Positions 1 to 43,797 of a DNA stretch of 43,797 bases are shown in pieces. The DNA is from a virus. How positions within the stretch are numbered: position 1 is the first letter of the stretch; the number at the start of each line of letters is the position of its first letter. Below the pieces are notes generated by a model. It saw only the letters and a program-made list of their open reading frames with translations. It was not told the origin of the DNA and made no database searches. A program made the translations under genes and the position numbers. The stretch is taken from IMG/VR virus record IMGVR_UViG_3300035702_000481, positions 1-43,797 of that record; one strand, given 5' to 3'.

Positions 1-2
1 AT

Positions 3-275
3 ACCTGCAACATACATTTAGCTGTAAACAAAGCAGATTCTTCAGGGTCGGTTAGCTTGATTCATAATGAAACACTCGTCTTTAAAATCTTTTTAGATCA
101 TTACAAATCCTTAAACCATGTAAAACAAGTCATAGGAACAATTTTATTTAATGTGACGGAGGAGATTAGATACAGAATAGAGCAGCTTAATAAAAAAGAG
201 TCCGCTCAAAAAGAATTCGAAAACGAAGCATCCTCGTGGATAATGACCATAGGAGATGATCCACCTAAATTTTAA
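3..275 (+). CDS. Hypothetical protein, C-terminal part (5' end outside window)
   Basis: The reading frame is open from the first bases of the window to a TAA at 273-275, so this is the 3' end of a gene that begins upstream. A TTG at 57 could act as a start, but the frame has no stop before it and no ribosome binding site is visible there. The visible part is mixed alpha-helical and charged, ending in an acidic tail (GDDPPKF). I recognise no family. It lies just upstream of a tRNA-Ser gene on the same strand. Confidence 0.5.
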   Translation, partial: TCNIHLAVNKADSSGSVSLIHNETLVFKIFLDHYKSLNHVKQVIGTILFNVTEEIRYRIEQLNKKESAQKEFENEASSWIMTIGDDPPKF

Positions 276-286
276 AACACAAAGTT

Positions 287-380
287 GGAGGCCTAACCCG
301 AAAGATTCTGGGTACCGGGTGCGGTCTTGAAAACCGTTAGTCGCTTAGGCGGCGTGTGGGTTCGAATCCCACGACCTCCT
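287..380 (+). tRNA. tRNA-Ser (anticodon UGA)
   Basis: The anticodon arm CGGT-CTTGAAA-ACCG shows anticodon TGA, which reads UCA serine codons. A long variable arm and the T arm GTGGG-TTCGAAT-CCCAC follow, as expected for a class II tRNA-Ser. The D arm is unusual: ACCC pairs with GGGT around a very long loop, and the acceptor stem has one mismatch. No CCA is encoded. The anticodon UGA should not be confused with the UGA codon; this tRNA is not the suppressor. Confidence 0.8.
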
Positions 381-401
381 CTCATTCTTAATCCAATAAA
401 A

Positions 402-593
402 ATGGCAATAGACTTTCCAAGTTCCCTTATAATGGGACAATACTTAGAAGACGCAAAAGAACATTTCCCTCAATATACTTTTATAGAGATTGAGAAAAAC
501 GGAATACCAAAAACAACATCCCATAGAACTGGCGAGAGTGTTATAGAAGTCTCTACAGATGATGGGATAATAATCAGAGTAGAGGAACAATAA
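402..593 (+). CDS. Small hypothetical protein (63 aa)
   Basis: The frame is also open upstream, but that part lies in tRNA-Ser, so the ATG at 402 after an A-rich leader (AATAAAA) is the likely start. The product is acidic, with a C-terminal half rich in beta-forming residues (VIEVSTDDGIIIRVEEQ). It has no signal peptide or membrane segment. Its TAA overlaps the ATG of the next gene (TAATG), so the two are translationally coupled. I do not recognise a family. Confidence 0.6.
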   Translation: MAIDFPSSLIMGQYLEDAKEHFPQYTFIEIEKNGIPKTTSHRTGESVIEVSTDDGIIIRVEEQ

Positions 594-964
594 TGCAGCC
601 ACAGATAATAGTCCTAATTTTATTAGCCCATTACGTAGCAGACTTCTTGTTACAGAGCCGGTATATGGCAGATAACAAATCCCACAGATTTGATGTACTG
701 TCTTTCCATGTGTCTATTTATGGGATGATGCTAACACTGATACTATTTCCTATCTTTATGTACGCAGGCGTACCAGCGTTTGACACGGCAGTATATTTGC
801 TTTTAAACACGATTTTACACCTTATTACAGATTACTTTACAAGTAAAGCGTCCAGCAGGGCGTTTTCAGATAAGAATATTTACAAAGGAATGGCAATCAT
901 AGGTTTTGATCAGTTCATACACTCAACTTGTTTATTAGTGAGTTATTTGTTATTATTGGTCTAA
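593..964 (+). CDS. DUF3307-like integral membrane protein
   Basis: This 123-residue protein is strongly hydrophobic, with about four membrane segments. It opens with the pattern of DUF3307 proteins: H and ADF in LAHYVADFLLQS, then MADNK, and later a HLITDY element. These occur in phages and bacteria as small membrane proteins of unknown role. It starts by TAATG overlap with the preceding small gene and ends just before a tRNA-Cys gene. The family match rests on the histidine and aspartate pattern and the length. No function can be inferred beyond location in a membrane. Confidence 0.65.
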   Translation: MQPQIIVLILLAHYVADFLLQSRYMADNKSHRFDVLSFHVSIYGMMLTLILFPIFMYAGVPAFDTAVYLLLNTILHLITDYFTSKASSRAFSDKNIYKGMAIIGFDQFIHSTCLLVSYLLLLV

Positions 965-971
965 TTAATAA

Positions 972-1042
972 GCCGGCGTGGCCGAGTGGCTAGGCGGGGG
1001 CCTGCAAAGCCCTTTACGGAGGTTCGAACCCTTCCGCCGGCT
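972..1042 (+). tRNA. tRNA-Cys (anticodon GCA)
   Basis: A complete cloverleaf is visible. The acceptor GCCGGCG pairs with CGCCGGC, the anticodon loop contains GCA (CCTGCAAA), and the T loop is GGTTCGAACCC. The discriminator is U and no CCA is encoded. Confidence 0.9.
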
Positions 1043-1069
1043 CCCTAACTTAAACATATAAACAAAACT

Positions 1070-1297
1070 ATGGAAAAAATATATAACTTTTTAAATTCAT
1101 TATCGGACCCTTTAAAAGCAGTTGTTTACGGCTGGATGTGGTTTGCAATTATAATTTTAATGTTCTTTCACCCTGGTTTATTCGGTGCCTTATGCATCCT
1201 AGCTACCCAGATTGTGGTTTTTCTCTGGAATAACCAAAGCGGTGGACAGGGTAGAAAAGCCTTTATGAAGCAATGGAAAAAATTAAAGAAGCTATAA
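1070..1297 (+). CDS. Small membrane protein (75 aa)
   Basis: An A-rich leader (AACAAAACT) precedes the ATG. The first half is amphipathic; residues about 20-55 form one or two hydrophobic segments (FAIIILMFF, ALCILATQIVVFLW). The C-terminus is basic (KAFMKQWKKLKKL), giving a likely cytoplasmic tail. The last 25 bases overlap the start of the metallophosphoesterase gene in another frame, which suggests co-translation. I do not recognise a family. A holin-like role is possible from size and topology, but nothing else supports it. Confidence 0.55.
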   Translation: MEKIYNFLNSLSDPLKAVVYGWMWFAIIILMFFHPGLFGALCILATQIVVFLWNNQSGGQGRKAFMKQWKKLKKL

Positions 1298-2037
1298 TAA
1301 TAGGAGACGGGCACGGGAATTTTAATAGCATCTCTCAAGCCGTTTCTTGGGGATGGACGAGAAACAATGAACCCGTTCCCATTTTTTTAGGAGACCTTAG
1401 CGACTCATTCCATAAAAGTAAGAATGACCAGTTAAGGCTCATGCACTTTGTGTACATGTGTCTAAACGAAGGGGGGTGGATGTTATGGGGAAACCATGAT
1501 ATGTCATATTGGTACCCAGCGGAGCACTATGCCTCCGGATACACAAGGACACAGGCAAATGCTTTCAAAGATATCTACACAAAAATAAAGAACCACCCTA
1601 GATGTGTACCATATCTCCACATCCCAAGAGAAAAGAAAGAAGACATTCTCATAACTCATGCGGGACTTTCTCCAAGATTAGTCCCGGTAATGAAAGACCC
1701 AATAGATTTCCTACAAGAACATTTTGATGATAAAAATATGTATGAGATCATGAGACACTCTCCCCTTCTAAAAGCAGGGAAAATGAGCGGGGGAAAGGAG
1801 AGGGTCGGAGGAATAACCTGGAGACGTGATGGAGAATGTGACGAAAGATTGCATTCTGATATCATAGAGATCACGGGACACACTCCCACCAATACGTGCG
1901 ACTTTAATGAAAAAGCCCAAAGATGGAACATTGATTGTCACGAGTATGGGGATAAGTCTATTCTAAGGCTAAGAGGTGAAGATCTTTTTGTTGTAACATA
2001 CGATCAGTATGGGACGGTTGACAAAGATTATGTATAG
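1273..2037 (+). CDS. Calcineurin-like metallophosphoesterase
   Basis: This 254-residue protein carries the metal-binding motifs of the calcineurin-like phosphoesterase fold in order: GDGHG near residue 11, GDLSDS near 40, GNHD near 74, then ITHAG and a late GHT. These residues normally bind two divalent metals and hydrolyse phosphoesters. The substrate is unknown; phage relatives include PP1-like phosphatases and nucleotide or RNA phosphatases. It overlaps the upstream membrane-protein gene by 25 bases. The RNA ligase encoded shortly downstream makes an RNA-end repair partner conceivable, but that is inference. It stops at TAG. Confidence 0.85.
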   Translation: MEKIKEAIIIGDGHGNFNSISQAVSWGWTRNNEPVPIFLGDLSDSFHKSKNDQLRLMHFVYMCLNEGGWMLWGNHDMSYWYPAEHYASGYTRTQANAFKDIYTKIKNHPRCVPYLHIPREKKEDILITHAGLSPRLVPVMKDPIDFLQEHFDDKNMYEIMRHSPLLKAGKMSGGKERVGGITWRRDGECDERLHSDIIEITGHTPTNTCDFNEKAQRWNIDCHEYGDKSILRLRGEDLFVVTYDQYGTVDKDYV

Positions 2038-2218
2038 AAGTCAAGAAATGCGTCATAAAAGGAGGAAAGCTCGGCCTCTCTAGAATCTGTAGGAGTATCA
2101 GCGTACGACGCGCAAATACATCGGTAGCAGGAATCTATACATATAAACTAGTCCACCCTCCGAAATGAGGACAAGGGTCAGAAGTAATACTAGTAAAAAC
2201 TTCTGGCTTGGGACACAA
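2038..2218 (+). other. Non-coding stretch with short hairpins
   Basis: No open frame of useful length is visible. There are several inverted repeats: GCGTC paired with GACGC across about 60 bases, and a clear hairpin CAGAAGT / ACTTCTG near 2180-2212. It runs straight into a truncated tRNA. It may be a tRNA-operon leader or degenerate RNA gene; I cannot assign it. Confidence 0.3.
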
Positions 2219-2256
2219 GGGCTCGTAGCTCAAAGGTAGAGCATCGGTCTTAACTA
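2219..2256 (+). pseudogene. Truncated tRNA (5' half only)
   Basis: The first half of a class I tRNA is well formed: acceptor strand GGGCTCG, T8, D arm GCTC-AAAGGTA-GAGC, and anticodon stem TCGGT followed by CTTAA. The 3' half is missing. No ACCGA, T arm or CGAGCCC acceptor strand appears downstream. An HNH endonuclease gene fragment on the other strand follows at once. The break falls in the anticodon loop, a favoured intron and homing-endonuclease target. Confidence 0.65.
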
Positions 2257-2263
2257 ATAAACA

Positions 2264-2641
2264 CTAAACTATCAACATATCTGGATTGTGTAATTCAGAA
2301 TGACAATTATGGCAAAGCAATAAGGTCTTTTTAAGCTCTTTCTTTAAGGACTTAAGAGACCTATTAGAGCAATTTCTAAGATCAAGAGGGAACCTTTTTA
2401 GAGAAGGATCTCTGTGATGGAAGCATAGGGCAGAGTAGTTCTTTTTGTAACCACAAGAAGAGCACTTTCCCCCTAATTCATCTACAAAGGCTTTTTTTCT
2501 TCTATGCCCTCTCTTTTGCTGCGCCTTATAAGATTGATTTTTTTTAGCATTATTTATATTTTTACACTTTAAAGAACAATATTTCCGCTGCTTACCTTTT
2601 AAGGATGTGTTACAAATAATACACTCTTTGTAGGTATTTAT
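2264..2641 (-). pseudogene. HNH homing endonuclease, no normal start codon
   Basis: Read on the minus strand, about 125 codons encode a typical free-standing or intron HNH nuclease. An N-terminal zinc-knuckle has CIICNTSL and KYCSLKC. A basic linker follows, then CSSCGY, the HH of the HNH core (CFHHRDP) and a terminal CHNCHSELHN. No ATG, GTG or TTG lies between the upstream in-frame stop (2684-2686) and the conserved CIIC, so it uses an unusual start such as ATA or has lost its 5' end. It sits between a tRNA 5' half and a protein-gene 3' fragment. That placement suggests endonuclease insertion followed by deletion. Confidence 0.7.
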
Positions 2642-2755
2642 GCTGAGATAGCTGGAGAACGAGTAATGGAACCAAACTTCAGACTAGCTGTTAAATTAGC
2701 TAAAGAAAGAGGAGTAAGAGTTAAATACTTCCACAAATGGATCAAAAATGAATGA
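2642..2755 (+). pseudogene. 3' fragment of an unidentified gene
   Basis: A clearly coding-like frame (AEIAGERVMEPNFRLAVKLA and a basic C-terminus KYFHKWIKNE) runs into a TGA at 2753-2755, overlapping the start of the HNH-RNA ligase gene. It has no start of its own and begins next to the HNH insertion. It therefore seems to be the C-terminal remnant of a deleted gene. If UGA were read as Trp, only a few codons would be added before TAA. Confidence 0.45.
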
Positions 2756-3782
2756 CACAGATAAGCTTTTAAGTCGTAAGGATTTTAGAAGAGCTGTATT
2801 TCGTAGAGACCACAACAAATGTGTTTTATGTGGGGATTCTGCTAAAGACGCACACCATATCATAGAAAGGCGTCTTTTTCCGGACGGTGGTTATTATCTT
2901 AATAATGGCGCGAGCTTATGCGGGGATTGTCATATCGATGCTGAACAAACGGTAGCTTCTGTAGAAGAAATACGTAGAGCAGCGGGAATAACCAAAAATG
3001 TCATACCACCACATCTATATTCCGATCATAGGTACGACAAGTGGGGCAATCATATATTACCTGACGGGACCAGAACCAAAGGAGAGTTATTCTTTGACGA
3101 GAACGTTCAAAAAATAATACCTCAATACATAAAAGACTTGTTCCGGGATTGGGTAAAATATCCCAGAACATGGCACCTCCCTATATCTAACGCTACAAAA
3201 GATGATCGAACCCATAAAGACTTTAGTCTTTTTGAAGGGCAGGAAATTGTCATAACGGAGAAAATGGATGGAGAAAATGCCACCCTGTACACAGACTATT
3301 TCCACGCAAGAAGTGTCGATGGTAATTCCCATCCATCACAAAGTTGGGTAAAGGGTCTGCAAGCTAAGAAAGGTTACTTGATCCCTAAAAACTGGAGAGT
3401 TTGCGGGGAAAACATGTACGCCGAACATTCCATAAAGTATGAAGATTTGGAATCTTATTTTCTAATGTTTTCTATTTGGAATGAAAAGAATCAATGCTTA
3501 TCTTGGCAAGACACAAAAGTATGGGCAGAATTACTAGGATTTAAACTAGTTCCAGCCTTATACGAAGGAAAGTTCAATAGGAAAATCCTTTTGGACACTA
3601 TTGAGTCTCTAGACACAGAAACTCAAGAAGGGATAGTTTTAAGACTTACCCGACCGTTTGCTTACACTGAATTTACAACATGTGTAGCTAAATGGGTTCG
3701 ACCCAATCATGTAGCCGAAACAAAACACAATTGGCGTATGCGTTGGGATGAGCGAAAAATTAACCTAATCAAAAACAAATAA
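2748..3782 (+). CDS. HNH nuclease - RNA ligase fusion protein
   Basis: This 344-residue protein has two domains. Residues about 10-75 form an HNH nuclease with a zinc site (C25xxC28, HH at 36-37, C58xxC61H62). Residues about 155-344 form an ATP-dependent RNA ligase. Its nucleotidyl-lysine motif KMDGEN has K172, GENMYAEHS follows near 225, then EGIVLR and AKWVR correspond to ligase motifs IV and V. Known RNA ligases of this class seal breaks in RNA through a lysyl-AMP intermediate. A nuclease and ligase in one chain suggests a cut-and-seal or repair role, possibly on tRNA, given the tRNA-rich neighbourhood; that is inference. The linker between the domains looks intact. Confidence 0.8.
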   Translation: MNDTDKLLSRKDFRRAVFRRDHNKCVLCGDSAKDAHHIIERRLFPDGGYYLNNGASLCGDCHIDAEQTVASVEEIRRAAGITKNVIPPHLYSDHRYDKWGNHILPDGTRTKGELFFDENVQKIIPQYIKDLFRDWVKYPRTWHLPISNATKDDRTHKDFSLFEGQEIVITEKMDGENATLYTDYFHARSVDGNSHPSQSWVKGLQAKKGYLIPKNWRVCGENMYAEHSIKYEDLESYFLMFSIWNEKNQCLSWQDTKVWAELLGFKLVPALYEGKFNRKILLDTIESLDTETQEGIVLRLTRPFAYTEFTTCVAKWVRPNHVAETKHNWRMRWDERKINLIKNK

Positions 3783-3795
3783 TACATATTATAAA

Positions 3796-4110
3796 ATGAC
3801 ACCAGAATTAATAATTGGAATCAGCATCGCAGTAGTTTTAGCAGTAGTTATCATAATTTGGGCAGCTAATAGGTCCAGTAAAAACAGTTCCCAAACCTCC
3901 GGGGTCACAGTATCCGGTAGCGAGGATGGAAACAAGCGACCAAAACCAGATCAGTCAGCTACGAAAACTAAACCTGACGAACCAGAGGTACTTACAACAG
4001 ATTTATCAGATCTAAAAGTTCCCGAGCTAAAAGAATTAGCTAAGGAACGAGGCATGACTGGCTATTCTAAGCTAAGAAAAGCCGAGCTTGTAGAAGCTTT
4101 AAAGAACTAA
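3796..4110 (+). CDS. Membrane-anchored protein with SAP-like C-terminus
   Basis: The 104-residue product has one N-terminal membrane helix (IIGISIAVVLAVVIIIWAA), a Ser/Pro/Lys-rich linker of about 45 residues, and a C-terminal helix-turn-helix unit (LKVPELKELAKERG... KLRKAELVEAL). That unit matches the SAP / Rho-N type nucleic-acid-binding motif. The arrangement would hold a small DNA- or RNA-binding head at the inner membrane. The gene is followed directly by a strong terminator. SAP assignment rests on the L-x-E-L-K...G...KAELVEAL pattern; the partner nucleic acid is unknown. Confidence 0.65.
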   Translation: MTPELIIGISIAVVLAVVIIIWAANRSSKNSSQTSGVTVSGSEDGNKRPKPDQSATKTKPDEPEVLTTDLSDLKVPELKELAKERGMTGYSKLRKAELVEALKN

Positions 4111-4127
4111 AAAAAATCGATTCACTA

Positions 4128-4158
4128 AAAGCCGGCCCTTAAAAGGTCGGCTTTCTTT
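4128..4158 (+). terminator. Rho-independent terminator
   Basis: A stem of AAAGCCGGCC with GGTCGGCTTT closes a loop of TTAAAAA type and is followed by a T-rich run. It ends the unit containing the SAP protein. Confidence 0.85.
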
Positions 4159-4175
4159 TAACAAAATAGGAACAC

Positions 4176-4313
4176 ATGTCACTATCATACGTAAAACCGA
4201 AGAAGCAGAAAAAGCGCTTAGAGACTAGAATTAGTAATTATGAAAAAATGACCTCAGCTTACAAAGGAAGAGGAAACTCCCCCTATACTAAGCCCGGGAG
4301 CATGAATAAGTAA
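4176..4313 (+). CDS. Small basic protein (45 aa)
   Basis: An ATG at 4176 opens a 45-codon frame that ends at TAA 4311-4313, overlapping the ATG of the CYTH gene (TAATG). The product is very basic (KPKKQKKRLETR) with a Pro/Gly-rich end. The tight coupling to the next gene and clean frame support translation. No family is recognisable. A nucleic-acid-binding or structural accessory peptide is possible from charge alone. Confidence 0.55.
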   Translation: MSLSYVKPKKQKKRLETRISNYEKMTSAYKGRGNSPYTKPGSMNK

Positions 4314-4831
4314 TGGCGAGCGAGTTACAAGAAAAAACAATACAAGAGATTGAAAGAAAGTGGGTATTAAAAAGACTCCCACGAGATGTTTTTGAAAGTA
4401 ATGTTGAGGTAATTCACCTTGAATATGCCTATTTAGAAGGCAAGAGATTTACAAAAAGAACTGTAGCAGGGAAAGACTCAGATTATTGGATAACCACTAA
4501 AAAGGGGGAAGGGTTATCCCGAGAAGAGAGTCATAAGGAAAGCCACTTAGAGGAATTCACTAAAGCTAAGAAAGATTTTTACTCTAACTGTCTATCAAAA
4601 ACAAGATACACTATTTTTAGGGACACTTTTGATATCGAGATAGACTACTATCATAACTTTGATCTTGTAACGATGGAAGTAGAGATAGAGGTTGATATTG
4701 ATGCGGACCATGAAAGAGCCGCAGAAAGATTTGCAACAGAGTCAATCCATCTACCAGAATCGGTAAAAAGTGAGATCATATCTGAGGTCACAAATTTGCC
4801 GGGATTTTCCAATAAAAATTTAGCAGAATAA
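4313..4831 (+). CDS. CYTH-domain (triphosphate tunnel) protein
   Basis: The N-terminus contains EIERKW, the ExExK signature that begins the CYTH / triphosphate tunnel fold. Regularly spaced charged beta-strands follow (TKRTVAGKD, WITTKKGEG, KTRYTIFRD, VTMEVEIEVD). Members hydrolyse inorganic triphosphate, thiamine triphosphate or RNA 5'-triphosphates, or make cyclic AMP. Length (172 residues) fits a single-domain member. It is coupled to the small gene upstream and followed two bases later by the deoxyribosyltransferase-like gene, so all three are probably one operon. The real substrate cannot be told from sequence. Confidence 0.75.
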   Translation: MASELQEKTIQEIERKWVLKRLPRDVFESNVEVIHLEYAYLEGKRFTKRTVAGKDSDYWITTKKGEGLSREESHKESHLEEFTKAKKDFYSNCLSKTRYTIFRDTFDIEIDYYHNFDLVTMEVEIEVDIDADHERAAERFATESIHLPESVKSEIISEVTNLPGFSNKNLAE

Positions 4832-4832
4832 T

Positions 4833-5312
4833 ATGGAACTTAAACCACCTATCAGATTTGAAGCCGATTGGAAAAACACAGTTTTTATAGGAGGGAGTAT
4901 TAACATGGGAAGTTCCCCCGACTGGCAAAAAGGTGTAGCACAAAGACTATTAGACAAGTTTGACAAGCTTTGGGTTTTTAATCCCAGAAGGGACGATTGG
5001 GACCCTGAAGCAAAACAAAGTATTAAAAATAATTACTTTAGAAAACAAGTCGAATGGGAGATACACCATTTAGATAATTGCTCTGTAGCGTATTTTCACA
5101 TACACAAAGATGGCCTTTCTCCCATATCTTTGTATGAGCTAGGATACATGACACACAAAGATACAAAAGTGATTGTATGTGCACACCCTGAATTTGCCCG
5201 CTTTGGTAATTTAGATATTTACAAAAGCCTTGGACATTTTCAAATGTACACAGACTTTGAAACATCAATAGAAGAATTGGAGAAAGAACTTGAAAAATAC
5301 ATTAGTAGTTAA
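4833..5312 (+). CDS. Nucleoside 2-deoxyribosyltransferase-like protein
   Basis: This 159-residue protein resembles phage and bacterial deoxyribosyltransferase-like proteins. It has an N-terminal beta strand with TVFIGGSINMG, then VFNPRRDDW, a QVEWEIHHLDNCSVAYFHI strand-helix unit and SPISLYELGYM, which holds the conserved Ser and Glu. Proteins of this fold cleave or exchange nucleobases on deoxynucleosides or nucleotides. In a phage that would serve base salvage or modified-base supply. It ends overlapping a degraded P-loop gene. Assignment is by motif order; the exact reaction is not shown. Confidence 0.7.
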   Translation: MELKPPIRFEADWKNTVFIGGSINMGSSPDWQKGVAQRLLDKFDKLWVFNPRRDDWDPEAKQSIKNNYFRKQVEWEIHHLDNCSVAYFHIHKDGLSPISLYELGYMTHKDTKVIVCAHPEFARFGNLDIYKSLGHFQMYTDFETSIEELEKELEKYISS

Positions 5313-5573
5313 CATTTTTGGTGGACCGGGAGCAGGCAAGAGCATTTTAATGGCTGACCTGTTCGCCCCATAGTTTGGGAAGTTTTAAGATGGCAACATC
5401 ATCCATATATCTACGATAACGGCAGACTTCTCCACACCGAAGAGTCCCTAGAAATAATAAAAGACATTGCAACAAACATGAGAAAAAAGGCACGCTCTTG
5501 GGGAGGAGTTATTGCCGAAAGGGATTTTCCCAGAGCAGAAGCATTAACTAATTTTTTAACCCTAATAAAATAA
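5290..5573 (+). pseudogene. Frameshifted P-loop nucleotide-binding gene
   Basis: One frame from about 5290 encodes LVVNIFGG and a perfect Walker A GGPGAGKS but stops at a TAG near 5370. A different frame then continues (RPIVWEVLRWQHHPYIYDNG ... SWGGVIAERDFPRAEALTNF) to TAA at 5571-5573. Both halves look like real coding sequence. The most likely reading is a P-loop kinase or ATPase gene broken by an indel or an internal deletion. A programmed frameshift cannot be excluded, but no slippery site is obvious. Confidence 0.55.
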
Positions 5574-5583
5574 TAACCAGATT

Positions 5584-5757
5584 ATGGCAACAGTTACTAA
5601 AAAATATTTTCTATCTAACGACGAAGACAAACGAGATGAACAGTTAATTAAATATAACGCTAAGGCTCAAAAGTTATATAACTCCGGAGTTAAGAAAGTT
5701 AAATTGAATTTGTCTATGAAAGACAACATTTTATTTTTATCTTATGAGGGAAGTTAA
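5584..5757 (+). CDS. Small hypothetical protein (57 aa)
   Basis: ATG at 5584 follows an AT-rich leader, and the TAA at 5755-5757 overlaps the next ATG (TAATG). The product is lysine-rich (MATVTKKYFLSNDEDKRDEQ) with a C-terminal beta-like segment (KVKLNLSMKDNILFLSY). No membrane segment or known motif is present. Coupling with the nucleotidase gene downstream suggests co-expression only. Confidence 0.55.
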   Translation: MATVTKKYFLSNDEDKRDEQLIKYNAKAQKLYNSGVKKVKLNLSMKDNILFLSYEGS

Positions 5758-6275
5758 TGACAGAAAAGCTTAAGAAAGAGTTAGACCTATTTAAAGAAAC
5801 CGAACCTCATAATAAGAAATTTATAGGTTTTGATAGCAAGGGTGATGAGTGGATTTGTTACATAACTCAGACAGGTGATTCCTGGGAAAGAGCTCGAAGA
5901 GGTGTACTAGACACTAAGCCAATAGTGGCCATTGACATGGACCTAGTTTTGTGTGACTTTTATGGCTCTTACTATGCAAGGCAAAAAGAGGACCCGGAAA
6001 TTAAATACCCTCAAAGCGAGTATAAATTTTTCGAAAACTTGAAGCCAATGCCTAGAGCTATTGAGGCTTACCACCGATTAAAAGAGAAGTATAATGTAAA
6101 AATACTTACTGCGCCCAGCGCTAAGAACCCACTGTGTTATACAGAGAAAAGAAACTGGGTAGAAAAGAATCTTGGAATGGATGCTGTTTATCGGTTAACT
6201 ATTACTAAGGATAAACATCTTTTTAAAGCGGACCTTTTGATAAAAGAATTATCTCTTCTTTACCTCTTGCGCTAA
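5757..6275 (+). CDS. HAD-type 5'-nucleotidase-like protein, C-terminus altered
   Basis: Residues about 60-75 hold the HAD nucleophile motif VAIDMDLVLCDFYGS (DxDxV). The cap-domain region that follows (PMPRAIEAYHRLKEKYNVKILTAP) is typical of the NT5C-like family of phage 5'(3')-deoxyribonucleotidases. The family normally ends with a Lys and a DD motif in an LIDD context. Here KADLLIKELSLLYLLR replaces it, so the last catalytic acidic pair seems lost, probably by a small rearrangement near 6235. The enzyme would dephosphorylate nucleotides if active. An N-terminal extension of about 55 residues has no known match. Confidence 0.65.
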   Translation: MTEKLKKELDLFKETEPHNKKFIGFDSKGDEWICYITQTGDSWERARRGVLDTKPIVAIDMDLVLCDFYGSYYARQKEDPEIKYPQSEYKFFENLKPMPRAIEAYHRLKEKYNVKILTAPSAKNPLCYTEKRNWVEKNLGMDAVYRLTITKDKHLFKADLLIKELSLLYLLR

Positions 6276-6290
6276 AACAGGAGAACAAAA

Positions 6291-6602
6291 ATGGATAATT
6301 ATTTAGCATTACAAATAGTAAAAGAATCAGAAGCGTGGGTAAGACACCAACTCAAAAATAAAGAAGAGCGTTGGTTCGTTGGCGAGGAAAGCGAAATAAA
6401 GCAAAGCACGCTCTGGAAGTGGGCTTGGCATTTAGACACAATTAAAGAAAAGATCGAAGAAGGTAAAGAGTTTAAAAGGGAGCCAAATTGGGCCTCTATA
6501 TGGAATTTATACCGATTCGGTGTTTCTAAGTGGCCAATAAGTAGAATTAAGAAAAGAGCTTATGTTAATAGTAAAAAGGAGGATCACCATGAAGTAACGT
6601 AA
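6291..6602 (+). CDS. Hypothetical protein (103 aa)
   Basis: The ATG follows GGAGAACAAAA, a plausible ribosome binding site. The product is rich in Trp, Lys and Glu and mostly helical (ALQIVKESEAWVRHQLKNKE; TLWKWAWHLDTIKEKIEEG). It has no membrane segment or signal peptide. The high tryptophan content, all from TGG codons, contrasts with the UGA-using genes on the other strand. I do not recognise a family. Confidence 0.6.
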   Translation: MDNYLALQIVKESEAWVRHQLKNKEERWFVGEESEIKQSTLWKWAWHLDTIKEKIEEGKEFKREPNWASIWNLYRFGVSKWPISRIKKRAYVNSKKEDHHEVT

Positions 6603-6625
6603 ACGTTAAATAAACATGGAGGTCC

Positions 6626-7066
6626 ATGGGTAAGACATATAAAAAGTTTTATCACTACACAATTAAAAGGTGTAAAACATGTGGCGGGAAGATCAACCAG
6701 AGAGGAGTACACACAAAAGAAAATAATTTCTTGTGTTCTTGCATCCCTAAATCTTTAAAAGGTAACTTCTGGTATAACGATCATCTTGCTATTTGTAGGT
6801 GTAGCATCTGCAAAGAGGAGGCTATTTTCCCTTCTCAATTAAAGTTTAGAGGAAGTTATTACGCTAAACAGCAATCTCACTATGATAGTAGAGAGTTAAT
6901 AAGAAATAGCTTTTCCTACAACACAAGAGTAGAATCATCGATAAGACATGGCATGAAAAAGGGCATGCGACGGAGAGAGAATATGGCCTTAAGAACTTTC
7001 AAAGCTGTTGATCGTCATGATTTTGTTTTTGAATGCTACAAAAAATATAAAAATGGGTGGTGGTAA
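6626..7066 (+). CDS. Zinc-ribbon protein (146 aa)
   Basis: The start has a good Shine-Dalgarno site (GGAGG) six bases upstream, unusual among its neighbours. Two CxxC pairs, CKTCGG near residue 15 and CSICKEE near 63, plus CSC near 38, indicate a zinc-binding fold. The remainder is basic (HGMKKGMRRRENMALR). It is probably a small nucleic-acid-binding protein. It lies just before tRNA-Thr. No specific family was recognised, so the function is open. Confidence 0.6.
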   Translation: MGKTYKKFYHYTIKRCKTCGGKINQRGVHTKENNFLCSCIPKSLKGNFWYNDHLAICRCSICKEEAIFPSQLKFRGSYYAKQQSHYDSRELIRNSFSYNTRVESSIRHGMKKGMRRRENMALRTFKAVDRHDFVFECYKKYKNGWW

Positions 7067-7081
7067 CTCACCATCCTTTAC

Positions 7082-7165
7082 GCCGGCTTCGCTTAGTGGT
7101 CGATAGCACTGGTTTTGTAAACCAGCGGGCTTTGCCCCTCGGGAGTTCGAATCTCCCAGCCGGCT
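7082..7165 (+). tRNA. tRNA-Thr (anticodon UGU) with long variable arm
   Basis: The acceptor GCCGGCT pairs with AGCCGGC. The anticodon arm CTGGT-TTTGTAA-ACCAG shows anticodon TGT. The variable region is about 15 bases with a GGGC/GCCC hairpin, longer than a normal tRNA-Thr. No CCA is encoded. Confidence 0.85.
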
Positions 7166-7194
7166 CTTTTTAACCTTAACCAAATAACTATATC

Positions 7195-7593
7195 ATGATA
7201 ATATTATTTATCTTATTTTTAATTGTAGCCTTTGCATGCTTTTTAATAATGGTCTTTGGTCTAGAAGACGGGGAAATGGGATTAGGTTGCGGAGGCTTCA
7301 TATTTTTTGTAATCTTCGGCCTCTTAGCTTATATAACAATGCCTGAAGGACTGATAGGTAGCGAAGAAGAGCCCGAAGAAATAGAGCAGACTATTCAACA
7401 TAACTTATCAGACATAGAAAAAGGACTCATCTTTCAAAGAAAGGCCTTAGGGGATACAATGTCAATAGAGTTAGAAATTTACCGTTTAGAGGTAAAGCCC
7501 GCAAACCTATTAGATTCAAAAAGCGACTCAGTTTTGAAATCTTGGAATTGGGAAAAGGATACAATATCTAACTCTTATTTTTATGAGCAATAA
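7195..7593 (+). CDS. Membrane protein (132 aa)
   Basis: Two N-terminal hydrophobic segments (ILFILFLIVAFACFLIMVFG and GCGGFIFFVIFGLLAYI) form a helical hairpin or signal-anchor pair. An acidic, mainly soluble C-terminal domain of about 80 residues follows. The leader upstream is AT-rich with no Shine-Dalgarno site. The family is unrecognised. It lies between tRNA genes and upstream of the promoter serving tRNA-fMet and tRNA-Gly. Confidence 0.6.
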   Translation: MIILFILFLIVAFACFLIMVFGLEDGEMGLGCGGFIFFVIFGLLAYITMPEGLIGSEEEPEEIEQTIQHNLSDIEKGLIFQRKALGDTMSIELEIYRLEVKPANLLDSKSDSVLKSWNWEKDTISNSYFYEQ

Positions 7594-7597
7594 AATA

Positions 7598-7629
7598 TTT
7601 GCAAACAAGAAATTTAATTCTTATATTTT
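7598..7629 (+). promoter_or_regulatory. Bacteroidota-type promoter before tRNA-fMet
   Basis: TTTG at 7598-7601 and TATATTTT at 7622-7629, separated by 20 bases, resemble the Bacteroidota primary-sigma promoter (TTTG / TAnnTTTG). The tRNA begins nine bases after the -7 box. Confidence 0.6.
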
Positions 7630-7637
7630 ATAAACAC

Positions 7638-7710
<73 letters not shown>

Positions 7711-7715
7711 CTATC

Positions 7716-7788
7716 GCGTGATTCGTCTAGAGGCTCAGGACATCTGCTTGCCATGTAGAAAACACCGGTTCAAATCCGGTATCGCGCT
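7716..7788 (+). tRNA. tRNA-Gly (anticodon GCC)
   Basis: The acceptor GCGTGAT pairs with ATCGCGC (one G:U). The anticodon arm TCTGC-TTGCCAT-GTAGA shows GCC. The T arm is ACCGG-TTCAAAT-CCGGT. No CCA is encoded. It lies five bases after tRNA-fMet. Confidence 0.87.
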
Positions 7789-7913
7789 CAACAATAATAT
7801 TGATAATAAATTTAACATGTTCATAGTAATGTCTCCTTTACATATCTTACATCTATTACTCACAAGAGTAACATACGGGTAAGTTATGTGTTGGTGGTTA
7901 TATGGTTAAGGTT

Positions 7914-7946
7914 AGCCCAACTCATAAAAAGAGTTGGGCTTTTTTA
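7914..7946 (+). terminator. Rho-independent terminator
   Basis: AGCCCAACTC and GAGTTGGGCT form a perfect 10-bp stem with loop ATAAAAA, followed by a T run. It ends the fMet-Gly tRNA transcript. Confidence 0.9.
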
Positions 7947-7968
7947 TTGTCTAAAAAATAACAAATTT

Positions 7969-8730
7969 ATGAAATACACACTTTATGAGGTAGGGGGCGC
8001 AATCCGAGATCGACTCCTCGGAATAGAAAATCCAAAAGACATTGACTATTCAGTAGTTATAGAGGATAAATAGAACTTTGAAAATCCGGTTGATGCTTTT
8101 AAGGAGCTTTCCCAGAGCCTAAAAAATAAAGGTTACGAGGTATTCCTTGAAACCCCTAGTATGTTTACCATACGGGCCAAATTCCCTAAAGAACATCAAA
8201 TGGCGGGACTTGTTGCAGATTTTGTAATTGCACGAAAAGAAACAGATTACATAAAAGGAACAAGAGAGCCAATAGTGGAATTAGGAAGTTTGAGAGATGA
8301 TCTAGAACGTAGAGACTTTACAGTAAATGCAATGGCCATGGACCTGGAAGGAAATATTATAGATTACTTCGGAGGGCAAGAGGACTTGCAAGCCGGTTTA
8401 ATTAGAACACCTAAAGATACTAACCTGTCTTTTAATGATGACCCGCTAAGAATCCTCAGAGCCATCAGGTTTAAAATAACCAAAAGACTTGAATTTACTG
8501 ACGAGGTAATAGCCGCTATGGGAGTTATTGACGGCTCCAGATTAGGGACGGTCGTATCAACAGAGAGAATAAGGGAAGAACTTTATAAGTGTTTTAAATT
8601 CAATACTTACAAAACATTAGAAGTCTTGTTTTTCTTAAGAGGTATAAACCCGACTTTATATTTTAACATACTGGGCGAGGAGAAAGATAAGCAATCAGCT
8701 CTTTGGTTAGAGCCCACAACAAAATCTTAA
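7969..8730 (+). pseudogene. CCA-adding tRNA nucleotidyltransferase with internal TAG
   Basis: The frame encodes the class II nucleotidyltransferase head: YEVGGAIRDRLLG, then DIDYSVV with the metal-binding DxD, RRDFTVNAMAMDL, DYFGGQEDL, and DDPLRILRAIRF of the neck. An in-frame TAG at 8071-8073 interrupts it after VVIEDK, with coding clearly continuing. The protein also ends early, near 254 codons, soon after the head and neck. The intact enzyme adds CCA to tRNA 3' ends, which fits because the phage tRNA genes lack CCA. The TAG could be a true nonsense mutation or a recoded codon. No CUA-anticodon tRNA is seen in the window. Confidence 0.7.
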
Positions 8731-8771
8731 CTGGTATAAGAGGTATGAAGGCACCTTAAGCCTTCAAATTT

Positions 8772-8859
8772 GCCGAGGTGGTGGAATTGGTAGACGCGCT
8801 GGACTTAAAATCCAGAGTCCTATAAATAGGGCGTGAGGGTTCGAACCCCTCTCTCGGTA
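8772..8859 (+). tRNA. tRNA-Leu (anticodon UAA)
   Basis: This is a class II tRNA with anticodon arm CTGGA-CTTAAAA-TCCAG (anticodon TAA), long variable arm, T loop TTCGAAC and discriminator A, as expected for leucine. No CCA is encoded. Confidence 0.9.
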
Positions 8860-8884
8860 CTTTTAACCAAACAATTAAAATAAC

Positions 8885-9352
8885 ATGATTCAATTAACAG
8901 CAACAATATTACAGCTAGTGGTTTTTATAGCTTACATATGGTATATAGTAAAAAGATTCGGTGTGCTAGAAAGTATCTCTGACTCTACATATAACCTTGA
9001 GGGTTCAAGCAGGGCATGGTTCCTAGGGTTCCTAGGGTCGATTGGGATACTCAATCTAGCTCAGCCTATGGGAATGTTTGGAGCAATAGCAATGGCTCTT
9101 CTGTGGTTTACCGGAACTACTATTAGTCATAAAAGTCCGAACGGTTACACTCGAATTATTCACATAATTAGTGCAGTTGGAGCGATATCAATTTCCTTTG
9201 TAGGATTATTTATTTTACACGGACTTTGGATACCATCGGCAATAGTAGTAGCAATCGCACCTGTCATATATTTAAAAGACAGATCAAGGTTTGTTTGGTG
9301 GGTAGAGTGCGTAGCATTCATAGCATTGATAACAACTTATTTTATACTATAA
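8885..9352 (+). CDS. Polytopic membrane protein (155 aa)
   Basis: About four to five hydrophobic segments span the protein (ATILQLVVFIAYIWYIV near the start, then AIAMALLWF, ISAVGAISISFVGLFIL, SAIVVAIAPVIYL and ECVAFIALITTYFIL). Short charged loops separate them. Trp residues lie near segment ends and are all coded TGG. It is flanked by two tRNA-Leu genes on the same strand. No family could be named, and no signal of enzymatic function is present. Confidence 0.65.
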   Translation: MIQLTATILQLVVFIAYIWYIVKRFGVLESISDSTYNLEGSSRAWFLGFLGSIGILNLAQPMGMFGAIAMALLWFTGTTISHKSPNGYTRIIHIISAVGAISISFVGLFILHGLWIPSAIVVAIAPVIYLKDRSRFVWWVECVAFIALITTYFIL

Positions 9353-9357
9353 GTTTT

Positions 9358-9439
9358 GCCCTCATGGTGGAATTGGTAGACACGCCTGTCTTAGGAACAG
9401 GTCCCGCAAGGGGTGCAGGTTCGAGTCCTGCTGAGGGTA
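9358..9439 (+). tRNA. tRNA-Leu (anticodon UAG)
   Basis: The acceptor GCCCTCA pairs with TGAGGGT. The anticodon arm CCTGT-CTTAGGA-ACAGG shows TAG, which reads CUA leucine codons, not the UAG stop. A class II variable arm and discriminator A are present. Confidence 0.9.
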
Positions 9440-9458
9440 CAATACCAACTAAGACACT

Positions 9459-9490
9459 AACTAGGACATAATGTCCTAGTTTGTTTTTAT
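9459..9490 (+). terminator. Rho-independent terminator
   Basis: AACTAGGACA and TGTCCTAGTT form a 10-bp stem with loop TAA, followed by TGTTTTTATTT, downstream of tRNA-Leu(UAG). Confidence 0.85.
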
Positions 9491-9511
9491 TTAACCTAAA
9501 ATCACATAACT

Positions 9512-9862
9512 ATGACAAAGAAGAAAAATAGTAACTTATATGGAACCTATAAAACAATAGGTAATCCAGGAGATCGGACTTCCCCGTGCGCAATTGTAGC
9601 TTTTCTTGTACAAGAAAACAATTTAGCAGTAGCAGCAGCCGGGTATAATCCTGACTCTAAGTATCCTTTTGATCCTAATAAAGGACGAGAGATTGCTCTT
9701 AGACGAGCTAAGACGACTTTGGACAGACACCGTAAGGGTCTCGAAAACAGCAAATCCTTAGCAGTACACATGGAGCTGGACCGAGGATGCTTAGGAGATA
9801 TAATCTCAAAGACATCTGTACAAGAGGTTGAAGGAGACTTGACTATTGTTATGACAAATTAA
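9512..9862 (+). CDS. Hypothetical protein (116 aa)
   Basis: The ATG follows an A-rich leader with no Shine-Dalgarno site. The product starts with KKKNSNLYGTYKTIGNPGD and has a central CAIVAFLVQE strand, an alanine-rich strand (NLAVAAAGYNP), and a helix rich in Arg and Lys (REIALRRAKTTLDRHRKG). It reads like a compact alpha/beta protein without signal peptide. It lies four bases upstream of tRNA-His. I do not recognise a family. Confidence 0.6.
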   Translation: MTKKKNSNLYGTYKTIGNPGDRTSPCAIVAFLVQENNLAVAAAGYNPDSKYPFDPNKGREIALRRAKTTLDRHRKGLENSKSLAVHMELDRGCLGDIISKTSVQEVEGDLTIVMTN

Positions 9863-9865
9863 CAA

Positions 9866-9941
9866 GTGAGCGAAGCTGAAGTGGTCGAAGCGCTAGGTTG
9901 TGGCCCTAGTCTATTAGGGGGTTCGAGTCCCCTCGCTCACC
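9866..9941 (+). tRNA. tRNA-His (anticodon GUG)
   Basis: The anticodon arm CTAGG-TTGTGGC-CCTAG shows GTG, the T loop is TTCGAGT, and the acceptor GTGAGCG pairs with CGCTCAC, followed by C. C73 is typical of tRNA-His. The usual T at position 8 is A here. Confidence 0.85.
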
Positions 9942-9946
9942 CAACA

Positions 9947-9975
9947 AGCTGGCCCTAATCGGGCTGGCTTTTTTA
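9947..9975 (+). terminator. Rho-independent terminator
   Basis: AGCTGGCCC and GGGCTGGCT pair (with two G:U pairs) around TAATC and are followed by TTTTTTATT, just after tRNA-His. Confidence 0.8.
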
Positions 9976-10116
9976 TTCCAAAATAGAAAAGTAGATGCTA
10001 TTTGTGTATCAAGAAAAGGATACCGGTATCCAGGGGAAGCTAACATATCATACATAAAAAAGAATCCCCATAAAGACATAAGTAGCACCTTAATCAGAAC
10101 TAAAACAAAACACTAA
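9967..10116 (+). pseudogene. 3' fragment of a nucleotidyltransferase-like gene
   Basis: A frame without any start codon encodes KVDAICVSRKGYRYPGEANI and then a C-terminal KDISSTLIRTKTKH before TAA. The ISSTLIR element resembles the ISSTxIR end of cytidylyltransferase-fold enzymes such as NMN or phosphopantetheine adenylyltransferases. The fragment begins inside the terminator after tRNA-His, so its 5' part was probably deleted. Function is doubtful. Confidence 0.45.
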
Positions 10117-10120
10117 ACAT

Positions 10121-10468
10121 ATGTTTGGATTTAATAAAAAAGAAGAGCAAACCACCTTAACACGATCTGAAGAAAGAAAACAATCTTTAGATATGGCTAA
10201 TTTCAGTCTACGCTCAGCAAATGAGTTCTTTAACAAAGCCCTAAGTCATTTAGATATGGCAGAGAGTACTATTGTAGGAGACATGGCAGAAGCACAAGCA
10301 GAGATTGAATTTCACAAGGAGGAAATTAAAGCGGAGGAAGCACTTTTATCTGGTTTTCAGAAACGAACACAGGCAATCGATAAAGTTAGGAAAAACATCA
10401 AATCTAACTTTACTACTGATGTGTCTCAATTTGAATCTGAAGAACAAACACCACCTTCGGAGGAGTAA
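10121..10468 (+). CDS. Coiled-coil protein (115 aa)
   Basis: The ATG follows an A-rich leader (AAAACAAAACACTAAACAT). The product has a basic start (MFGFNKKEEQ), a long helical middle with heptad-like spacing (SANEFFNKALSHLDMAESTI ... AQAEIEFHKEEIKAEEALLS), and an acidic tail (ESEEQTPPSEE). It is likely a soluble coiled-coil dimer. No family or function is recognisable. A long inverted repeat follows its stop codon. Confidence 0.6.
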   Translation: MFGFNKKEEQTTLTRSEERKQSLDMANFSLRSANEFFNKALSHLDMAESTIVGDMAEAQAEIEFHKEEIKAEEALLSGFQKRTQAIDKVRKNIKSNFTTDVSQFESEEQTPPSEE

Positions 10469-10474
10469 GAATTG

Positions 10475-10531
10475 TTATGTTTCATATCCGCAAAATGAGC
10501 TCAGAACTCATAAACTAGATATGAAACATAA
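10475..10531 (+). repeat. Inverted repeat with 14-bp arms
   Basis: TTATGTTTCATATC (10475-10488) is perfectly complementary to GATATGAAACATAA (10518-10531), separated by 29 bases. No T run follows, so it is not a plain terminator. It immediately precedes the truncated tRNA-Gln and may be a processing hairpin or recombination scar. Confidence 0.7.
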
Positions 10532-10534
10532 TAT

Positions 10535-10574
10535 TGCCCGGTCGTCTAATGGCAGGACGCTCGACTTTGGATCT
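10535..10574 (+). pseudogene. Truncated tRNA-Gln (anticodon UUG), 5' half
   Basis: The sequence TGCCCGG-TC-GTCTAATGGCAGGAC matches the tRNA-Gln 5' half, and CTCGACTTTGGATC gives anticodon TTG. The rest of the anticodon stem, T arm and 3' acceptor are absent, replaced by a coding-like fragment. The break is on the 3' side of the anticodon loop. Confidence 0.65.
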
Positions 10575-10686
10575 GTATGTTATAGAAGCGAATTTATATA
10601 ACTGTGCAGGGTGGTATGAATGTAATATTCATGAGATGATAAACACTATAACAGACCATTATGAAAAAAGTAATATTTCAGTTTGA
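10570..10686 (+). pseudogene. 3' fragment of an unidentified gene fused to tRNA-Gln
   Basis: Starting at the tRNA break point, an open frame reads LYVIEANLYNCAGWYECNIH and runs to TGA at 10684-10686, overlapping the start of the NADAR gene. It has no start codon. Its composition looks coding, so it appears to be the C-terminal remnant of a gene joined to the tRNA by deletion. Confidence 0.4.
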
Positions 10687-11104
10687 AAACCATAATAGAT
10701 TTTTATCTAATTTTTGGGAATCCGAAATTAACCTCTACGCTCAAACGTTCCCCACTGTTGAGCACTTCTACCAATCACAAAAAGCAGTAAATGAAAAAGA
10801 CTTCCTAAAAATAGCTAACGCAGCTTCTCCAGGACTTGCTAAAAGGCTTGGAGGAAAAGTAAAACTAGTGAAAGATTGGGAAGACAAGAAAGACGCTGTA
10901 ATGAAAATAGGGGTAGAAGCAAAATTTACTCAGAATCCAGAACTAGCCAAACAGTTAATAGAAACAGAAGGCTGGGAGCTTTGGGAAGGTAATTTTTGGG
11001 GAGATACCTATTGGGGAGTCGATCTAAAGACTGGCCAAGGAAAAAACAAGTTAGGAAAAATTTTAATGACAACGAGACAACTTTTGATAGACAACAAACT
11101 TTAA
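10661..11104 (+). CDS. NADAR-family protein
   Basis: The 147-residue product has the whole NADAR (YbiA-like) pattern: FLSNFWES near residue 15, then FPTVEHFYQSQKA, ASPGLAKRLGG, a central AVMKIGVEAKF helix, and the C-terminal WGVDLKTGQGKNKLGKILM. Known members are N-glycosidases acting on ADP-ribose-linked or riboflavin-pathway substrates. Some remove ADP-ribose from guanine in DNA and so counter DarT-type toxins. In a phage this could undo host ADP-ribosylation defence; that role is inferred. Length equals a single stand-alone domain and all recognisable blocks are present. Confidence 0.88.
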   Translation: MKKVIFQFENHNRFLSNFWESEINLYAQTFPTVEHFYQSQKAVNEKDFLKIANAASPGLAKRLGGKVKLVKDWEDKKDAVMKIGVEAKFTQNPELAKQLIETEGWELWEGNFWGDTYWGVDLKTGQGKNKLGKILMTTRQLLIDNKL

Positions 11105-11123
11105 TTAAACAAAATCAAAAGAT

Positions 11124-11378
11124 ATGTCAGACGACCAAAACGCACCAGTAGTACATGCAGGAAGCTCAATCACTTTTAAAATTAAAAGCGGTAATCTTGA
11201 GTTTAAAGAAACACAAAAATATAAACTTGCAGACGGTGCAACTAGTACAGATAATTACCCAGGACACTGCGACTTAAATAGCGACAAGCTAAAAGAGTGG
11301 GCACACTCCGTTATCGATAGTTTTATTGATTCGAAGAGTGTACGGCCTGAAGCAGTATCTGTGGATCCCGATAACTAA
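11124..11378 (+). CDS. Hypothetical protein (84 aa)
   Basis: The ATG follows an A-rich leader (AACAAAATCAAAAGAT). The product has two beta-like segments (SSITFKIKSGNLEFKETQKY) and a C-terminal helix (DKLKEWAHSVIDSFIDSK), without membrane segment. It lies between the NADAR gene and the secreted 3D-domain gene. No family is recognised. Confidence 0.55.
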   Translation: MSDDQNAPVVHAGSSITFKIKSGNLEFKETQKYKLADGATSTDNYPGHCDLNSDKLKEWAHSVIDSFIDSKSVRPEAVSVDPDN

Positions 11379-11389
11379 ACAATTGTTTT

Positions 11390-11905
11390 ATGGACAAACT
11401 TATAATACTTCTAAGCCTTCTTTTTCTAAGCATAACGCCTATAAAAGAAGAAAGAGAAATACCTCAACCAGGATGGTGCGAGGCAAAAATCGAGCCCCTA
11501 TATGATTACATTACCAACGTAAAAGTAACCATGTATCACCCGGTGGAGGGTCAAACAGACGACACGCCGGACATTGTAGCTGATGGTTCTTGGTTCGATA
11601 TTCAAAAAGCCTCAGAGCTAAAATGGATAGCACTTTCCAGAGACCTACATAAAAGATACGGTGGAACCCTTTCTTTTGGAGACATAATTTACTTAAAGGT
11701 GGATGGCTCAGAAGAATCCGGATTTTATCTTGTAAAAGATTTGATGAACAGCAGGTTCACTAAAAAAGTAGATATTCTGGAGACCCTGGGGCATAACATT
11801 TATGCATTTCCTACGGCACAGCTTTACTTTGTCTCTGACCATCATTTCTCTCAGGCACAAATCTGGAAATATTTAAGTTCCCAAGAACACACAATTGCAC
11901 CTTAA
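11390..11905 (+). CDS. Secreted 3D-domain (RlpA/MltA-like barrel) protein
   Basis: A signal-peptide-like N-terminus (MDKLIILLSLLFLSITPI) precedes a mature domain with the 3D (Asp-Asp-Asp) pattern: VTMYHPVEGQ, then VADGSW, ALSRDLHKRYGG, FGDIIYLKVDG, and YLVKDLMNSRFTKKVDIL. This double-psi beta-barrel occurs in peptidoglycan-acting proteins. In phages it may help remodel or cut the cell wall at lysis. The Asp residues expected in the three motifs are present. The last 25 residues lie beyond the barrel. The role in the envelope is inferred from signal and fold. Confidence 0.75.
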   Translation: MDKLIILLSLLFLSITPIKEEREIPQPGWCEAKIEPLYDYITNVKVTMYHPVEGQTDDTPDIVADGSWFDIQKASELKWIALSRDLHKRYGGTLSFGDIIYLKVDGSEESGFYLVKDLMNSRFTKKVDILETLGHNIYAFPTAQLYFVSDHHFSQAQIWKYLSSQEHTIAP

Positions 11906-11917
11906 CACTTTTTATCT

Positions 11918-11960
11918 TATATTTAAGCTCTTACGTTTGCCTATAGGAAAGACCTATAGG
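11918..11960 (+). promoter_or_regulatory. Promoter -7 box and 5'-leader hairpin
   Basis: TATATTTA at 11918-11925 resembles the Bacteroidota -7 box. Just downstream, CCTATAGG (11940-11947) and CCTATAGG (11953-11960) form an 8-bp hairpin with loop AAAGA. Each arm is itself a palindrome, so it could act as an RNA leader structure or as a dimer-binding operator. Confidence 0.5.
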
Positions 11961-11997
11961 TTGGCGTAAAGTTTAACTAGCTTAAAATAGGAGAAAA

Positions 11998-12897
11998 ATG
12001 AATAACTCATCAGTAGGTAGGTCAAACTACCCTAGCGCGCATATTGCGCTCAAAAACAACAGGCTTAAAGCCTATGAAATAGGCGGCTCATCAAAGCCAG
12101 ACGAAGATGCAACATATTACCTGGAGTCAGGAGTGGAGTTTGAGATCGAATTAAACAACCCGACGCCCAATAAGGTTCTTGCAAAATTTATTATAAATGG
12201 CAAGGAAGAGGAATATGGACTCGTATTAAGACCCGGGGAAAGATTCTTTTTAGACAGGTTCATGGACAAAGACTCAAAGTTCAGCTTTGATACTTATTTC
12301 ATACCTGATAGCGTTTCAGAGAACGCTGAGAAAAATAACGGGACAATCTGTATAAAATTCTTTAAAGAAGATACAAATCGACCCACACCTTGGGCAACTA
12401 CTGGGTACCGGTACACACCAGATAATACCACAATAGATCCATATTGGATATACAACCCTGGTACATTCAGGTTATCTAATTCAGGAAATATTACGGTAGA
12501 CTCAAGTGCCCCTAGTATAACATTAGGTGATTCTAACATTACTTACACCTCTACGGCCAAATTTCCAGACTCGTACAACTCACATGAGCTAAAGTCCAGT
12601 GGAGAGAGGACACTTGATATTGGAAGTAAATTATTCATAGATGGGCACGAAGTAGAACTACCTGATAGAGATAAGAAGAGAGAAACAGGGCGGGTTGAAG
12701 AAGGATCTAAAAGTGATCAAGAATTCAACTTAGTAAGTGACAAGTTCCTAAGTAGTGTATTCTTTACTACTAATATCAAATTAGTACCTATGTCAAGAAA
12801 ACCTACGGGATCCCCAGTAAGAAAATACTGCACTGAGTGTGGAGCAAAAATACAGAAAAAATTCAAATACTGCGCTAATTGCGGAGAAAAACTTTAA
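11998..12897 (+). CDS. Hypothetical protein with C-terminal zinc ribbon
   Basis: The start has a clear ribosome binding site (AGGAGA). Residues 1-260 look like a beta-rich domain (YYLESGVEFEIELNNP, VLAKFIINGKEEEYGLVLRP) without signal peptide. The final 25 residues form a double-CxxC zinc ribbon (YCTECGAKIQKKFKYCANCG), common as a C-terminal module in bacterial and phage proteins. It has its own predicted promoter and a strong terminator, so it is a single-gene unit. The N-terminal part resembles general virion or host-interaction beta domains, but I cannot name a family. Confidence 0.65.
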   Translation: MNNSSVGRSNYPSAHIALKNNRLKAYEIGGSSKPDEDATYYLESGVEFEIELNNPTPNKVLAKFIINGKEEEYGLVLRPGERFFLDRFMDKDSKFSFDTYFIPDSVSENAEKNNGTICIKFFKEDTNRPTPWATTGYRYTPDNTTIDPYWIYNPGTFRLSNSGNITVDSSAPSITLGDSNITYTSTAKFPDSYNSHELKSSGERTLDIGSKLFIDGHEVELPDRDKKRETGRVEEGSKSDQEFNLVSDKFLSSVFFTTNIKLVPMSRKPTGSPVRKYCTECGAKIQKKFKYCANCGEKL

Positions 12898-12903
12898 ACT
12901 ACT

Positions 12904-12933
12904 AAGGCCTCACTAAGAGGCCTTTTTATTTTT
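12904..12933 (+). terminator. Rho-independent terminator
   Basis: AAGGCCT and AGGCCTT form a 7-bp stem with loop CACTAAG, followed by TTTATTTTT, seven bases after the zinc-ribbon gene. Confidence 0.85.
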
Positions 12934-12960
12934 AAACATACAAACATTCTGGATGGATAA

Positions 12961-13140
12961 ATGAACGGAAGTACAGCAAAAGAAATCAAAAAATATTTAA
13001 AAATAAACTTAGGCTTTGATAAAGGCCCGGAGTTTAAAAAGACATACAGACGCCACAAAAAAGCCTACACCAGGTTAAGTAGGCCGGACAAGAAGGAATT
13101 TTTATCAGAGATAAGAGTCACGATACAAGAAGGAGGATAA
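12961..13140 (+). CDS. Small basic protein (59 aa)
   Basis: An ATG at 12961 opens a 59-codon frame ending TAA at 13138-13140, directly before the next ATG. The product is basic and helical (AKEIKKYLKINLGF, KKTYRRHKKAYTRL). Its last codons contain AGGAGG, which serves as the Shine-Dalgarno site for the nucleotidyltransferase gene, so the two are coupled. No family is recognised. Confidence 0.6.
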   Translation: MNGSTAKEIKKYLKINLGFDKGPEFKKTYRRHKKAYTRLSRPDKKEFLSEIRVTIQEGG

Positions 13141-14184
13141 ATGGGAGGAAACGCTCTAAAGAACCCTTCTGTAAGATTACAGAGGGACGAGTTCCTATCA
13201 GTAACACACTTGATAGTAAATAACCTTAGAAATTTTTATAATACTAAAGTAAGGCCCACACTTTCATACAAAAGCAAGAAATCTTTTGGTGATCTAGACA
13301 TACTAATAGAAAAACCAGATGAGCCCTACAGATCAGATCTCGAGGAGCATGTAAAAAGATATTTCCAAACAACCGAGATCGTAAAAAATAAAAACGTGTG
13401 GTCCATCGGTGTGCCACTAGACTTAGATCTTGATAGGTCCAGAGTGTTTCAGGTAGATCTTATACATATGAAGCCCAAGCATTATGAGACGTCTTATTTT
13501 TATTACTCCTACAATGATTTAAATAATTTAGTAGGAAAAATGATTCACAAGTTTGGGATGAAGTTTGGACACAAAGGACTTATAGTTCCATTACGTACAG
13601 ACAATGGAGGAGTAAAAAGGGAAATAACTATATCAAAAGACCCACAAAAGATTTATGAATTTATTGATCTAGATTACAAAAAGTGGGAGGAAGGGTTCGA
13701 AGACCTGGAAGATATCTTTGAATTTGTTGTCTCTTCAAAATACTTTAGCGCTGATATGTTTGATGATAGTAACCTTAATCATCGATCTAGGGTGAGAGAT
13801 AAGAAAAGAAAAGTTTATCAATCCTTTAGAGAGTGGTTAAAAGAGTCTAAGCACTTTGACCGTCATTACAACTTCAATCTTAAAAAAGAAGAGTACATTG
13901 AGTTTATTGATGAGTGTTTTCCTGGAGTACACTTACGTATTCAAAAAGATGCCTTTGATAGAGAAATGGAAGAGAAGAGGCAGATTGCAGAAAAATTCAA
14001 TGGAAATATTATAATGGACCTAACAAATTTAAAGGGAAAGGCGTTAGGTAAATTTATAGGAAATTTTAAGAACTCTGTAGAAGACTTTAATTTATGGGTA
14101 AAACATTCAAGTAAGTCTGAAATAAAAGAAAGAATTTTAGACTTTTATAAAAGTCAAGTTGAATTTAAAGACACTCCAGTTTAA
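13141..14184 (+). CDS. Pol-beta-type nucleotidyltransferase-like protein
   Basis: The protein (347 residues) opens with MGGNALKNPSVRLQ. It has the nucleotidyltransferase core KSFGDLDILIE near residue 52, where DxD binds metals, and a third Asp in FQVDLIH near 105. The C-terminal two thirds are helical and charged, with an HRSRVRDKKRK basic stretch. Related phage proteins exist, but their substrates are generally unknown; tRNA or nucleotide modification is possible. A strong AGGAGG site precedes the ATG. It is coupled to the small gene upstream and ends before a terminator. Confidence 0.7.
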   Translation: MGGNALKNPSVRLQRDEFLSVTHLIVNNLRNFYNTKVRPTLSYKSKKSFGDLDILIEKPDEPYRSDLEEHVKRYFQTTEIVKNKNVWSIGVPLDLDLDRSRVFQVDLIHMKPKHYETSYFYYSYNDLNNLVGKMIHKFGMKFGHKGLIVPLRTDNGGVKREITISKDPQKIYEFIDLDYKKWEEGFEDLEDIFEFVVSSKYFSADMFDDSNLNHRSRVRDKKRKVYQSFREWLKESKHFDRHYNFNLKKEEYIEFIDECFPGVHLRIQKDAFDREMEEKRQIAEKFNGNIIMDLTNLKGKALGKFIGNFKNSVEDFNLWVKHSSKSEIKERILDFYKSQVEFKDTPV

Positions 14185-14225
14185 ATTCAAGTATATGCAG
14201 ATAACAAATAACTTTAGATAAGACC

Positions 14226-14257
14226 AAGAGCAGCGCTCTTGGCACTGCTCTTTTCTT
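14226..14257 (+). terminator. Rho-independent terminator
   Basis: AAGAGCAG and CTGCTCTT pair over an 11-base loop that contains its own short inverted repeat (AGCGCT), followed by a T-rich run. Confidence 0.75.
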
Positions 14258-14280
14258 ATTGATAAATATTGGAGTACTTT

Positions 14281-14967
14281 ATGCCAAAGTCAGCTAAACA
14301 CAGAATACAAAAGGTAATACCTCATTTCCAACAAAGACTAATAGCGGAACAAAATGACGCAAAGTCCTTAATATATTCAAAAGATTTAACCATAATTACA
14401 GGAAAAGCGGGTAGTGGTAAAACACTTGTGGCCGTATACTCTGCCTTAACCATGCTATTAGAGGGCAAAGTAAATAGGATAATAATCACCAGACCGCCTG
14501 TAGAAGCCGGTGAGGGTATGGGATTTTTGCCCGGGGGTTTAGAGGAAAAAATGGATCCTTGGCTGGCACCTATCTACGAAAATCTAGAGCTTATTATAAA
14601 AAAAGATAATACTCAATATTTAGTAGAGGAAGGTAAAATAGATATAAGACCTATCGCTATGATGAGAGGGCAAACTTATACAAAGTGTGCTATAATAGTA
14701 GATGAGGCCCAAAATGTCACTCATAATCAAATGGAATTGATTGTTGGACGTTTAGGAAGAGACAGTAAAATGATGATCTGCGGAGATGCAAGACAAAAAG
14801 ACTTAAATTACAGATCAAGAAGTGGGTTACCATTTCTGATCCAAAAAGCAACTAAACTCCACGAAGTAGCCCATATCGAATTACAGGCTAATCACAGACA
14901 CGACCTTGTGGATAAATTATTAAACCTATATCTTGAAGAAGATGAAAATAAAAGCAAAAAAGCTTAA
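14281..14967 (+). CDS. phoH: PhoH-like ATPase
   Basis: The ATG at 14281 gives 228 residues; an upstream in-frame TTG is less likely. Motifs are Walker A GKAGSGKT (41-48), IIITRPPVEAGEGMGFLPG typical of PhoH, IRPIAMMRGQTY, Walker B IIVDEAQNVT, and MMICGDARQKDL. PhoH-like proteins are predicted ATPases or RNA helicases of the SF1 fold and are very common in phages. It heads a run of short overlapping genes (14942-15667). All core motifs are intact and length matches phage forms lacking extra domains. Confidence 0.92.
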   Translation: MPKSAKHRIQKVIPHFQQRLIAEQNDAKSLIYSKDLTIITGKAGSGKTLVAVYSALTMLLEGKVNRIIITRPPVEAGEGMGFLPGGLEEKMDPWLAPIYENLELIIKKDNTQYLVEEGKIDIRPIAMMRGQTYTKCAIIVDEAQNVTHNQMELIVGRLGRDSKMMICGDARQKDLNYRSRSGLPFLIQKATKLHEVAHIELQANHRHDLVDKLLNLYLEEDENKSKKA

Positions 14968-15145
14968 AGAATCTAATATCAATAAAAAGCTTAGAAGAGC
15001 AATCTTGGACCACCAAAAGAGTGAAAAACCTTCTTTTAGGTCCACGCCCTCAGCAAGGGATATGATCCCTATGAATATTAACGGAACAATGTTTATGCTC
15101 TGTCCCGATACAGGGCAAAAATTATTAGCCAGAAAACACTTTTAA
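14942..15145 (+). CDS. Small basic protein (67 aa)
   Basis: The ATG at 14942 lies inside the end of the PhoH gene in another frame, a 26-base overlap suggesting coupling. The product is strongly basic at the start (MKIKAKKLKESNINKKLRRA) and ends with MFMLCPDTGQKLLARKHF. No domain is recognised; basic charge suggests contact with nucleic acid. Confidence 0.55.
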   Translation: MKIKAKKLKESNINKKLRRAILDHQKSEKPSFRSTPSARDMIPMNINGTMFMLCPDTGQKLLARKHF

Positions 15146-15146
15146 A

Positions 15147-15425
15147 ATGGAAGTAACTTACTTAGAACACAATCCCTATTTAGATGACATGCTCTCCGAT
15201 ATAGAGAGTGAGGACTTTGATCACAACAAAGCTGAGATACTTTTATCTGCAGCTAGTTATGTTGACTCGGTCCAGGTTCAGGCTTTTATAGAGGGAGCAA
15301 ATGTAAAGGGTGATGAGTCTCAAATTTTTCCTAGGATGGAGGACCCAACACCCGAACAAGAAGAGAGTGAACTCATGGCACTTTATAAAAAAGCTGTCCT
15401 AAATAGAAAATCTGAGAAAGATTAA
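15147..15425 (+). CDS. Acidic hypothetical protein (92 aa)
   Basis: The start ATG follows the previous stop by one base. The protein is acidic (YLDDMLSDIESEDFDHNKAE; MEDPTPEQEESELMALYKKA) and predicted helical. Its TAA overlaps the next ATG (TAATG). No family is recognised. It belongs to the PhoH-led operon. Confidence 0.6.
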   Translation: MEVTYLEHNPYLDDMLSDIESEDFDHNKAEILLSAASYVDSVQVQAFIEGANVKGDESQIFPRMEDPTPEQEESELMALYKKAVLNRKSEKD

Positions 15426-15667
15426 TGTCACTAGATGAAATTACAAAGGCAGCTGTAAAGTCTTTGATGAGCGGCGAGCCTATGCAGGATCGTAAAAGGA
15501 TAGAAGAAAGTGTAGAAGTATCTTTTATAGGACCTTTACGAGTAATCATCAGTGAGGAACTTGAACCTGTTTTACTTCATCTAAAAGGAGAATTAAGAGA
15601 AGAGGTTAAAAAAGAAATTATTGAAAATATAGTAAATAGGTTTCTTAAAGAGATAGGACCCAATTAG
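15425..15667 (+). CDS. Hypothetical protein (80 aa)
   Basis: It starts by TAATG overlap and ends in a shared bidirectional terminator. The sequence is helical with a central beta-like stretch (VEVSFIGPLRVIISEEL) and a charged C-terminal helix (ELREEVKKEIIENIVNRF). It is the last gene of the PhoH operon and converges with the polymerase operon. No family is recognised. Confidence 0.6.
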   Translation: MSLDEITKAAVKSLMSGEPMQDRKRIEESVEVSFIGPLRVIISEELEPVLLHLKGELREEVKKEIIENIVNRFLKEIGPN

Positions 15668-15681
15668 GGTCCTATTTTTTT
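15654..15681. terminator. Bidirectional terminator between convergent operons
   Basis: TAGGACCC and GGGTCCTA form a perfect 8-bp stem with loop AATTA and a T run on the plus side. It sits between the ends of the convergent PhoH and RNA polymerase operons. Confidence 0.8.
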
Positions 15682-16171
15682 ACCTTAAGATTTTTATAGG
15701 GCTTTCATTGTTAACGTCTCTTTGAAGTGTGGGAGTATATCTACCCTCTTTGGTTTTAGACTCTCCCGAGCCTTTTACTGAGCTTCTTTTTTTTACTTCC
15801 GGGGAGTCTTCCATATTTGGTATTACTCCAGCCTCAGACGTTTTCTTGTCTAATTCCTTCTTGTCTATAAAGGTGAACGACCCATTGTCTTCCAAATAAG
15901 CACCCAATCTTTCAGAGACGATGAGTCTATAATAAGGGTGACCCCTCTTTACTTCAGATTCCAGGCTTTCCATTTTTGTGATGCCGCCAGTAGCCGAAAT
16001 CTCTTCCAATACATATACGGTCCAACCCTGTTTATTGTTTGGAACATGAGTAATTATTAAAGCCTCTTCATGGTCTTCAATAGGATTTAGAACACCATTT
16101 AGAACTTCAGCATTAAAAGTATGCTGCCTTCATTCTATCTCGTGTGTTTCTTCATTTACAAATAATGGCAT
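15680..16171 (-). CDS. Hypothetical protein with one in-frame UGA (163 aa)
   Basis: The ATG at 16171 overlaps the stop of the RNA polymerase gene (TAATG). The frame contains one UGA at 16130-16132 (IE-Trp-RQHTF when read as Trp) and then continues to TAA at 15680-15682. Without recoding, only the last 109 codons would have an ATG and the overlap would be lost. The product has a beta-rich N-terminal half (GWTVYVLEEI, YYRLIVSERLG) and a charged, disordered tail. It is probably co-expressed with the polymerase; family unknown. Confidence 0.7.
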
Positions 16172-19100
16172 TAGTAAAAACCTCCTTCATCTTTCCCTTT
16201 CTTTTTAGGATCGCCAAAATCATCCCCATAAATGTATGCGGGGATAGGGTCTTTTCCTGCAATATCCGCCCACTGTCCTTTAGCCATTCCCTTAGAAAGA
16301 CCATCTTTTATTCTGTTGGTAGTAATTCTTGTAAGCCAGTCATTACTATCAACGTTTAAAGTATCAACAGACTTAAAGTAAGGTTTATACTTTATAGGTT
16401 CCATTTTATTTGCCTGACGTTCTCTATTCAATTTCTTAAGATAAGATTCAGTGGTCTTGTCTCCTCTATAAAAACCTGAGTCATCAGGTGCTTCTGTAAT
16501 CTCAGCGTTATCACTAATTCCTCGGACAACTGTTTCTATACTTTTCTTATGAAAGTCATTGTCGTACACTCCAGAAATCTCATCAACAATATATTTTTGA
16601 GCTTCTAAGTGACTTTTTAACTCTCCTAACTCCTGTGGCTTAATAACTCCATCTGTGAGTGCCTCTCCTTTTTTAACATTGTTCCCCTCAGACACTAGTA
16701 ATTCTCTGCCAGGGTGAATTGTAAGTTTTTTAGAACCTACATTTAGCTCCCACCCACCGATATCATTCTTCTTAATACCAGACACAGACCCTGAAATAGG
16801 GGCAAGGGTTGCTTTTCCGCTCACTTTTTGTGGTACTTTTAAAAGCTGTTCTAATCGAGGAAAGGAAGAAGCAACATCTTTCTTACCACCTGCCGCTCCC
16901 CCGGTATGGAAAGTCTTCATAGTAAGCTGAGTAGATCGCTCTGTTAGAGCTTGGGAATCTAAAATACCTACATTCGTTCCTACATTAGGTAGCTGCCCGT
17001 CAGGTAAAGTACCATAACATTTCTGACAAATACCTTCTGAAGAATCACACGTAAGAGGACTTCTAACCTCTAAAGATTCCATGCCTTTTTCTTTAGCATT
17101 ATTAATAACTCTGGAATCAATAATCTCGCCCCTTTTTACTACACCTCTTACAGTGTTAAGAGCAGTCCTATCAAGTACATTATTATCACTCAGCTTCAAG
17201 GTAATTCCTTCAGTTGTTCCACAATCTTCTTCTACGATAAGCTGTCTACGATTAACAGAGAGCAGAGTCTTGTTAAGGGCCCCACTCTGCTGAGTGTTTA
17301 CAGATCTATCTACGATCCCCTTTCTTACACCTGGAAAAGTATTGAAATAAGAAAAAGTATCTAGACCTTCCGAATAAGATTTGAAAATCGGGATAGGGAT
17401 AGGATTACCGTTTGTGTCAGTAACTATACCCGGCCCACTAAGGACCTGCTTAACATTCCCGCTCTTACTTTTAGACAGAGCACCAGTCTCAATAAGCTCA
17501 AGCATACGGTTTTTGCCTTTTAACTGCTTATCTTGCGCCTCCCCTATATCTTTATTAAGAGCTAAATAAGCTTCTATTTTTTTCTGGTCATCTTTTATTT
17601 TCTTTATCTTGGGCTCCCACTTTTTAATTAGGTTTTCCCGGTATTTACGATCTATAACCATGTCATCAATAGAGATGGTTCCCCCTATTTTATAGGAATA
17701 CAACGCTCCCAGGTCTTTATAATGGTTTATGACGTCTGCAAATACATCATTAGGCTCGCTCCTTGCTATCTTGTCTAGTAGTTTTGATAGGTCGCTACCT
17801 TTAAAAACCCTGGAATAATCCTTATACTTCTCAGGAAGTTTTTTATTAAGTTCCCATTGGCCTAATGTCATGTTTTGACCGTTTAAACTAAATTGGTCAG
17901 TCATTTTTAAACCAGCTTCTTTTGCTTCATTTATTGATTTAAAAGTTTTTCCAGTCTTTTTATTTAGCTCGCTGAGCTTTGATATACCGTATACGTACTC
18001 TTGGGAAACAGATGGGACTAATCCTCTATCACCATGTTTGAACAGAATCCTAGAAGGAAACATACTCTTTGCATCTTGCTCACCTTCATAGGTTGCCGGG
18101 ACCATTATAGACATAGTATCCCCGTCAAAGTCAGCGTTGAACCCACTAACAATTAAAGGGTTTATTCTAATATCTTTACCGCTAGAGAGTTGTGCCTTAG
18201 CAGCCTGTACTGAATGTTTGTGTAAAGAGGGAGCCCTATTCATTATGACCGGTTTCTCTTTCATAACTTGTAACAGAGCCTGCTTACCCTGATCATCTCT
18301 CTCATTTACAGATTTAAGAGAATTAGAAGCAGTAATACCTCTTTCTTTTAATTTACGTACAACAAAAGGTTTAAAAATAGTCCAAGCCATCTCTTCTGGG
18401 ATACCTACTTCATCTAAACCTAAGGAGGGTTCTGGAGTAATAGTTGAACGTCCAGAAAGATCCTGGCGCTTGCCCCAAGCTTTTCCGAATATGATTCCAC
18501 CTTTAGTATTACCTAGTTCTTTTAGAGCTCCTTTATACTTCTGCTTACCGTATGTTATAGGATCAACAAAACCTTGCATGGCTTTTACAGAATAGTAAAG
18601 ACCATTTTCATATTTAACCTTCTCCTCATCATCTATAATGTCCTCGTCAATAGCATTCTTTAGACCCACCGCTTTTAACCCGATGTCTCTATAATGTTTA
18701 TTTATATCTGAAACTTGTAAATCTCCAGAAGGTAAAGCGTAGATAGGTCGGAACTTAGGAGGAAGTGTCAAAACATTCTTAATAACATAAGCATCTTTAG
18801 CATTTAATCCTTGTTGATCCAAAGCGTCTAATATCCTAACCTTAGTGTTAAGCTTATTTACATTGGTAGGAGGAGCATCTCTAAGAAGTTCTTTTGTAGA
18901 CTTCAGCTCTTTCTTTATGTCTAGGGATTTTAAAGAACTTATAATACCCGCTGCACCAGTATTACCATTCAATTCTTCTTTACCAGACATAATATTATCA
19001 TAACCTTTGTTAGTAAGCTCTAAAATACTTTTTATGGCACTTTCTGCCATAGGATTCGGAAGCTCCACCGGAAGAGAAATGTGATTATATTTCTCCCCTT

Positions 19101-22100
19101 TGGATCCACCTGTGAGTTTCTTATCAAATAAACCCCCTTTTTTCTCTTCTAGGTTTTTACCTATGAGCATATCTGCGGGCTTAGTTATCTCACCATTGGA
19201 AAGCTCTAAGGTTTTTTTATCAATAAGAGGGATTAATTGCATACCATTGCCTTCTTTCTTTACATCTACTCCGGCAGCCTTTAAGTAATTTAACATTTTG
19301 TCAAAAACAAAATTACCTGAAGGTTTTGGAGGTGCTAAACCAAACTGTACATTTCGGAACCATTCTTCGTTTTTTCTTCCTTTTATAGTGGTAGCCTCAC
19401 GGAGCAAATTCTTAGCACCGTGTGCTAAATAAGAATAAGTCACACCCTCACCCATCTTCTGGGCGCCCTTACCAGCAGGTTGCTCATCGATATCATAAGT
19501 ACCGAAATCATGCGCCCCCATTTTTTTCTTCACAAGATGGCGAAGTTTTAAATACTGTCTATTACCAACAAAAATAGGGTTTTCAATATAATCTCCATTC
19601 TTGCCATCTCTAAGTTTCTCGTTAGGCTCTACACCTTCTTTCTTCATTAGGTCTAACACTCGCTTGGCTTCATCGCCTTCTGGGTTATTAAAGTTCTTAA
19701 TGTCATAAACCTTCCCAGTCTTCTTAGAAAGTTTACCCATAGCTGTATCTAACAACTGTCCCATATTCATACGACCTTGTACACCCTGTGGGTTTACCAT
19801 TATCTCAACAGGCGTACCGTCCGGGCGATGAGGAGCCTCGTCATCTGGTATAATTTTACCAACGATGTGCTTATCTCCATAGCGCGACGAATTACCAGTC
19901 CAACTAGTTTTACCATTTCTTCTAATATAAACTATACCGTTAGGAGTAGTAGGGCATCCTACTTTGCCCTCATAGTGTATATAATCCTCTTCTTGTGCAT
20001 TTTGATCATGTACGTGCCCATGATTAACTTGTGGGTACAATTTTGTTTTTATTTCTCTAATATTCCAACAATCATAGTTAGAAAAATATTCAAAAACCCG
20101 AGTACCGGCTGGAGAAGCTAAAGTATAATTAGCTGCCATACCGTTTTTAAGTATCAATTCCATCAAATCATCTCTCATTTTTAATGAGGATGTTATATAA
20201 ACTTTTTGCCCGCTATTATTTATAGAACCATCCCCTTTACAGTAAGCATCTAAAAAAGCTTCTATATATTCAGAGTCAGACTCTTTTATAGCATCTGGGA
20301 CAAATTTTTGAAAGGATTTGCCGAAAGGCTTTAAATAGTAATAAAAAGACTTGGAATTAAAGGTAATTCTATCTTTTTGCTCAATTGGAGTAAGATTCAT
20401 CCTTTTTAGTAAATTAACTATCTCTTTATAGTTAATAGGATTTATTTCTAAACTCTGATGGATTGTAGTTACATACCCTTTTGGAGTTTTGTTAGTATTT
20501 CCCTCAGATAAAAACCATCCCATAAATGAAGCAAAATCTAAAGCATCAATTTCATGTTGTATTTCAGAGGGTATTACAAGATCCTCCCCAAACCATTTAC
20601 CACTTTTAGAATACCTGACTCGCTTACCAAATATATCTTTAGGATTAAATAAACCGTATCCACTATTTAAAGGGTTACGAGGCTTAACATACATTTTATG
20701 GCCTAGAGTAACAAGTTGATCTATAGTAGTATTTGCTATCTTATACATAGGACCCTCATGGTCATATATATTAATACTTTGGGCCTCTTGGTACTCTATT
20801 AATTCTCCATTTGGATTTAGGGTACAGAATTTTTCAGAACCCTTTAACTCTAAAATAGATTTCCACCCTTTATCAGTTAGAAATTCCGTTTCTTCATCTA
20901 CGCATAGTTTATCTCCTCCTTTGAAAGGGTGAACACTTTTAACATAGATGTCAATGTTTCTTCCAGTTTTTCTAACCTCAACAACTTCCCCTACATCTTC
21001 CTCATCCCAGACGGTTACGTTCTTAGAGTAAGGAGTGTAAATAGCTTTATTTAACTTTTTTAAAGAAGCATCTAAGTCATCTACTTCTTTTTTAACCAAA
21101 AAGGCTGCTAAAGTTTCTCCTTTTTGAAATTTCTCACCAGGCTTAGGTAGTCCCTGTTCATCTAATTTATCTGAATTACTTGGAGGGAGCTCCTCAGGGA
21201 ATAAGGCTCTGAATCTTTTTTTGTCAAACACAGATAGCTTCGGTGTAAAGAACACATTGATCCTATCTATAGAGGAGTGAGAAAGTTTTTTGGCAGCACT
21301 TTCAGTTATAGTAGCACCATCTTCAAAAGAATTACCTTTGTACGAAATGTAAGCCACTGTCAGGTTTTTACCTAAAGCAAGTCTTCCTTTATCATCTGTA
21401 AAATTACTTTTAGCTAATAAGTCTTTTGGTTTAACTTTGTCGCCTTCTTTTACAATAGGGGAGGTGTTTAAAAAACCGTCTTGGTTAAGAGGGAAATCTT
21501 TATAAAGACCTACTTTATAATCTTCGCCATCATCACCTTTTATATGAATATATTCATCTGTTATTTTATCTACAGTACCACCAACATTATCTTTTCCACT
21601 CTCTTTTGAAAGAGTAGGTAATAAAATAGTTCCCATAAAATCTTCATAGGTACTTTCTCCGTCTCGGTTGACAGTAGTCAGAGGGGCTTCCGGATTATCC
21701 AGAGGCAAGGCCTGTGTAATCATTCGTCCGGCAGTAGAGGCCCGGTTACCTTGAGTAGTGGATAAAAAAGGAACTAGGTTAGCACCAAAGTCAAACATGC
21801 TTTGAGGAGATCTTAGATAAAAATCAACCTCACTAGGTTTAACTTCGGCAGGCTTGTGATTTTTCATAGCCTTAACCTTTTTGAAAAGAGCTTTAGGCTT
21901 CCCATTCTTCATAGTAAATTGATCTGGAAACCCAACAGTAGAGTTATAAAAATCCATAGGGCTCTTGTCTTCAATTTTACCGTCTGGCATAACCACCGGA
22001 GTGACCATTTCATTACCTTTCTTATGAACTTCACTACCTAGACCCACAGATACCCCTACTTTCAGAGATTCTGGTGTCGAAAGGGGATCTAAAAACCCAA

Positions 22101-23265
22101 AATGGGATGGCTGAACATCACGAGTCTCCATAGTAATAGAGTGCATGTTTCGAATACCACCCTCTCCCATAGATGTAGTTTTACGTGCGTTAGTAAGCAT
22201 AGCCACAGGGTTTGTTTGTGGCGGTGTAGAGGATAGATCACTTGTAGTAAAAAAGTTTCTCAAAGGTTTTGTAAAAACGTTTGAAGCAACTACTTCTCCA
22301 ACCTGGTCTCTATTTCTTAAAGAGTTTTGTAGCTTTCTTTGTATAGTCTTACCATGCGCATTAAAATATTCTTTTAAAAGGTCATCTGGTGCGTAAATAT
22401 TTTTGAAAATAAGAGAGTCTCTCTCATCAGGCTTTTCTGTCCCCTTGTTAATATTAAGAAGCCTAATTGAGGCATCGATAAGAGCCTCTGGAGAAACGAC
22501 TTTATGCCCGGATCCTAAAGTGATTTTATTTACCTCTGGGTTCATTGCCGTCTCTTCAAAATATTTTCTAAGCCCGGCGCTTACTTTAGAAAGAGTCTGA
22601 GGTACATTATTCTTGTCAATTAACTTTTTATATAAATCAACAATCTCACTCTGCTCTGTTCGCTCAAAACCACTTTTATTTGTTTCAAAAAGATTTTCTC
22701 CTCAAGCATTTTTCATTTTTGAGTCCATCATACCCAAATGGCTAAGCAGAGTATACAAACGGTATTTACGAGTTCCACTTCTCAAAATTAAATAAAATAT
22801 TTGCTTCTGTGGGTCTAGCTCCAAAGAAAAGTTTGCACCCTTCTCTAAGTTAAACTCACTCTCTAACTGCCCATTCTTTTTCTTACGAGAATAAACACCA
22901 CTCTTCCTTCTTATCTGGTTAAAAACTTGATATTCATTTCCCCCTACAATTGCGCTAAATCTATTGGTGAGCTTTGGTATAGCGCCAATTTTGGCATTAG
23001 TTTTACTAGATATAGTTCTTCCAGAGCTGGAATCTACTATAGCTAAATCAGCCTTAATAGGGACTTCTCAGCTACCTCTATTTAGCCTAGTTTCTTTCTG
23101 GCCTGGGAAATCTGTTTCTCCCAAGGTATCTTCAATTTGTAAATTGGATAATATTAACTTTTTTCCATCTTGTTCTACAGGAAACATGTTCGTTATGGAA
23201 TCTTGCAGAGATTTTTGTATCTGCTGATTTTGTACTTTGTGGTCTAAGAAATTTGTATCTGACAT
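16171..23265 (-). CDS. Fused beta-beta' DNA-directed RNA polymerase, intein-containing, two in-frame UGA
   Basis: The frame from ATG 23265 to TAA 16171-16173 encodes about 2364 residues if UGA at 23068-23070 and 22702-22704 is read as Trp (RGS-Trp-EVPIKADL and KNA-Trp-GENLFE). The first part is beta-like: it ends in the GDK...SSRYGDKHIVGKI and RMNMGQ blocks. The second is beta'-like: KGGIIFGKAWGKRQDLSGRS, MNRAPSLHKHS, the catalytic NADFDGDTM that holds the Mg-binding Asps, a zinc site with CDSSEGICQKCYG, and the trigger-loop block QLTMKTFHTGG. A 338-residue intein interrupts the GDK motif. The polymerase probably transcribes later phage genes. A sigma70-like promoter lies upstream. The UGA codons near the 5' end make synthesis depend on the suppressor tRNA. 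Confidence 0.93.
19891..20904 (-). mobile_element. Intein with LAGLIDADG endonuclease in RNA polymerase
   Basis: The insertion of 338 residues begins with Cys after GGDKL (CVDEETEFLTDKGW, a typical block A) and ends with Asn (TSWTGN) followed by Ser of the extein. Endonuclease-like blocks FMGWFLSEGN and FLDAYCKGDGS are LAGLIDADG motifs. Near the end, HDQNAQEEDY and GIVYIRRNGKTSW form the C-terminal splicing region. Removal restores GDKL-SSRYGDKH, the conserved basic motif of the beta subunit. The usual penultimate His is replaced by Gly, which may alter Asn cyclisation. Inteins favour such invariant sites because deletion must be exact. Confidence 0.9.
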
Positions 23266-23296
23266 TGGTTGTTTTTAAATCATTATTGACTAATAA

Positions 23297-23325
23297 AAGA
23301 TAAGCAGGAGGGTTCAGAAAGTCAA
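23297..23325 (-). promoter_or_regulatory. Sigma70-like promoter for RNA polymerase gene
   Basis: On the minus strand TTGACT (23320-23325) and TATCTT (23297-23302) are 17 bases apart, 32 bases before the ATG. The -35 context GTTGACTTT-TG-AAC is shared with the promoter before the gene at 36522. Confidence 0.5.
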
Positions 23326-23398
23326 CATTTTTGGGTATAAGAATGATGAGCGATTAAGAACGCTAAAATTTATATGCTAACACTCTTAACCATACGGA

Positions 23399-23567
23399 GG
23401 GTTTCGTGCCTACAGGCTATACAGCCTATGAGCGTCCTAGTGGCGCCGGCATCGACGGCGACTGAGCCGTGACGAAACCTGACGAAAGGAATTATAGGTA
23501 GGCCCGGTTAGGGCATACTATCTATGACCTAAGGTATTTTAAGGATCCGGGTCGGGTCCTTTTTTAT
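23399..23567 (+). ncRNA. Structured RNA with terminator (unknown class)
   Basis: A long-range stem (GGTTTCGT 23400-23407 with ACGAAACC 23472-23479) encloses the hairpins AGGCT-ATAC-AGCCT and CGCCG-CGGCG. A second domain is a strong hairpin, ATAGGTAG-GCCC (23494-23505) with GGGC-ATA-CTATCTAT (to 23525). A rho-independent terminator (GGATCCG-GGT-CGGGTCC plus T run, 23541-23567) ends it. The local GC content is well above the flanks and no frame is coding. It lies in the gap between divergent operons, upstream of the MoxR-VWA-reverse transcriptase operon. It may be that enzyme's template RNA, a regulatory leader, or a ribozyme. I could not fit known hammerhead, HDV or tRNA-like patterns. Confidence 0.6.
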
Positions 23568-23605
23568 ACATTAATTTTTTAACTTAAACACAGTCTTTTA
23601 ATTCC

Positions 23606-23695
23606 ATGACAACAGTAATGATAACATTACTGGATGCCTTTTGTTGCTTATACGAAGCAGCAGTTGATAGTGGCGAGGAAACAAAAGACAACTAA
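23606..23695 (+). CDS. Possible leader peptide (29 aa)
   Basis: An ATG at 23606 opens 29 codons (MTTVMITLLDAFCCLYEAAV and an acidic end) closing with TAA at 23693-23695, 14 bases before the MoxR start. The product is hydrophobic at first and acidic later. It may be a small protein or a leader peptide. Support is only its position and an uninterrupted frame. Confidence 0.3.
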   Translation: MTTVMITLLDAFCCLYEAAVDSGEETKDN

Positions 23696-23709
23696 ACAAT
23701 TGAAAATAA

Positions 23710-24885
23710 ATGACAAAAACTCTTACAGGGCAAAGCGAAGCCCAAAAAATGAGAGACATAGAAAACGAGTTAAATTTATTTCACGTAGAACGCACCGAAG
23801 AAATACGCGGTCTTAGTTTAGCTATAATAGCTAACACTAATGTTCTATTACTAGGTGATCCCGGAGTAGGTAAAAGTCTGCTCATAAAAGATTTTTCAAA
23901 AAGAATTGTTGAATCAGACTATTTTGAATGGTTGGTTGGTAAATTTACCACACCTGACGAACTTTTTGGTACATACTCTTTAACTAGTTTACAGGAGGGC
24001 AAGTTTGAGAGACATACCGAGGGAATGCTGAGCGAGGCTCACGTTGTATTTTTAGATGAAATTTGGAAATGTAACAATGGGGTTATTAACTCTTTGTTAT
24101 CTGTAATGAATGAGCGGGTATTTCATAATCACGGTAAACAAATCAAAGTACCTACCATTTTATTAGCCGGTGCTTCTAATGAACTTCCGGAAGCTAATGA
24201 TCATTTAGATGCCGCATTGGACAGATTTATTTTAAAGTTTAAAGTAGATACGATTCAAGAAGACGCGAATCTTGTAAAGATGATGCAAAACTCTTTAGAG
24301 GGAACTCGTGTAAAAGAAGCATCTATAACTTTGGACGAGGTTCACACCCTACAAAAGCTGCGAAGTGAGGTAACAGTTCCTTTAAGTGTTTTAAAAGCAT
24401 TTGTTAAAATCAAAAATGCTTTACGATCTGAAGGACTAGAAATTTCACCTAGAATGGCTAATCAAAGCATGAAAATAGTACAAGCGAATGCTTTACTAGA
24501 GGGTAGAAAAGAAGCAGAGATAGACGATTTGGAAACCCTAGTAAACGTCTTATGGAGAAATGATGACGATATTCCTTTAATAAGTGCAAAGGTTTATGCT
24601 AACATATCTTCAGAGGCTGAGAAAATTATCGAAGAGTTTTCTAAAGCCACGAACGTTATGGACAAATACAAGAAAGCTTTTAATGAGCACGGTACCTCAG
24701 AGGGTAATTATGTGCACTTCATTCAAGACTTAGTAGATGTCCGTGACAGGTTAGACGAGATAAAAGACGGAATAGTTTCAGACGGTAAAAGTACAAAAAC
24801 AATAGACAAAAAGATAAATACTATTGACGGCTGGGTCAAACGCATTTTTAGCGAAGGACACGGCATCCATGATATGCAAGTTTAA
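23710..24885 (+). CDS. MoxR-family AAA+ ATPase
   Basis: This 391-residue protein has Walker A GDPGVGKS (49-56), Walker B VVFLDEIWK near 114, a sensor-1 segment LLAGASNELPEAND, and the arginine-finger region LDRFILKF. That is the typical order of MoxR/RavA/CobS-like AAA+ ATPases. The C-terminal 100 residues are helical and differ from the core. MoxR ATPases usually work with a VWA protein encoded next to them as chaperone-like complexes on a target. That pairing holds here, with the VWA gene 38 bases downstream. No UGA is used inside the gene. Confidence 0.88.
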   Translation: MTKTLTGQSEAQKMRDIENELNLFHVERTEEIRGLSLAIIANTNVLLLGDPGVGKSLLIKDFSKRIVESDYFEWLVGKFTTPDELFGTYSLTSLQEGKFERHTEGMLSEAHVVFLDEIWKCNNGVINSLLSVMNERVFHNHGKQIKVPTILLAGASNELPEANDHLDAALDRFILKFKVDTIQEDANLVKMMQNSLEGTRVKEASITLDEVHTLQKLRSEVTVPLSVLKAFVKIKNALRSEGLEISPRMANQSMKIVQANALLEGRKEAEIDDLETLVNVLWRNDDDIPLISAKVYANISSEAEKIIEEFSKATNVMDKYKKAFNEHGTSEGNYVHFIQDLVDVRDRLDEIKDGIVSDGKSTKTIDKKINTIDGWVKRIFSEGHGIHDMQV

Positions 24886-24895
24886 TCTATAATAT

Positions 24896-24914
24896 GGGGC
24901 CCTTAAGGAGCCCC
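24896..24914 (+). promoter_or_regulatory. Intercistronic hairpin between MoxR and VWA genes
   Basis: GGGGC and GCCCC pair around CCTTAAGGA, which is mostly palindromic itself, just before the VWA start. Only short T stretches follow, so partial termination or mRNA processing is more likely than full termination. An upstream in-frame ATG lies within this hairpin (24894). Confidence 0.45.
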
Positions 24915-24923
24915 TTTAAATTT

Positions 24924-26417
24924 ATGAAATATTTAGGAAAGAACAACACCTCCCTATCAGAGGAGTTAGAGCTGTACGAGAATTGTTTTCATACAACTAC
25001 TATAGATAAAGAAAATTTCGATAAAACATTATTTAAAAAAAGCTCGCGATTAAAGAAAATTGTCCAAAAATATAAGGATAAATACCCGCCGGTGAGGGAT
25101 TTAATCTGCGATGTTTATACAGCCCTATACCGGCATTATCCCCAGCTTGTAAAACCACAGTTAATGAAATCATCTCATCAGCTGAATTACAGAGTTTTAG
25201 AGGCTTTTACAAAATCTTCACGTTTCAAAGAAATAAGAAACTTCTCCAGAAATGATAAGATAGCATCCATAACAGGTACTGAGGTTTTTATTGAGGACCT
25301 TTTAAAGGATCTGGACGACATCATTACAGAATACAACCAAATTATGCAAGCTATGGAATCTGTAATTGAGGAGGCCTCTAAAAAACTAGGGCCTGGGAAA
25401 GAACATACCCTGGACGAGGTAAAAGATGCTATGGAGAAAGCAAAAGACAAAATAGATCAGCTTTTCAAAGATAAGGTTAGATCAAAACTAATTAGGTCAC
25501 TAAATGTTTTGGCTGGACAGCAGCGGGAGCTTGGAGATAATATCAAGAACTGGGGATTGGGAAATGACGGTTCTTACCAGAAAATGCCCTATGAAGAAAA
25601 GCTAGGTCTAATAAACAAGATCAGCAAAAATCCTAAGCTTAGAGAAATATCTTTATTAGCTGGCCGATTAAAAGAGATCTATCTAAAGGGAGAGAGGGAA
25701 AACTCCCGTAAAGCCAAAGAAACATTAAGAGATGTAACAATAGGTAATGATCTCCCCAGAGTGCTTCCCTCAGAATTAGTAGGGTTTAACCACAGTACGT
25801 ATCGTCAAGTATTTTTAAAGAAATACTCCGAGAGAAGGTTAATGCAACACAATTACGGGACTAAGTCTAAAAAAGGGATGGGACCCATCTTAGTTTTAAT
25901 GGACTCCTCAGGAAGTATGCAGGGAGAAAATGAAATCTTTACGAAAGCGGTTGCCCTAAGTCTTTTAGAAATATCAAGGAGGCAGAAGAGAGCCTTTCTA
26001 GGGATACATTTCTCTGACGCCTCGCATCCATCAGAATTAGTGACACATTACTTTAGCCCTAAGAAGCCTTTTAAGGTAGAACAGGTTATAGAAATGGCTG
26101 AATACTTTGAAAGTGCGGGAACAAATTTTGAAGTACCATTAAAACGGTCTCGAATAGAGATCGACAAGGAACCTGAATTTTTTAAAGCAGATGTAATAAT
26201 GCTAACTGACGGATGTTCCGGGGTTACTGATGCTTTCTTAAAAAGTTTTTTAAGTTGGAGAGATGAGAATAATGTCAAGGTAACGTCTATTTTAATGGAT
26301 AGAGGGTACGGAACTACTAAATCCCTAGAGCAGTTTTCTAATGAGGTAGTCCATCTCAAAGACATAAGTAATGAAAAATTTGAAGCGGCAAAAACCATAT
26401 TTAAAAATATTTTTTAA
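24924..26417 (+). CDS. VWA-domain protein (MoxR partner, CobT/CoxE-like)
   Basis: The ATG at 24924, after the hairpin, gives 497 residues. The N-terminal 290 residues are helical and charged. The C-terminal domain is von Willebrand factor A: the MIDAS motif is VLMDSSGSMQGE with D327, later FESAGTNFEVPL supplies the conserved Thr, and IMLTDGCSGV the last acidic site. VWA proteins bind partners through a metal and are actuated by the adjacent MoxR ATPase. Similar phage pairs are often labelled cobaltochelatase-like CobS/CobT, although cobalamin synthesis is unlikely. The reverse transcriptase starts nine bases downstream, making a three-gene operon. Confidence 0.85.
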   Translation: MKYLGKNNTSLSEELELYENCFHTTTIDKENFDKTLFKKSSRLKKIVQKYKDKYPPVRDLICDVYTALYRHYPQLVKPQLMKSSHQLNYRVLEAFTKSSRFKEIRNFSRNDKIASITGTEVFIEDLLKDLDDIITEYNQIMQAMESVIEEASKKLGPGKEHTLDEVKDAMEKAKDKIDQLFKDKVRSKLIRSLNVLAGQQRELGDNIKNWGLGNDGSYQKMPYEEKLGLINKISKNPKLREISLLAGRLKEIYLKGERENSRKAKETLRDVTIGNDLPRVLPSELVGFNHSTYRQVFLKKYSERRLMQHNYGTKSKKGMGPILVLMDSSGSMQGENEIFTKAVALSLLEISRRQKRAFLGIHFSDASHPSELVTHYFSPKKPFKVEQVIEMAEYFESAGTNFEVPLKRSRIEIDKEPEFFKADVIMLTDGCSGVTDAFLKSFLSWRDENNVKVTSILMDRGYGTTKSLEQFSNEVVHLKDISNEKFEAAKTIFKNIF

Positions 26418-26425
26418 GAGGGTAA

Positions 26426-27328
26426 ATGAATAATATTAAAAAACTATTAGGTCAGGAGAACCTAAAAGAAATAAAGAATCCAATTGAAGCTAATTATTAC
26501 ACGTTTGGGATAAAAAAGAAGAGCGGTAAAATACGCAAAATAACAGCCCCCAGTGACAAGTTAAAAGCAGCACAGAACATCATTCTACATTCCATTTTAT
26601 ATAAAGGGAGACCACACGCATCTGCAACCGGCTTTATACCGGGATACGGAATAGAGGATGGTGCTAGACAGCATGTAGGTCAAAAGGCTCTATTAAATAT
26701 AGACCTTAAGAACTTTTTTCCTTCTGTAGAAAAGGATGAGGTTATTGAAGTTTTCAGAGAAGCAACTGAGAGGGCTAAGAAACATATAAGTTTAACGACC
26801 CTCAGTGAGCAGGAATTAGATTACCTAGCGGAGCTTTGCTGCTATAAAGGAGGGCTACCACAAGGAGCACCAACTTCCCCGGTAATATCTAATTTAGCTT
26901 GTTTCGATCTTGATAGAGAGTTGTATGGTTATTCTTTAGATAATAAACTAACATACACAAGATACGCAGACGATATGACTTTTTCACACGCAACGGGAGA
27001 CATTGACCTTGCTCATATTTTGGCAGACGTTACAAAAATTATAGAAGATTTTGGACTCGTCATAAACAGAAAAAAAACCAGATTCCAACGAGCAAATAAA
27101 CAAATGTCTGTTACGGGTATTGTTGTAAATGACAGGACCAATGTTTCAAAGGTTAAAAGAAGAAAGTTCAGGGCAAAACTTCACAACCTTTTAGAATCTG
27201 GTGAAAAGATAGACCCAGATGAAAAACAAAAGCTTAGAGGATATGCTAATTGGATTGATCAGGTCAATCCTCAACAGGGCAAGTTCTTTATTGAACAAGT
27301 GAAAAAAATTCCGGTGAATCCGGTATAA
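26426..27328 (+). CDS. Retron-type reverse transcriptase
   Basis: The 300-residue protein has the reverse-transcriptase blocks in order: KKSGKIRKITAPSDKLK, HASATGFIPG, LLNIDLKNFFPSV with the first catalytic Asp, GGLPQGAPTSPVISNL, YADD at 180-183, and GLVINRKKT. After these comes SVTGIVVND, the VTG motif (V229) characteristic of retron enzymes, while GARQH near residue 85 resembles the retron NAxxH motif with Gly for Asn. It has no maturase or integrase domain, so it is not a group II intron. The GAPTSP sequence argues against diversity-generating enzymes. The usual msr-msd RNA is not directly upstream, since the VWA gene is there. The RNA at 23399-23567 is a candidate template. Confidence 0.88.
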   Translation: MNNIKKLLGQENLKEIKNPIEANYYTFGIKKKSGKIRKITAPSDKLKAAQNIILHSILYKGRPHASATGFIPGYGIEDGARQHVGQKALLNIDLKNFFPSVEKDEVIEVFREATERAKKHISLTTLSEQELDYLAELCCYKGGLPQGAPTSPVISNLACFDLDRELYGYSLDNKLTYTRYADDMTFSHATGDIDLAHILADVTKIIEDFGLVINRKKTRFQRANKQMSVTGIVVNDRTNVSKVKRRKFRAKLHNLLESGEKIDPDEKQKLRGYANWIDQVNPQQGKFFIEQVKKIPVNPV

Positions 27329-27382
27329 GATAAATGGAGCGTAAAGCTCTTAATTTTTAACTTTTAAATTAGTTTCTGGTTT

Positions 27383-28980
27383 ATGCGAAATCGAGCATTT
27401 ACCGAGAATTCGAAAACCGTATTGTCAGTAGACTTCGATCGCAGAGGCACATGTCCTCAAATGTGCGATTACTGTTAATAGTAGCAGCTTTACATGGTAA
27501 CATGTATTGATAAAATTCGGTGAATTGCAGGAAACCTAAGGTAGTAATACTATGGCAATCTGCAGCGAAGCTTGACCTAGGTTAAAAGGGTCTTGAACGT
27601 TCAACGACTAGAGGGTGAGCCTAACAATAATCTCTCACAAGCGCCGAATATCCTTGGATATGTGATATTCATTACGTATATTTTCGTAATGAAATACACA
27701 GTAGATAAAAATTATTTTGAACAAATAGACACAAGAGAAAAAGCATACATTTTAGGTTTTATATATGGAGATGGATGCATTACAAACAAAAACTATACGA
27801 CTTTGGCCATAGGAGTAAAAGACAGAGATATCTTAGAGTTTATTAAAAAAGCTTTAAATTACTCTGGACCGGTCAGAAGGTACGATAGAAATAAAGGTTA
27901 CATACACTCTTTGAGAATAACAAATAAAAAGCTAGCAACTGATTTGAAAAAACATGGAGTGGTCCCAAACAAATCAAAAGTTTTAAAATTTCCAACAGGG
28001 TTAAAAGACAAATTAATTCTACCTTTTATTTTTGGATTGTTTGACTCAGATGGGTATATCTATATCCCTGACGAGGATTGTAAATGGAAACAATACAGAA
28101 AGTTAGGGTTCTCTGGAACTAAAAGTGTAGTACGAGGAGTAAAAAACGAGTTAGAAAAGCATGGCTTTTCTAAAACATCTCTAAAGTTAGAAAAGTGTGG
28201 AACTTATACCACTCATTATGTATGCAAACACGTTGAAATGTTTAATGAGTTATATAAAGAATCACCTTATAAACTAAAAAGAAAGTTCAAAAAATTTAAG
28301 GATAATGAAATAGTCTATACTCGACTGAAAGGTCAAGATAAATGTACGTAGACAATATGGAGAATATTTATCCAGCATACCTGGCTAAAATTCAAAGAAA
28401 TAATTCTTGGGCTACAGACAACGCAGACAACTTTGCCAGACAACTAGACAACGAATACCGTAAAGCTCGTAAGAGCCGTAGCAAAAAGATGAAAAGAGTG
28501 GAAAAACTTCCAGTCCGTCTTTATGGTAGCGGGGATTACATTAAGGAGCATTACGATTTCATCTCAAAGCTTACTTTTAAGTTTTATATTATCTCAAAGT
28601 CTTTGACTATGGAGAGTATGCAAGAAGAGCTTGAGACACTTAGACAACTTCCGAACCTTACAAATATCGTCCTATCCTTTGACAATGAAAACATCAAGAA
28701 TTATGAAGTAGTAAAAGATTTATACGGCAATGACGGAATACAGTTCGCTTTCACAGGTGAAAAAGATGACTGGATAATCCAGACCGAATGGAACAAAAGA
28801 AAATTCGGAATCTTTTTTAACATAGGTAGAAAGAACGTTGACATTGAGTACAACAAGACTGTAAGAGAAGCATGCCCTGATCTAGCAGGCAAGATCAATC
28901 ATGATAAGGCCTGCTCCCATTGTAATAGGTGTTGGAGAAGTTCAAAGACGAAAGGCAGCGATTGGAATTTTTTTAGTTGA
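27383..28980 (+). CDS. Radical-SAM protein split by a group I intron
   Basis: The gene is in two exons, 27383-27475 and 28345-28980. Exon 1 encodes 31 residues ending in CPQMCDYC, the Cx3Cx2C cluster motif that binds the 4Fe-4S cluster. Exon 2 starts with TAC (Tyr), restoring CDYCY, and continues for 211 residues (LPVRLYGSGDYIKEHYDF; FAFTGEKDD; a C-terminal CSHCNRCW that could bind another cluster or zinc). This layout resembles the phage gene-product-88 radical-SAM group. The substrate is unknown. The end reads TGA then TAG, so reading UGA as Trp would add one residue only. Part of the cysteine motif is lost unless the intron is spliced. Confidence 0.8.
27476..28344 (+). mobile_element. Group I intron in the radical-SAM gene
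   Basis: The intron runs from after TGT (exon 1) to a terminal G (28344). The internal guide GTAGCAG near 27480-27487 pairs with exon-1 end CTGT through a U:G at the splice site, and its GTA pairs with TAC that begins exon 2 (P10), fixing both splice points. Core elements are visible: AATTGCAGGAAACCTAAGG and GGCAATCTGCAGCGAAGC around 27520-27580, GTTCAACGACTAGAGG at 27597, and ATGAAATAGTCTA near 28306. An endonuclease gene lies within. Confidence 0.88.
27689..28351 (+). CDS. LAGLIDADG homing endonuclease (intron-encoded)
   Basis: The ATG at 27689 is chosen because upstream codons lie in the intron core. The 220-residue product has two LAGLIDADG helices, YILGFIYGDG (about 20-29) and FIFGLFDSDG (about 112-121). 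Each supplies one acidic residue of the double catalytic site. Positive patches (KKALNYSGPVRRYDR, KLKRKFKKFK) suit DNA binding. It would cut intron-less copies of the radical-SAM gene and so spread the intron. The last codons pass seven bases into exon 2, so the stop codon lies in the host exon. Confidence 0.9.
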   Translation: MKYTVDKNYFEQIDTREKAYILGFIYGDGCITNKNYTTLAIGVKDRDILEFIKKALNYSGPVRRYDRNKGYIHSLRITNKKLATDLKKHGVVPNKSKVLKFPTGLKDKLILPFIFGLFDSDGYIYIPDEDCKWKQYRKLGFSGTKSVVRGVKNELEKHGFSKTSLKLEKCGTYTTHYVCKHVEMFNELYKESPYKLKRKFKKFKDNEIVYTRLKGQDKCT

Positions 28981-29478
28981 TAGATTTTATCAAAAAAGAA
29001 GCGCTTCGCTTCTAAAGACAGATACGGCCTCACGCTATCGCGTTTCAGCCGGTCCGCTTGTAAGAAAAATTAAGATTCATATTCTGAGTGACAACTTCAT
29101 TGCGGGCGCACGACACTCGCGTCGACCAAAATTAAATAAGGTAGTTTATTTACTTTGTGGCCGACACTTCGCATCGGTCGTCCTCATTCAGTTTGCCAGA
29201 GAATCTGAACTTAATTTATTCTTCCTTCACGGACAACTTATCACTATGCTCTTTAAGGAGGGCAATAAGTATCAACAAAAAAAATATTTTATAGGTATAA
29301 GAATAATGCACGTAGGCCCTTACGTGCTAAAGATCCTTCAATGGATCATTTAAATAGGGCAAACAACAGACGGTAGAAAGGTAGAATCTCATATAAGATC
29401 CTTTTTATTTAGTTAAAAAGTGTGTGCGTTTCGCACTCAAAGTTACATTCCATTTTACTAAACCTCGACCTTTGGTCG
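28981..29478 (+). other. Non-coding region rich in short hairpins
   Basis: No convincing gene is present; a long frame over 28901-29353 overlaps the radical-SAM gene and lacks protein-like order. Many short hairpins follow one another: AGAAGC-GCTTCT at 28997, GCACGTA-TACGTGC near 29309, GATCC-GGATC near 29331, GTGCG-CGCAC near 29424, and CGACC-TTT-GGTCG near 29466. Perfect palindromes GAAGCGCTTC (28998), GTCGAC (29121) and ATTTAAAT (29348) occur. It is the first part of a roughly 1.1-kb plus-strand non-coding unit that ends at the terminator near 30030. Confidence 0.55.
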
Positions 29479-29625
29479 GATCTCGTTCCTAGGTTCCACC
29501 TAGACTCGATCTCGTTCCTAGGTTCCACCTAGACTCGATCTCGTTCCTAGGTTCCACCTAGACTCGATCTCGTTCCTAGGTTTCCACCTAGACTCGATCT
29601 CGTTCCTAGGTTTCCACCTAGACTC
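29479..29625 (+). repeat. Five tandem 29-30 bp hairpin repeats
   Basis: Five head-to-tail copies start at 29479, 29508, 29537, 29566 and 29596. Each contains GATCTCGTTCCTAGGT and ACCTAGACTC, forming a CTAGGT-TCC-ACCTAG hairpin. Copies 4 and 5 have one extra T in the loop. Each holds the palindrome CCTAGG. There are no unique spacers, so this is not a CRISPR array. Confidence 0.95.
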
Positions 29626-29697
29626 GATCACGGTCTAGTAAAATGGGTTCAATGTTTCATGAAAGTAAACTTTATACTTACTTTCTGTTCGACAAGT

Positions 29698-29939
29698 CAG
29701 TGCACTGCAGTGATGACCATCCGGATCCGGCGGGTTTCCTCCCGTTCGAGGGTCCATCGATGTTCGCAGCTATTACCTGGATGCATGCCGGCGCGAGCTG
29801 GCCATGGTCCCCGGGGCTTGGCCGTCGGGTTAACCCAGATCTTCTGGGGGATCTGACGCTTAGCTGCCGGGGGATGTCTTCAGGCCTGGAGGCGCCCGGA
29901 CGACCGGTGCGCACCAGCGGGCCCAATGCCGCACTAGTG
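29698..29939 (+). other. GC-rich palindrome-dense island (restriction-site-like array)
   Basis: By hand count 157 of 240 bases (29701-29940) are G or C, far above the flanks. About 17 different perfect palindromes of 6-10 bp are packed here. Examples: CAGTGCACTG (29698), CACTGCAGTG (29703), CCGGATCCGG (29721), CATCGATG (29755), GCATGC and GCCGGC (29783-29792), TGGCCATGG (29799), CCCCGGGG (29809), GGGTTAACCC (29827), AGATCT (29837), CAGGCCTG (29881), GGCGCC (29891), ACCGGT (29903), GGTGCGCACC (29906), GGGCCC (29919), CACTAGTG (29932). Chance predicts about four 6-bp palindromes in this length. Each site occurs once. Open frames here lack stops only because of the GC content. Confidence 0.85.
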
Positions 29940-29997
29940 GTATAGAGGTGTCCTGATTTTCGTTCTTGTGAGTTCTGCTTGCAAACTTTTACCCGTC

Positions 29998-30032
29998 AGG
30001 AAGAGTCATTTATTTGACTCTTCCTTTTTTTT
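29998..30032 (+). terminator. Strong rho-independent terminator
   Basis: AGGAAGAGTCA and TGACTCTTCCT form a perfect 11-bp stem with loop TTTATT, followed by an eight-base T run. It ends the non-coding unit that carries the hairpin repeats and palindrome island. Confidence 0.93.
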
Positions 30033-30072
30033 ACGTTAAGATTTTTTTTACGTTAAGATTTTCGTATATTTG
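30030..30072 (+). promoter_or_regulatory. Direct repeats and Bacteroidota-type promoter before glycosyltransferase
   Basis: TTTACGTTAAGATTTT occurs twice in tandem (30030-30045 and 30047-30062), followed by TATATTTG at 30065-30072, a good match to the Bacteroidota -7 box. The direct repeat may be an operator. The ATG follows 28 bases later. Confidence 0.65.
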
Positions 30073-30100
30073 ATCATTAATAAAAACCTAAAAAATTTAT

Positions 30101-31408
30101 ATGAGCAAACCAAAATTAATTACCTGGCATGACTTCCAGTGTCATACAGGATTCGCAATTGTAGCAGATCAATTACTACAAGGACTAGAAGAATATTTCG
30201 ATATAGAAGTTGTAGCTATAAATAATTTCAGAGGACGTAAATTTGATACATCCCGATTCAGCTATGTACACCCTACAAAAGATAGTAGGCAAGATCCATT
30301 TAATACTCAGACACTTTATGAGGTTGTAGAAGAAGAGCAGCCAGATGTCATATTCTTGTTCCAAGATATATGGAACATAAATGGAGTTATAAAAACTATT
30401 TCCGAAAAAGCGCTGAATGCCAAAATCATTAGTTATTTTCCAATAGACGGCTATCCTCTGGGCAAGGTTTACCATTCTGCATTAGAGCTTAGCGATGTTA
30501 TTATAACCTATAGCGACTGGGCTATTAAAGTAGTAAAAGAGTTTTATCCGGACCTAGACAAACCAATACATAAACTATACCATGGTGTAGATTTTAAAAA
30601 CTTTAAACGACTACCTGAAGAGCTTATAAAGGCTAATAAAGAAAAGATGGGGTGGCAAAATAAATTTGTGTGCATAAATGTTAATAGGTACCAACCTAGA
30701 AAACAATTAGACCTTACAGTAAGGGCTTTTAGAATGTTCTCACACGGATATAACGAATGCCAGGATTGTGGGCATTGGCAACCAAAAAATTTAAACATTT
30801 GTGAGCTTTGCCAATCTGAGGATATGTTAGAACTGGGCCAAGAGAAGAAAGATGTAAAGCTATACTTACACACAAACGCACAATCAGGTGTAATGGGGTT
30901 AAGTGCTTCAGACCACTTTTTAACTCACATGGAAAATGCAGGTTGCGATTTATCAGATCCCGACTCTAATGTAGATTTAAATGCCCATGATTTAGAATCG
31001 GGTGAGGTAGGGTTTGATGTTATGAACGCTTTGTATAATTGCGCCGATTTAAATTTAAGTACTACCATTGGTGAAGGCTGTGGTCTTTCTCTCTTGGAGA
31101 GTGCTTCGGTAGGAGTAGAGAGTATAGCTCCAAAAAATAGTGCTATCCCTGAAATGTTAGGAGAGTTTGGGCAGTTAATACCTAACGTAGGGGTTGTGAA
31201 TATGAGAAATGATAATGGGAGTATGCGCCCCATTGTGGACGAGAAGGAGTATGTACTAGCTATTGAGAGAGTATATAAAAAATGGCAGTCAAATGGAAAA
31301 AAACAGTTGTTTAATCCAGATGCTGCCAAAAGAATAAAAAAAGAGTTTCACTGGGACGAAAAACGAGAGTTCCTAAAAGAAACTCTTAAGTCTCTTCTTC
31401 CCAAGTAA
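30101..31408 (+). CDS. GT4-like glycosyltransferase with zinc-ribbon insertion
   Basis: The 435-residue protein has a GT-B layout. The N-terminal domain has ITWHDFQCHTGFAIVADQL and VIITYSDWA. The C-terminal domain starts at FVCINVNRYQPRKQLDLTVR and ends with the nucleotide-sugar site TTIGEGCGLSLLESASVG. An insertion near residues 222-240 carries CQDCGHW and ICELCQ, two CxxC pairs forming a zinc ribbon not usual in GT4 enzymes. It may glycosylate phage DNA bases, virion proteins or host surface sugars; the sequence does not decide. It has its own promoter with repeated upstream elements. Its end overlaps the convergent minus-strand gene by 23 bases. Confidence 0.82.
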   Translation: MSKPKLITWHDFQCHTGFAIVADQLLQGLEEYFDIEVVAINNFRGRKFDTSRFSYVHPTKDSRQDPFNTQTLYEVVEEEQPDVIFLFQDIWNINGVIKTISEKALNAKIISYFPIDGYPLGKVYHSALELSDVIITYSDWAIKVVKEFYPDLDKPIHKLYHGVDFKNFKRLPEELIKANKEKMGWQNKFVCINVNRYQPRKQLDLTVRAFRMFSHGYNECQDCGHWQPKNLNICELCQSEDMLELGQEKKDVKLYLHTNAQSGVMGLSASDHFLTHMENAGCDLSDPDSNVDLNAHDLESGEVGFDVMNALYNCADLNLSTTIGEGCGLSLLESASVGVESIAPKNSAIPEMLGEFGQLIPNVGVVNMRNDNGSMRPIVDEKEYVLAIERVYKKWQSNGKKQLFNPDAAKRIKKEFHWDEKREFLKETLKSLLPK

Positions 31409-31592
31409 CCACAATTATGGCCCTGCCTATTTTATCTAGGGTGGGGCCATCTTGTTTCATAATCGTTACATTATCATTATTAAGTAATTCCTCGTACTCT
31501 GTCTTGTCCTCATCGTTATTAATGCAGAAAACTTTTATACGCTTAACTCCCTCAGAACCACCAGGTGTTATTTTTGGATCTATAATTTCCAT
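31386..31592 (-). CDS. Hypothetical protein (68 aa)
   Basis: It starts by TAATG overlap with the upstream gene and ends inside the convergent glycosyltransferase end. The acidic product has an alternating beta/alpha pattern (VKRIKVFCINNDEDK, YEELLNNDNVTIMKQDG, GRAIIVVTW). No family is recognised. It is the last gene of the portal operon as visible here. Confidence 0.6.
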   Translation of the reverse strand: MEIIDPKITPGGSEGVKRIKVFCINNDEDKTEYEELLNNDNVTIMKQDGPTLDKIGRAIIVVTWEEET

Positions 31593-31747
31593 TACTTTTC
31601 CTCGTCTTGTGGGTCCTTTTCGAGTTTAATATATTTCTTCTTATCTTCTTTAGAGGCTTCCTTGGAAGCTTCTCCTGTTACCGGCTCTCTAATAATTTCG
31701 CCGGTTTTCTTGTCTTTGTAAACTTCGTATGTTCCGTATTTTTCCAT
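31592..31747 (-). CDS. Small charged protein (51 aa)
   Basis: The 51-codon frame starts by TAATG overlap with the portal stop and ends overlapping the next ATG. It begins MEKYGTYEVYKDKKTGEI and continues as a lysine- and glutamate-rich helix. It is probably a structural accessory or translational link in the portal operon. No known motif. Confidence 0.6.
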   Translation of the reverse strand: MEKYGTYEVYKDKKTGEIIREPVTGEASKEASKEDKKKYIKLEKDPQDEEK

Positions 31748-33660
31748 TATGCTTGTGGTTCTCCTCTTGTATTTCCTTTGGTTTTTTCTTTATCTCTCAC
31801 CTTAACTTTATCGCCCTCTCTAGTACCGGGTTTCTTTTTAGCAGGAGGTTCTCCCCCTACTCCGGAGGTGTTTGGGTTACCCTCTTCTCCGCCTGTCGGA
31901 CTCATTCCTTTTGATGTTGGTACGAAACCAGCTTCTTGGTAAGAGCGTATCGCCTCCATAACAAGAGCGTACGTAGTTGGTGCAGTCTTCTGCAACTTAT
32001 TCATACTACTTACCTGCATTTCTGGAGGCAGGTGCATCAGTCTCAAAGCTATAGCCTCAATCAGATCTAAATAGTCCTCCGGAATTTCTCCCTGCTCTTG
32101 TTGTATTTCGCTTTGGAGCCTCTCTAGTTTTATTTTCAGGGTTTCTCTTTGTCCTTCCATTTGTGCTCTAGCTTGGTATTTTGACATAACTACTTGTGCC
32201 TTACCCTGTGCTTCGGCCTGTGCAACTTGATCGTGAACAGCATTCTCTCTTTGCTCCACTCGACTCTGCTTCTGCTGCTTCTTAATTTCCTCAGGATTCC
32301 ATCCAAATACTTCAAGTAATTTATCATCACTGATTTTAGCCATCTCAGCCATTTGAATAACTAATTGCTTAGCCTGAGTATCATCACTCATTTTAAAATC
32401 TTTGAAAGCCACTTTAACTTCAGGATAATTTAAATGGTGGACTAGTTTAGGTATTAAGAAATGATTTAAGAAATCAAGTAACAACCCTCTGTAAGTAAGG
32501 AACATGTTTTCTACAATTCTTAAAGAAATAGAAGAACCAGTCCACGACGTTCCACCTTTAATAAATTCAATAGGTACACCCAAAGAATTAATAATAGTTT
32601 CTTCTAAGAACTTCATCTCAGGAGTAGTCATAAGGCCTCTAGCGTTACCACCTAATTCCTGATAACCTATAGGTATAGGGAACACAGCGATGTAGTTAGG
32701 ATCTTTTCTCCATTTTTTAATGGTCTCTTCCATCTGACCAGTCCATTTAGGTAGGTTCATTTGAGTAAGAGGATCTAAAGTAGCTGTATTAGCAGGGGAA
32801 ATTGCTTTCTTAGGCACAATATGCTCATGTGCAATAGCTTCATTGCCGCTCTGAAGTATTTGTAGATAATATATTTTTTTGATGGCAGCCAAAATTATCG
32901 GCTTGCCCCAGGCCATATCTGATGAAGACAGTCCCGGTCTTTTAAAGTGAAAGAAGTTTTTTGGGTCAAACTTTAGCTTTTTATTCTCTTTTAAAGCATC
33001 TAAGAAAAGTTTTGGTGTACTCTCTATTAAGTGTTTGTGACCTAATTTAATTCCATTCTTTACAGAGTTAGGCATCTCGTAGAAATATTCGCTATCTCCT
33101 GTAAAAGGATTGTATCGTATATCTATGTTTCTAGGATCCCACCTAACAACTCTAAAAGCTTCAATAGAGTTTATAGGCTCATCTTGTATCTCTAATTCAA
33201 CCGATTCATCACCTTCGGAGTAGAAACGGTAATTACGATACTGGTATTTAGCTTTTTCAATTGGTTGGGTTTCTCCGGTCTTTGTATTACGTAAAAATCT
33301 CTTTGTTTTTACATAGGTACTTAAGAAGCAGTTACCGTATGTGTAATAATCCAAACCGATCTCAATAAGCTTGGTGTTTATATTTAATTTCTCATGTAGG
33401 ATCTTGTCGTACTTATCCCTTGTATTCTGACTAACTTCTGTATCGTACAGTATTTTAGTTAGAGGGTACTCAGTTAATTTTCTAACAACATTACTTAGAA
33501 AAGGATCAGTGTGGAAAAAAGAATAACAATACTTAAATAAGGTTTTTATGTTATTAGGTATAAAGTTATTCGCCAGGTTAAAGAAAGGGTTTCTATACCT
33601 TCTGTCGTGGCTTATAAAATCTCGCTCTGATTGATAGTCTCCGTATGAACTGCTGGACAT
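31747..33660 (-). CDS. Portal protein
   Basis: The 637-residue protein matches large-phage portal proteins in order. An N-terminal segment has FFHTDPFLSNVVRKL, the wing region DYYTYGNCFLSTYV, then EAFRVVRWDPRNIDIRYNP, IYYLQILQSGNEAIAHEHIV, and the conserved GVPIEFIKGGTSWTGSSISL before a helical crown. A C-terminal 160-residue glutamine/lysine-rich tail ends in a flexible Gly/Pro/Lys stretch. Portal rings form the DNA channel at one capsid vertex. The gene is flanked by short overlapping genes in a virion-assembly operon. No in-frame UGA is used. Confidence 0.8.
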   Translation of the reverse strand: MSSSSYGDYQSERDFISHDRRYRNPFFNLANNFIPNNIKTLFKYCYSFFHTDPFLSNVVRKLTEYPLTKILYDTEVSQNTRDKYDKILHEKLNINTKLIEIGLDYYTYGNCFLSTYVKTKRFLRNTKTGETQPIEKAKYQYRNYRFYSEGDESVELEIQDEPINSIEAFRVVRWDPRNIDIRYNPFTGDSEYFYEMPNSVKNGIKLGHKHLIESTPKLFLDALKENKKLKFDPKNFFHFKRPGLSSSDMAWGKPIILAAIKKIYYLQILQSGNEAIAHEHIVPKKAISPANTATLDPLTQMNLPKWTGQMEETIKKWRKDPNYIAVFPIPIGYQELGGNARGLMTTPEMKFLEETIINSLGVPIEFIKGGTSWTGSSISLRIVENMFLTYRGLLLDFLNHFLIPKLVHHLNYPEVKVAFKDFKMSDDTQAKQLVIQMAEMAKISDDKLLEVFGWNPEEIKKQQKQSRVEQRENAVHDQVAQAEAQGKAQVVMSKYQARAQMEGQRETLKIKLERLQSEIQQEQGEIPEDYLDLIEAIALRLMHLPPEMQVSSMNKLQKTAPTTYALVMEAIRSYQEAGFVPTSKGMSPTGGEEGNPNTSGVGGEPPAKKKPGTREGDKVKVRDKEKTKGNTRGEPQA

Positions 33661-34160
33661 TATATTTGTATTCCTTTAGTTTTTAAATATTCTTTGATTC
33701 GTAAATAGTGTATTGCCTGTATCTCTATAAGATTTTCTGTATCTTCCATTATATTTCCCTTCTCCGCCCTCTTAATGATCTCGGTAAGGTTAGGGTTCGT
33801 CTCACCTAGGTGGGGCGGTAAGAAAGCCATTCCGGCGTTCCTGTAGATAAATCTAATGTACATCTTAACCTCGTGATCCAATTTAAAATCAGGGCGCATT
33901 TTTGAAATTCTTAAAAGAGCATACCATATTTGTGCTGGGGTAGTTCCTTCCAGTTTTTCAGTGTCTGGCTCGATATCGTTTAAAACGTGCACAATATTTT
34001 CAAAAACATAGAAATCTACAAAAGCAGCTTCAGTGTTTTTTACAATCTTTGTGGTAATATCTTTTAATACTTGAAGAGAGGAAATTTCCTCTCCTCTAAG
34101 CATTCTTATAGTTTCTGGTTCTAAGTATTCTTCCTGTGAAAGGGCTTCTGTATTATCCAT
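33660..34160 (-). CDS. Hypothetical protein in portal operon (166 aa)
   Basis: The ATG at 34160 (MDNTEALSQEEY) overlaps the end of the actin-like gene, favouring it over an upstream ATG. The product is helical and acidic at the start (EPETIRMLRGEEISSLQVLK), with a middle ending FKLDHEVKMYIRFIYRNAGM and PPHLGETNPNLTEII. Its stop overlaps the portal ATG. A capsid-assembly or neck role is suggested by position only. Confidence 0.6.
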   Translation of the reverse strand: MDNTEALSQEEYLEPETIRMLRGEEISSLQVLKDITTKIVKNTEAAFVDFYVFENIVHVLNDIEPDTEKLEGTTPAQIWYALLRISKMRPDFKLDHEVKMYIRFIYRNAGMAFLPPHLGETNPNLTEIIKRAEKGNIMEDTENLIEIQAIHYLRIKEYLKTKGIQI

Positions 34161-35169
34161 CTTGGGGCTCGTCTTCCTCTGCACCTAATTTAGCTTCTTC
34201 CAGACAACCTCGGGCAACCGCGGTTAGTGGCTCCTCTACTAATCGAATTTCACTGATATCGATAGGAAAGTCATCTTGTGTAAACTGTTCTTGGAACAAT
34301 TCTATAAAGCCTTCTGCCATTGAAGTCCCGCCTCCTACAACAATAGGTACTTGATCAGGAAAGGTTGGAGTATCATCAGCATCTTCAAACTGCGCGGCAA
34401 TGTTAGCAAGAATATAACGGATCAAGGCACCGTAATGACTCTTTATCGCATTATGTTCTCGAGTCTTAGCATTCATTACAGGTGCAATAGAATAGTCCCC
34501 TTTCTCTTTTATCTGTTGAGCCTTGGCAACTGAGATACCACAATCTGCCGCAACTTGTGAGTCGATATAATCACCGCTCTTACTTACAGCAAATTGTAAA
34601 GCACTAATCCCCATATACATAACAGCGATGTTAGCCATGCCGGCTCCAAAAGAAATAGAAATTCCCGTATAGTTATCATCTGCTAGTCCTGCAAAGCCTA
34701 ACGCAACAGCTTCATTTATACTACGGGCTTTAAATCCATAGAATTCGATAACTTGTTTAAGAACATCCGAATGGTAATCGACTTGGCGATCAACATCTAT
34801 AGGTGTCCCCGGAACGCAGTAAACCACTTCGCTGCCTGGTGAGGCTCCACCACCTATAAGAGATCCTACAATGTGTTTAAGAACAGGTAGGGCGTCTTTC
34901 TCGGCAGGGTTAAGTAACCCGTCTTTCATAGGGCGTCTTAATTCCGCAGAAGGAAAGATATTTGCATAGTTAAAAGCGTCTTGACCTACAATAAATAAGT
35001 CATCGTCCAACTCTATATAAGGAACATTCATACGCTTAAGTTGTCGTTTGGTCGTGATGGCTTTTGGGATACTAAGAAAAGCATTTCTTTGTAATTCTAT
35101 TCCAGCTCCACTTGATGCAACAAAGTTCCCCGTGCCGCAATCTAGGCCAATTAATGTTTTATCTTTCAT
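34153..35169 (-). CDS. Actin-like (ParM/MreB-type) protein
   Basis: The 338-residue protein has the actin-fold nucleotide-binding blocks: phosphate-1 GLDCGTGNFVAS near residue 8, phosphate-2 ISFGAGMANIAVM near 175, and adenosine motif IVVGGGTSMAEGF near 280. Such proteins polymerise with ATP. Plasmid and phage members move DNA or organise a replication or assembly site. The gene lies between a membrane-anchored protein gene and the portal operon. A link to DNA or capsid positioning is possible but inferred. The start ATG follows the preceding gene's stop by two bases. No UGA is used internally. Confidence 0.82.
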   Translation of the reverse strand: MKDKTLIGLDCGTGNFVASSGAGIELQRNAFLSIPKAITTKRQLKRMNVPYIELDDDLFIVGQDAFNYANIFPSAELRRPMKDGLLNPAEKDALPVLKHIVGSLIGGGASPGSEVVYCVPGTPIDVDRQVDYHSDVLKQVIEFYGFKARSINEAVALGFAGLADDNYTGISISFGAGMANIAVMYMGISALQFAVSKSGDYIDSQVAADCGISVAKAQQIKEKGDYSIAPVMNAKTREHNAIKSHYGALIRYILANIAAQFEDADDTPTFPDQVPIVVGGGTSMAEGFIELFQEQFTQDDFPIDISEIRLVEEPLTAVARGCLEEAKLGAEEDEPQDG

Positions 35170-35171
35170 AT

Positions 35172-35453
35172 TTAAAAATTTGAGTCTTTAGGTTCTTTTT
35201 CTAATCAGTTGTCAGTTTTCTTTTTTCCAAGAGACTCCATAGGTATCTCCACTTTTCGGCGTTTCTTGGTGGGCTCCTTAGTTGTAACCTCACCAGACTC
35301 GCTTATTGTGCCGACCTTTGTTGAATCAGTTCCATTAACATGGACATGAATATCAAATTTAAAGTCTTGCTTCTCCAAAGTGTCTAGCTTTCGATCATGT
35401 AAATATAATCAAATAAAAGCCGCAGAGATAAGTATGAAAGCTATTCAGTTCAT
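35172..35453 (-). CDS. Membrane-anchored protein with three in-frame UGA (93 aa)
   Basis: Reading UGA as Trp, the product begins MN-Trp-IAFILISAAFI-Trp-LYLHD, one membrane helix with Trp at both interfaces. A soluble tail follows (FKFDIHVHVNGTDSTK), with a basic stretch and a third UGA near the end (TDN-Trp-LEKE), before TAA at 35172-35174. Without recoding the gene would stop after two codons. It starts at 35453, overlapping no neighbour but within two bases of the upstream stop, and precedes the actin-like gene by two bases. Spanins and related small envelope proteins share this topology, but function is unknown. Confidence 0.8.
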
Positions 35454-35454
35454 G

Positions 35455-36522
35455 TTACAGTCCTAATAAAAAGTCTATTTCTTTCTTCATAGGTCTCGGC
35501 AATGTTTTATATACGTCTACTCCTTCTTCGCCCTTTAGAGCAGAGATAGTATCGTTACCAACAATGTCCATTAGGTCAGCTGAATCTAGTGCTTGAAGTT
35601 CCTCTAAAGTAGGTCTTTCTTGTGCCTCTTTCGGCATTCCAACGGCTAATAGTGGGTTACTTATTTTTCTTCCCCACAGCTGATCATTGCCAGTCTCCAA
35701 GTCAATCTGCTCTAAAACCTGAGCAACTTTTGAAGGTTCGTAATTTGTGGCTAGTTTTTCCAGCTCGTCATACATTGCCCGTTTTTCAGTATCTGAGTCC
35801 AAGAGATAGCTTTTACGTACCCCTAAATGAGATTGAAAATTAGGGTTAAAAGTTGAGAAATCCAAATTTGCGATTTTGTTGATCTTTTCAGATTTTAGAT
35901 CTACTCCGGTTTGCTTGCATGCTTTTTTAACGCTAACAGCGTATTCCAATGCTTCAGAAACACTAAGATCATTGGCATACTTATCAAAATATTCTTGAGC
36001 CTGTGTTATTTGTTCTGGTGTAGATATAGGATATTTTTCCTGGGAAGGTAAAGCAAAGTAGGTATCCTCTTCCGCATTTTTTTCTAGCTTAAGGGTATAG
36101 GCTAAAGAGTCTACATCATTTAAATTTATAACTGGATCAACAAACTGCGCGCTTTTTTCACTGTAAGATGAAAGTTCTTCAGGAAGGGGAATACCCCATT
36201 TTTTACAAGCACGGTTTAAATTAGTTGAAGCTGTTTTTAAAATCTCATCTGGTAATTCATCTCTCTTGCTAGCTAAAAAAGCAGCAGATACTTCAGTAAG
36301 TTCTTTCGTGTAGTGAGCATATTTATTTACATAGCCCTGCTCAGGGTGATAGGTGACCAATGCAAAATCGGATCTGTCTCGGTCCTGCTGTTCATTAAAA
36401 TCGGGGAGTGTAGAGTTTTTCACATCCTCTGAAAGCCCTTCTAGAACAGAAGCAACCTTTTCTAGATCTCCTGACATAACATGGTCTATTATATCAAAGT
36501 TGTAAGAAGCAAGTTTTTTCAT
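35455..36522 (-). CDS. Putative virion-associated protein (355 aa)
   Basis: A helical protein of 355 residues, starting KKLASYNFDIIDHVMSGDLE, with several charged helices and the segments LKTASTNLNRACKKWGIPLP and VSEALEYAVSVKKACKQTGV, a repeated helix-with-Cys theme. It ends with EELQALDSADLMDIVGNDTI and MKKEIDFLLGL. It has its own sigma70-like promoter and heads the operon that runs through the actin-like protein to portal. A structural or scaffolding role is suggested by the position only. No UGA is used in frame. Confidence 0.55.
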   Translation of the reverse strand: MKKLASYNFDIIDHVMSGDLEKVASVLEGLSEDVKNSTLPDFNEQQDRDRSDFALVTYHPEQGYVNKYAHYTKELTEVSAAFLASKRDELPDEILKTASTNLNRACKKWGIPLPEELSSYSEKSAQFVDPVINLNDVDSLAYTLKLEKNAEEDTYFALPSQEKYPISTPEQITQAQEYFDKYANDLSVSEALEYAVSVKKACKQTGVDLKSEKINKIANLDFSTFNPNFQSHLGVRKSYLLDSDTEKRAMYDELEKLATNYEPSKVAQVLEQIDLETGNDQLWGRKISNPLLAVGMPKEAQERPTLEELQALDSADLMDIVGNDTISALKGEEGVDVYKTLPRPMKKEIDFLLGL

Positions 36523-36554
36523 TTCCTTTTATTTTTAGTTAAATTTGACCCTTT

Positions 36555-36583
36555 AATATACATAGGCCTGTTCCAAAAGTCAA
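36555..36583 (-). promoter_or_regulatory. Sigma70-like promoter for portal operon
   Basis: On the minus strand TTGACT (36578-36583) and TATATT (36555-36560) are 17 bases apart, 32 bases before the ATG at 36522. Its -35 context matches that of the RNA polymerase promoter. Confidence 0.6.
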
Positions 36584-36591
36584 CTCATACT

Positions 36592-36620
36592 AAAAAGGCC
36601 CGCAGTTCTGCGAGCCTTTA
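36592..36620 (-). terminator. Terminator after suppressor tRNA
   Basis: On the minus strand AAAGGC-TCGCA and TGCG-GGCCTTT pair around the loop and end in TTTTTAG, about 25 bases past the tRNA 3' end. It isolates the tRNA transcript from the promoter that follows. Confidence 0.75.
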
Positions 36621-36703
36621 AATAATAATACTTGGGTGAGTTGCACCACTGGAGAGAGTCGAACTCCCAAGCCCGGGGTTGGAATCCGGGACACACGGTT
36701 TTG

Positions 36704-37300
36704 CTTACCTACTATAGTTTTCACTACCAATATATTGTTTGTGGTCTGGACTATATCTTCATCTCAAAGAGATGCAACAGCATCTAGTCTCTACGGCTGG
36801 AACTTTACTCCCTATGCCTCGGCATCGCCATCAGCCCTACCTGTTAAGGGTTCACCGATATTCTGTTGTTCACTTACACCGTCGCCGACGTAAGGCTCCT
36901 CAAGATTGAAATTATTCTTATACCTTTCGCAAGTATTTACACTAACACCTGTTCTATACTTTGAAGAAAATTCGACAGGTAAAACATAACAATCCTCGGT
37001 TTCTATATCTACTCCAACAAAGTAATCTATACTTTCTTTGGTGTATCTAGACACCTTATGTTTTGTTTTAGAGTGCCCTAACTTTCGCACAGGTATCAGC
37101 TTATAAGAGGGGGACTGAGTTTGGACAGTTTTAACTTGTATTCTATAGTATACGTTATCTTTTTCAGCGATAATATCTACTTTTGTATTTTCAAGTACGG
37201 GTCTATAAACACTATAACCGCGTTTTATTAACTTTGTAGTTAATACAAAACAACCGTACTCTCCCTTCTCTATTTTGCTTAAGTTTTCAATCATATCTTA
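36704..37300 (-). mobile_element. Group I intron inside the suppressor tRNA anticodon
   Basis: The 597-base intron begins after U34 and ends with the terminal G before C35. Its core lies after the endonuclease gene: GGTGAACCCTTAACAGGTAG and GGCTGATGGCGATGCC form P4-P6. GAGACTAGATGC and AAGATATAGTCC are the conserved P3/P7/P8 strands. The 5' exon ends in U as required. The guide sequence pairing to the 5' exon could not be fixed with certainty. Two GAGA sites about 30 bases in would allow UCUU pairing. Confidence 0.85.
36812..37294 (-). CDS. PD-(D/E)XK homing endonuclease (intron-encoded)
   Basis: The 160-residue product resembles the I-Ssp6803I-type endonucleases found in cyanobacterial tRNA introns. 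It has an early helix-strand unit (GEYGCFVLTTKLIKRGYSVY), then the core VDIIAEKDNVYYRIQVKTVQ with D40 and the Q53-x-K55 pair. A C-terminal half follows with YFVGVDIETEDCYVLPVEF. This enzyme would cut intron-less tRNA-Trp genes near the anticodon. The gene starts six bases inside the intron, and its last 30 codons overlap the intron core (RNA helices P3-P6). That constrains both. It stops with TAG. Confidence 0.83.
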   Translation of the reverse strand: MIENLSKIEKGEYGCFVLTTKLIKRGYSVYRPVLENTKVDIIAEKDNVYYRIQVKTVQTQSPSYKLIPVRKLGHSKTKHKVSRYTKESIDYFVGVDIETEDCYVLPVEFSSKYRTGVSVNTCERYKNNFNLEEPYVGDGVSEQQNIGEPLTGRADGDAEA

Positions 37301-37388
37301 AAGACCGGCCCCCTCACCAATGGGGTTTGCAGTGGTATAAATAAGGAGAAGAGTTATAAACCCTTCCCCGGAAAGTAATCACCTCCTG

Positions 37389-37805
37389 TTATTCGCTATC
37401 TAGTAGTTTTTCAAGAACTGAGAGTTTATACACATCAAGATCTATCTCTGAATTTGCCAAGTCATCAATAGAAAGTGATGTACCCAACTCTAGCTCGTTA
37501 TCTTCTTGTGAGAGCACAATAAGTTTTTTATTAAACTCTTTTTGGTTAGATATTCTTACTTGATCCTCAATAGGCTTGCCTTCTTTATCTGTGGGGCGGA
37601 TCATATTACCTTCTTCGTCCTTCTCAGCATGTTCCTGTATGAGCTCATTCCGCGTTTTCTGGAAGTCCTCTAAGGGACTGGAAAGGACACGAAGTATTTT
37701 CGCTATTCGGAACTTTACTTTAATATCCTTTATCTCTTGAGCATCTACTATATCTTGTTGCAAGATGTTATAGATATTTTCTACTTCGAAGTTTTTTAAT
37801 ATCAT
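37389..37805 (-). CDS. Hypothetical protein upstream of suppressor tRNA (138 aa)
   Basis: The ATG is preceded by an AT-rich leader and a Bacteroidota-like promoter. The product is acidic and helical (MILKNFEVENIYNILQQDIV; IKVKFRIAKILRVLSSPLED; DLDVYKLSVLEKLLDSE). It has no UGA in frame and stops 53 bases before the tRNA-Trp, so both could share a transcript. A hairpin GGGGAAGGGTT with AACTCTTCTCC (37343-37367) lies between them and may guide processing. No family is recognised. Confidence 0.6.
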   Translation of the reverse strand: MILKNFEVENIYNILQQDIVDAQEIKDIKVKFRIAKILRVLSSPLEDFQKTRNELIQEHAEKDEEGNMIRPTDKEGKPIEDQVRISNQKEFNKKLIVLSQEDNELELGTSLSIDDLANSEIDLDVYKLSVLEKLLDSE

Positions 37806-37835
37806 GTGTTGATTATTTACGTTATTTGATTAGAC

Positions 37836-37867
37836 CTAAATTACGAATCTTAGGTATTTTTTGCAAA
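37836..37867 (-). promoter_or_regulatory. Bacteroidota-type promoter for suppressor-tRNA operon
   Basis: On the minus strand TTTG (37864-37867) and TAATTTAG (37836-37843) are 20 bases apart, the same spacing as at 7598-7629. It would drive the 138-residue protein gene and the suppressor tRNA. Confidence 0.5.
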
Positions 37868-37883
37868 TAAAACTTTAATTTTT

Positions 37884-38354
37884 TTAAAGAGTATCTAAAT
37901 TACGGTATCGTATTCTTACACGCTCGCCAGATAATAATTTATCTCTTATTATTGGGTAAATTCTATCATAAGCGCTTTTTGAACTTACTACCCCGCCTTT
38001 CTTATTAAAGTTACCTTTTGCGTCTTCGCCTAATAATAAACATCCAGCAGTATCTTCGTCATCGTTTCCTTTATGAATTAGGATATCTGTAAACCCTGGT
38101 ACATTCTGTATGTGGAGCATTCCTTTATGCCAGTCGCTACCATATTGTTTTAAATATCTATTATGAAAACCTCCTACTTTTTTTAACTTTATTTCATAAG
38201 TCCCTGGAGGTATTCTGGTCTCACCGTATACTTTTTTAGTTTGCTTCTGGTCTTCTAAGGTAAAACATAGCCATTTATATAAAGAATCGCTTATAAATAA
38301 ATTACCTAAGGTATCATCTTCTGCAGATGAGAACCGTTGTACTTCTAGGTGCAT
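37884..38354 (-). CDS. DUF5675-family protein
   Basis: The 156-residue protein shows the DUF5675 pattern: YKWLCFTLEDQKQ, TRIPPGTYEIKLKKVGGFHN, GMLHIQNVPGFTDILIHKGN and DDEDTAGCLLLGEDA. The conserved His and Cys in IHKGN...DTAGC resemble the catalytic pair of YkuD-like cell-wall enzymes. Members occur in phages, often near lysis genes, and are suspected to act on peptidoglycan. Its ATG overlaps the stop of the thioredoxin-like gene. No UGA is used. A lytic or tail-associated enzyme role is inferred. Confidence 0.75.
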   Translation of the reverse strand: MHLEVQRFSSAEDDTLGNLFISDSLYKWLCFTLEDQKQTKKVYGETRIPPGTYEIKLKKVGGFHNRYLKQYGSDWHKGMLHIQNVPGFTDILIHKGNDDEDTAGCLLLGEDAKGNFNKKGGVVSSKSAYDRIYPIIRDKLLSGERVRIRYRNLDTL

Positions 38355-38737
38355 TATTTTTCCGTTTTATTTAAGTTATTTATTATATCTTGAAGTAAAT
38401 CTATGTGTGCCCTCTTTTCAAAAGTGACATCGCTAGTTTCTTTATGTCGCAATATACCGTCTTTATATATAAAAAGGGTAGGCACATTGTTGACACTGAA
38501 TCTGGAAACAAGCATGTACTCTTCATCTACGTCAACTCTATAAGCTTTGACGTTTTCTAAATCACAAAGATTATAAGATTCTTCTGAATTCCATTCGGCT
38601 CAAAACTCTACTGCAACTACACCGTCTTGAGAGACGTGTTCATCATAATTTTTTGTAGTAAGGAATGGTACATCCTGCTCTACGAAAATTGACATAGATG
38701 AAAATAAAAGAATGACAGCTAATATTATCTGTTTCAT
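38354..38737 (-). CDS. Thioredoxin-fold protein with UGA at the conserved Trp
   Basis: Reading UGA at 38600-38602 as Trp gives 127 residues. An N-terminal hydrophobic signal (MKQIILAVILLFSSMSIF) is followed by VVAVEF-Trp-AEWNSEESYN. That is the thioredoxin active-site region FWAxWCGPC with the first invariant Trp encoded by UGA. The CxxC is replaced by NSEE, so disulfide exchange is unlikely. The rest of the fold is present: VKAYRVDVDEEYMLVSRFSV, NNVPTLFIYKDGIL. It is probably exported and may act as a structural or chaperone-like protein. It is the clearest single proof that UGA means Trp here. Confidence 0.85.
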
Positions 38738-38753
38738 TTTTATTTATTTTTAT

Positions 38754-39074
38754 TTATTGTTGTTGTTCTATTCTATCTACTTTTTCTTCTAGTTGCTCTA
38801 CTCTCTCTTGTAATTGTTGGAGTGTTTGTCTAGAAGTTTGGTCCTTCATTTGGTACTCTATTTTAGTAGGAGGTCAAGTCCCTATGGCGTTAGGATCAGT
38901 ACGGTCTATCGAGTACTGTCCAGTACCGGGGGCTGGTAATTGTTTTGCCTTCTCAATTTCGCCCATAACATAATAAAATCCTCCCACAGTGCTTGCCACC
39001 AATAAGATGATTGCCACAAATAATTTAATGTCTATACCGATCACACGGTTCTCAGTCCAGTCTCTTCCGGCCAT
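38754..39074 (-). CDS. Membrane protein with coiled coil and one UGA (106 aa)
   Basis: It starts at 39074 by TAATG overlap. A membrane helix near residues 16-35 (KLFVAIILLVASTVGGFYYV) is followed by a linker, one UGA (IGT-Trp-PPTK) and a long coiled coil (SRQTLQQLQERVEQLEEKVD) up to TAA. Without recoding the coiled coil would be lost. The topology suggests a membrane-anchored oligomer, as in spanin or holin partners. No family can be named. Confidence 0.75.
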
Positions 39075-39712
39075 TAGTTAAATGGGTTTAGGTCTATTTT
39101 TGGGAATCGAATTGTTCTACGATAGGTAACAAAGTGGCCTTTATTAGCTACATCATAAGAATAAGTAAAAGAGTGATCTTTCTTATTTAGTAACCCAACA
39201 CTTGGCCCTCAATGAATAGTTCCGTCCGGGGAAGCTCCTAACATACCACCCACCTGCAATCTCATAGGGCGTTGTTCAGGTACAAATTTTAATACTGTTC
39301 TAGTCGTTGTCTCATATATAGTATCTACTCTCATAGAGGTATATATAGGTTTTTTAAATGAATAGGTCAAATTAGCGTCTGCTAAATACCCATCACCAAT
39401 AACAGTATTATATATGGTTCCTTTTAGTAAAGAATCCCCTATAGCTGTTTCATAGGTTTTTTTAGGAGCTGTGTCGACATCTGAGGTAAGCACTGGATCT
39501 TTTGATATCGTTTCATAGACTGTATCTGTTTTTGCTATTCAGAGTGTATCTGTTTCGCCCTGAACATATTGTGTATCTATTTTGGTTGGAGCATTTTTTC
39601 ATTCATTTAACTCCTTTTCCAGTTTAGGAACTTTGAAATACTCTGTGTAAAGTAGAAAACTAATTAGGATGATAATGATCCCAGTTAGAATTCCCGTGAT
39701 TGTTTTATTCAT
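39074..39712 (-). CDS. Membrane-anchored protein with three UGA (212 aa)
   Basis: From ATG 39712 to TAA 39074-39076 the frame contains three UGA codons: LNE-Trp-KNAP, DTL-Trp-IAK and TIH-Trp-GPS. The N-terminus is one membrane helix (ITGILTGIIIILISFLLYTEYF). The rest is a beta-rich outer domain with repeated D-T segments (KIDTQYVQGETDTL, AKTDTVYETI) and a C-terminal KGHFVTYRRTIRF strand. Phage envelope proteins with such repeats often belong to lysis or injection machinery. The family is not recognised. Confidence 0.75.
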
Positions 39713-39730
39713 AATTTATTTTTATAATTC

Positions 39731-39970
39731 TTATTCATTCCCTGTGGTTGCTTTGCTAGAATTTGGACCACTGTTTACATAAAAACGAAACATAGCCGCA
39801 GCAGTAGCAACCATTGTTGACGCAAACCCTGCTTGCTCGACACCCGGAGAAGGCAGGCCCATAAATCATGCGCTTACTGTTCAAAGAAGAACTAGAAAAA
39901 TCAATGCAAATAATCTTGGGAAAACCCGATACCTGTTTAGAACATCACTAGGCTTATCTTTTTGTGCCAT
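39731..39970 (-). CDS. Small two-helix membrane protein with two UGA (79 a.a.)
   Basis: It reads MAQKDKPSDVLNRYRVFPRL, then a first membrane helix ALIFLVLL-Trp-TVSA-Trp-FMGL with both Trp from UGA. A PSPGVEQAGFASTMVATAAA segment leads into a second helix ending FRFYVNSG. Many phages carry small inner-membrane proteins with this shape near tail or lysis genes, and holin is one candidate. Frame, start and stop (TAA) are clear only if UGA is Trp. Confidence 0.75.
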
Positions 39971-39994
39971 AAATTTTATCTATCTCCGTGTTAG

Positions 39995-40714
39995 TTATTG
40001 TCTACTATTTAATCTAGTGTATTGTGCATTGAAAATCAATTCCACCCTTTTGGCTTGTTGAAAAATATAATCTTCAAAATCCACTTTGGTCAGTGGGTTT
40101 GTTTTTATTAAGTCCCTCGTTCTTAATTGATCTAAGTTAACTACAAAAAGACCAATAGGTGGGTCATATCCTTTTATTTTTATCGGGTATATAAATTGAT
40201 ATCCGTATCCGTTCTGTATCATTTCATAATATACGTTTGGGTACTTTTCTTTAGCATGTTCTATCGTTAAAGACATTCCACCCTCTTCCAACTGTCATAG
40301 ATCAACTGTGATGGGTATAAATAAGTTTAATGGAACACTTTGATAATTGGTAGCCAATCTAGCATCTCCAGTACCCACACTCTCATCTAATAAGGATATC
40401 TTTTTAAAGGGAAATGGTCCAATTTTTACCCCGTTGTGATATCCTCAAAGAGAAACTTCGTTTGCTTTAAATTTTAAGCGAGTTTCAGTTAGTATGTCTC
40501 TTATTAAAAGATCATCGCTCAATTCGTCTACTCCAAACTCTTCAAAATATTTATCTCGAGTAGTCATAGCTTCCTCGATTGTAAATTGTAGTGTGTGAAT
40601 TTTTTTATACGTTCAAAAGGTACCTAACCCAATAACACATAATAAGAGTACAATAAGGATGTTTTTAAAGGTAAATTTTTGTATAATTTCTAATAAGTTA
40701 CTTCAAACCGGCAT
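39995..40714 (-). CDS. Membrane-anchored GAF-like domain protein with four UGA (239 aa)
   Basis: Four UGA codons (MPV-Trp-SNL, GTF-Trp-TYK, VSL-Trp-GYHNG, VDL-Trp-QLEEG) join a membrane helix (NILIVLLLCVIGLGTF) to a long periplasmic or cytoplasmic domain. The GYHNGVKIGPFPFKKISLLD and VPLNLFIPITVDL segments, followed by YQFIYPIKIKGYDPPIGLFV, look like a GAF-type fold seen in phage membrane proteins. The C-terminal half alone (98 codons) would remain without recoding. It is the first gene after the terminator at 40799 and begins the small membrane-protein operon. Confidence 0.75.
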
Positions 40715-40798
40715 TTTATAATAGGGTTATTGGGGTTGTCATTTTAGTTTAATCTATAAAAAATAAAGGGTATTGTCTAGTTTTTAGGACAGTTTAAA

Positions 40799-40831
40799 AC
40801 AAAAAAGGCTCCCCTTTTTGAGGAGAGCCTT
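40799..40831 (-). terminator. Terminator of the CBM/FN3 structural operon
   Basis: On the minus strand AAGGCTC and GAGCCTT pair, extended by CC/GG, and TTTTTTGTTTT follows. It ends the transcript of the large Trp-rich genes (40850 upward). Confidence 0.8.
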
Positions 40832-40849
40832 ATTAAAGAGTATTTAGGG

Positions 40850-41851
40850 TTAGACTGCGCTTCAAAGGCTGGGAACATTACTAGGCTCTCATCCTACTTG
40901 TGAGGTATGAGCTTGTACACAAGTATATTCTGTCCCATTATAAGTTACAACATCATCTACTACGTAAGAAGTTCCCGCAGCTCATGCATTTGAAGAGCCC
41001 TCCGTATAAACGCTTCAAAGGGAAGTCTCTATATCAGGAGTCTCACCCTCTACTGACGTATGATTGGACAAGGCTATATAATTTTCTCCACCATATTCAA
41101 CTATATCTGCGGAGGTGTAGCTAATCCCACCCTCTCACGACGGGTATGTGACTGGTTCAGTATATTCGCTCCACTGTGTAGGAGGCTCTCAAACGTTAGC
41201 ATCAACATCGGCCTCGTATATGGTCCCATTGTGCTCCACAATACTACCTATTGGATAAGCATCGTGAGCTCCTTGAGGTTGTTGCCATTCCGGATATCCC
41301 ACAACATCCTCATTTCCAAAGTACTTTATTTCTGTAAACAGGGCCGCTGTGTCTTTCGGTGTCCAACCAGCTTGTGAAGTGTGGGCCTGAATTACCCGGT
41401 AAAACTTTTTCTTATCAGTTGTAACTGTCATCGGGTCACCGGTTTCGGGGTCCGTAGTGTTGACTTCTTCCTCTCACTCATAGTAACAAAGATCATCAAC
41501 GACGTATGATTTATCTATTTTCCATTGTTTTATATGTTCTTTTACTGTATAAGAGCTCGTGGATGTTTCAGGATTTGTTGTCTTAATAGCGGTAGAGGCT
41601 TTATCTACCTCTCTGCCCAAAAGCATACTATCTATATTATCAAGGTCCAAGTTATCTCAAACTCAAGACTTGATTACCTCGTCAGTAATCTCTGTTAGAG
41701 GTATAAAGTCATTAGGGTCAGGCTCTGGTAAACTTATTGATTGTCAAAAACTCTCGCCTAGAATCTCTACGTTGATTTCAACCCTATCTATAATACTATC
41801 TAGGGTTTCACTTTCTTTTAATTTTAGTTTTTTTATTTTTATGTTATACAT
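40850..41851 (-). CDS. Structural protein with CBM5/12-like repeats, ten UGA codons
   Basis: From ATG 41851 to TAA 40850-40852, ten in-frame UGA codons give a 333-residue protein. The C-terminal half holds three carbohydrate-binding-like repeats of the CBM5/12 pattern (Trp...Y..GD.V.Y.G..Y.c..aHTS...P...Trp). The last repeat reads NA-Trp-AAGTSYVVDDVVTYNGTEY, then CVQAHTSQVG-Trp-EP and SL-Trp-SAV, with all three framing Trps coded by UGA. Such repeats bind chitin-like or polysaccharide surfaces. In a phage this suggests a capsid decoration or tail-fibre receptor-binding protein. The N-terminal 100 residues have a charged start and two UGA close together (KS-Trp-V-Trp-D). Confidence 0.85.
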
Positions 41852-41872
41852 TTTACTTTATTTTAAATTATT

Positions 41873-43537
41873 TTATATTTGCTCAAAAACTGTAACATTA
41901 TTGCTAAGGTCACTTCATGTAGTGTCCCCGCTTGTATATCTAACCCTACATTGCACGTTATCTCCATTACTAAATTGGTAAAACAAGATATCTGAGGTTG
42001 TATTAGAGGTTAATCCTTTTTCAGGTTCCGCTACGCTGTTTATTATTCATTCTATAGATAAACTTGCTGTAGAAGTATTGTCTCACGTTGCCTCTACTTG
42101 TAGAGGGTCTTCATAAGTTATTTGTGAGGCGCTTAAATTGTCCGGCCCGCCAGATCCCCCGCCACCGCCTGAACTACTATTATCAAAAATATTAGAATAT
42201 ACTCAACCACTAAACCCCGTAGAAGAATAATAAGACCTAACTCTATACTGTAGACCCTCATCTTCAGGGGCTTGGTGGATATAATTTGAGCTACTTCAAC
42301 TACTCTCTAAAACAACATATCCAGTTGCAGTCCCATCATCAAATTCAATTTGATAATAATCAGGTGTGCCCGCTTCTGGCTCGTCCCAATCTAGTAATAC
42401 TGAACTTCCCGCGCCACCAGACGCGACTAGATTTATAGGGTGTGGATTTAGGGAGACGTCCATAGTAATTGAATTGCTCGCACCCCACTCACCTAGATTA
42501 CTCCCATTAACATATCTGATTAAAAATCTTATTTCTTGCCCATCTGAGTAATTGCTAGTTATTTGTGTAGTGGAGGGAGATAATGTAATAATGGATCCAT
42601 CGTTTGATCAAGAACCTCCTGAAAATAATTGCCACTGTACTTCAATATCTAAAGTTTCATTATTTGTCCAGGTACCGATCACTTCATTATCATAAGGATC
42701 CGGTTGCGACAAAGATCTTGAAAGAGGTGCAAAATATAACTCTTGGGGAATAAATAAAACCCACGAAGATTCATTAGATCCAGATGTATCTACCGCTCTA
42801 ATCCTAGCTTGCAAATCATTGGCGTAATTTACCGGTGATGATGGCTCGAATTGCCCGGTTTTAGGGTTTGTAGTAGTACCTCAGTTTTGTGGAGAGCCAG
42901 AAATACTACTATCCTCTCAAGGAGGGGTCTGGTCATCCGCATACTGAACCTCAAATTGATCAGCACTATCATCATAATTCCACTCTAAATACATTGTATC
43001 ATTTTTATACTTAGCGTAGATTAGATCTACATTAGCAAGAGGGGTTTGACCAGTAGTAACATTCGCCGCCTGAGAAGCTGTTCAATCATTAAATTCTGTA
43101 GTTACAGCATTATTAAAACTATTAGCTGCCCTTACTCTAACTCAATAAGTTGTATTCTCGGACAAATTAAGAGTAATGTCGTAACTAACAGCATCTCCAA
43201 CACCTATGTGTTGTATAGATGTCCTATTAATAGCATTTGCGCCCTCAAAAGGATTCTCCCCTATCTCCTCTATTTGGTACTCTATAAAAACTTCTGCATT
43301 TAATCCCCCGGTCTTTATAGTGGTAAAAACATCTATCTCCCCCACACCTATTGATGTAGAAAATGAAGAAACTATAGGCTTACTAAGTCCTGAAAAACTA
43401 CCAATTCTAGCCCCCTCCCCAAAATTACCAAATACTTTATTATGTATTACACTAAAAGAATTGTGCGTGGGCTGAGTATTATTACCAAACTCATTATACA
43501 CGTCATCTAGAGTAAAATTTGAAGTTGATATAGCCAT
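41873..43537 (-). CDS. Fibronectin type III repeat virion protein, about ten UGA codons
   Basis: The 554-residue frame from ATG 43537 to TAA at 41873-41875 contains about ten UGA codons. It has an N-terminal receptor-like part (FTLDDVYNEFGNNTQPTHNS), then several FN3-type units with the core patterns LEWNYDDSADQFEVQY, LLDWDEPEAG and ATxDNTS, where x is a UGA Trp. Conserved WSD/WS motifs at domain ends use UGA or TGG (TT-Trp-SDLSNN). A glycine-rich linker (SSSGGGGGSGG) separates the final domain. FN3 repeats are common in phage tail and capsid decoration proteins that contact host glycans. UGA and TGG are mixed. Confidence 0.85.
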
Positions 43538-43541
43538 AATT

Positions 43542-43797
43542 TTATGTGGAAGTAAGTATGTTAACATTATTTGATCAATCACTCCAAGAAGTATTAGGTC
43601 CAGAGGTGTGTCTTACTCGAGCTCGGACACTATCTGATTGATAGTAAATAGCATTACTTAAAACGCTAGTTACTCCTGCACTTACAGACTTAAAATGAGA
43701 GTAACCTCCCTCTTCAAATTCGACTTGACTAGGATAAGAAGAACTTAAATTAGTCCAAGAAGCCTCCACTTGAACCGGTGGGTTTTCAGACTGAGCT
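43542..43797 (-). CDS. FN3-domain virion protein, partial (start outside window)
   Basis: The C-terminal 84 codons are visible: PPVQVEASWTNLSSSYPSQV ... YYQSDSVRARVRHTSGPN, then TSWSD-Trp-SNNVNI with Trp from a UGA, and TAA at 43542-43544. The WSDWS sequence is the typical last strand motif of FN3 domains. The gene continues upstream beyond the window. It ends five bases before the next FN3 gene, so they are co-transcribed. Confidence 0.8.

Follow-up and report, generated by a model that had tools for sequence, protein, structure and literature searches.

The HNH-ligase gene and its surroundings

The window, by which we mean the whole stretch of DNA analysed, is a 43,797-base virus record (IMGVR_UViG_3300035702_000481) in which one plus-strand open reading frame joins an HNH domain to an RNA ligase domain. 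This gene, its parts and two of its neighbours are located as follows.

1273-2037, + strand: calcineurin-like metallophosphoesterase (Pfam PF00149, E 1.2e-8), a neighbouring gene
2748-3782, + strand: HNH-RNA ligase fusion gene, ATG start, open reading frame of 344 aa (PHROG 24030, E 1.3e-127, residues 6-332)
2772-2945, + strand, residues 9-66: HNH domain (Pfam PF01844, E 5e-4; conservation; nearest solved folds are HNH nucleases)
2985-3119, + strand, residues 80-124: 'DKWGN' extension, conserved and folding with the HNH domain in the AlphaFold2 model; K98 codon at 3039-3041
3144-3728, + strand, residues 133-327: Rnl2-type nucleotidyltransferase (ligase) domain (PF09414; structural match to T4 Rnl2); K172 codon at 3261-3263
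4313-4831, + strand: weak CYTH-like open reading frame (PHROG 6660, function not annotated, 7.9e-19), a neighbouring gene

The match to PHROG 24030 ('RNA ligase') is full-length, running to profile positions 2-333 of 342 with the HNH N-terminal and the ligase C-terminal, so the HNH half already lies inside that profile. The Pfam HNH match (20.6 bits, residues 25-62) narrowly missed the curated cut-off of 21.4, the N-terminus is also hit by several HNH families of PHROG (best 3.6e-10), and the catalytic and zinc set is complete (C25, C28, H36, H37, N53, C58, C61 and H62). The ligase half matches Pfam RNA_ligase PF09414 (E 1.2e-32, residues 166-317) and carries the motifs KMDGEN (K172), EGIVLR (E294) and AKWVR (K315). 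The first-pass annotation had read this gene as an HNH nuclease and an RNA ligase in one chain with both sites complete, and the profile matches, together with the conservation across 98 sequences described below, confirm that reading.

Upstream, a short open frame runs to 2755, and its end overlaps the ATG of the fused gene. On the minus strand, 2264-2683 holds a zinc-finger/HNH-like open reading frame, recognized by eye, which overlaps that short plus-strand fragment (2603-2755) before the ligase gene; the region 2264-2755 had no Pfam match at E 0.001 and resembles the remains of a gene next to a mobile HNH. The open reading frame at 4313-4831 had no Pfam CYTH match, and its PDB matches were 3typ (E 0.15) and 2fbl (E 0.24), both presumably CYTH proteins. 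Further along, a CCA-adding enzyme gene (7969-8730, +) is interrupted by one in-frame TAG near 8071-8073, which may reflect error, decay or readthrough; the tRNAs detected in the window include none with a CTA anticodon. A NADAR domain protein (2.3e-27) is encoded at 10661-11104 (+), and a 2,124-aa open reading frame at 16171-22545 (-) combines beta and beta-prime RNA polymerase domains with an intein-like insertion seen by eye. At 23710-28351 a MoxR ATPase gene (bpMoxR, 3.4e-51) is followed by a large open reading frame that looks vWA-like by eye, then by a reverse transcriptase whose matches are RVT_1 (4.3e-28) and, as the best of the PADLOC retron-type models, RT_XIII (3.9e-83), and lastly by a LAGLIDADG open reading frame; a phage retron-type reverse transcriptase beside MoxR merits separate attention.

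Predicted fold of the HNH-DKWGN module

Modelled alone with AlphaFold2 from 74 sequences, residues 1-135 gave a high-confidence structure (pLDDT 96.0, pTM 0.88; the full-length model reached pLDDT 84.3 and pTM 0.71), which indicates that the DKWGN stretch folds together with the HNH domain as one module. This predicted single fold is new here. The solved structures nearest to the module are HNH domains, those of IscB (Z 6.3, rmsd 3.1, 77 aligned), Cap5 (Z 5.8, rmsd 2.5, 75 aligned), EcoKMcrA (Z 5.7, rmsd 2.9, 76 aligned) and GVE2 (Z 5.6, rmsd 2.4, 66 aligned), all of which we take to be DNA nucleases; with Z-scores below 8, the likeness of fold is general only. The PADLOC profile PtuB also matches the module (1.5e-5). 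In the phage collection, residues 80-148 matched nothing beyond the fusion family at an E below 0.8. We make no claim that the DKWGN extension is a new fold: the VIA-align rows barely reach past residue 105.

The ligase half and its relationship to DRB0100

The best structural match to the ligase half of the model was T4 Rnl2 (2hvq; Z 11.8, rmsd 3.1, 170 aligned, 21% identity), and a Naegleria RNA ligase matched similarly (Z 11.6, rmsd 3.4, 167 aligned). The domain is also homologous to DRB0100 of Deinococcus radiodurans (45% identity over residues 136-327), with K172 aligned to K40 of that protein; the link between the window ligase and DRB0100, drawn from alignment, is new here. The D. radiodurans ligase was identified as DRB0100 from gene order and its place on MP1, with gene numbers from PMC1997131 and PMC11833690. 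According to Blasius et al. (2007, PMC1997131), DRB0100 self-adenylates and loses this activity in K40A, did not ligate nicked DNA, nicked DNA-RNA hybrids, single-stranded RNA or double-stranded DNA in vitro, and was suggested to need a partner that recruits it. As DRB0100 sealed neither RNA nor DNA, the ligase activity of the sub-family is unproven, though expected of this branch.

Distribution and conservation of the fusion

The fusion architecture is already in print. In Iyer et al. (2021, PMC7824862, section 21), Rnl2 ligases with an N-terminally fused HNH domain are described from jumbo phages, the function given there being a suggestion, and the GenBank record of HGTV-1 (gp233) is already annotated with an 'HNH endonuclease domain'. 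Literature searches, which took in few subscription journals and not Burroughs and Aravind 2016, returned nothing more on the HNH-Rnl2 fusion and none of the findings called new here, and passages of PMC9503650 and PMC10272220 held nothing bearing on it.

Domain searches, proposed as a check in the first-pass annotation, recovered the same fusion in phages, viral contigs, plasmids and genome contigs. Matches to the window protein were found in 33 records of the phage collection, and in 16 of these the match spans 80% or more of the query. The 16 are Salicola SCTP-2, two records each of Acinetobacter ME3 and HGTV-1, two uncultured ones and nine from Caulobacter phages, whose organism is given as Caulobacter or Bertelyvirus. 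All 80 listed of 292 viral relatives align from residue 8 or earlier to residue 319 or later, and the plasmid search gave 59 matching records, the fusion being present in 12. With a published description and relatives that are near full-length throughout that list, the fusion can no longer be called unusual, as it had been. A single, fully alignable architecture is common to the distant phages SCTP-2, CcrBL9, ME3 and HGTV-1. The viral sample is the best 80 of 292 relatives and a second relative listing the best 80 of 346, so only best-ranked relatives are represented and distant members are under-sampled. Related genomes were also sampled in sets of 398, 399 and 397, and in each set a match spanning both HNH and ligase occurred in the centre genome only.

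Both active sites are strongly conserved. Across 98 distinct fused sequences, window included, C25, C28, H37, N53 and C58 are present in all 98, H36 in 97, and H62, K172, D174 and K315 in 96 each, a near-invariance that makes the HNH site more than a chance resemblance. Since H36, H37, N53 and H62 are also present in 72 of 73 loci picked by a ligase search pattern, the conservation is not an artefact of searching with an HNH motif. The mean majority frequency in the 98 sequences is higher in the HNH region (0.733) than in the ligase (0.644).

Natural mutants of nuclease and ligase

The state of the HNH catalytic residues (HHNH) was assessed in 111 fused copies, comprising the earlier distinct set, 12 plasmid copies and two further phage sequences. 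Two loci were kept out of the count of dead and intact copies: LR745206 (L249), where the HNH domain is a separate gene, and viral contig L083, whose gene (5995-7000) is interrupted by an in-frame stop in each half, HNH and ligase, amid conserved residues, consistent with recoding or decay. L020 and L021, which consist of the HNH only and whose open frame stops shortly past residue 93, were not counted, and L164 was scored as HNH-intact despite its broken ligase motifs.

Among uninterrupted viral copies, drawn from the best-ranked relatives, 81 were intact and none dead. Genome contigs contributed 17 intact copies and one dead, and plasmids six of each; catalytic residues were thus lost in 7 of 30 plasmid or genome-contig copies, and all seven sit on plasmids. 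The seven plasmids (0.39-1.17 Mb) are those of Pseudomonas Leaf58 and FeN3W, pMPPla107, P. silesiensis pPL1, P. serbica unnamed1 (the genome-contig copy), Croceicoccus marinus plas1 and that of Natronococcus CG52. Catalytic degeneration of the HNH domain in relatives, which the first-pass annotation had named as evidence against its reading, therefore occurs in some plasmid copies but not in the phages sampled.

Loss of catalytic residues leaves other parts of the protein in place. C25, C28 and C58 are kept in 7 of 7 dead copies and W99, G100, R109 and G112 in at least six of seven, a pattern that suggests retention of the fold without catalysis. K98 behaves differently, being lysine in 104 of 104 intact copies versus 1 of 7 dead ones, and is likely part of the nuclease; R10, R41, Y49 and R140, the last just N-terminal to the ligase, show a similar dead/intact pattern. 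Of 24 ligase columns conserved in at least 95% of intact copies, 22 are unchanged in at least six of the seven HNH-dead copies. Identity to the viral consensus in dead copies is 0.63 for the module (four catalytic columns excluded) and 0.80 for the ligase, compared with 0.92 and 0.91 in viral copies and 0.84 and 0.83 in intact plasmid copies.

On the ligase tree, the dead state takes at least four changes, two of them forced by well-supported branches; the dead Natronococcus copy is sister to the intact copy of virus HGTV-1 (support 100). Dead and intact copies are related through this tree and are therefore not independent, so that p-values computed as if they were exaggerate the difference. 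The converse mutant is L164, from a Bacteroidota MAG, in which the HNH is kept and the ligase motifs are broken. At least ten copies in isolate chromosomes or plasmids have an intact HNH, so carrying the nuclease need not harm a resident replicon. Together these patterns provide evidence, new here, that the predicted nuclease is strictly constrained in phages, dispensable for the ligase and inactivated more than once on plasmids.

Split and ligase-only forms

In two relatives HNH and ligase have genes of their own that overlap, an arrangement that is new here. In LR745206 the ligase (1995-2639 of L249) overlaps an HNH open reading frame (2632-2949; best profile PHROG 24030, 1.2e-11), the order being reversed relative to the fusion. 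The other relative is Variovorax SRS16 (L178), whose stand-alone HNH module has an open frame from 3965 that overlaps the ligase gene; its public annotation begins at 4085, so that the first zinc cysteines are missing from it. In SRS16 an RNA ligase (PF09414, 1.9e-29), an HNH-DKWGN module with HHNH intact (PHROG 24030 positions 3-125, 1.7e-38) and a protein with HD and AAA_33 domains lie in a row; this ligase is distant, and tblastn with the window protein reported just the module in that record.

The ligase tree, built by a quick method with SH-aLRT support only, covers 81 rows, a subset of viral and ligase-only sequences. In it, the ligase-only gene of XacN1 groups with a fused copy (L003; SH-aLRT 97) and the LR745206 ligase with another (L248; SH-aLRT 97). 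Because the tree was midpoint-rooted for drawing, it does not tell loss of the HNH from its original absence in ligase-only copies. The split-gene neighbours and the tree groupings together indicate that the two halves are functionally linked and physically separable.

Gene neighbourhoods of fused and ligase-only genes

Ligase-only loci have a recognizable RNA-repair setting. An HD-Pnk-like gene lies within 6 kb in 59 of 63 such loci (62 genome contigs and the viral contig L019), as scored with a profile seeded by 40 proteins encoded directly behind the ligase in those same 63 loci; among the 23 loci that gave no seed, 19 had a match. RtcB was found in 17 of the 63, an RF-1-type family, which we read as PrfH-like, also in 17, and RlaP in 6. 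The same profile had no match in any of the 80 listed fused viral loci, one match in 18 fused genome loci (L164) and one in 12 plasmid loci (FeN3W, HNH-dead). Mutual exclusion of HNH and HD-Pnk is not claimed from these counts: the seeds came from the loci that were scored, phage and bacterial layouts differ, and at L006, a viral locus with the fusion, the adjacent gene is a PNK-phosphatase left unscored by the profile. Among phages, a kinase-type neighbour was found in 2 of 9 ligase-only loci versus 0 of 80 fused loci (p 0.009; one profile, one threshold); the two kinases are open frames of 183 and 317 aa assigned as polynucleotide kinase by PHROG, and one of them comes from L019, which is also among the 63.

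RNA-repair families were also surveyed across 34 whole fusion records (30 viral contigs and 4 phages; E<=0.001). A second PF09414 match was present in 24, though the weak ones may represent DNA ligases. RlaP was present in 22 (19 of them above the cut-off), AAA_33 in 25 (23 above) and CCA/poly(A) polymerase in 25. Few of these lie close to the fused gene: by coordinates, RlaP is within 6 kb in one of those records, AAA_33 in one and CCA in two. The commonest recognized single family beside the fused gene was ATP-dependent DNA ligase, at just 9 of 98 loci.

For tRNA genes, 20 of the 34 records were compared with control stretches of the same genomes, two per record, placed away from the gene. 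tRNA-bearing stretches numbered 7 of 20 fused loci and 8 of 40 controls (p 0.22); 29 of 80 fused loci against the same controls gave p 0.093. The number of tRNAs was 82 in the 20 fused loci and 47 in the 40 controls, which cover about twice the length, and a few clusters drive this difference. In two Variovorax replicons an intact fused gene is flanked on both sides by tRNA genes of one same-strand array, which counts 25 tRNAs in JS1663 (L107, 4118-8173) and 23 on RA8 plasmid 3 (L174, from 18249 to a last tRNA starting at 22105). An association with tRNA arrays was nevertheless rejected, the two Variovorax sequences being sisters and the locus-level control giving the p of 0.22 above. On three plasmids (L180, L181 and L176), genes for peptidyl- or aminoacyl-tRNA hydrolase lie roughly 1 to 14 kb from the fused gene, a phage-like translation-rescue set. 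A defence role in bacterial chromosomes was likewise set aside, as seven loci inspected by eye (L093, L094, L101, L107, L108, L109 and L164) had no consistent defence neighbours.

The first-pass annotation had seen an RNA-repair ligase family within an RNA end-processing gene cluster. The family's repair setting is upheld by the ligase-only loci; the cluster is not, given the HD-Pnk and tRNA counts at fused loci and the rarity of CCA, RlaP and kinase genes near them. The phosphoesterase, CYTH-like open reading frame and tRNAs of the window are therefore not evidence of a conserved cluster.

A probable repair ligase with a separable nuclease

The reading we prefer, at roughly even confidence, is that of an RNA-repair ligase carrying an active, separable and probably DNA-directed nuclease that is kept by phages. 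The C-terminal half would be a minimal ligase of the Rnl2/DRB0100 type: K172 would accept AMP from ATP, and breaks with 3'-OH and 5'-phosphate ends would be sealed in RNA, most probably in tRNAs that have been cleaved. Residues 1-135, the HNH with DKWGN, would be a catalytically intact, metal-dependent nuclease, its target most likely DNA of the host, a rival phage or a plasmid; it would travel with the ligase, presumably in the same phage counter-defence programme, and the ligase would not depend on it. At the level of sequence comparison, the two predicted active sites, their conservation, their coupling by fusion or adjacency and their separability are established; that the ligase acts on RNA, that the nuclease acts on DNA and that both serve counter-defence is inferred. 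The modest HNH Z-scores, the failure of DRB0100 to seal and the intact copies on resident replicons count against this reading. So do the SRS16 row and the kinase-type neighbours of ligase-only phage loci, both taken up below, and the low share of loci (9 of 98) at which even the commonest neighbouring family, a DNA ligase, occurs.

An alternative that we consider unlikely is that the HNH domain trims damaged RNA ends to 3'-OH and 5'-phosphate and the ligase joins them, the nuclease replacing separate end-healing enzymes. HNH enzymes leave 3'-OH and 5'-phosphate ends, which is what an Rnl2 ligase needs, and in SRS16, where the split module sits between a ligase and an HD-AAA_33 kinase, the HNH could act on RNA. 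The paucity of HD-Pnk-like and kinase-type neighbours at fused viral loci compared with ligase-only loci points the same way, but this contrast is weakened by the two short frames, the double-counted L019 and the unscored kinase of L006. AAA_33 is moreover present in most fusion records (25 of 34, E 0.001), and the nearest folds to the module are those of presumed DNA nucleases. The ligase persists with its HNH dead, in 7 of 111 copies, or absent, as in XacN1, and can therefore do without cutting; an obligate form of the excision plus sealing suggested in the first-pass annotation is not supported. Constraint in phages, dispensability, inactivation on plasmids and the coupling of K98 to catalysis jointly favour a separable weapon plus repair over obligate cutting and sealing.

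It is also improbable that the HNH-DKWGN module mainly holds nucleic acid for a minimal ligase devoid of an accessory domain, with cleavage secondary. The small size of the bacterial sister ligases, the partner proposed for DRB0100 (PMC1997131) and the retention of zinc cysteines, W99, G100, R109 and G112 in dead copies would all suit such a platform. The intact HHNH of all 81 uninterrupted viral copies and the invariant K98 of intact copies are more than binding requires, however, and the dead modules have diverged beyond their ligases, which argues against a strong leftover role. Very doubtful is a homing or otherwise selfish HNH attached to the ligase gene and guarding its own inheritance: free-standing HNH-like open reading frames occur beside the window gene (2264-2683, by eye) and near relatives' genes, but one alignable architecture in SCTP-2, CcrBL9, ME3 and HGTV-1 and the adjacent split genes in two relatives amount to a lasting single pairing that is unexpected of a passenger. 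Most remote of all is that the HNH nicks foreign or host DNA, exposing a 5'-phosphate to which the ligase joins an RNA 3'-OH, making the cut unrepairable or a primer; if true, the enzyme would cap with RNA the very cuts it makes.

The natural mutants (dead nuclease with intact ligase, the converse L164 and the split copies) offer a direct test of whether the nuclease serves RNA repair or is a separate weapon. Phage RNA ligases help to decide the success of host defences that cut tRNA.

Comparison with known systems

T4 RNA ligase 2 (2hvq, 1s68) has its nucleotidyltransferase motifs in common with the window ligase. It is not known to have an HNH domain and carries an extra, RNA-binding C-terminal domain after the nucleotidyltransferase domain. 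That C-terminal domain is not evident in the window protein, which stops 17 residues after residue 327 and whose VIA-align rows against T4 Rnl2 mostly cover the nucleotidyltransferase part. The HNH domains of IscB, EcoKMcrA and Cap5 (Z 5.4-6.3) and, by profile, PtuB have the same zinc-type HNH fold or residues as the module, but the HNH domains of IscB, McrA, Cap5 and PtuB have other partners, and their structure-aligned ranges mostly end before the end of DKWGN. DRB0100 and its bacterial sisters ('RNA ligase family protein') are mostly about 210 aa long and lack the HNH module, and the D. radiodurans gene stands in a row of ligase, TIGR02452 and AAA ATPase genes. The closest counterparts are the jumbo-phage HNH-Rnl2 ligases (PMC7824862, whose section on the fusion reports no experiment; PHROG 24030; HGTV-1 gp233). 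No architectural difference was found between them and the window protein; domain order, profile family and phage setting are all the same, and the window protein is an ordinary member of this published fusion family.
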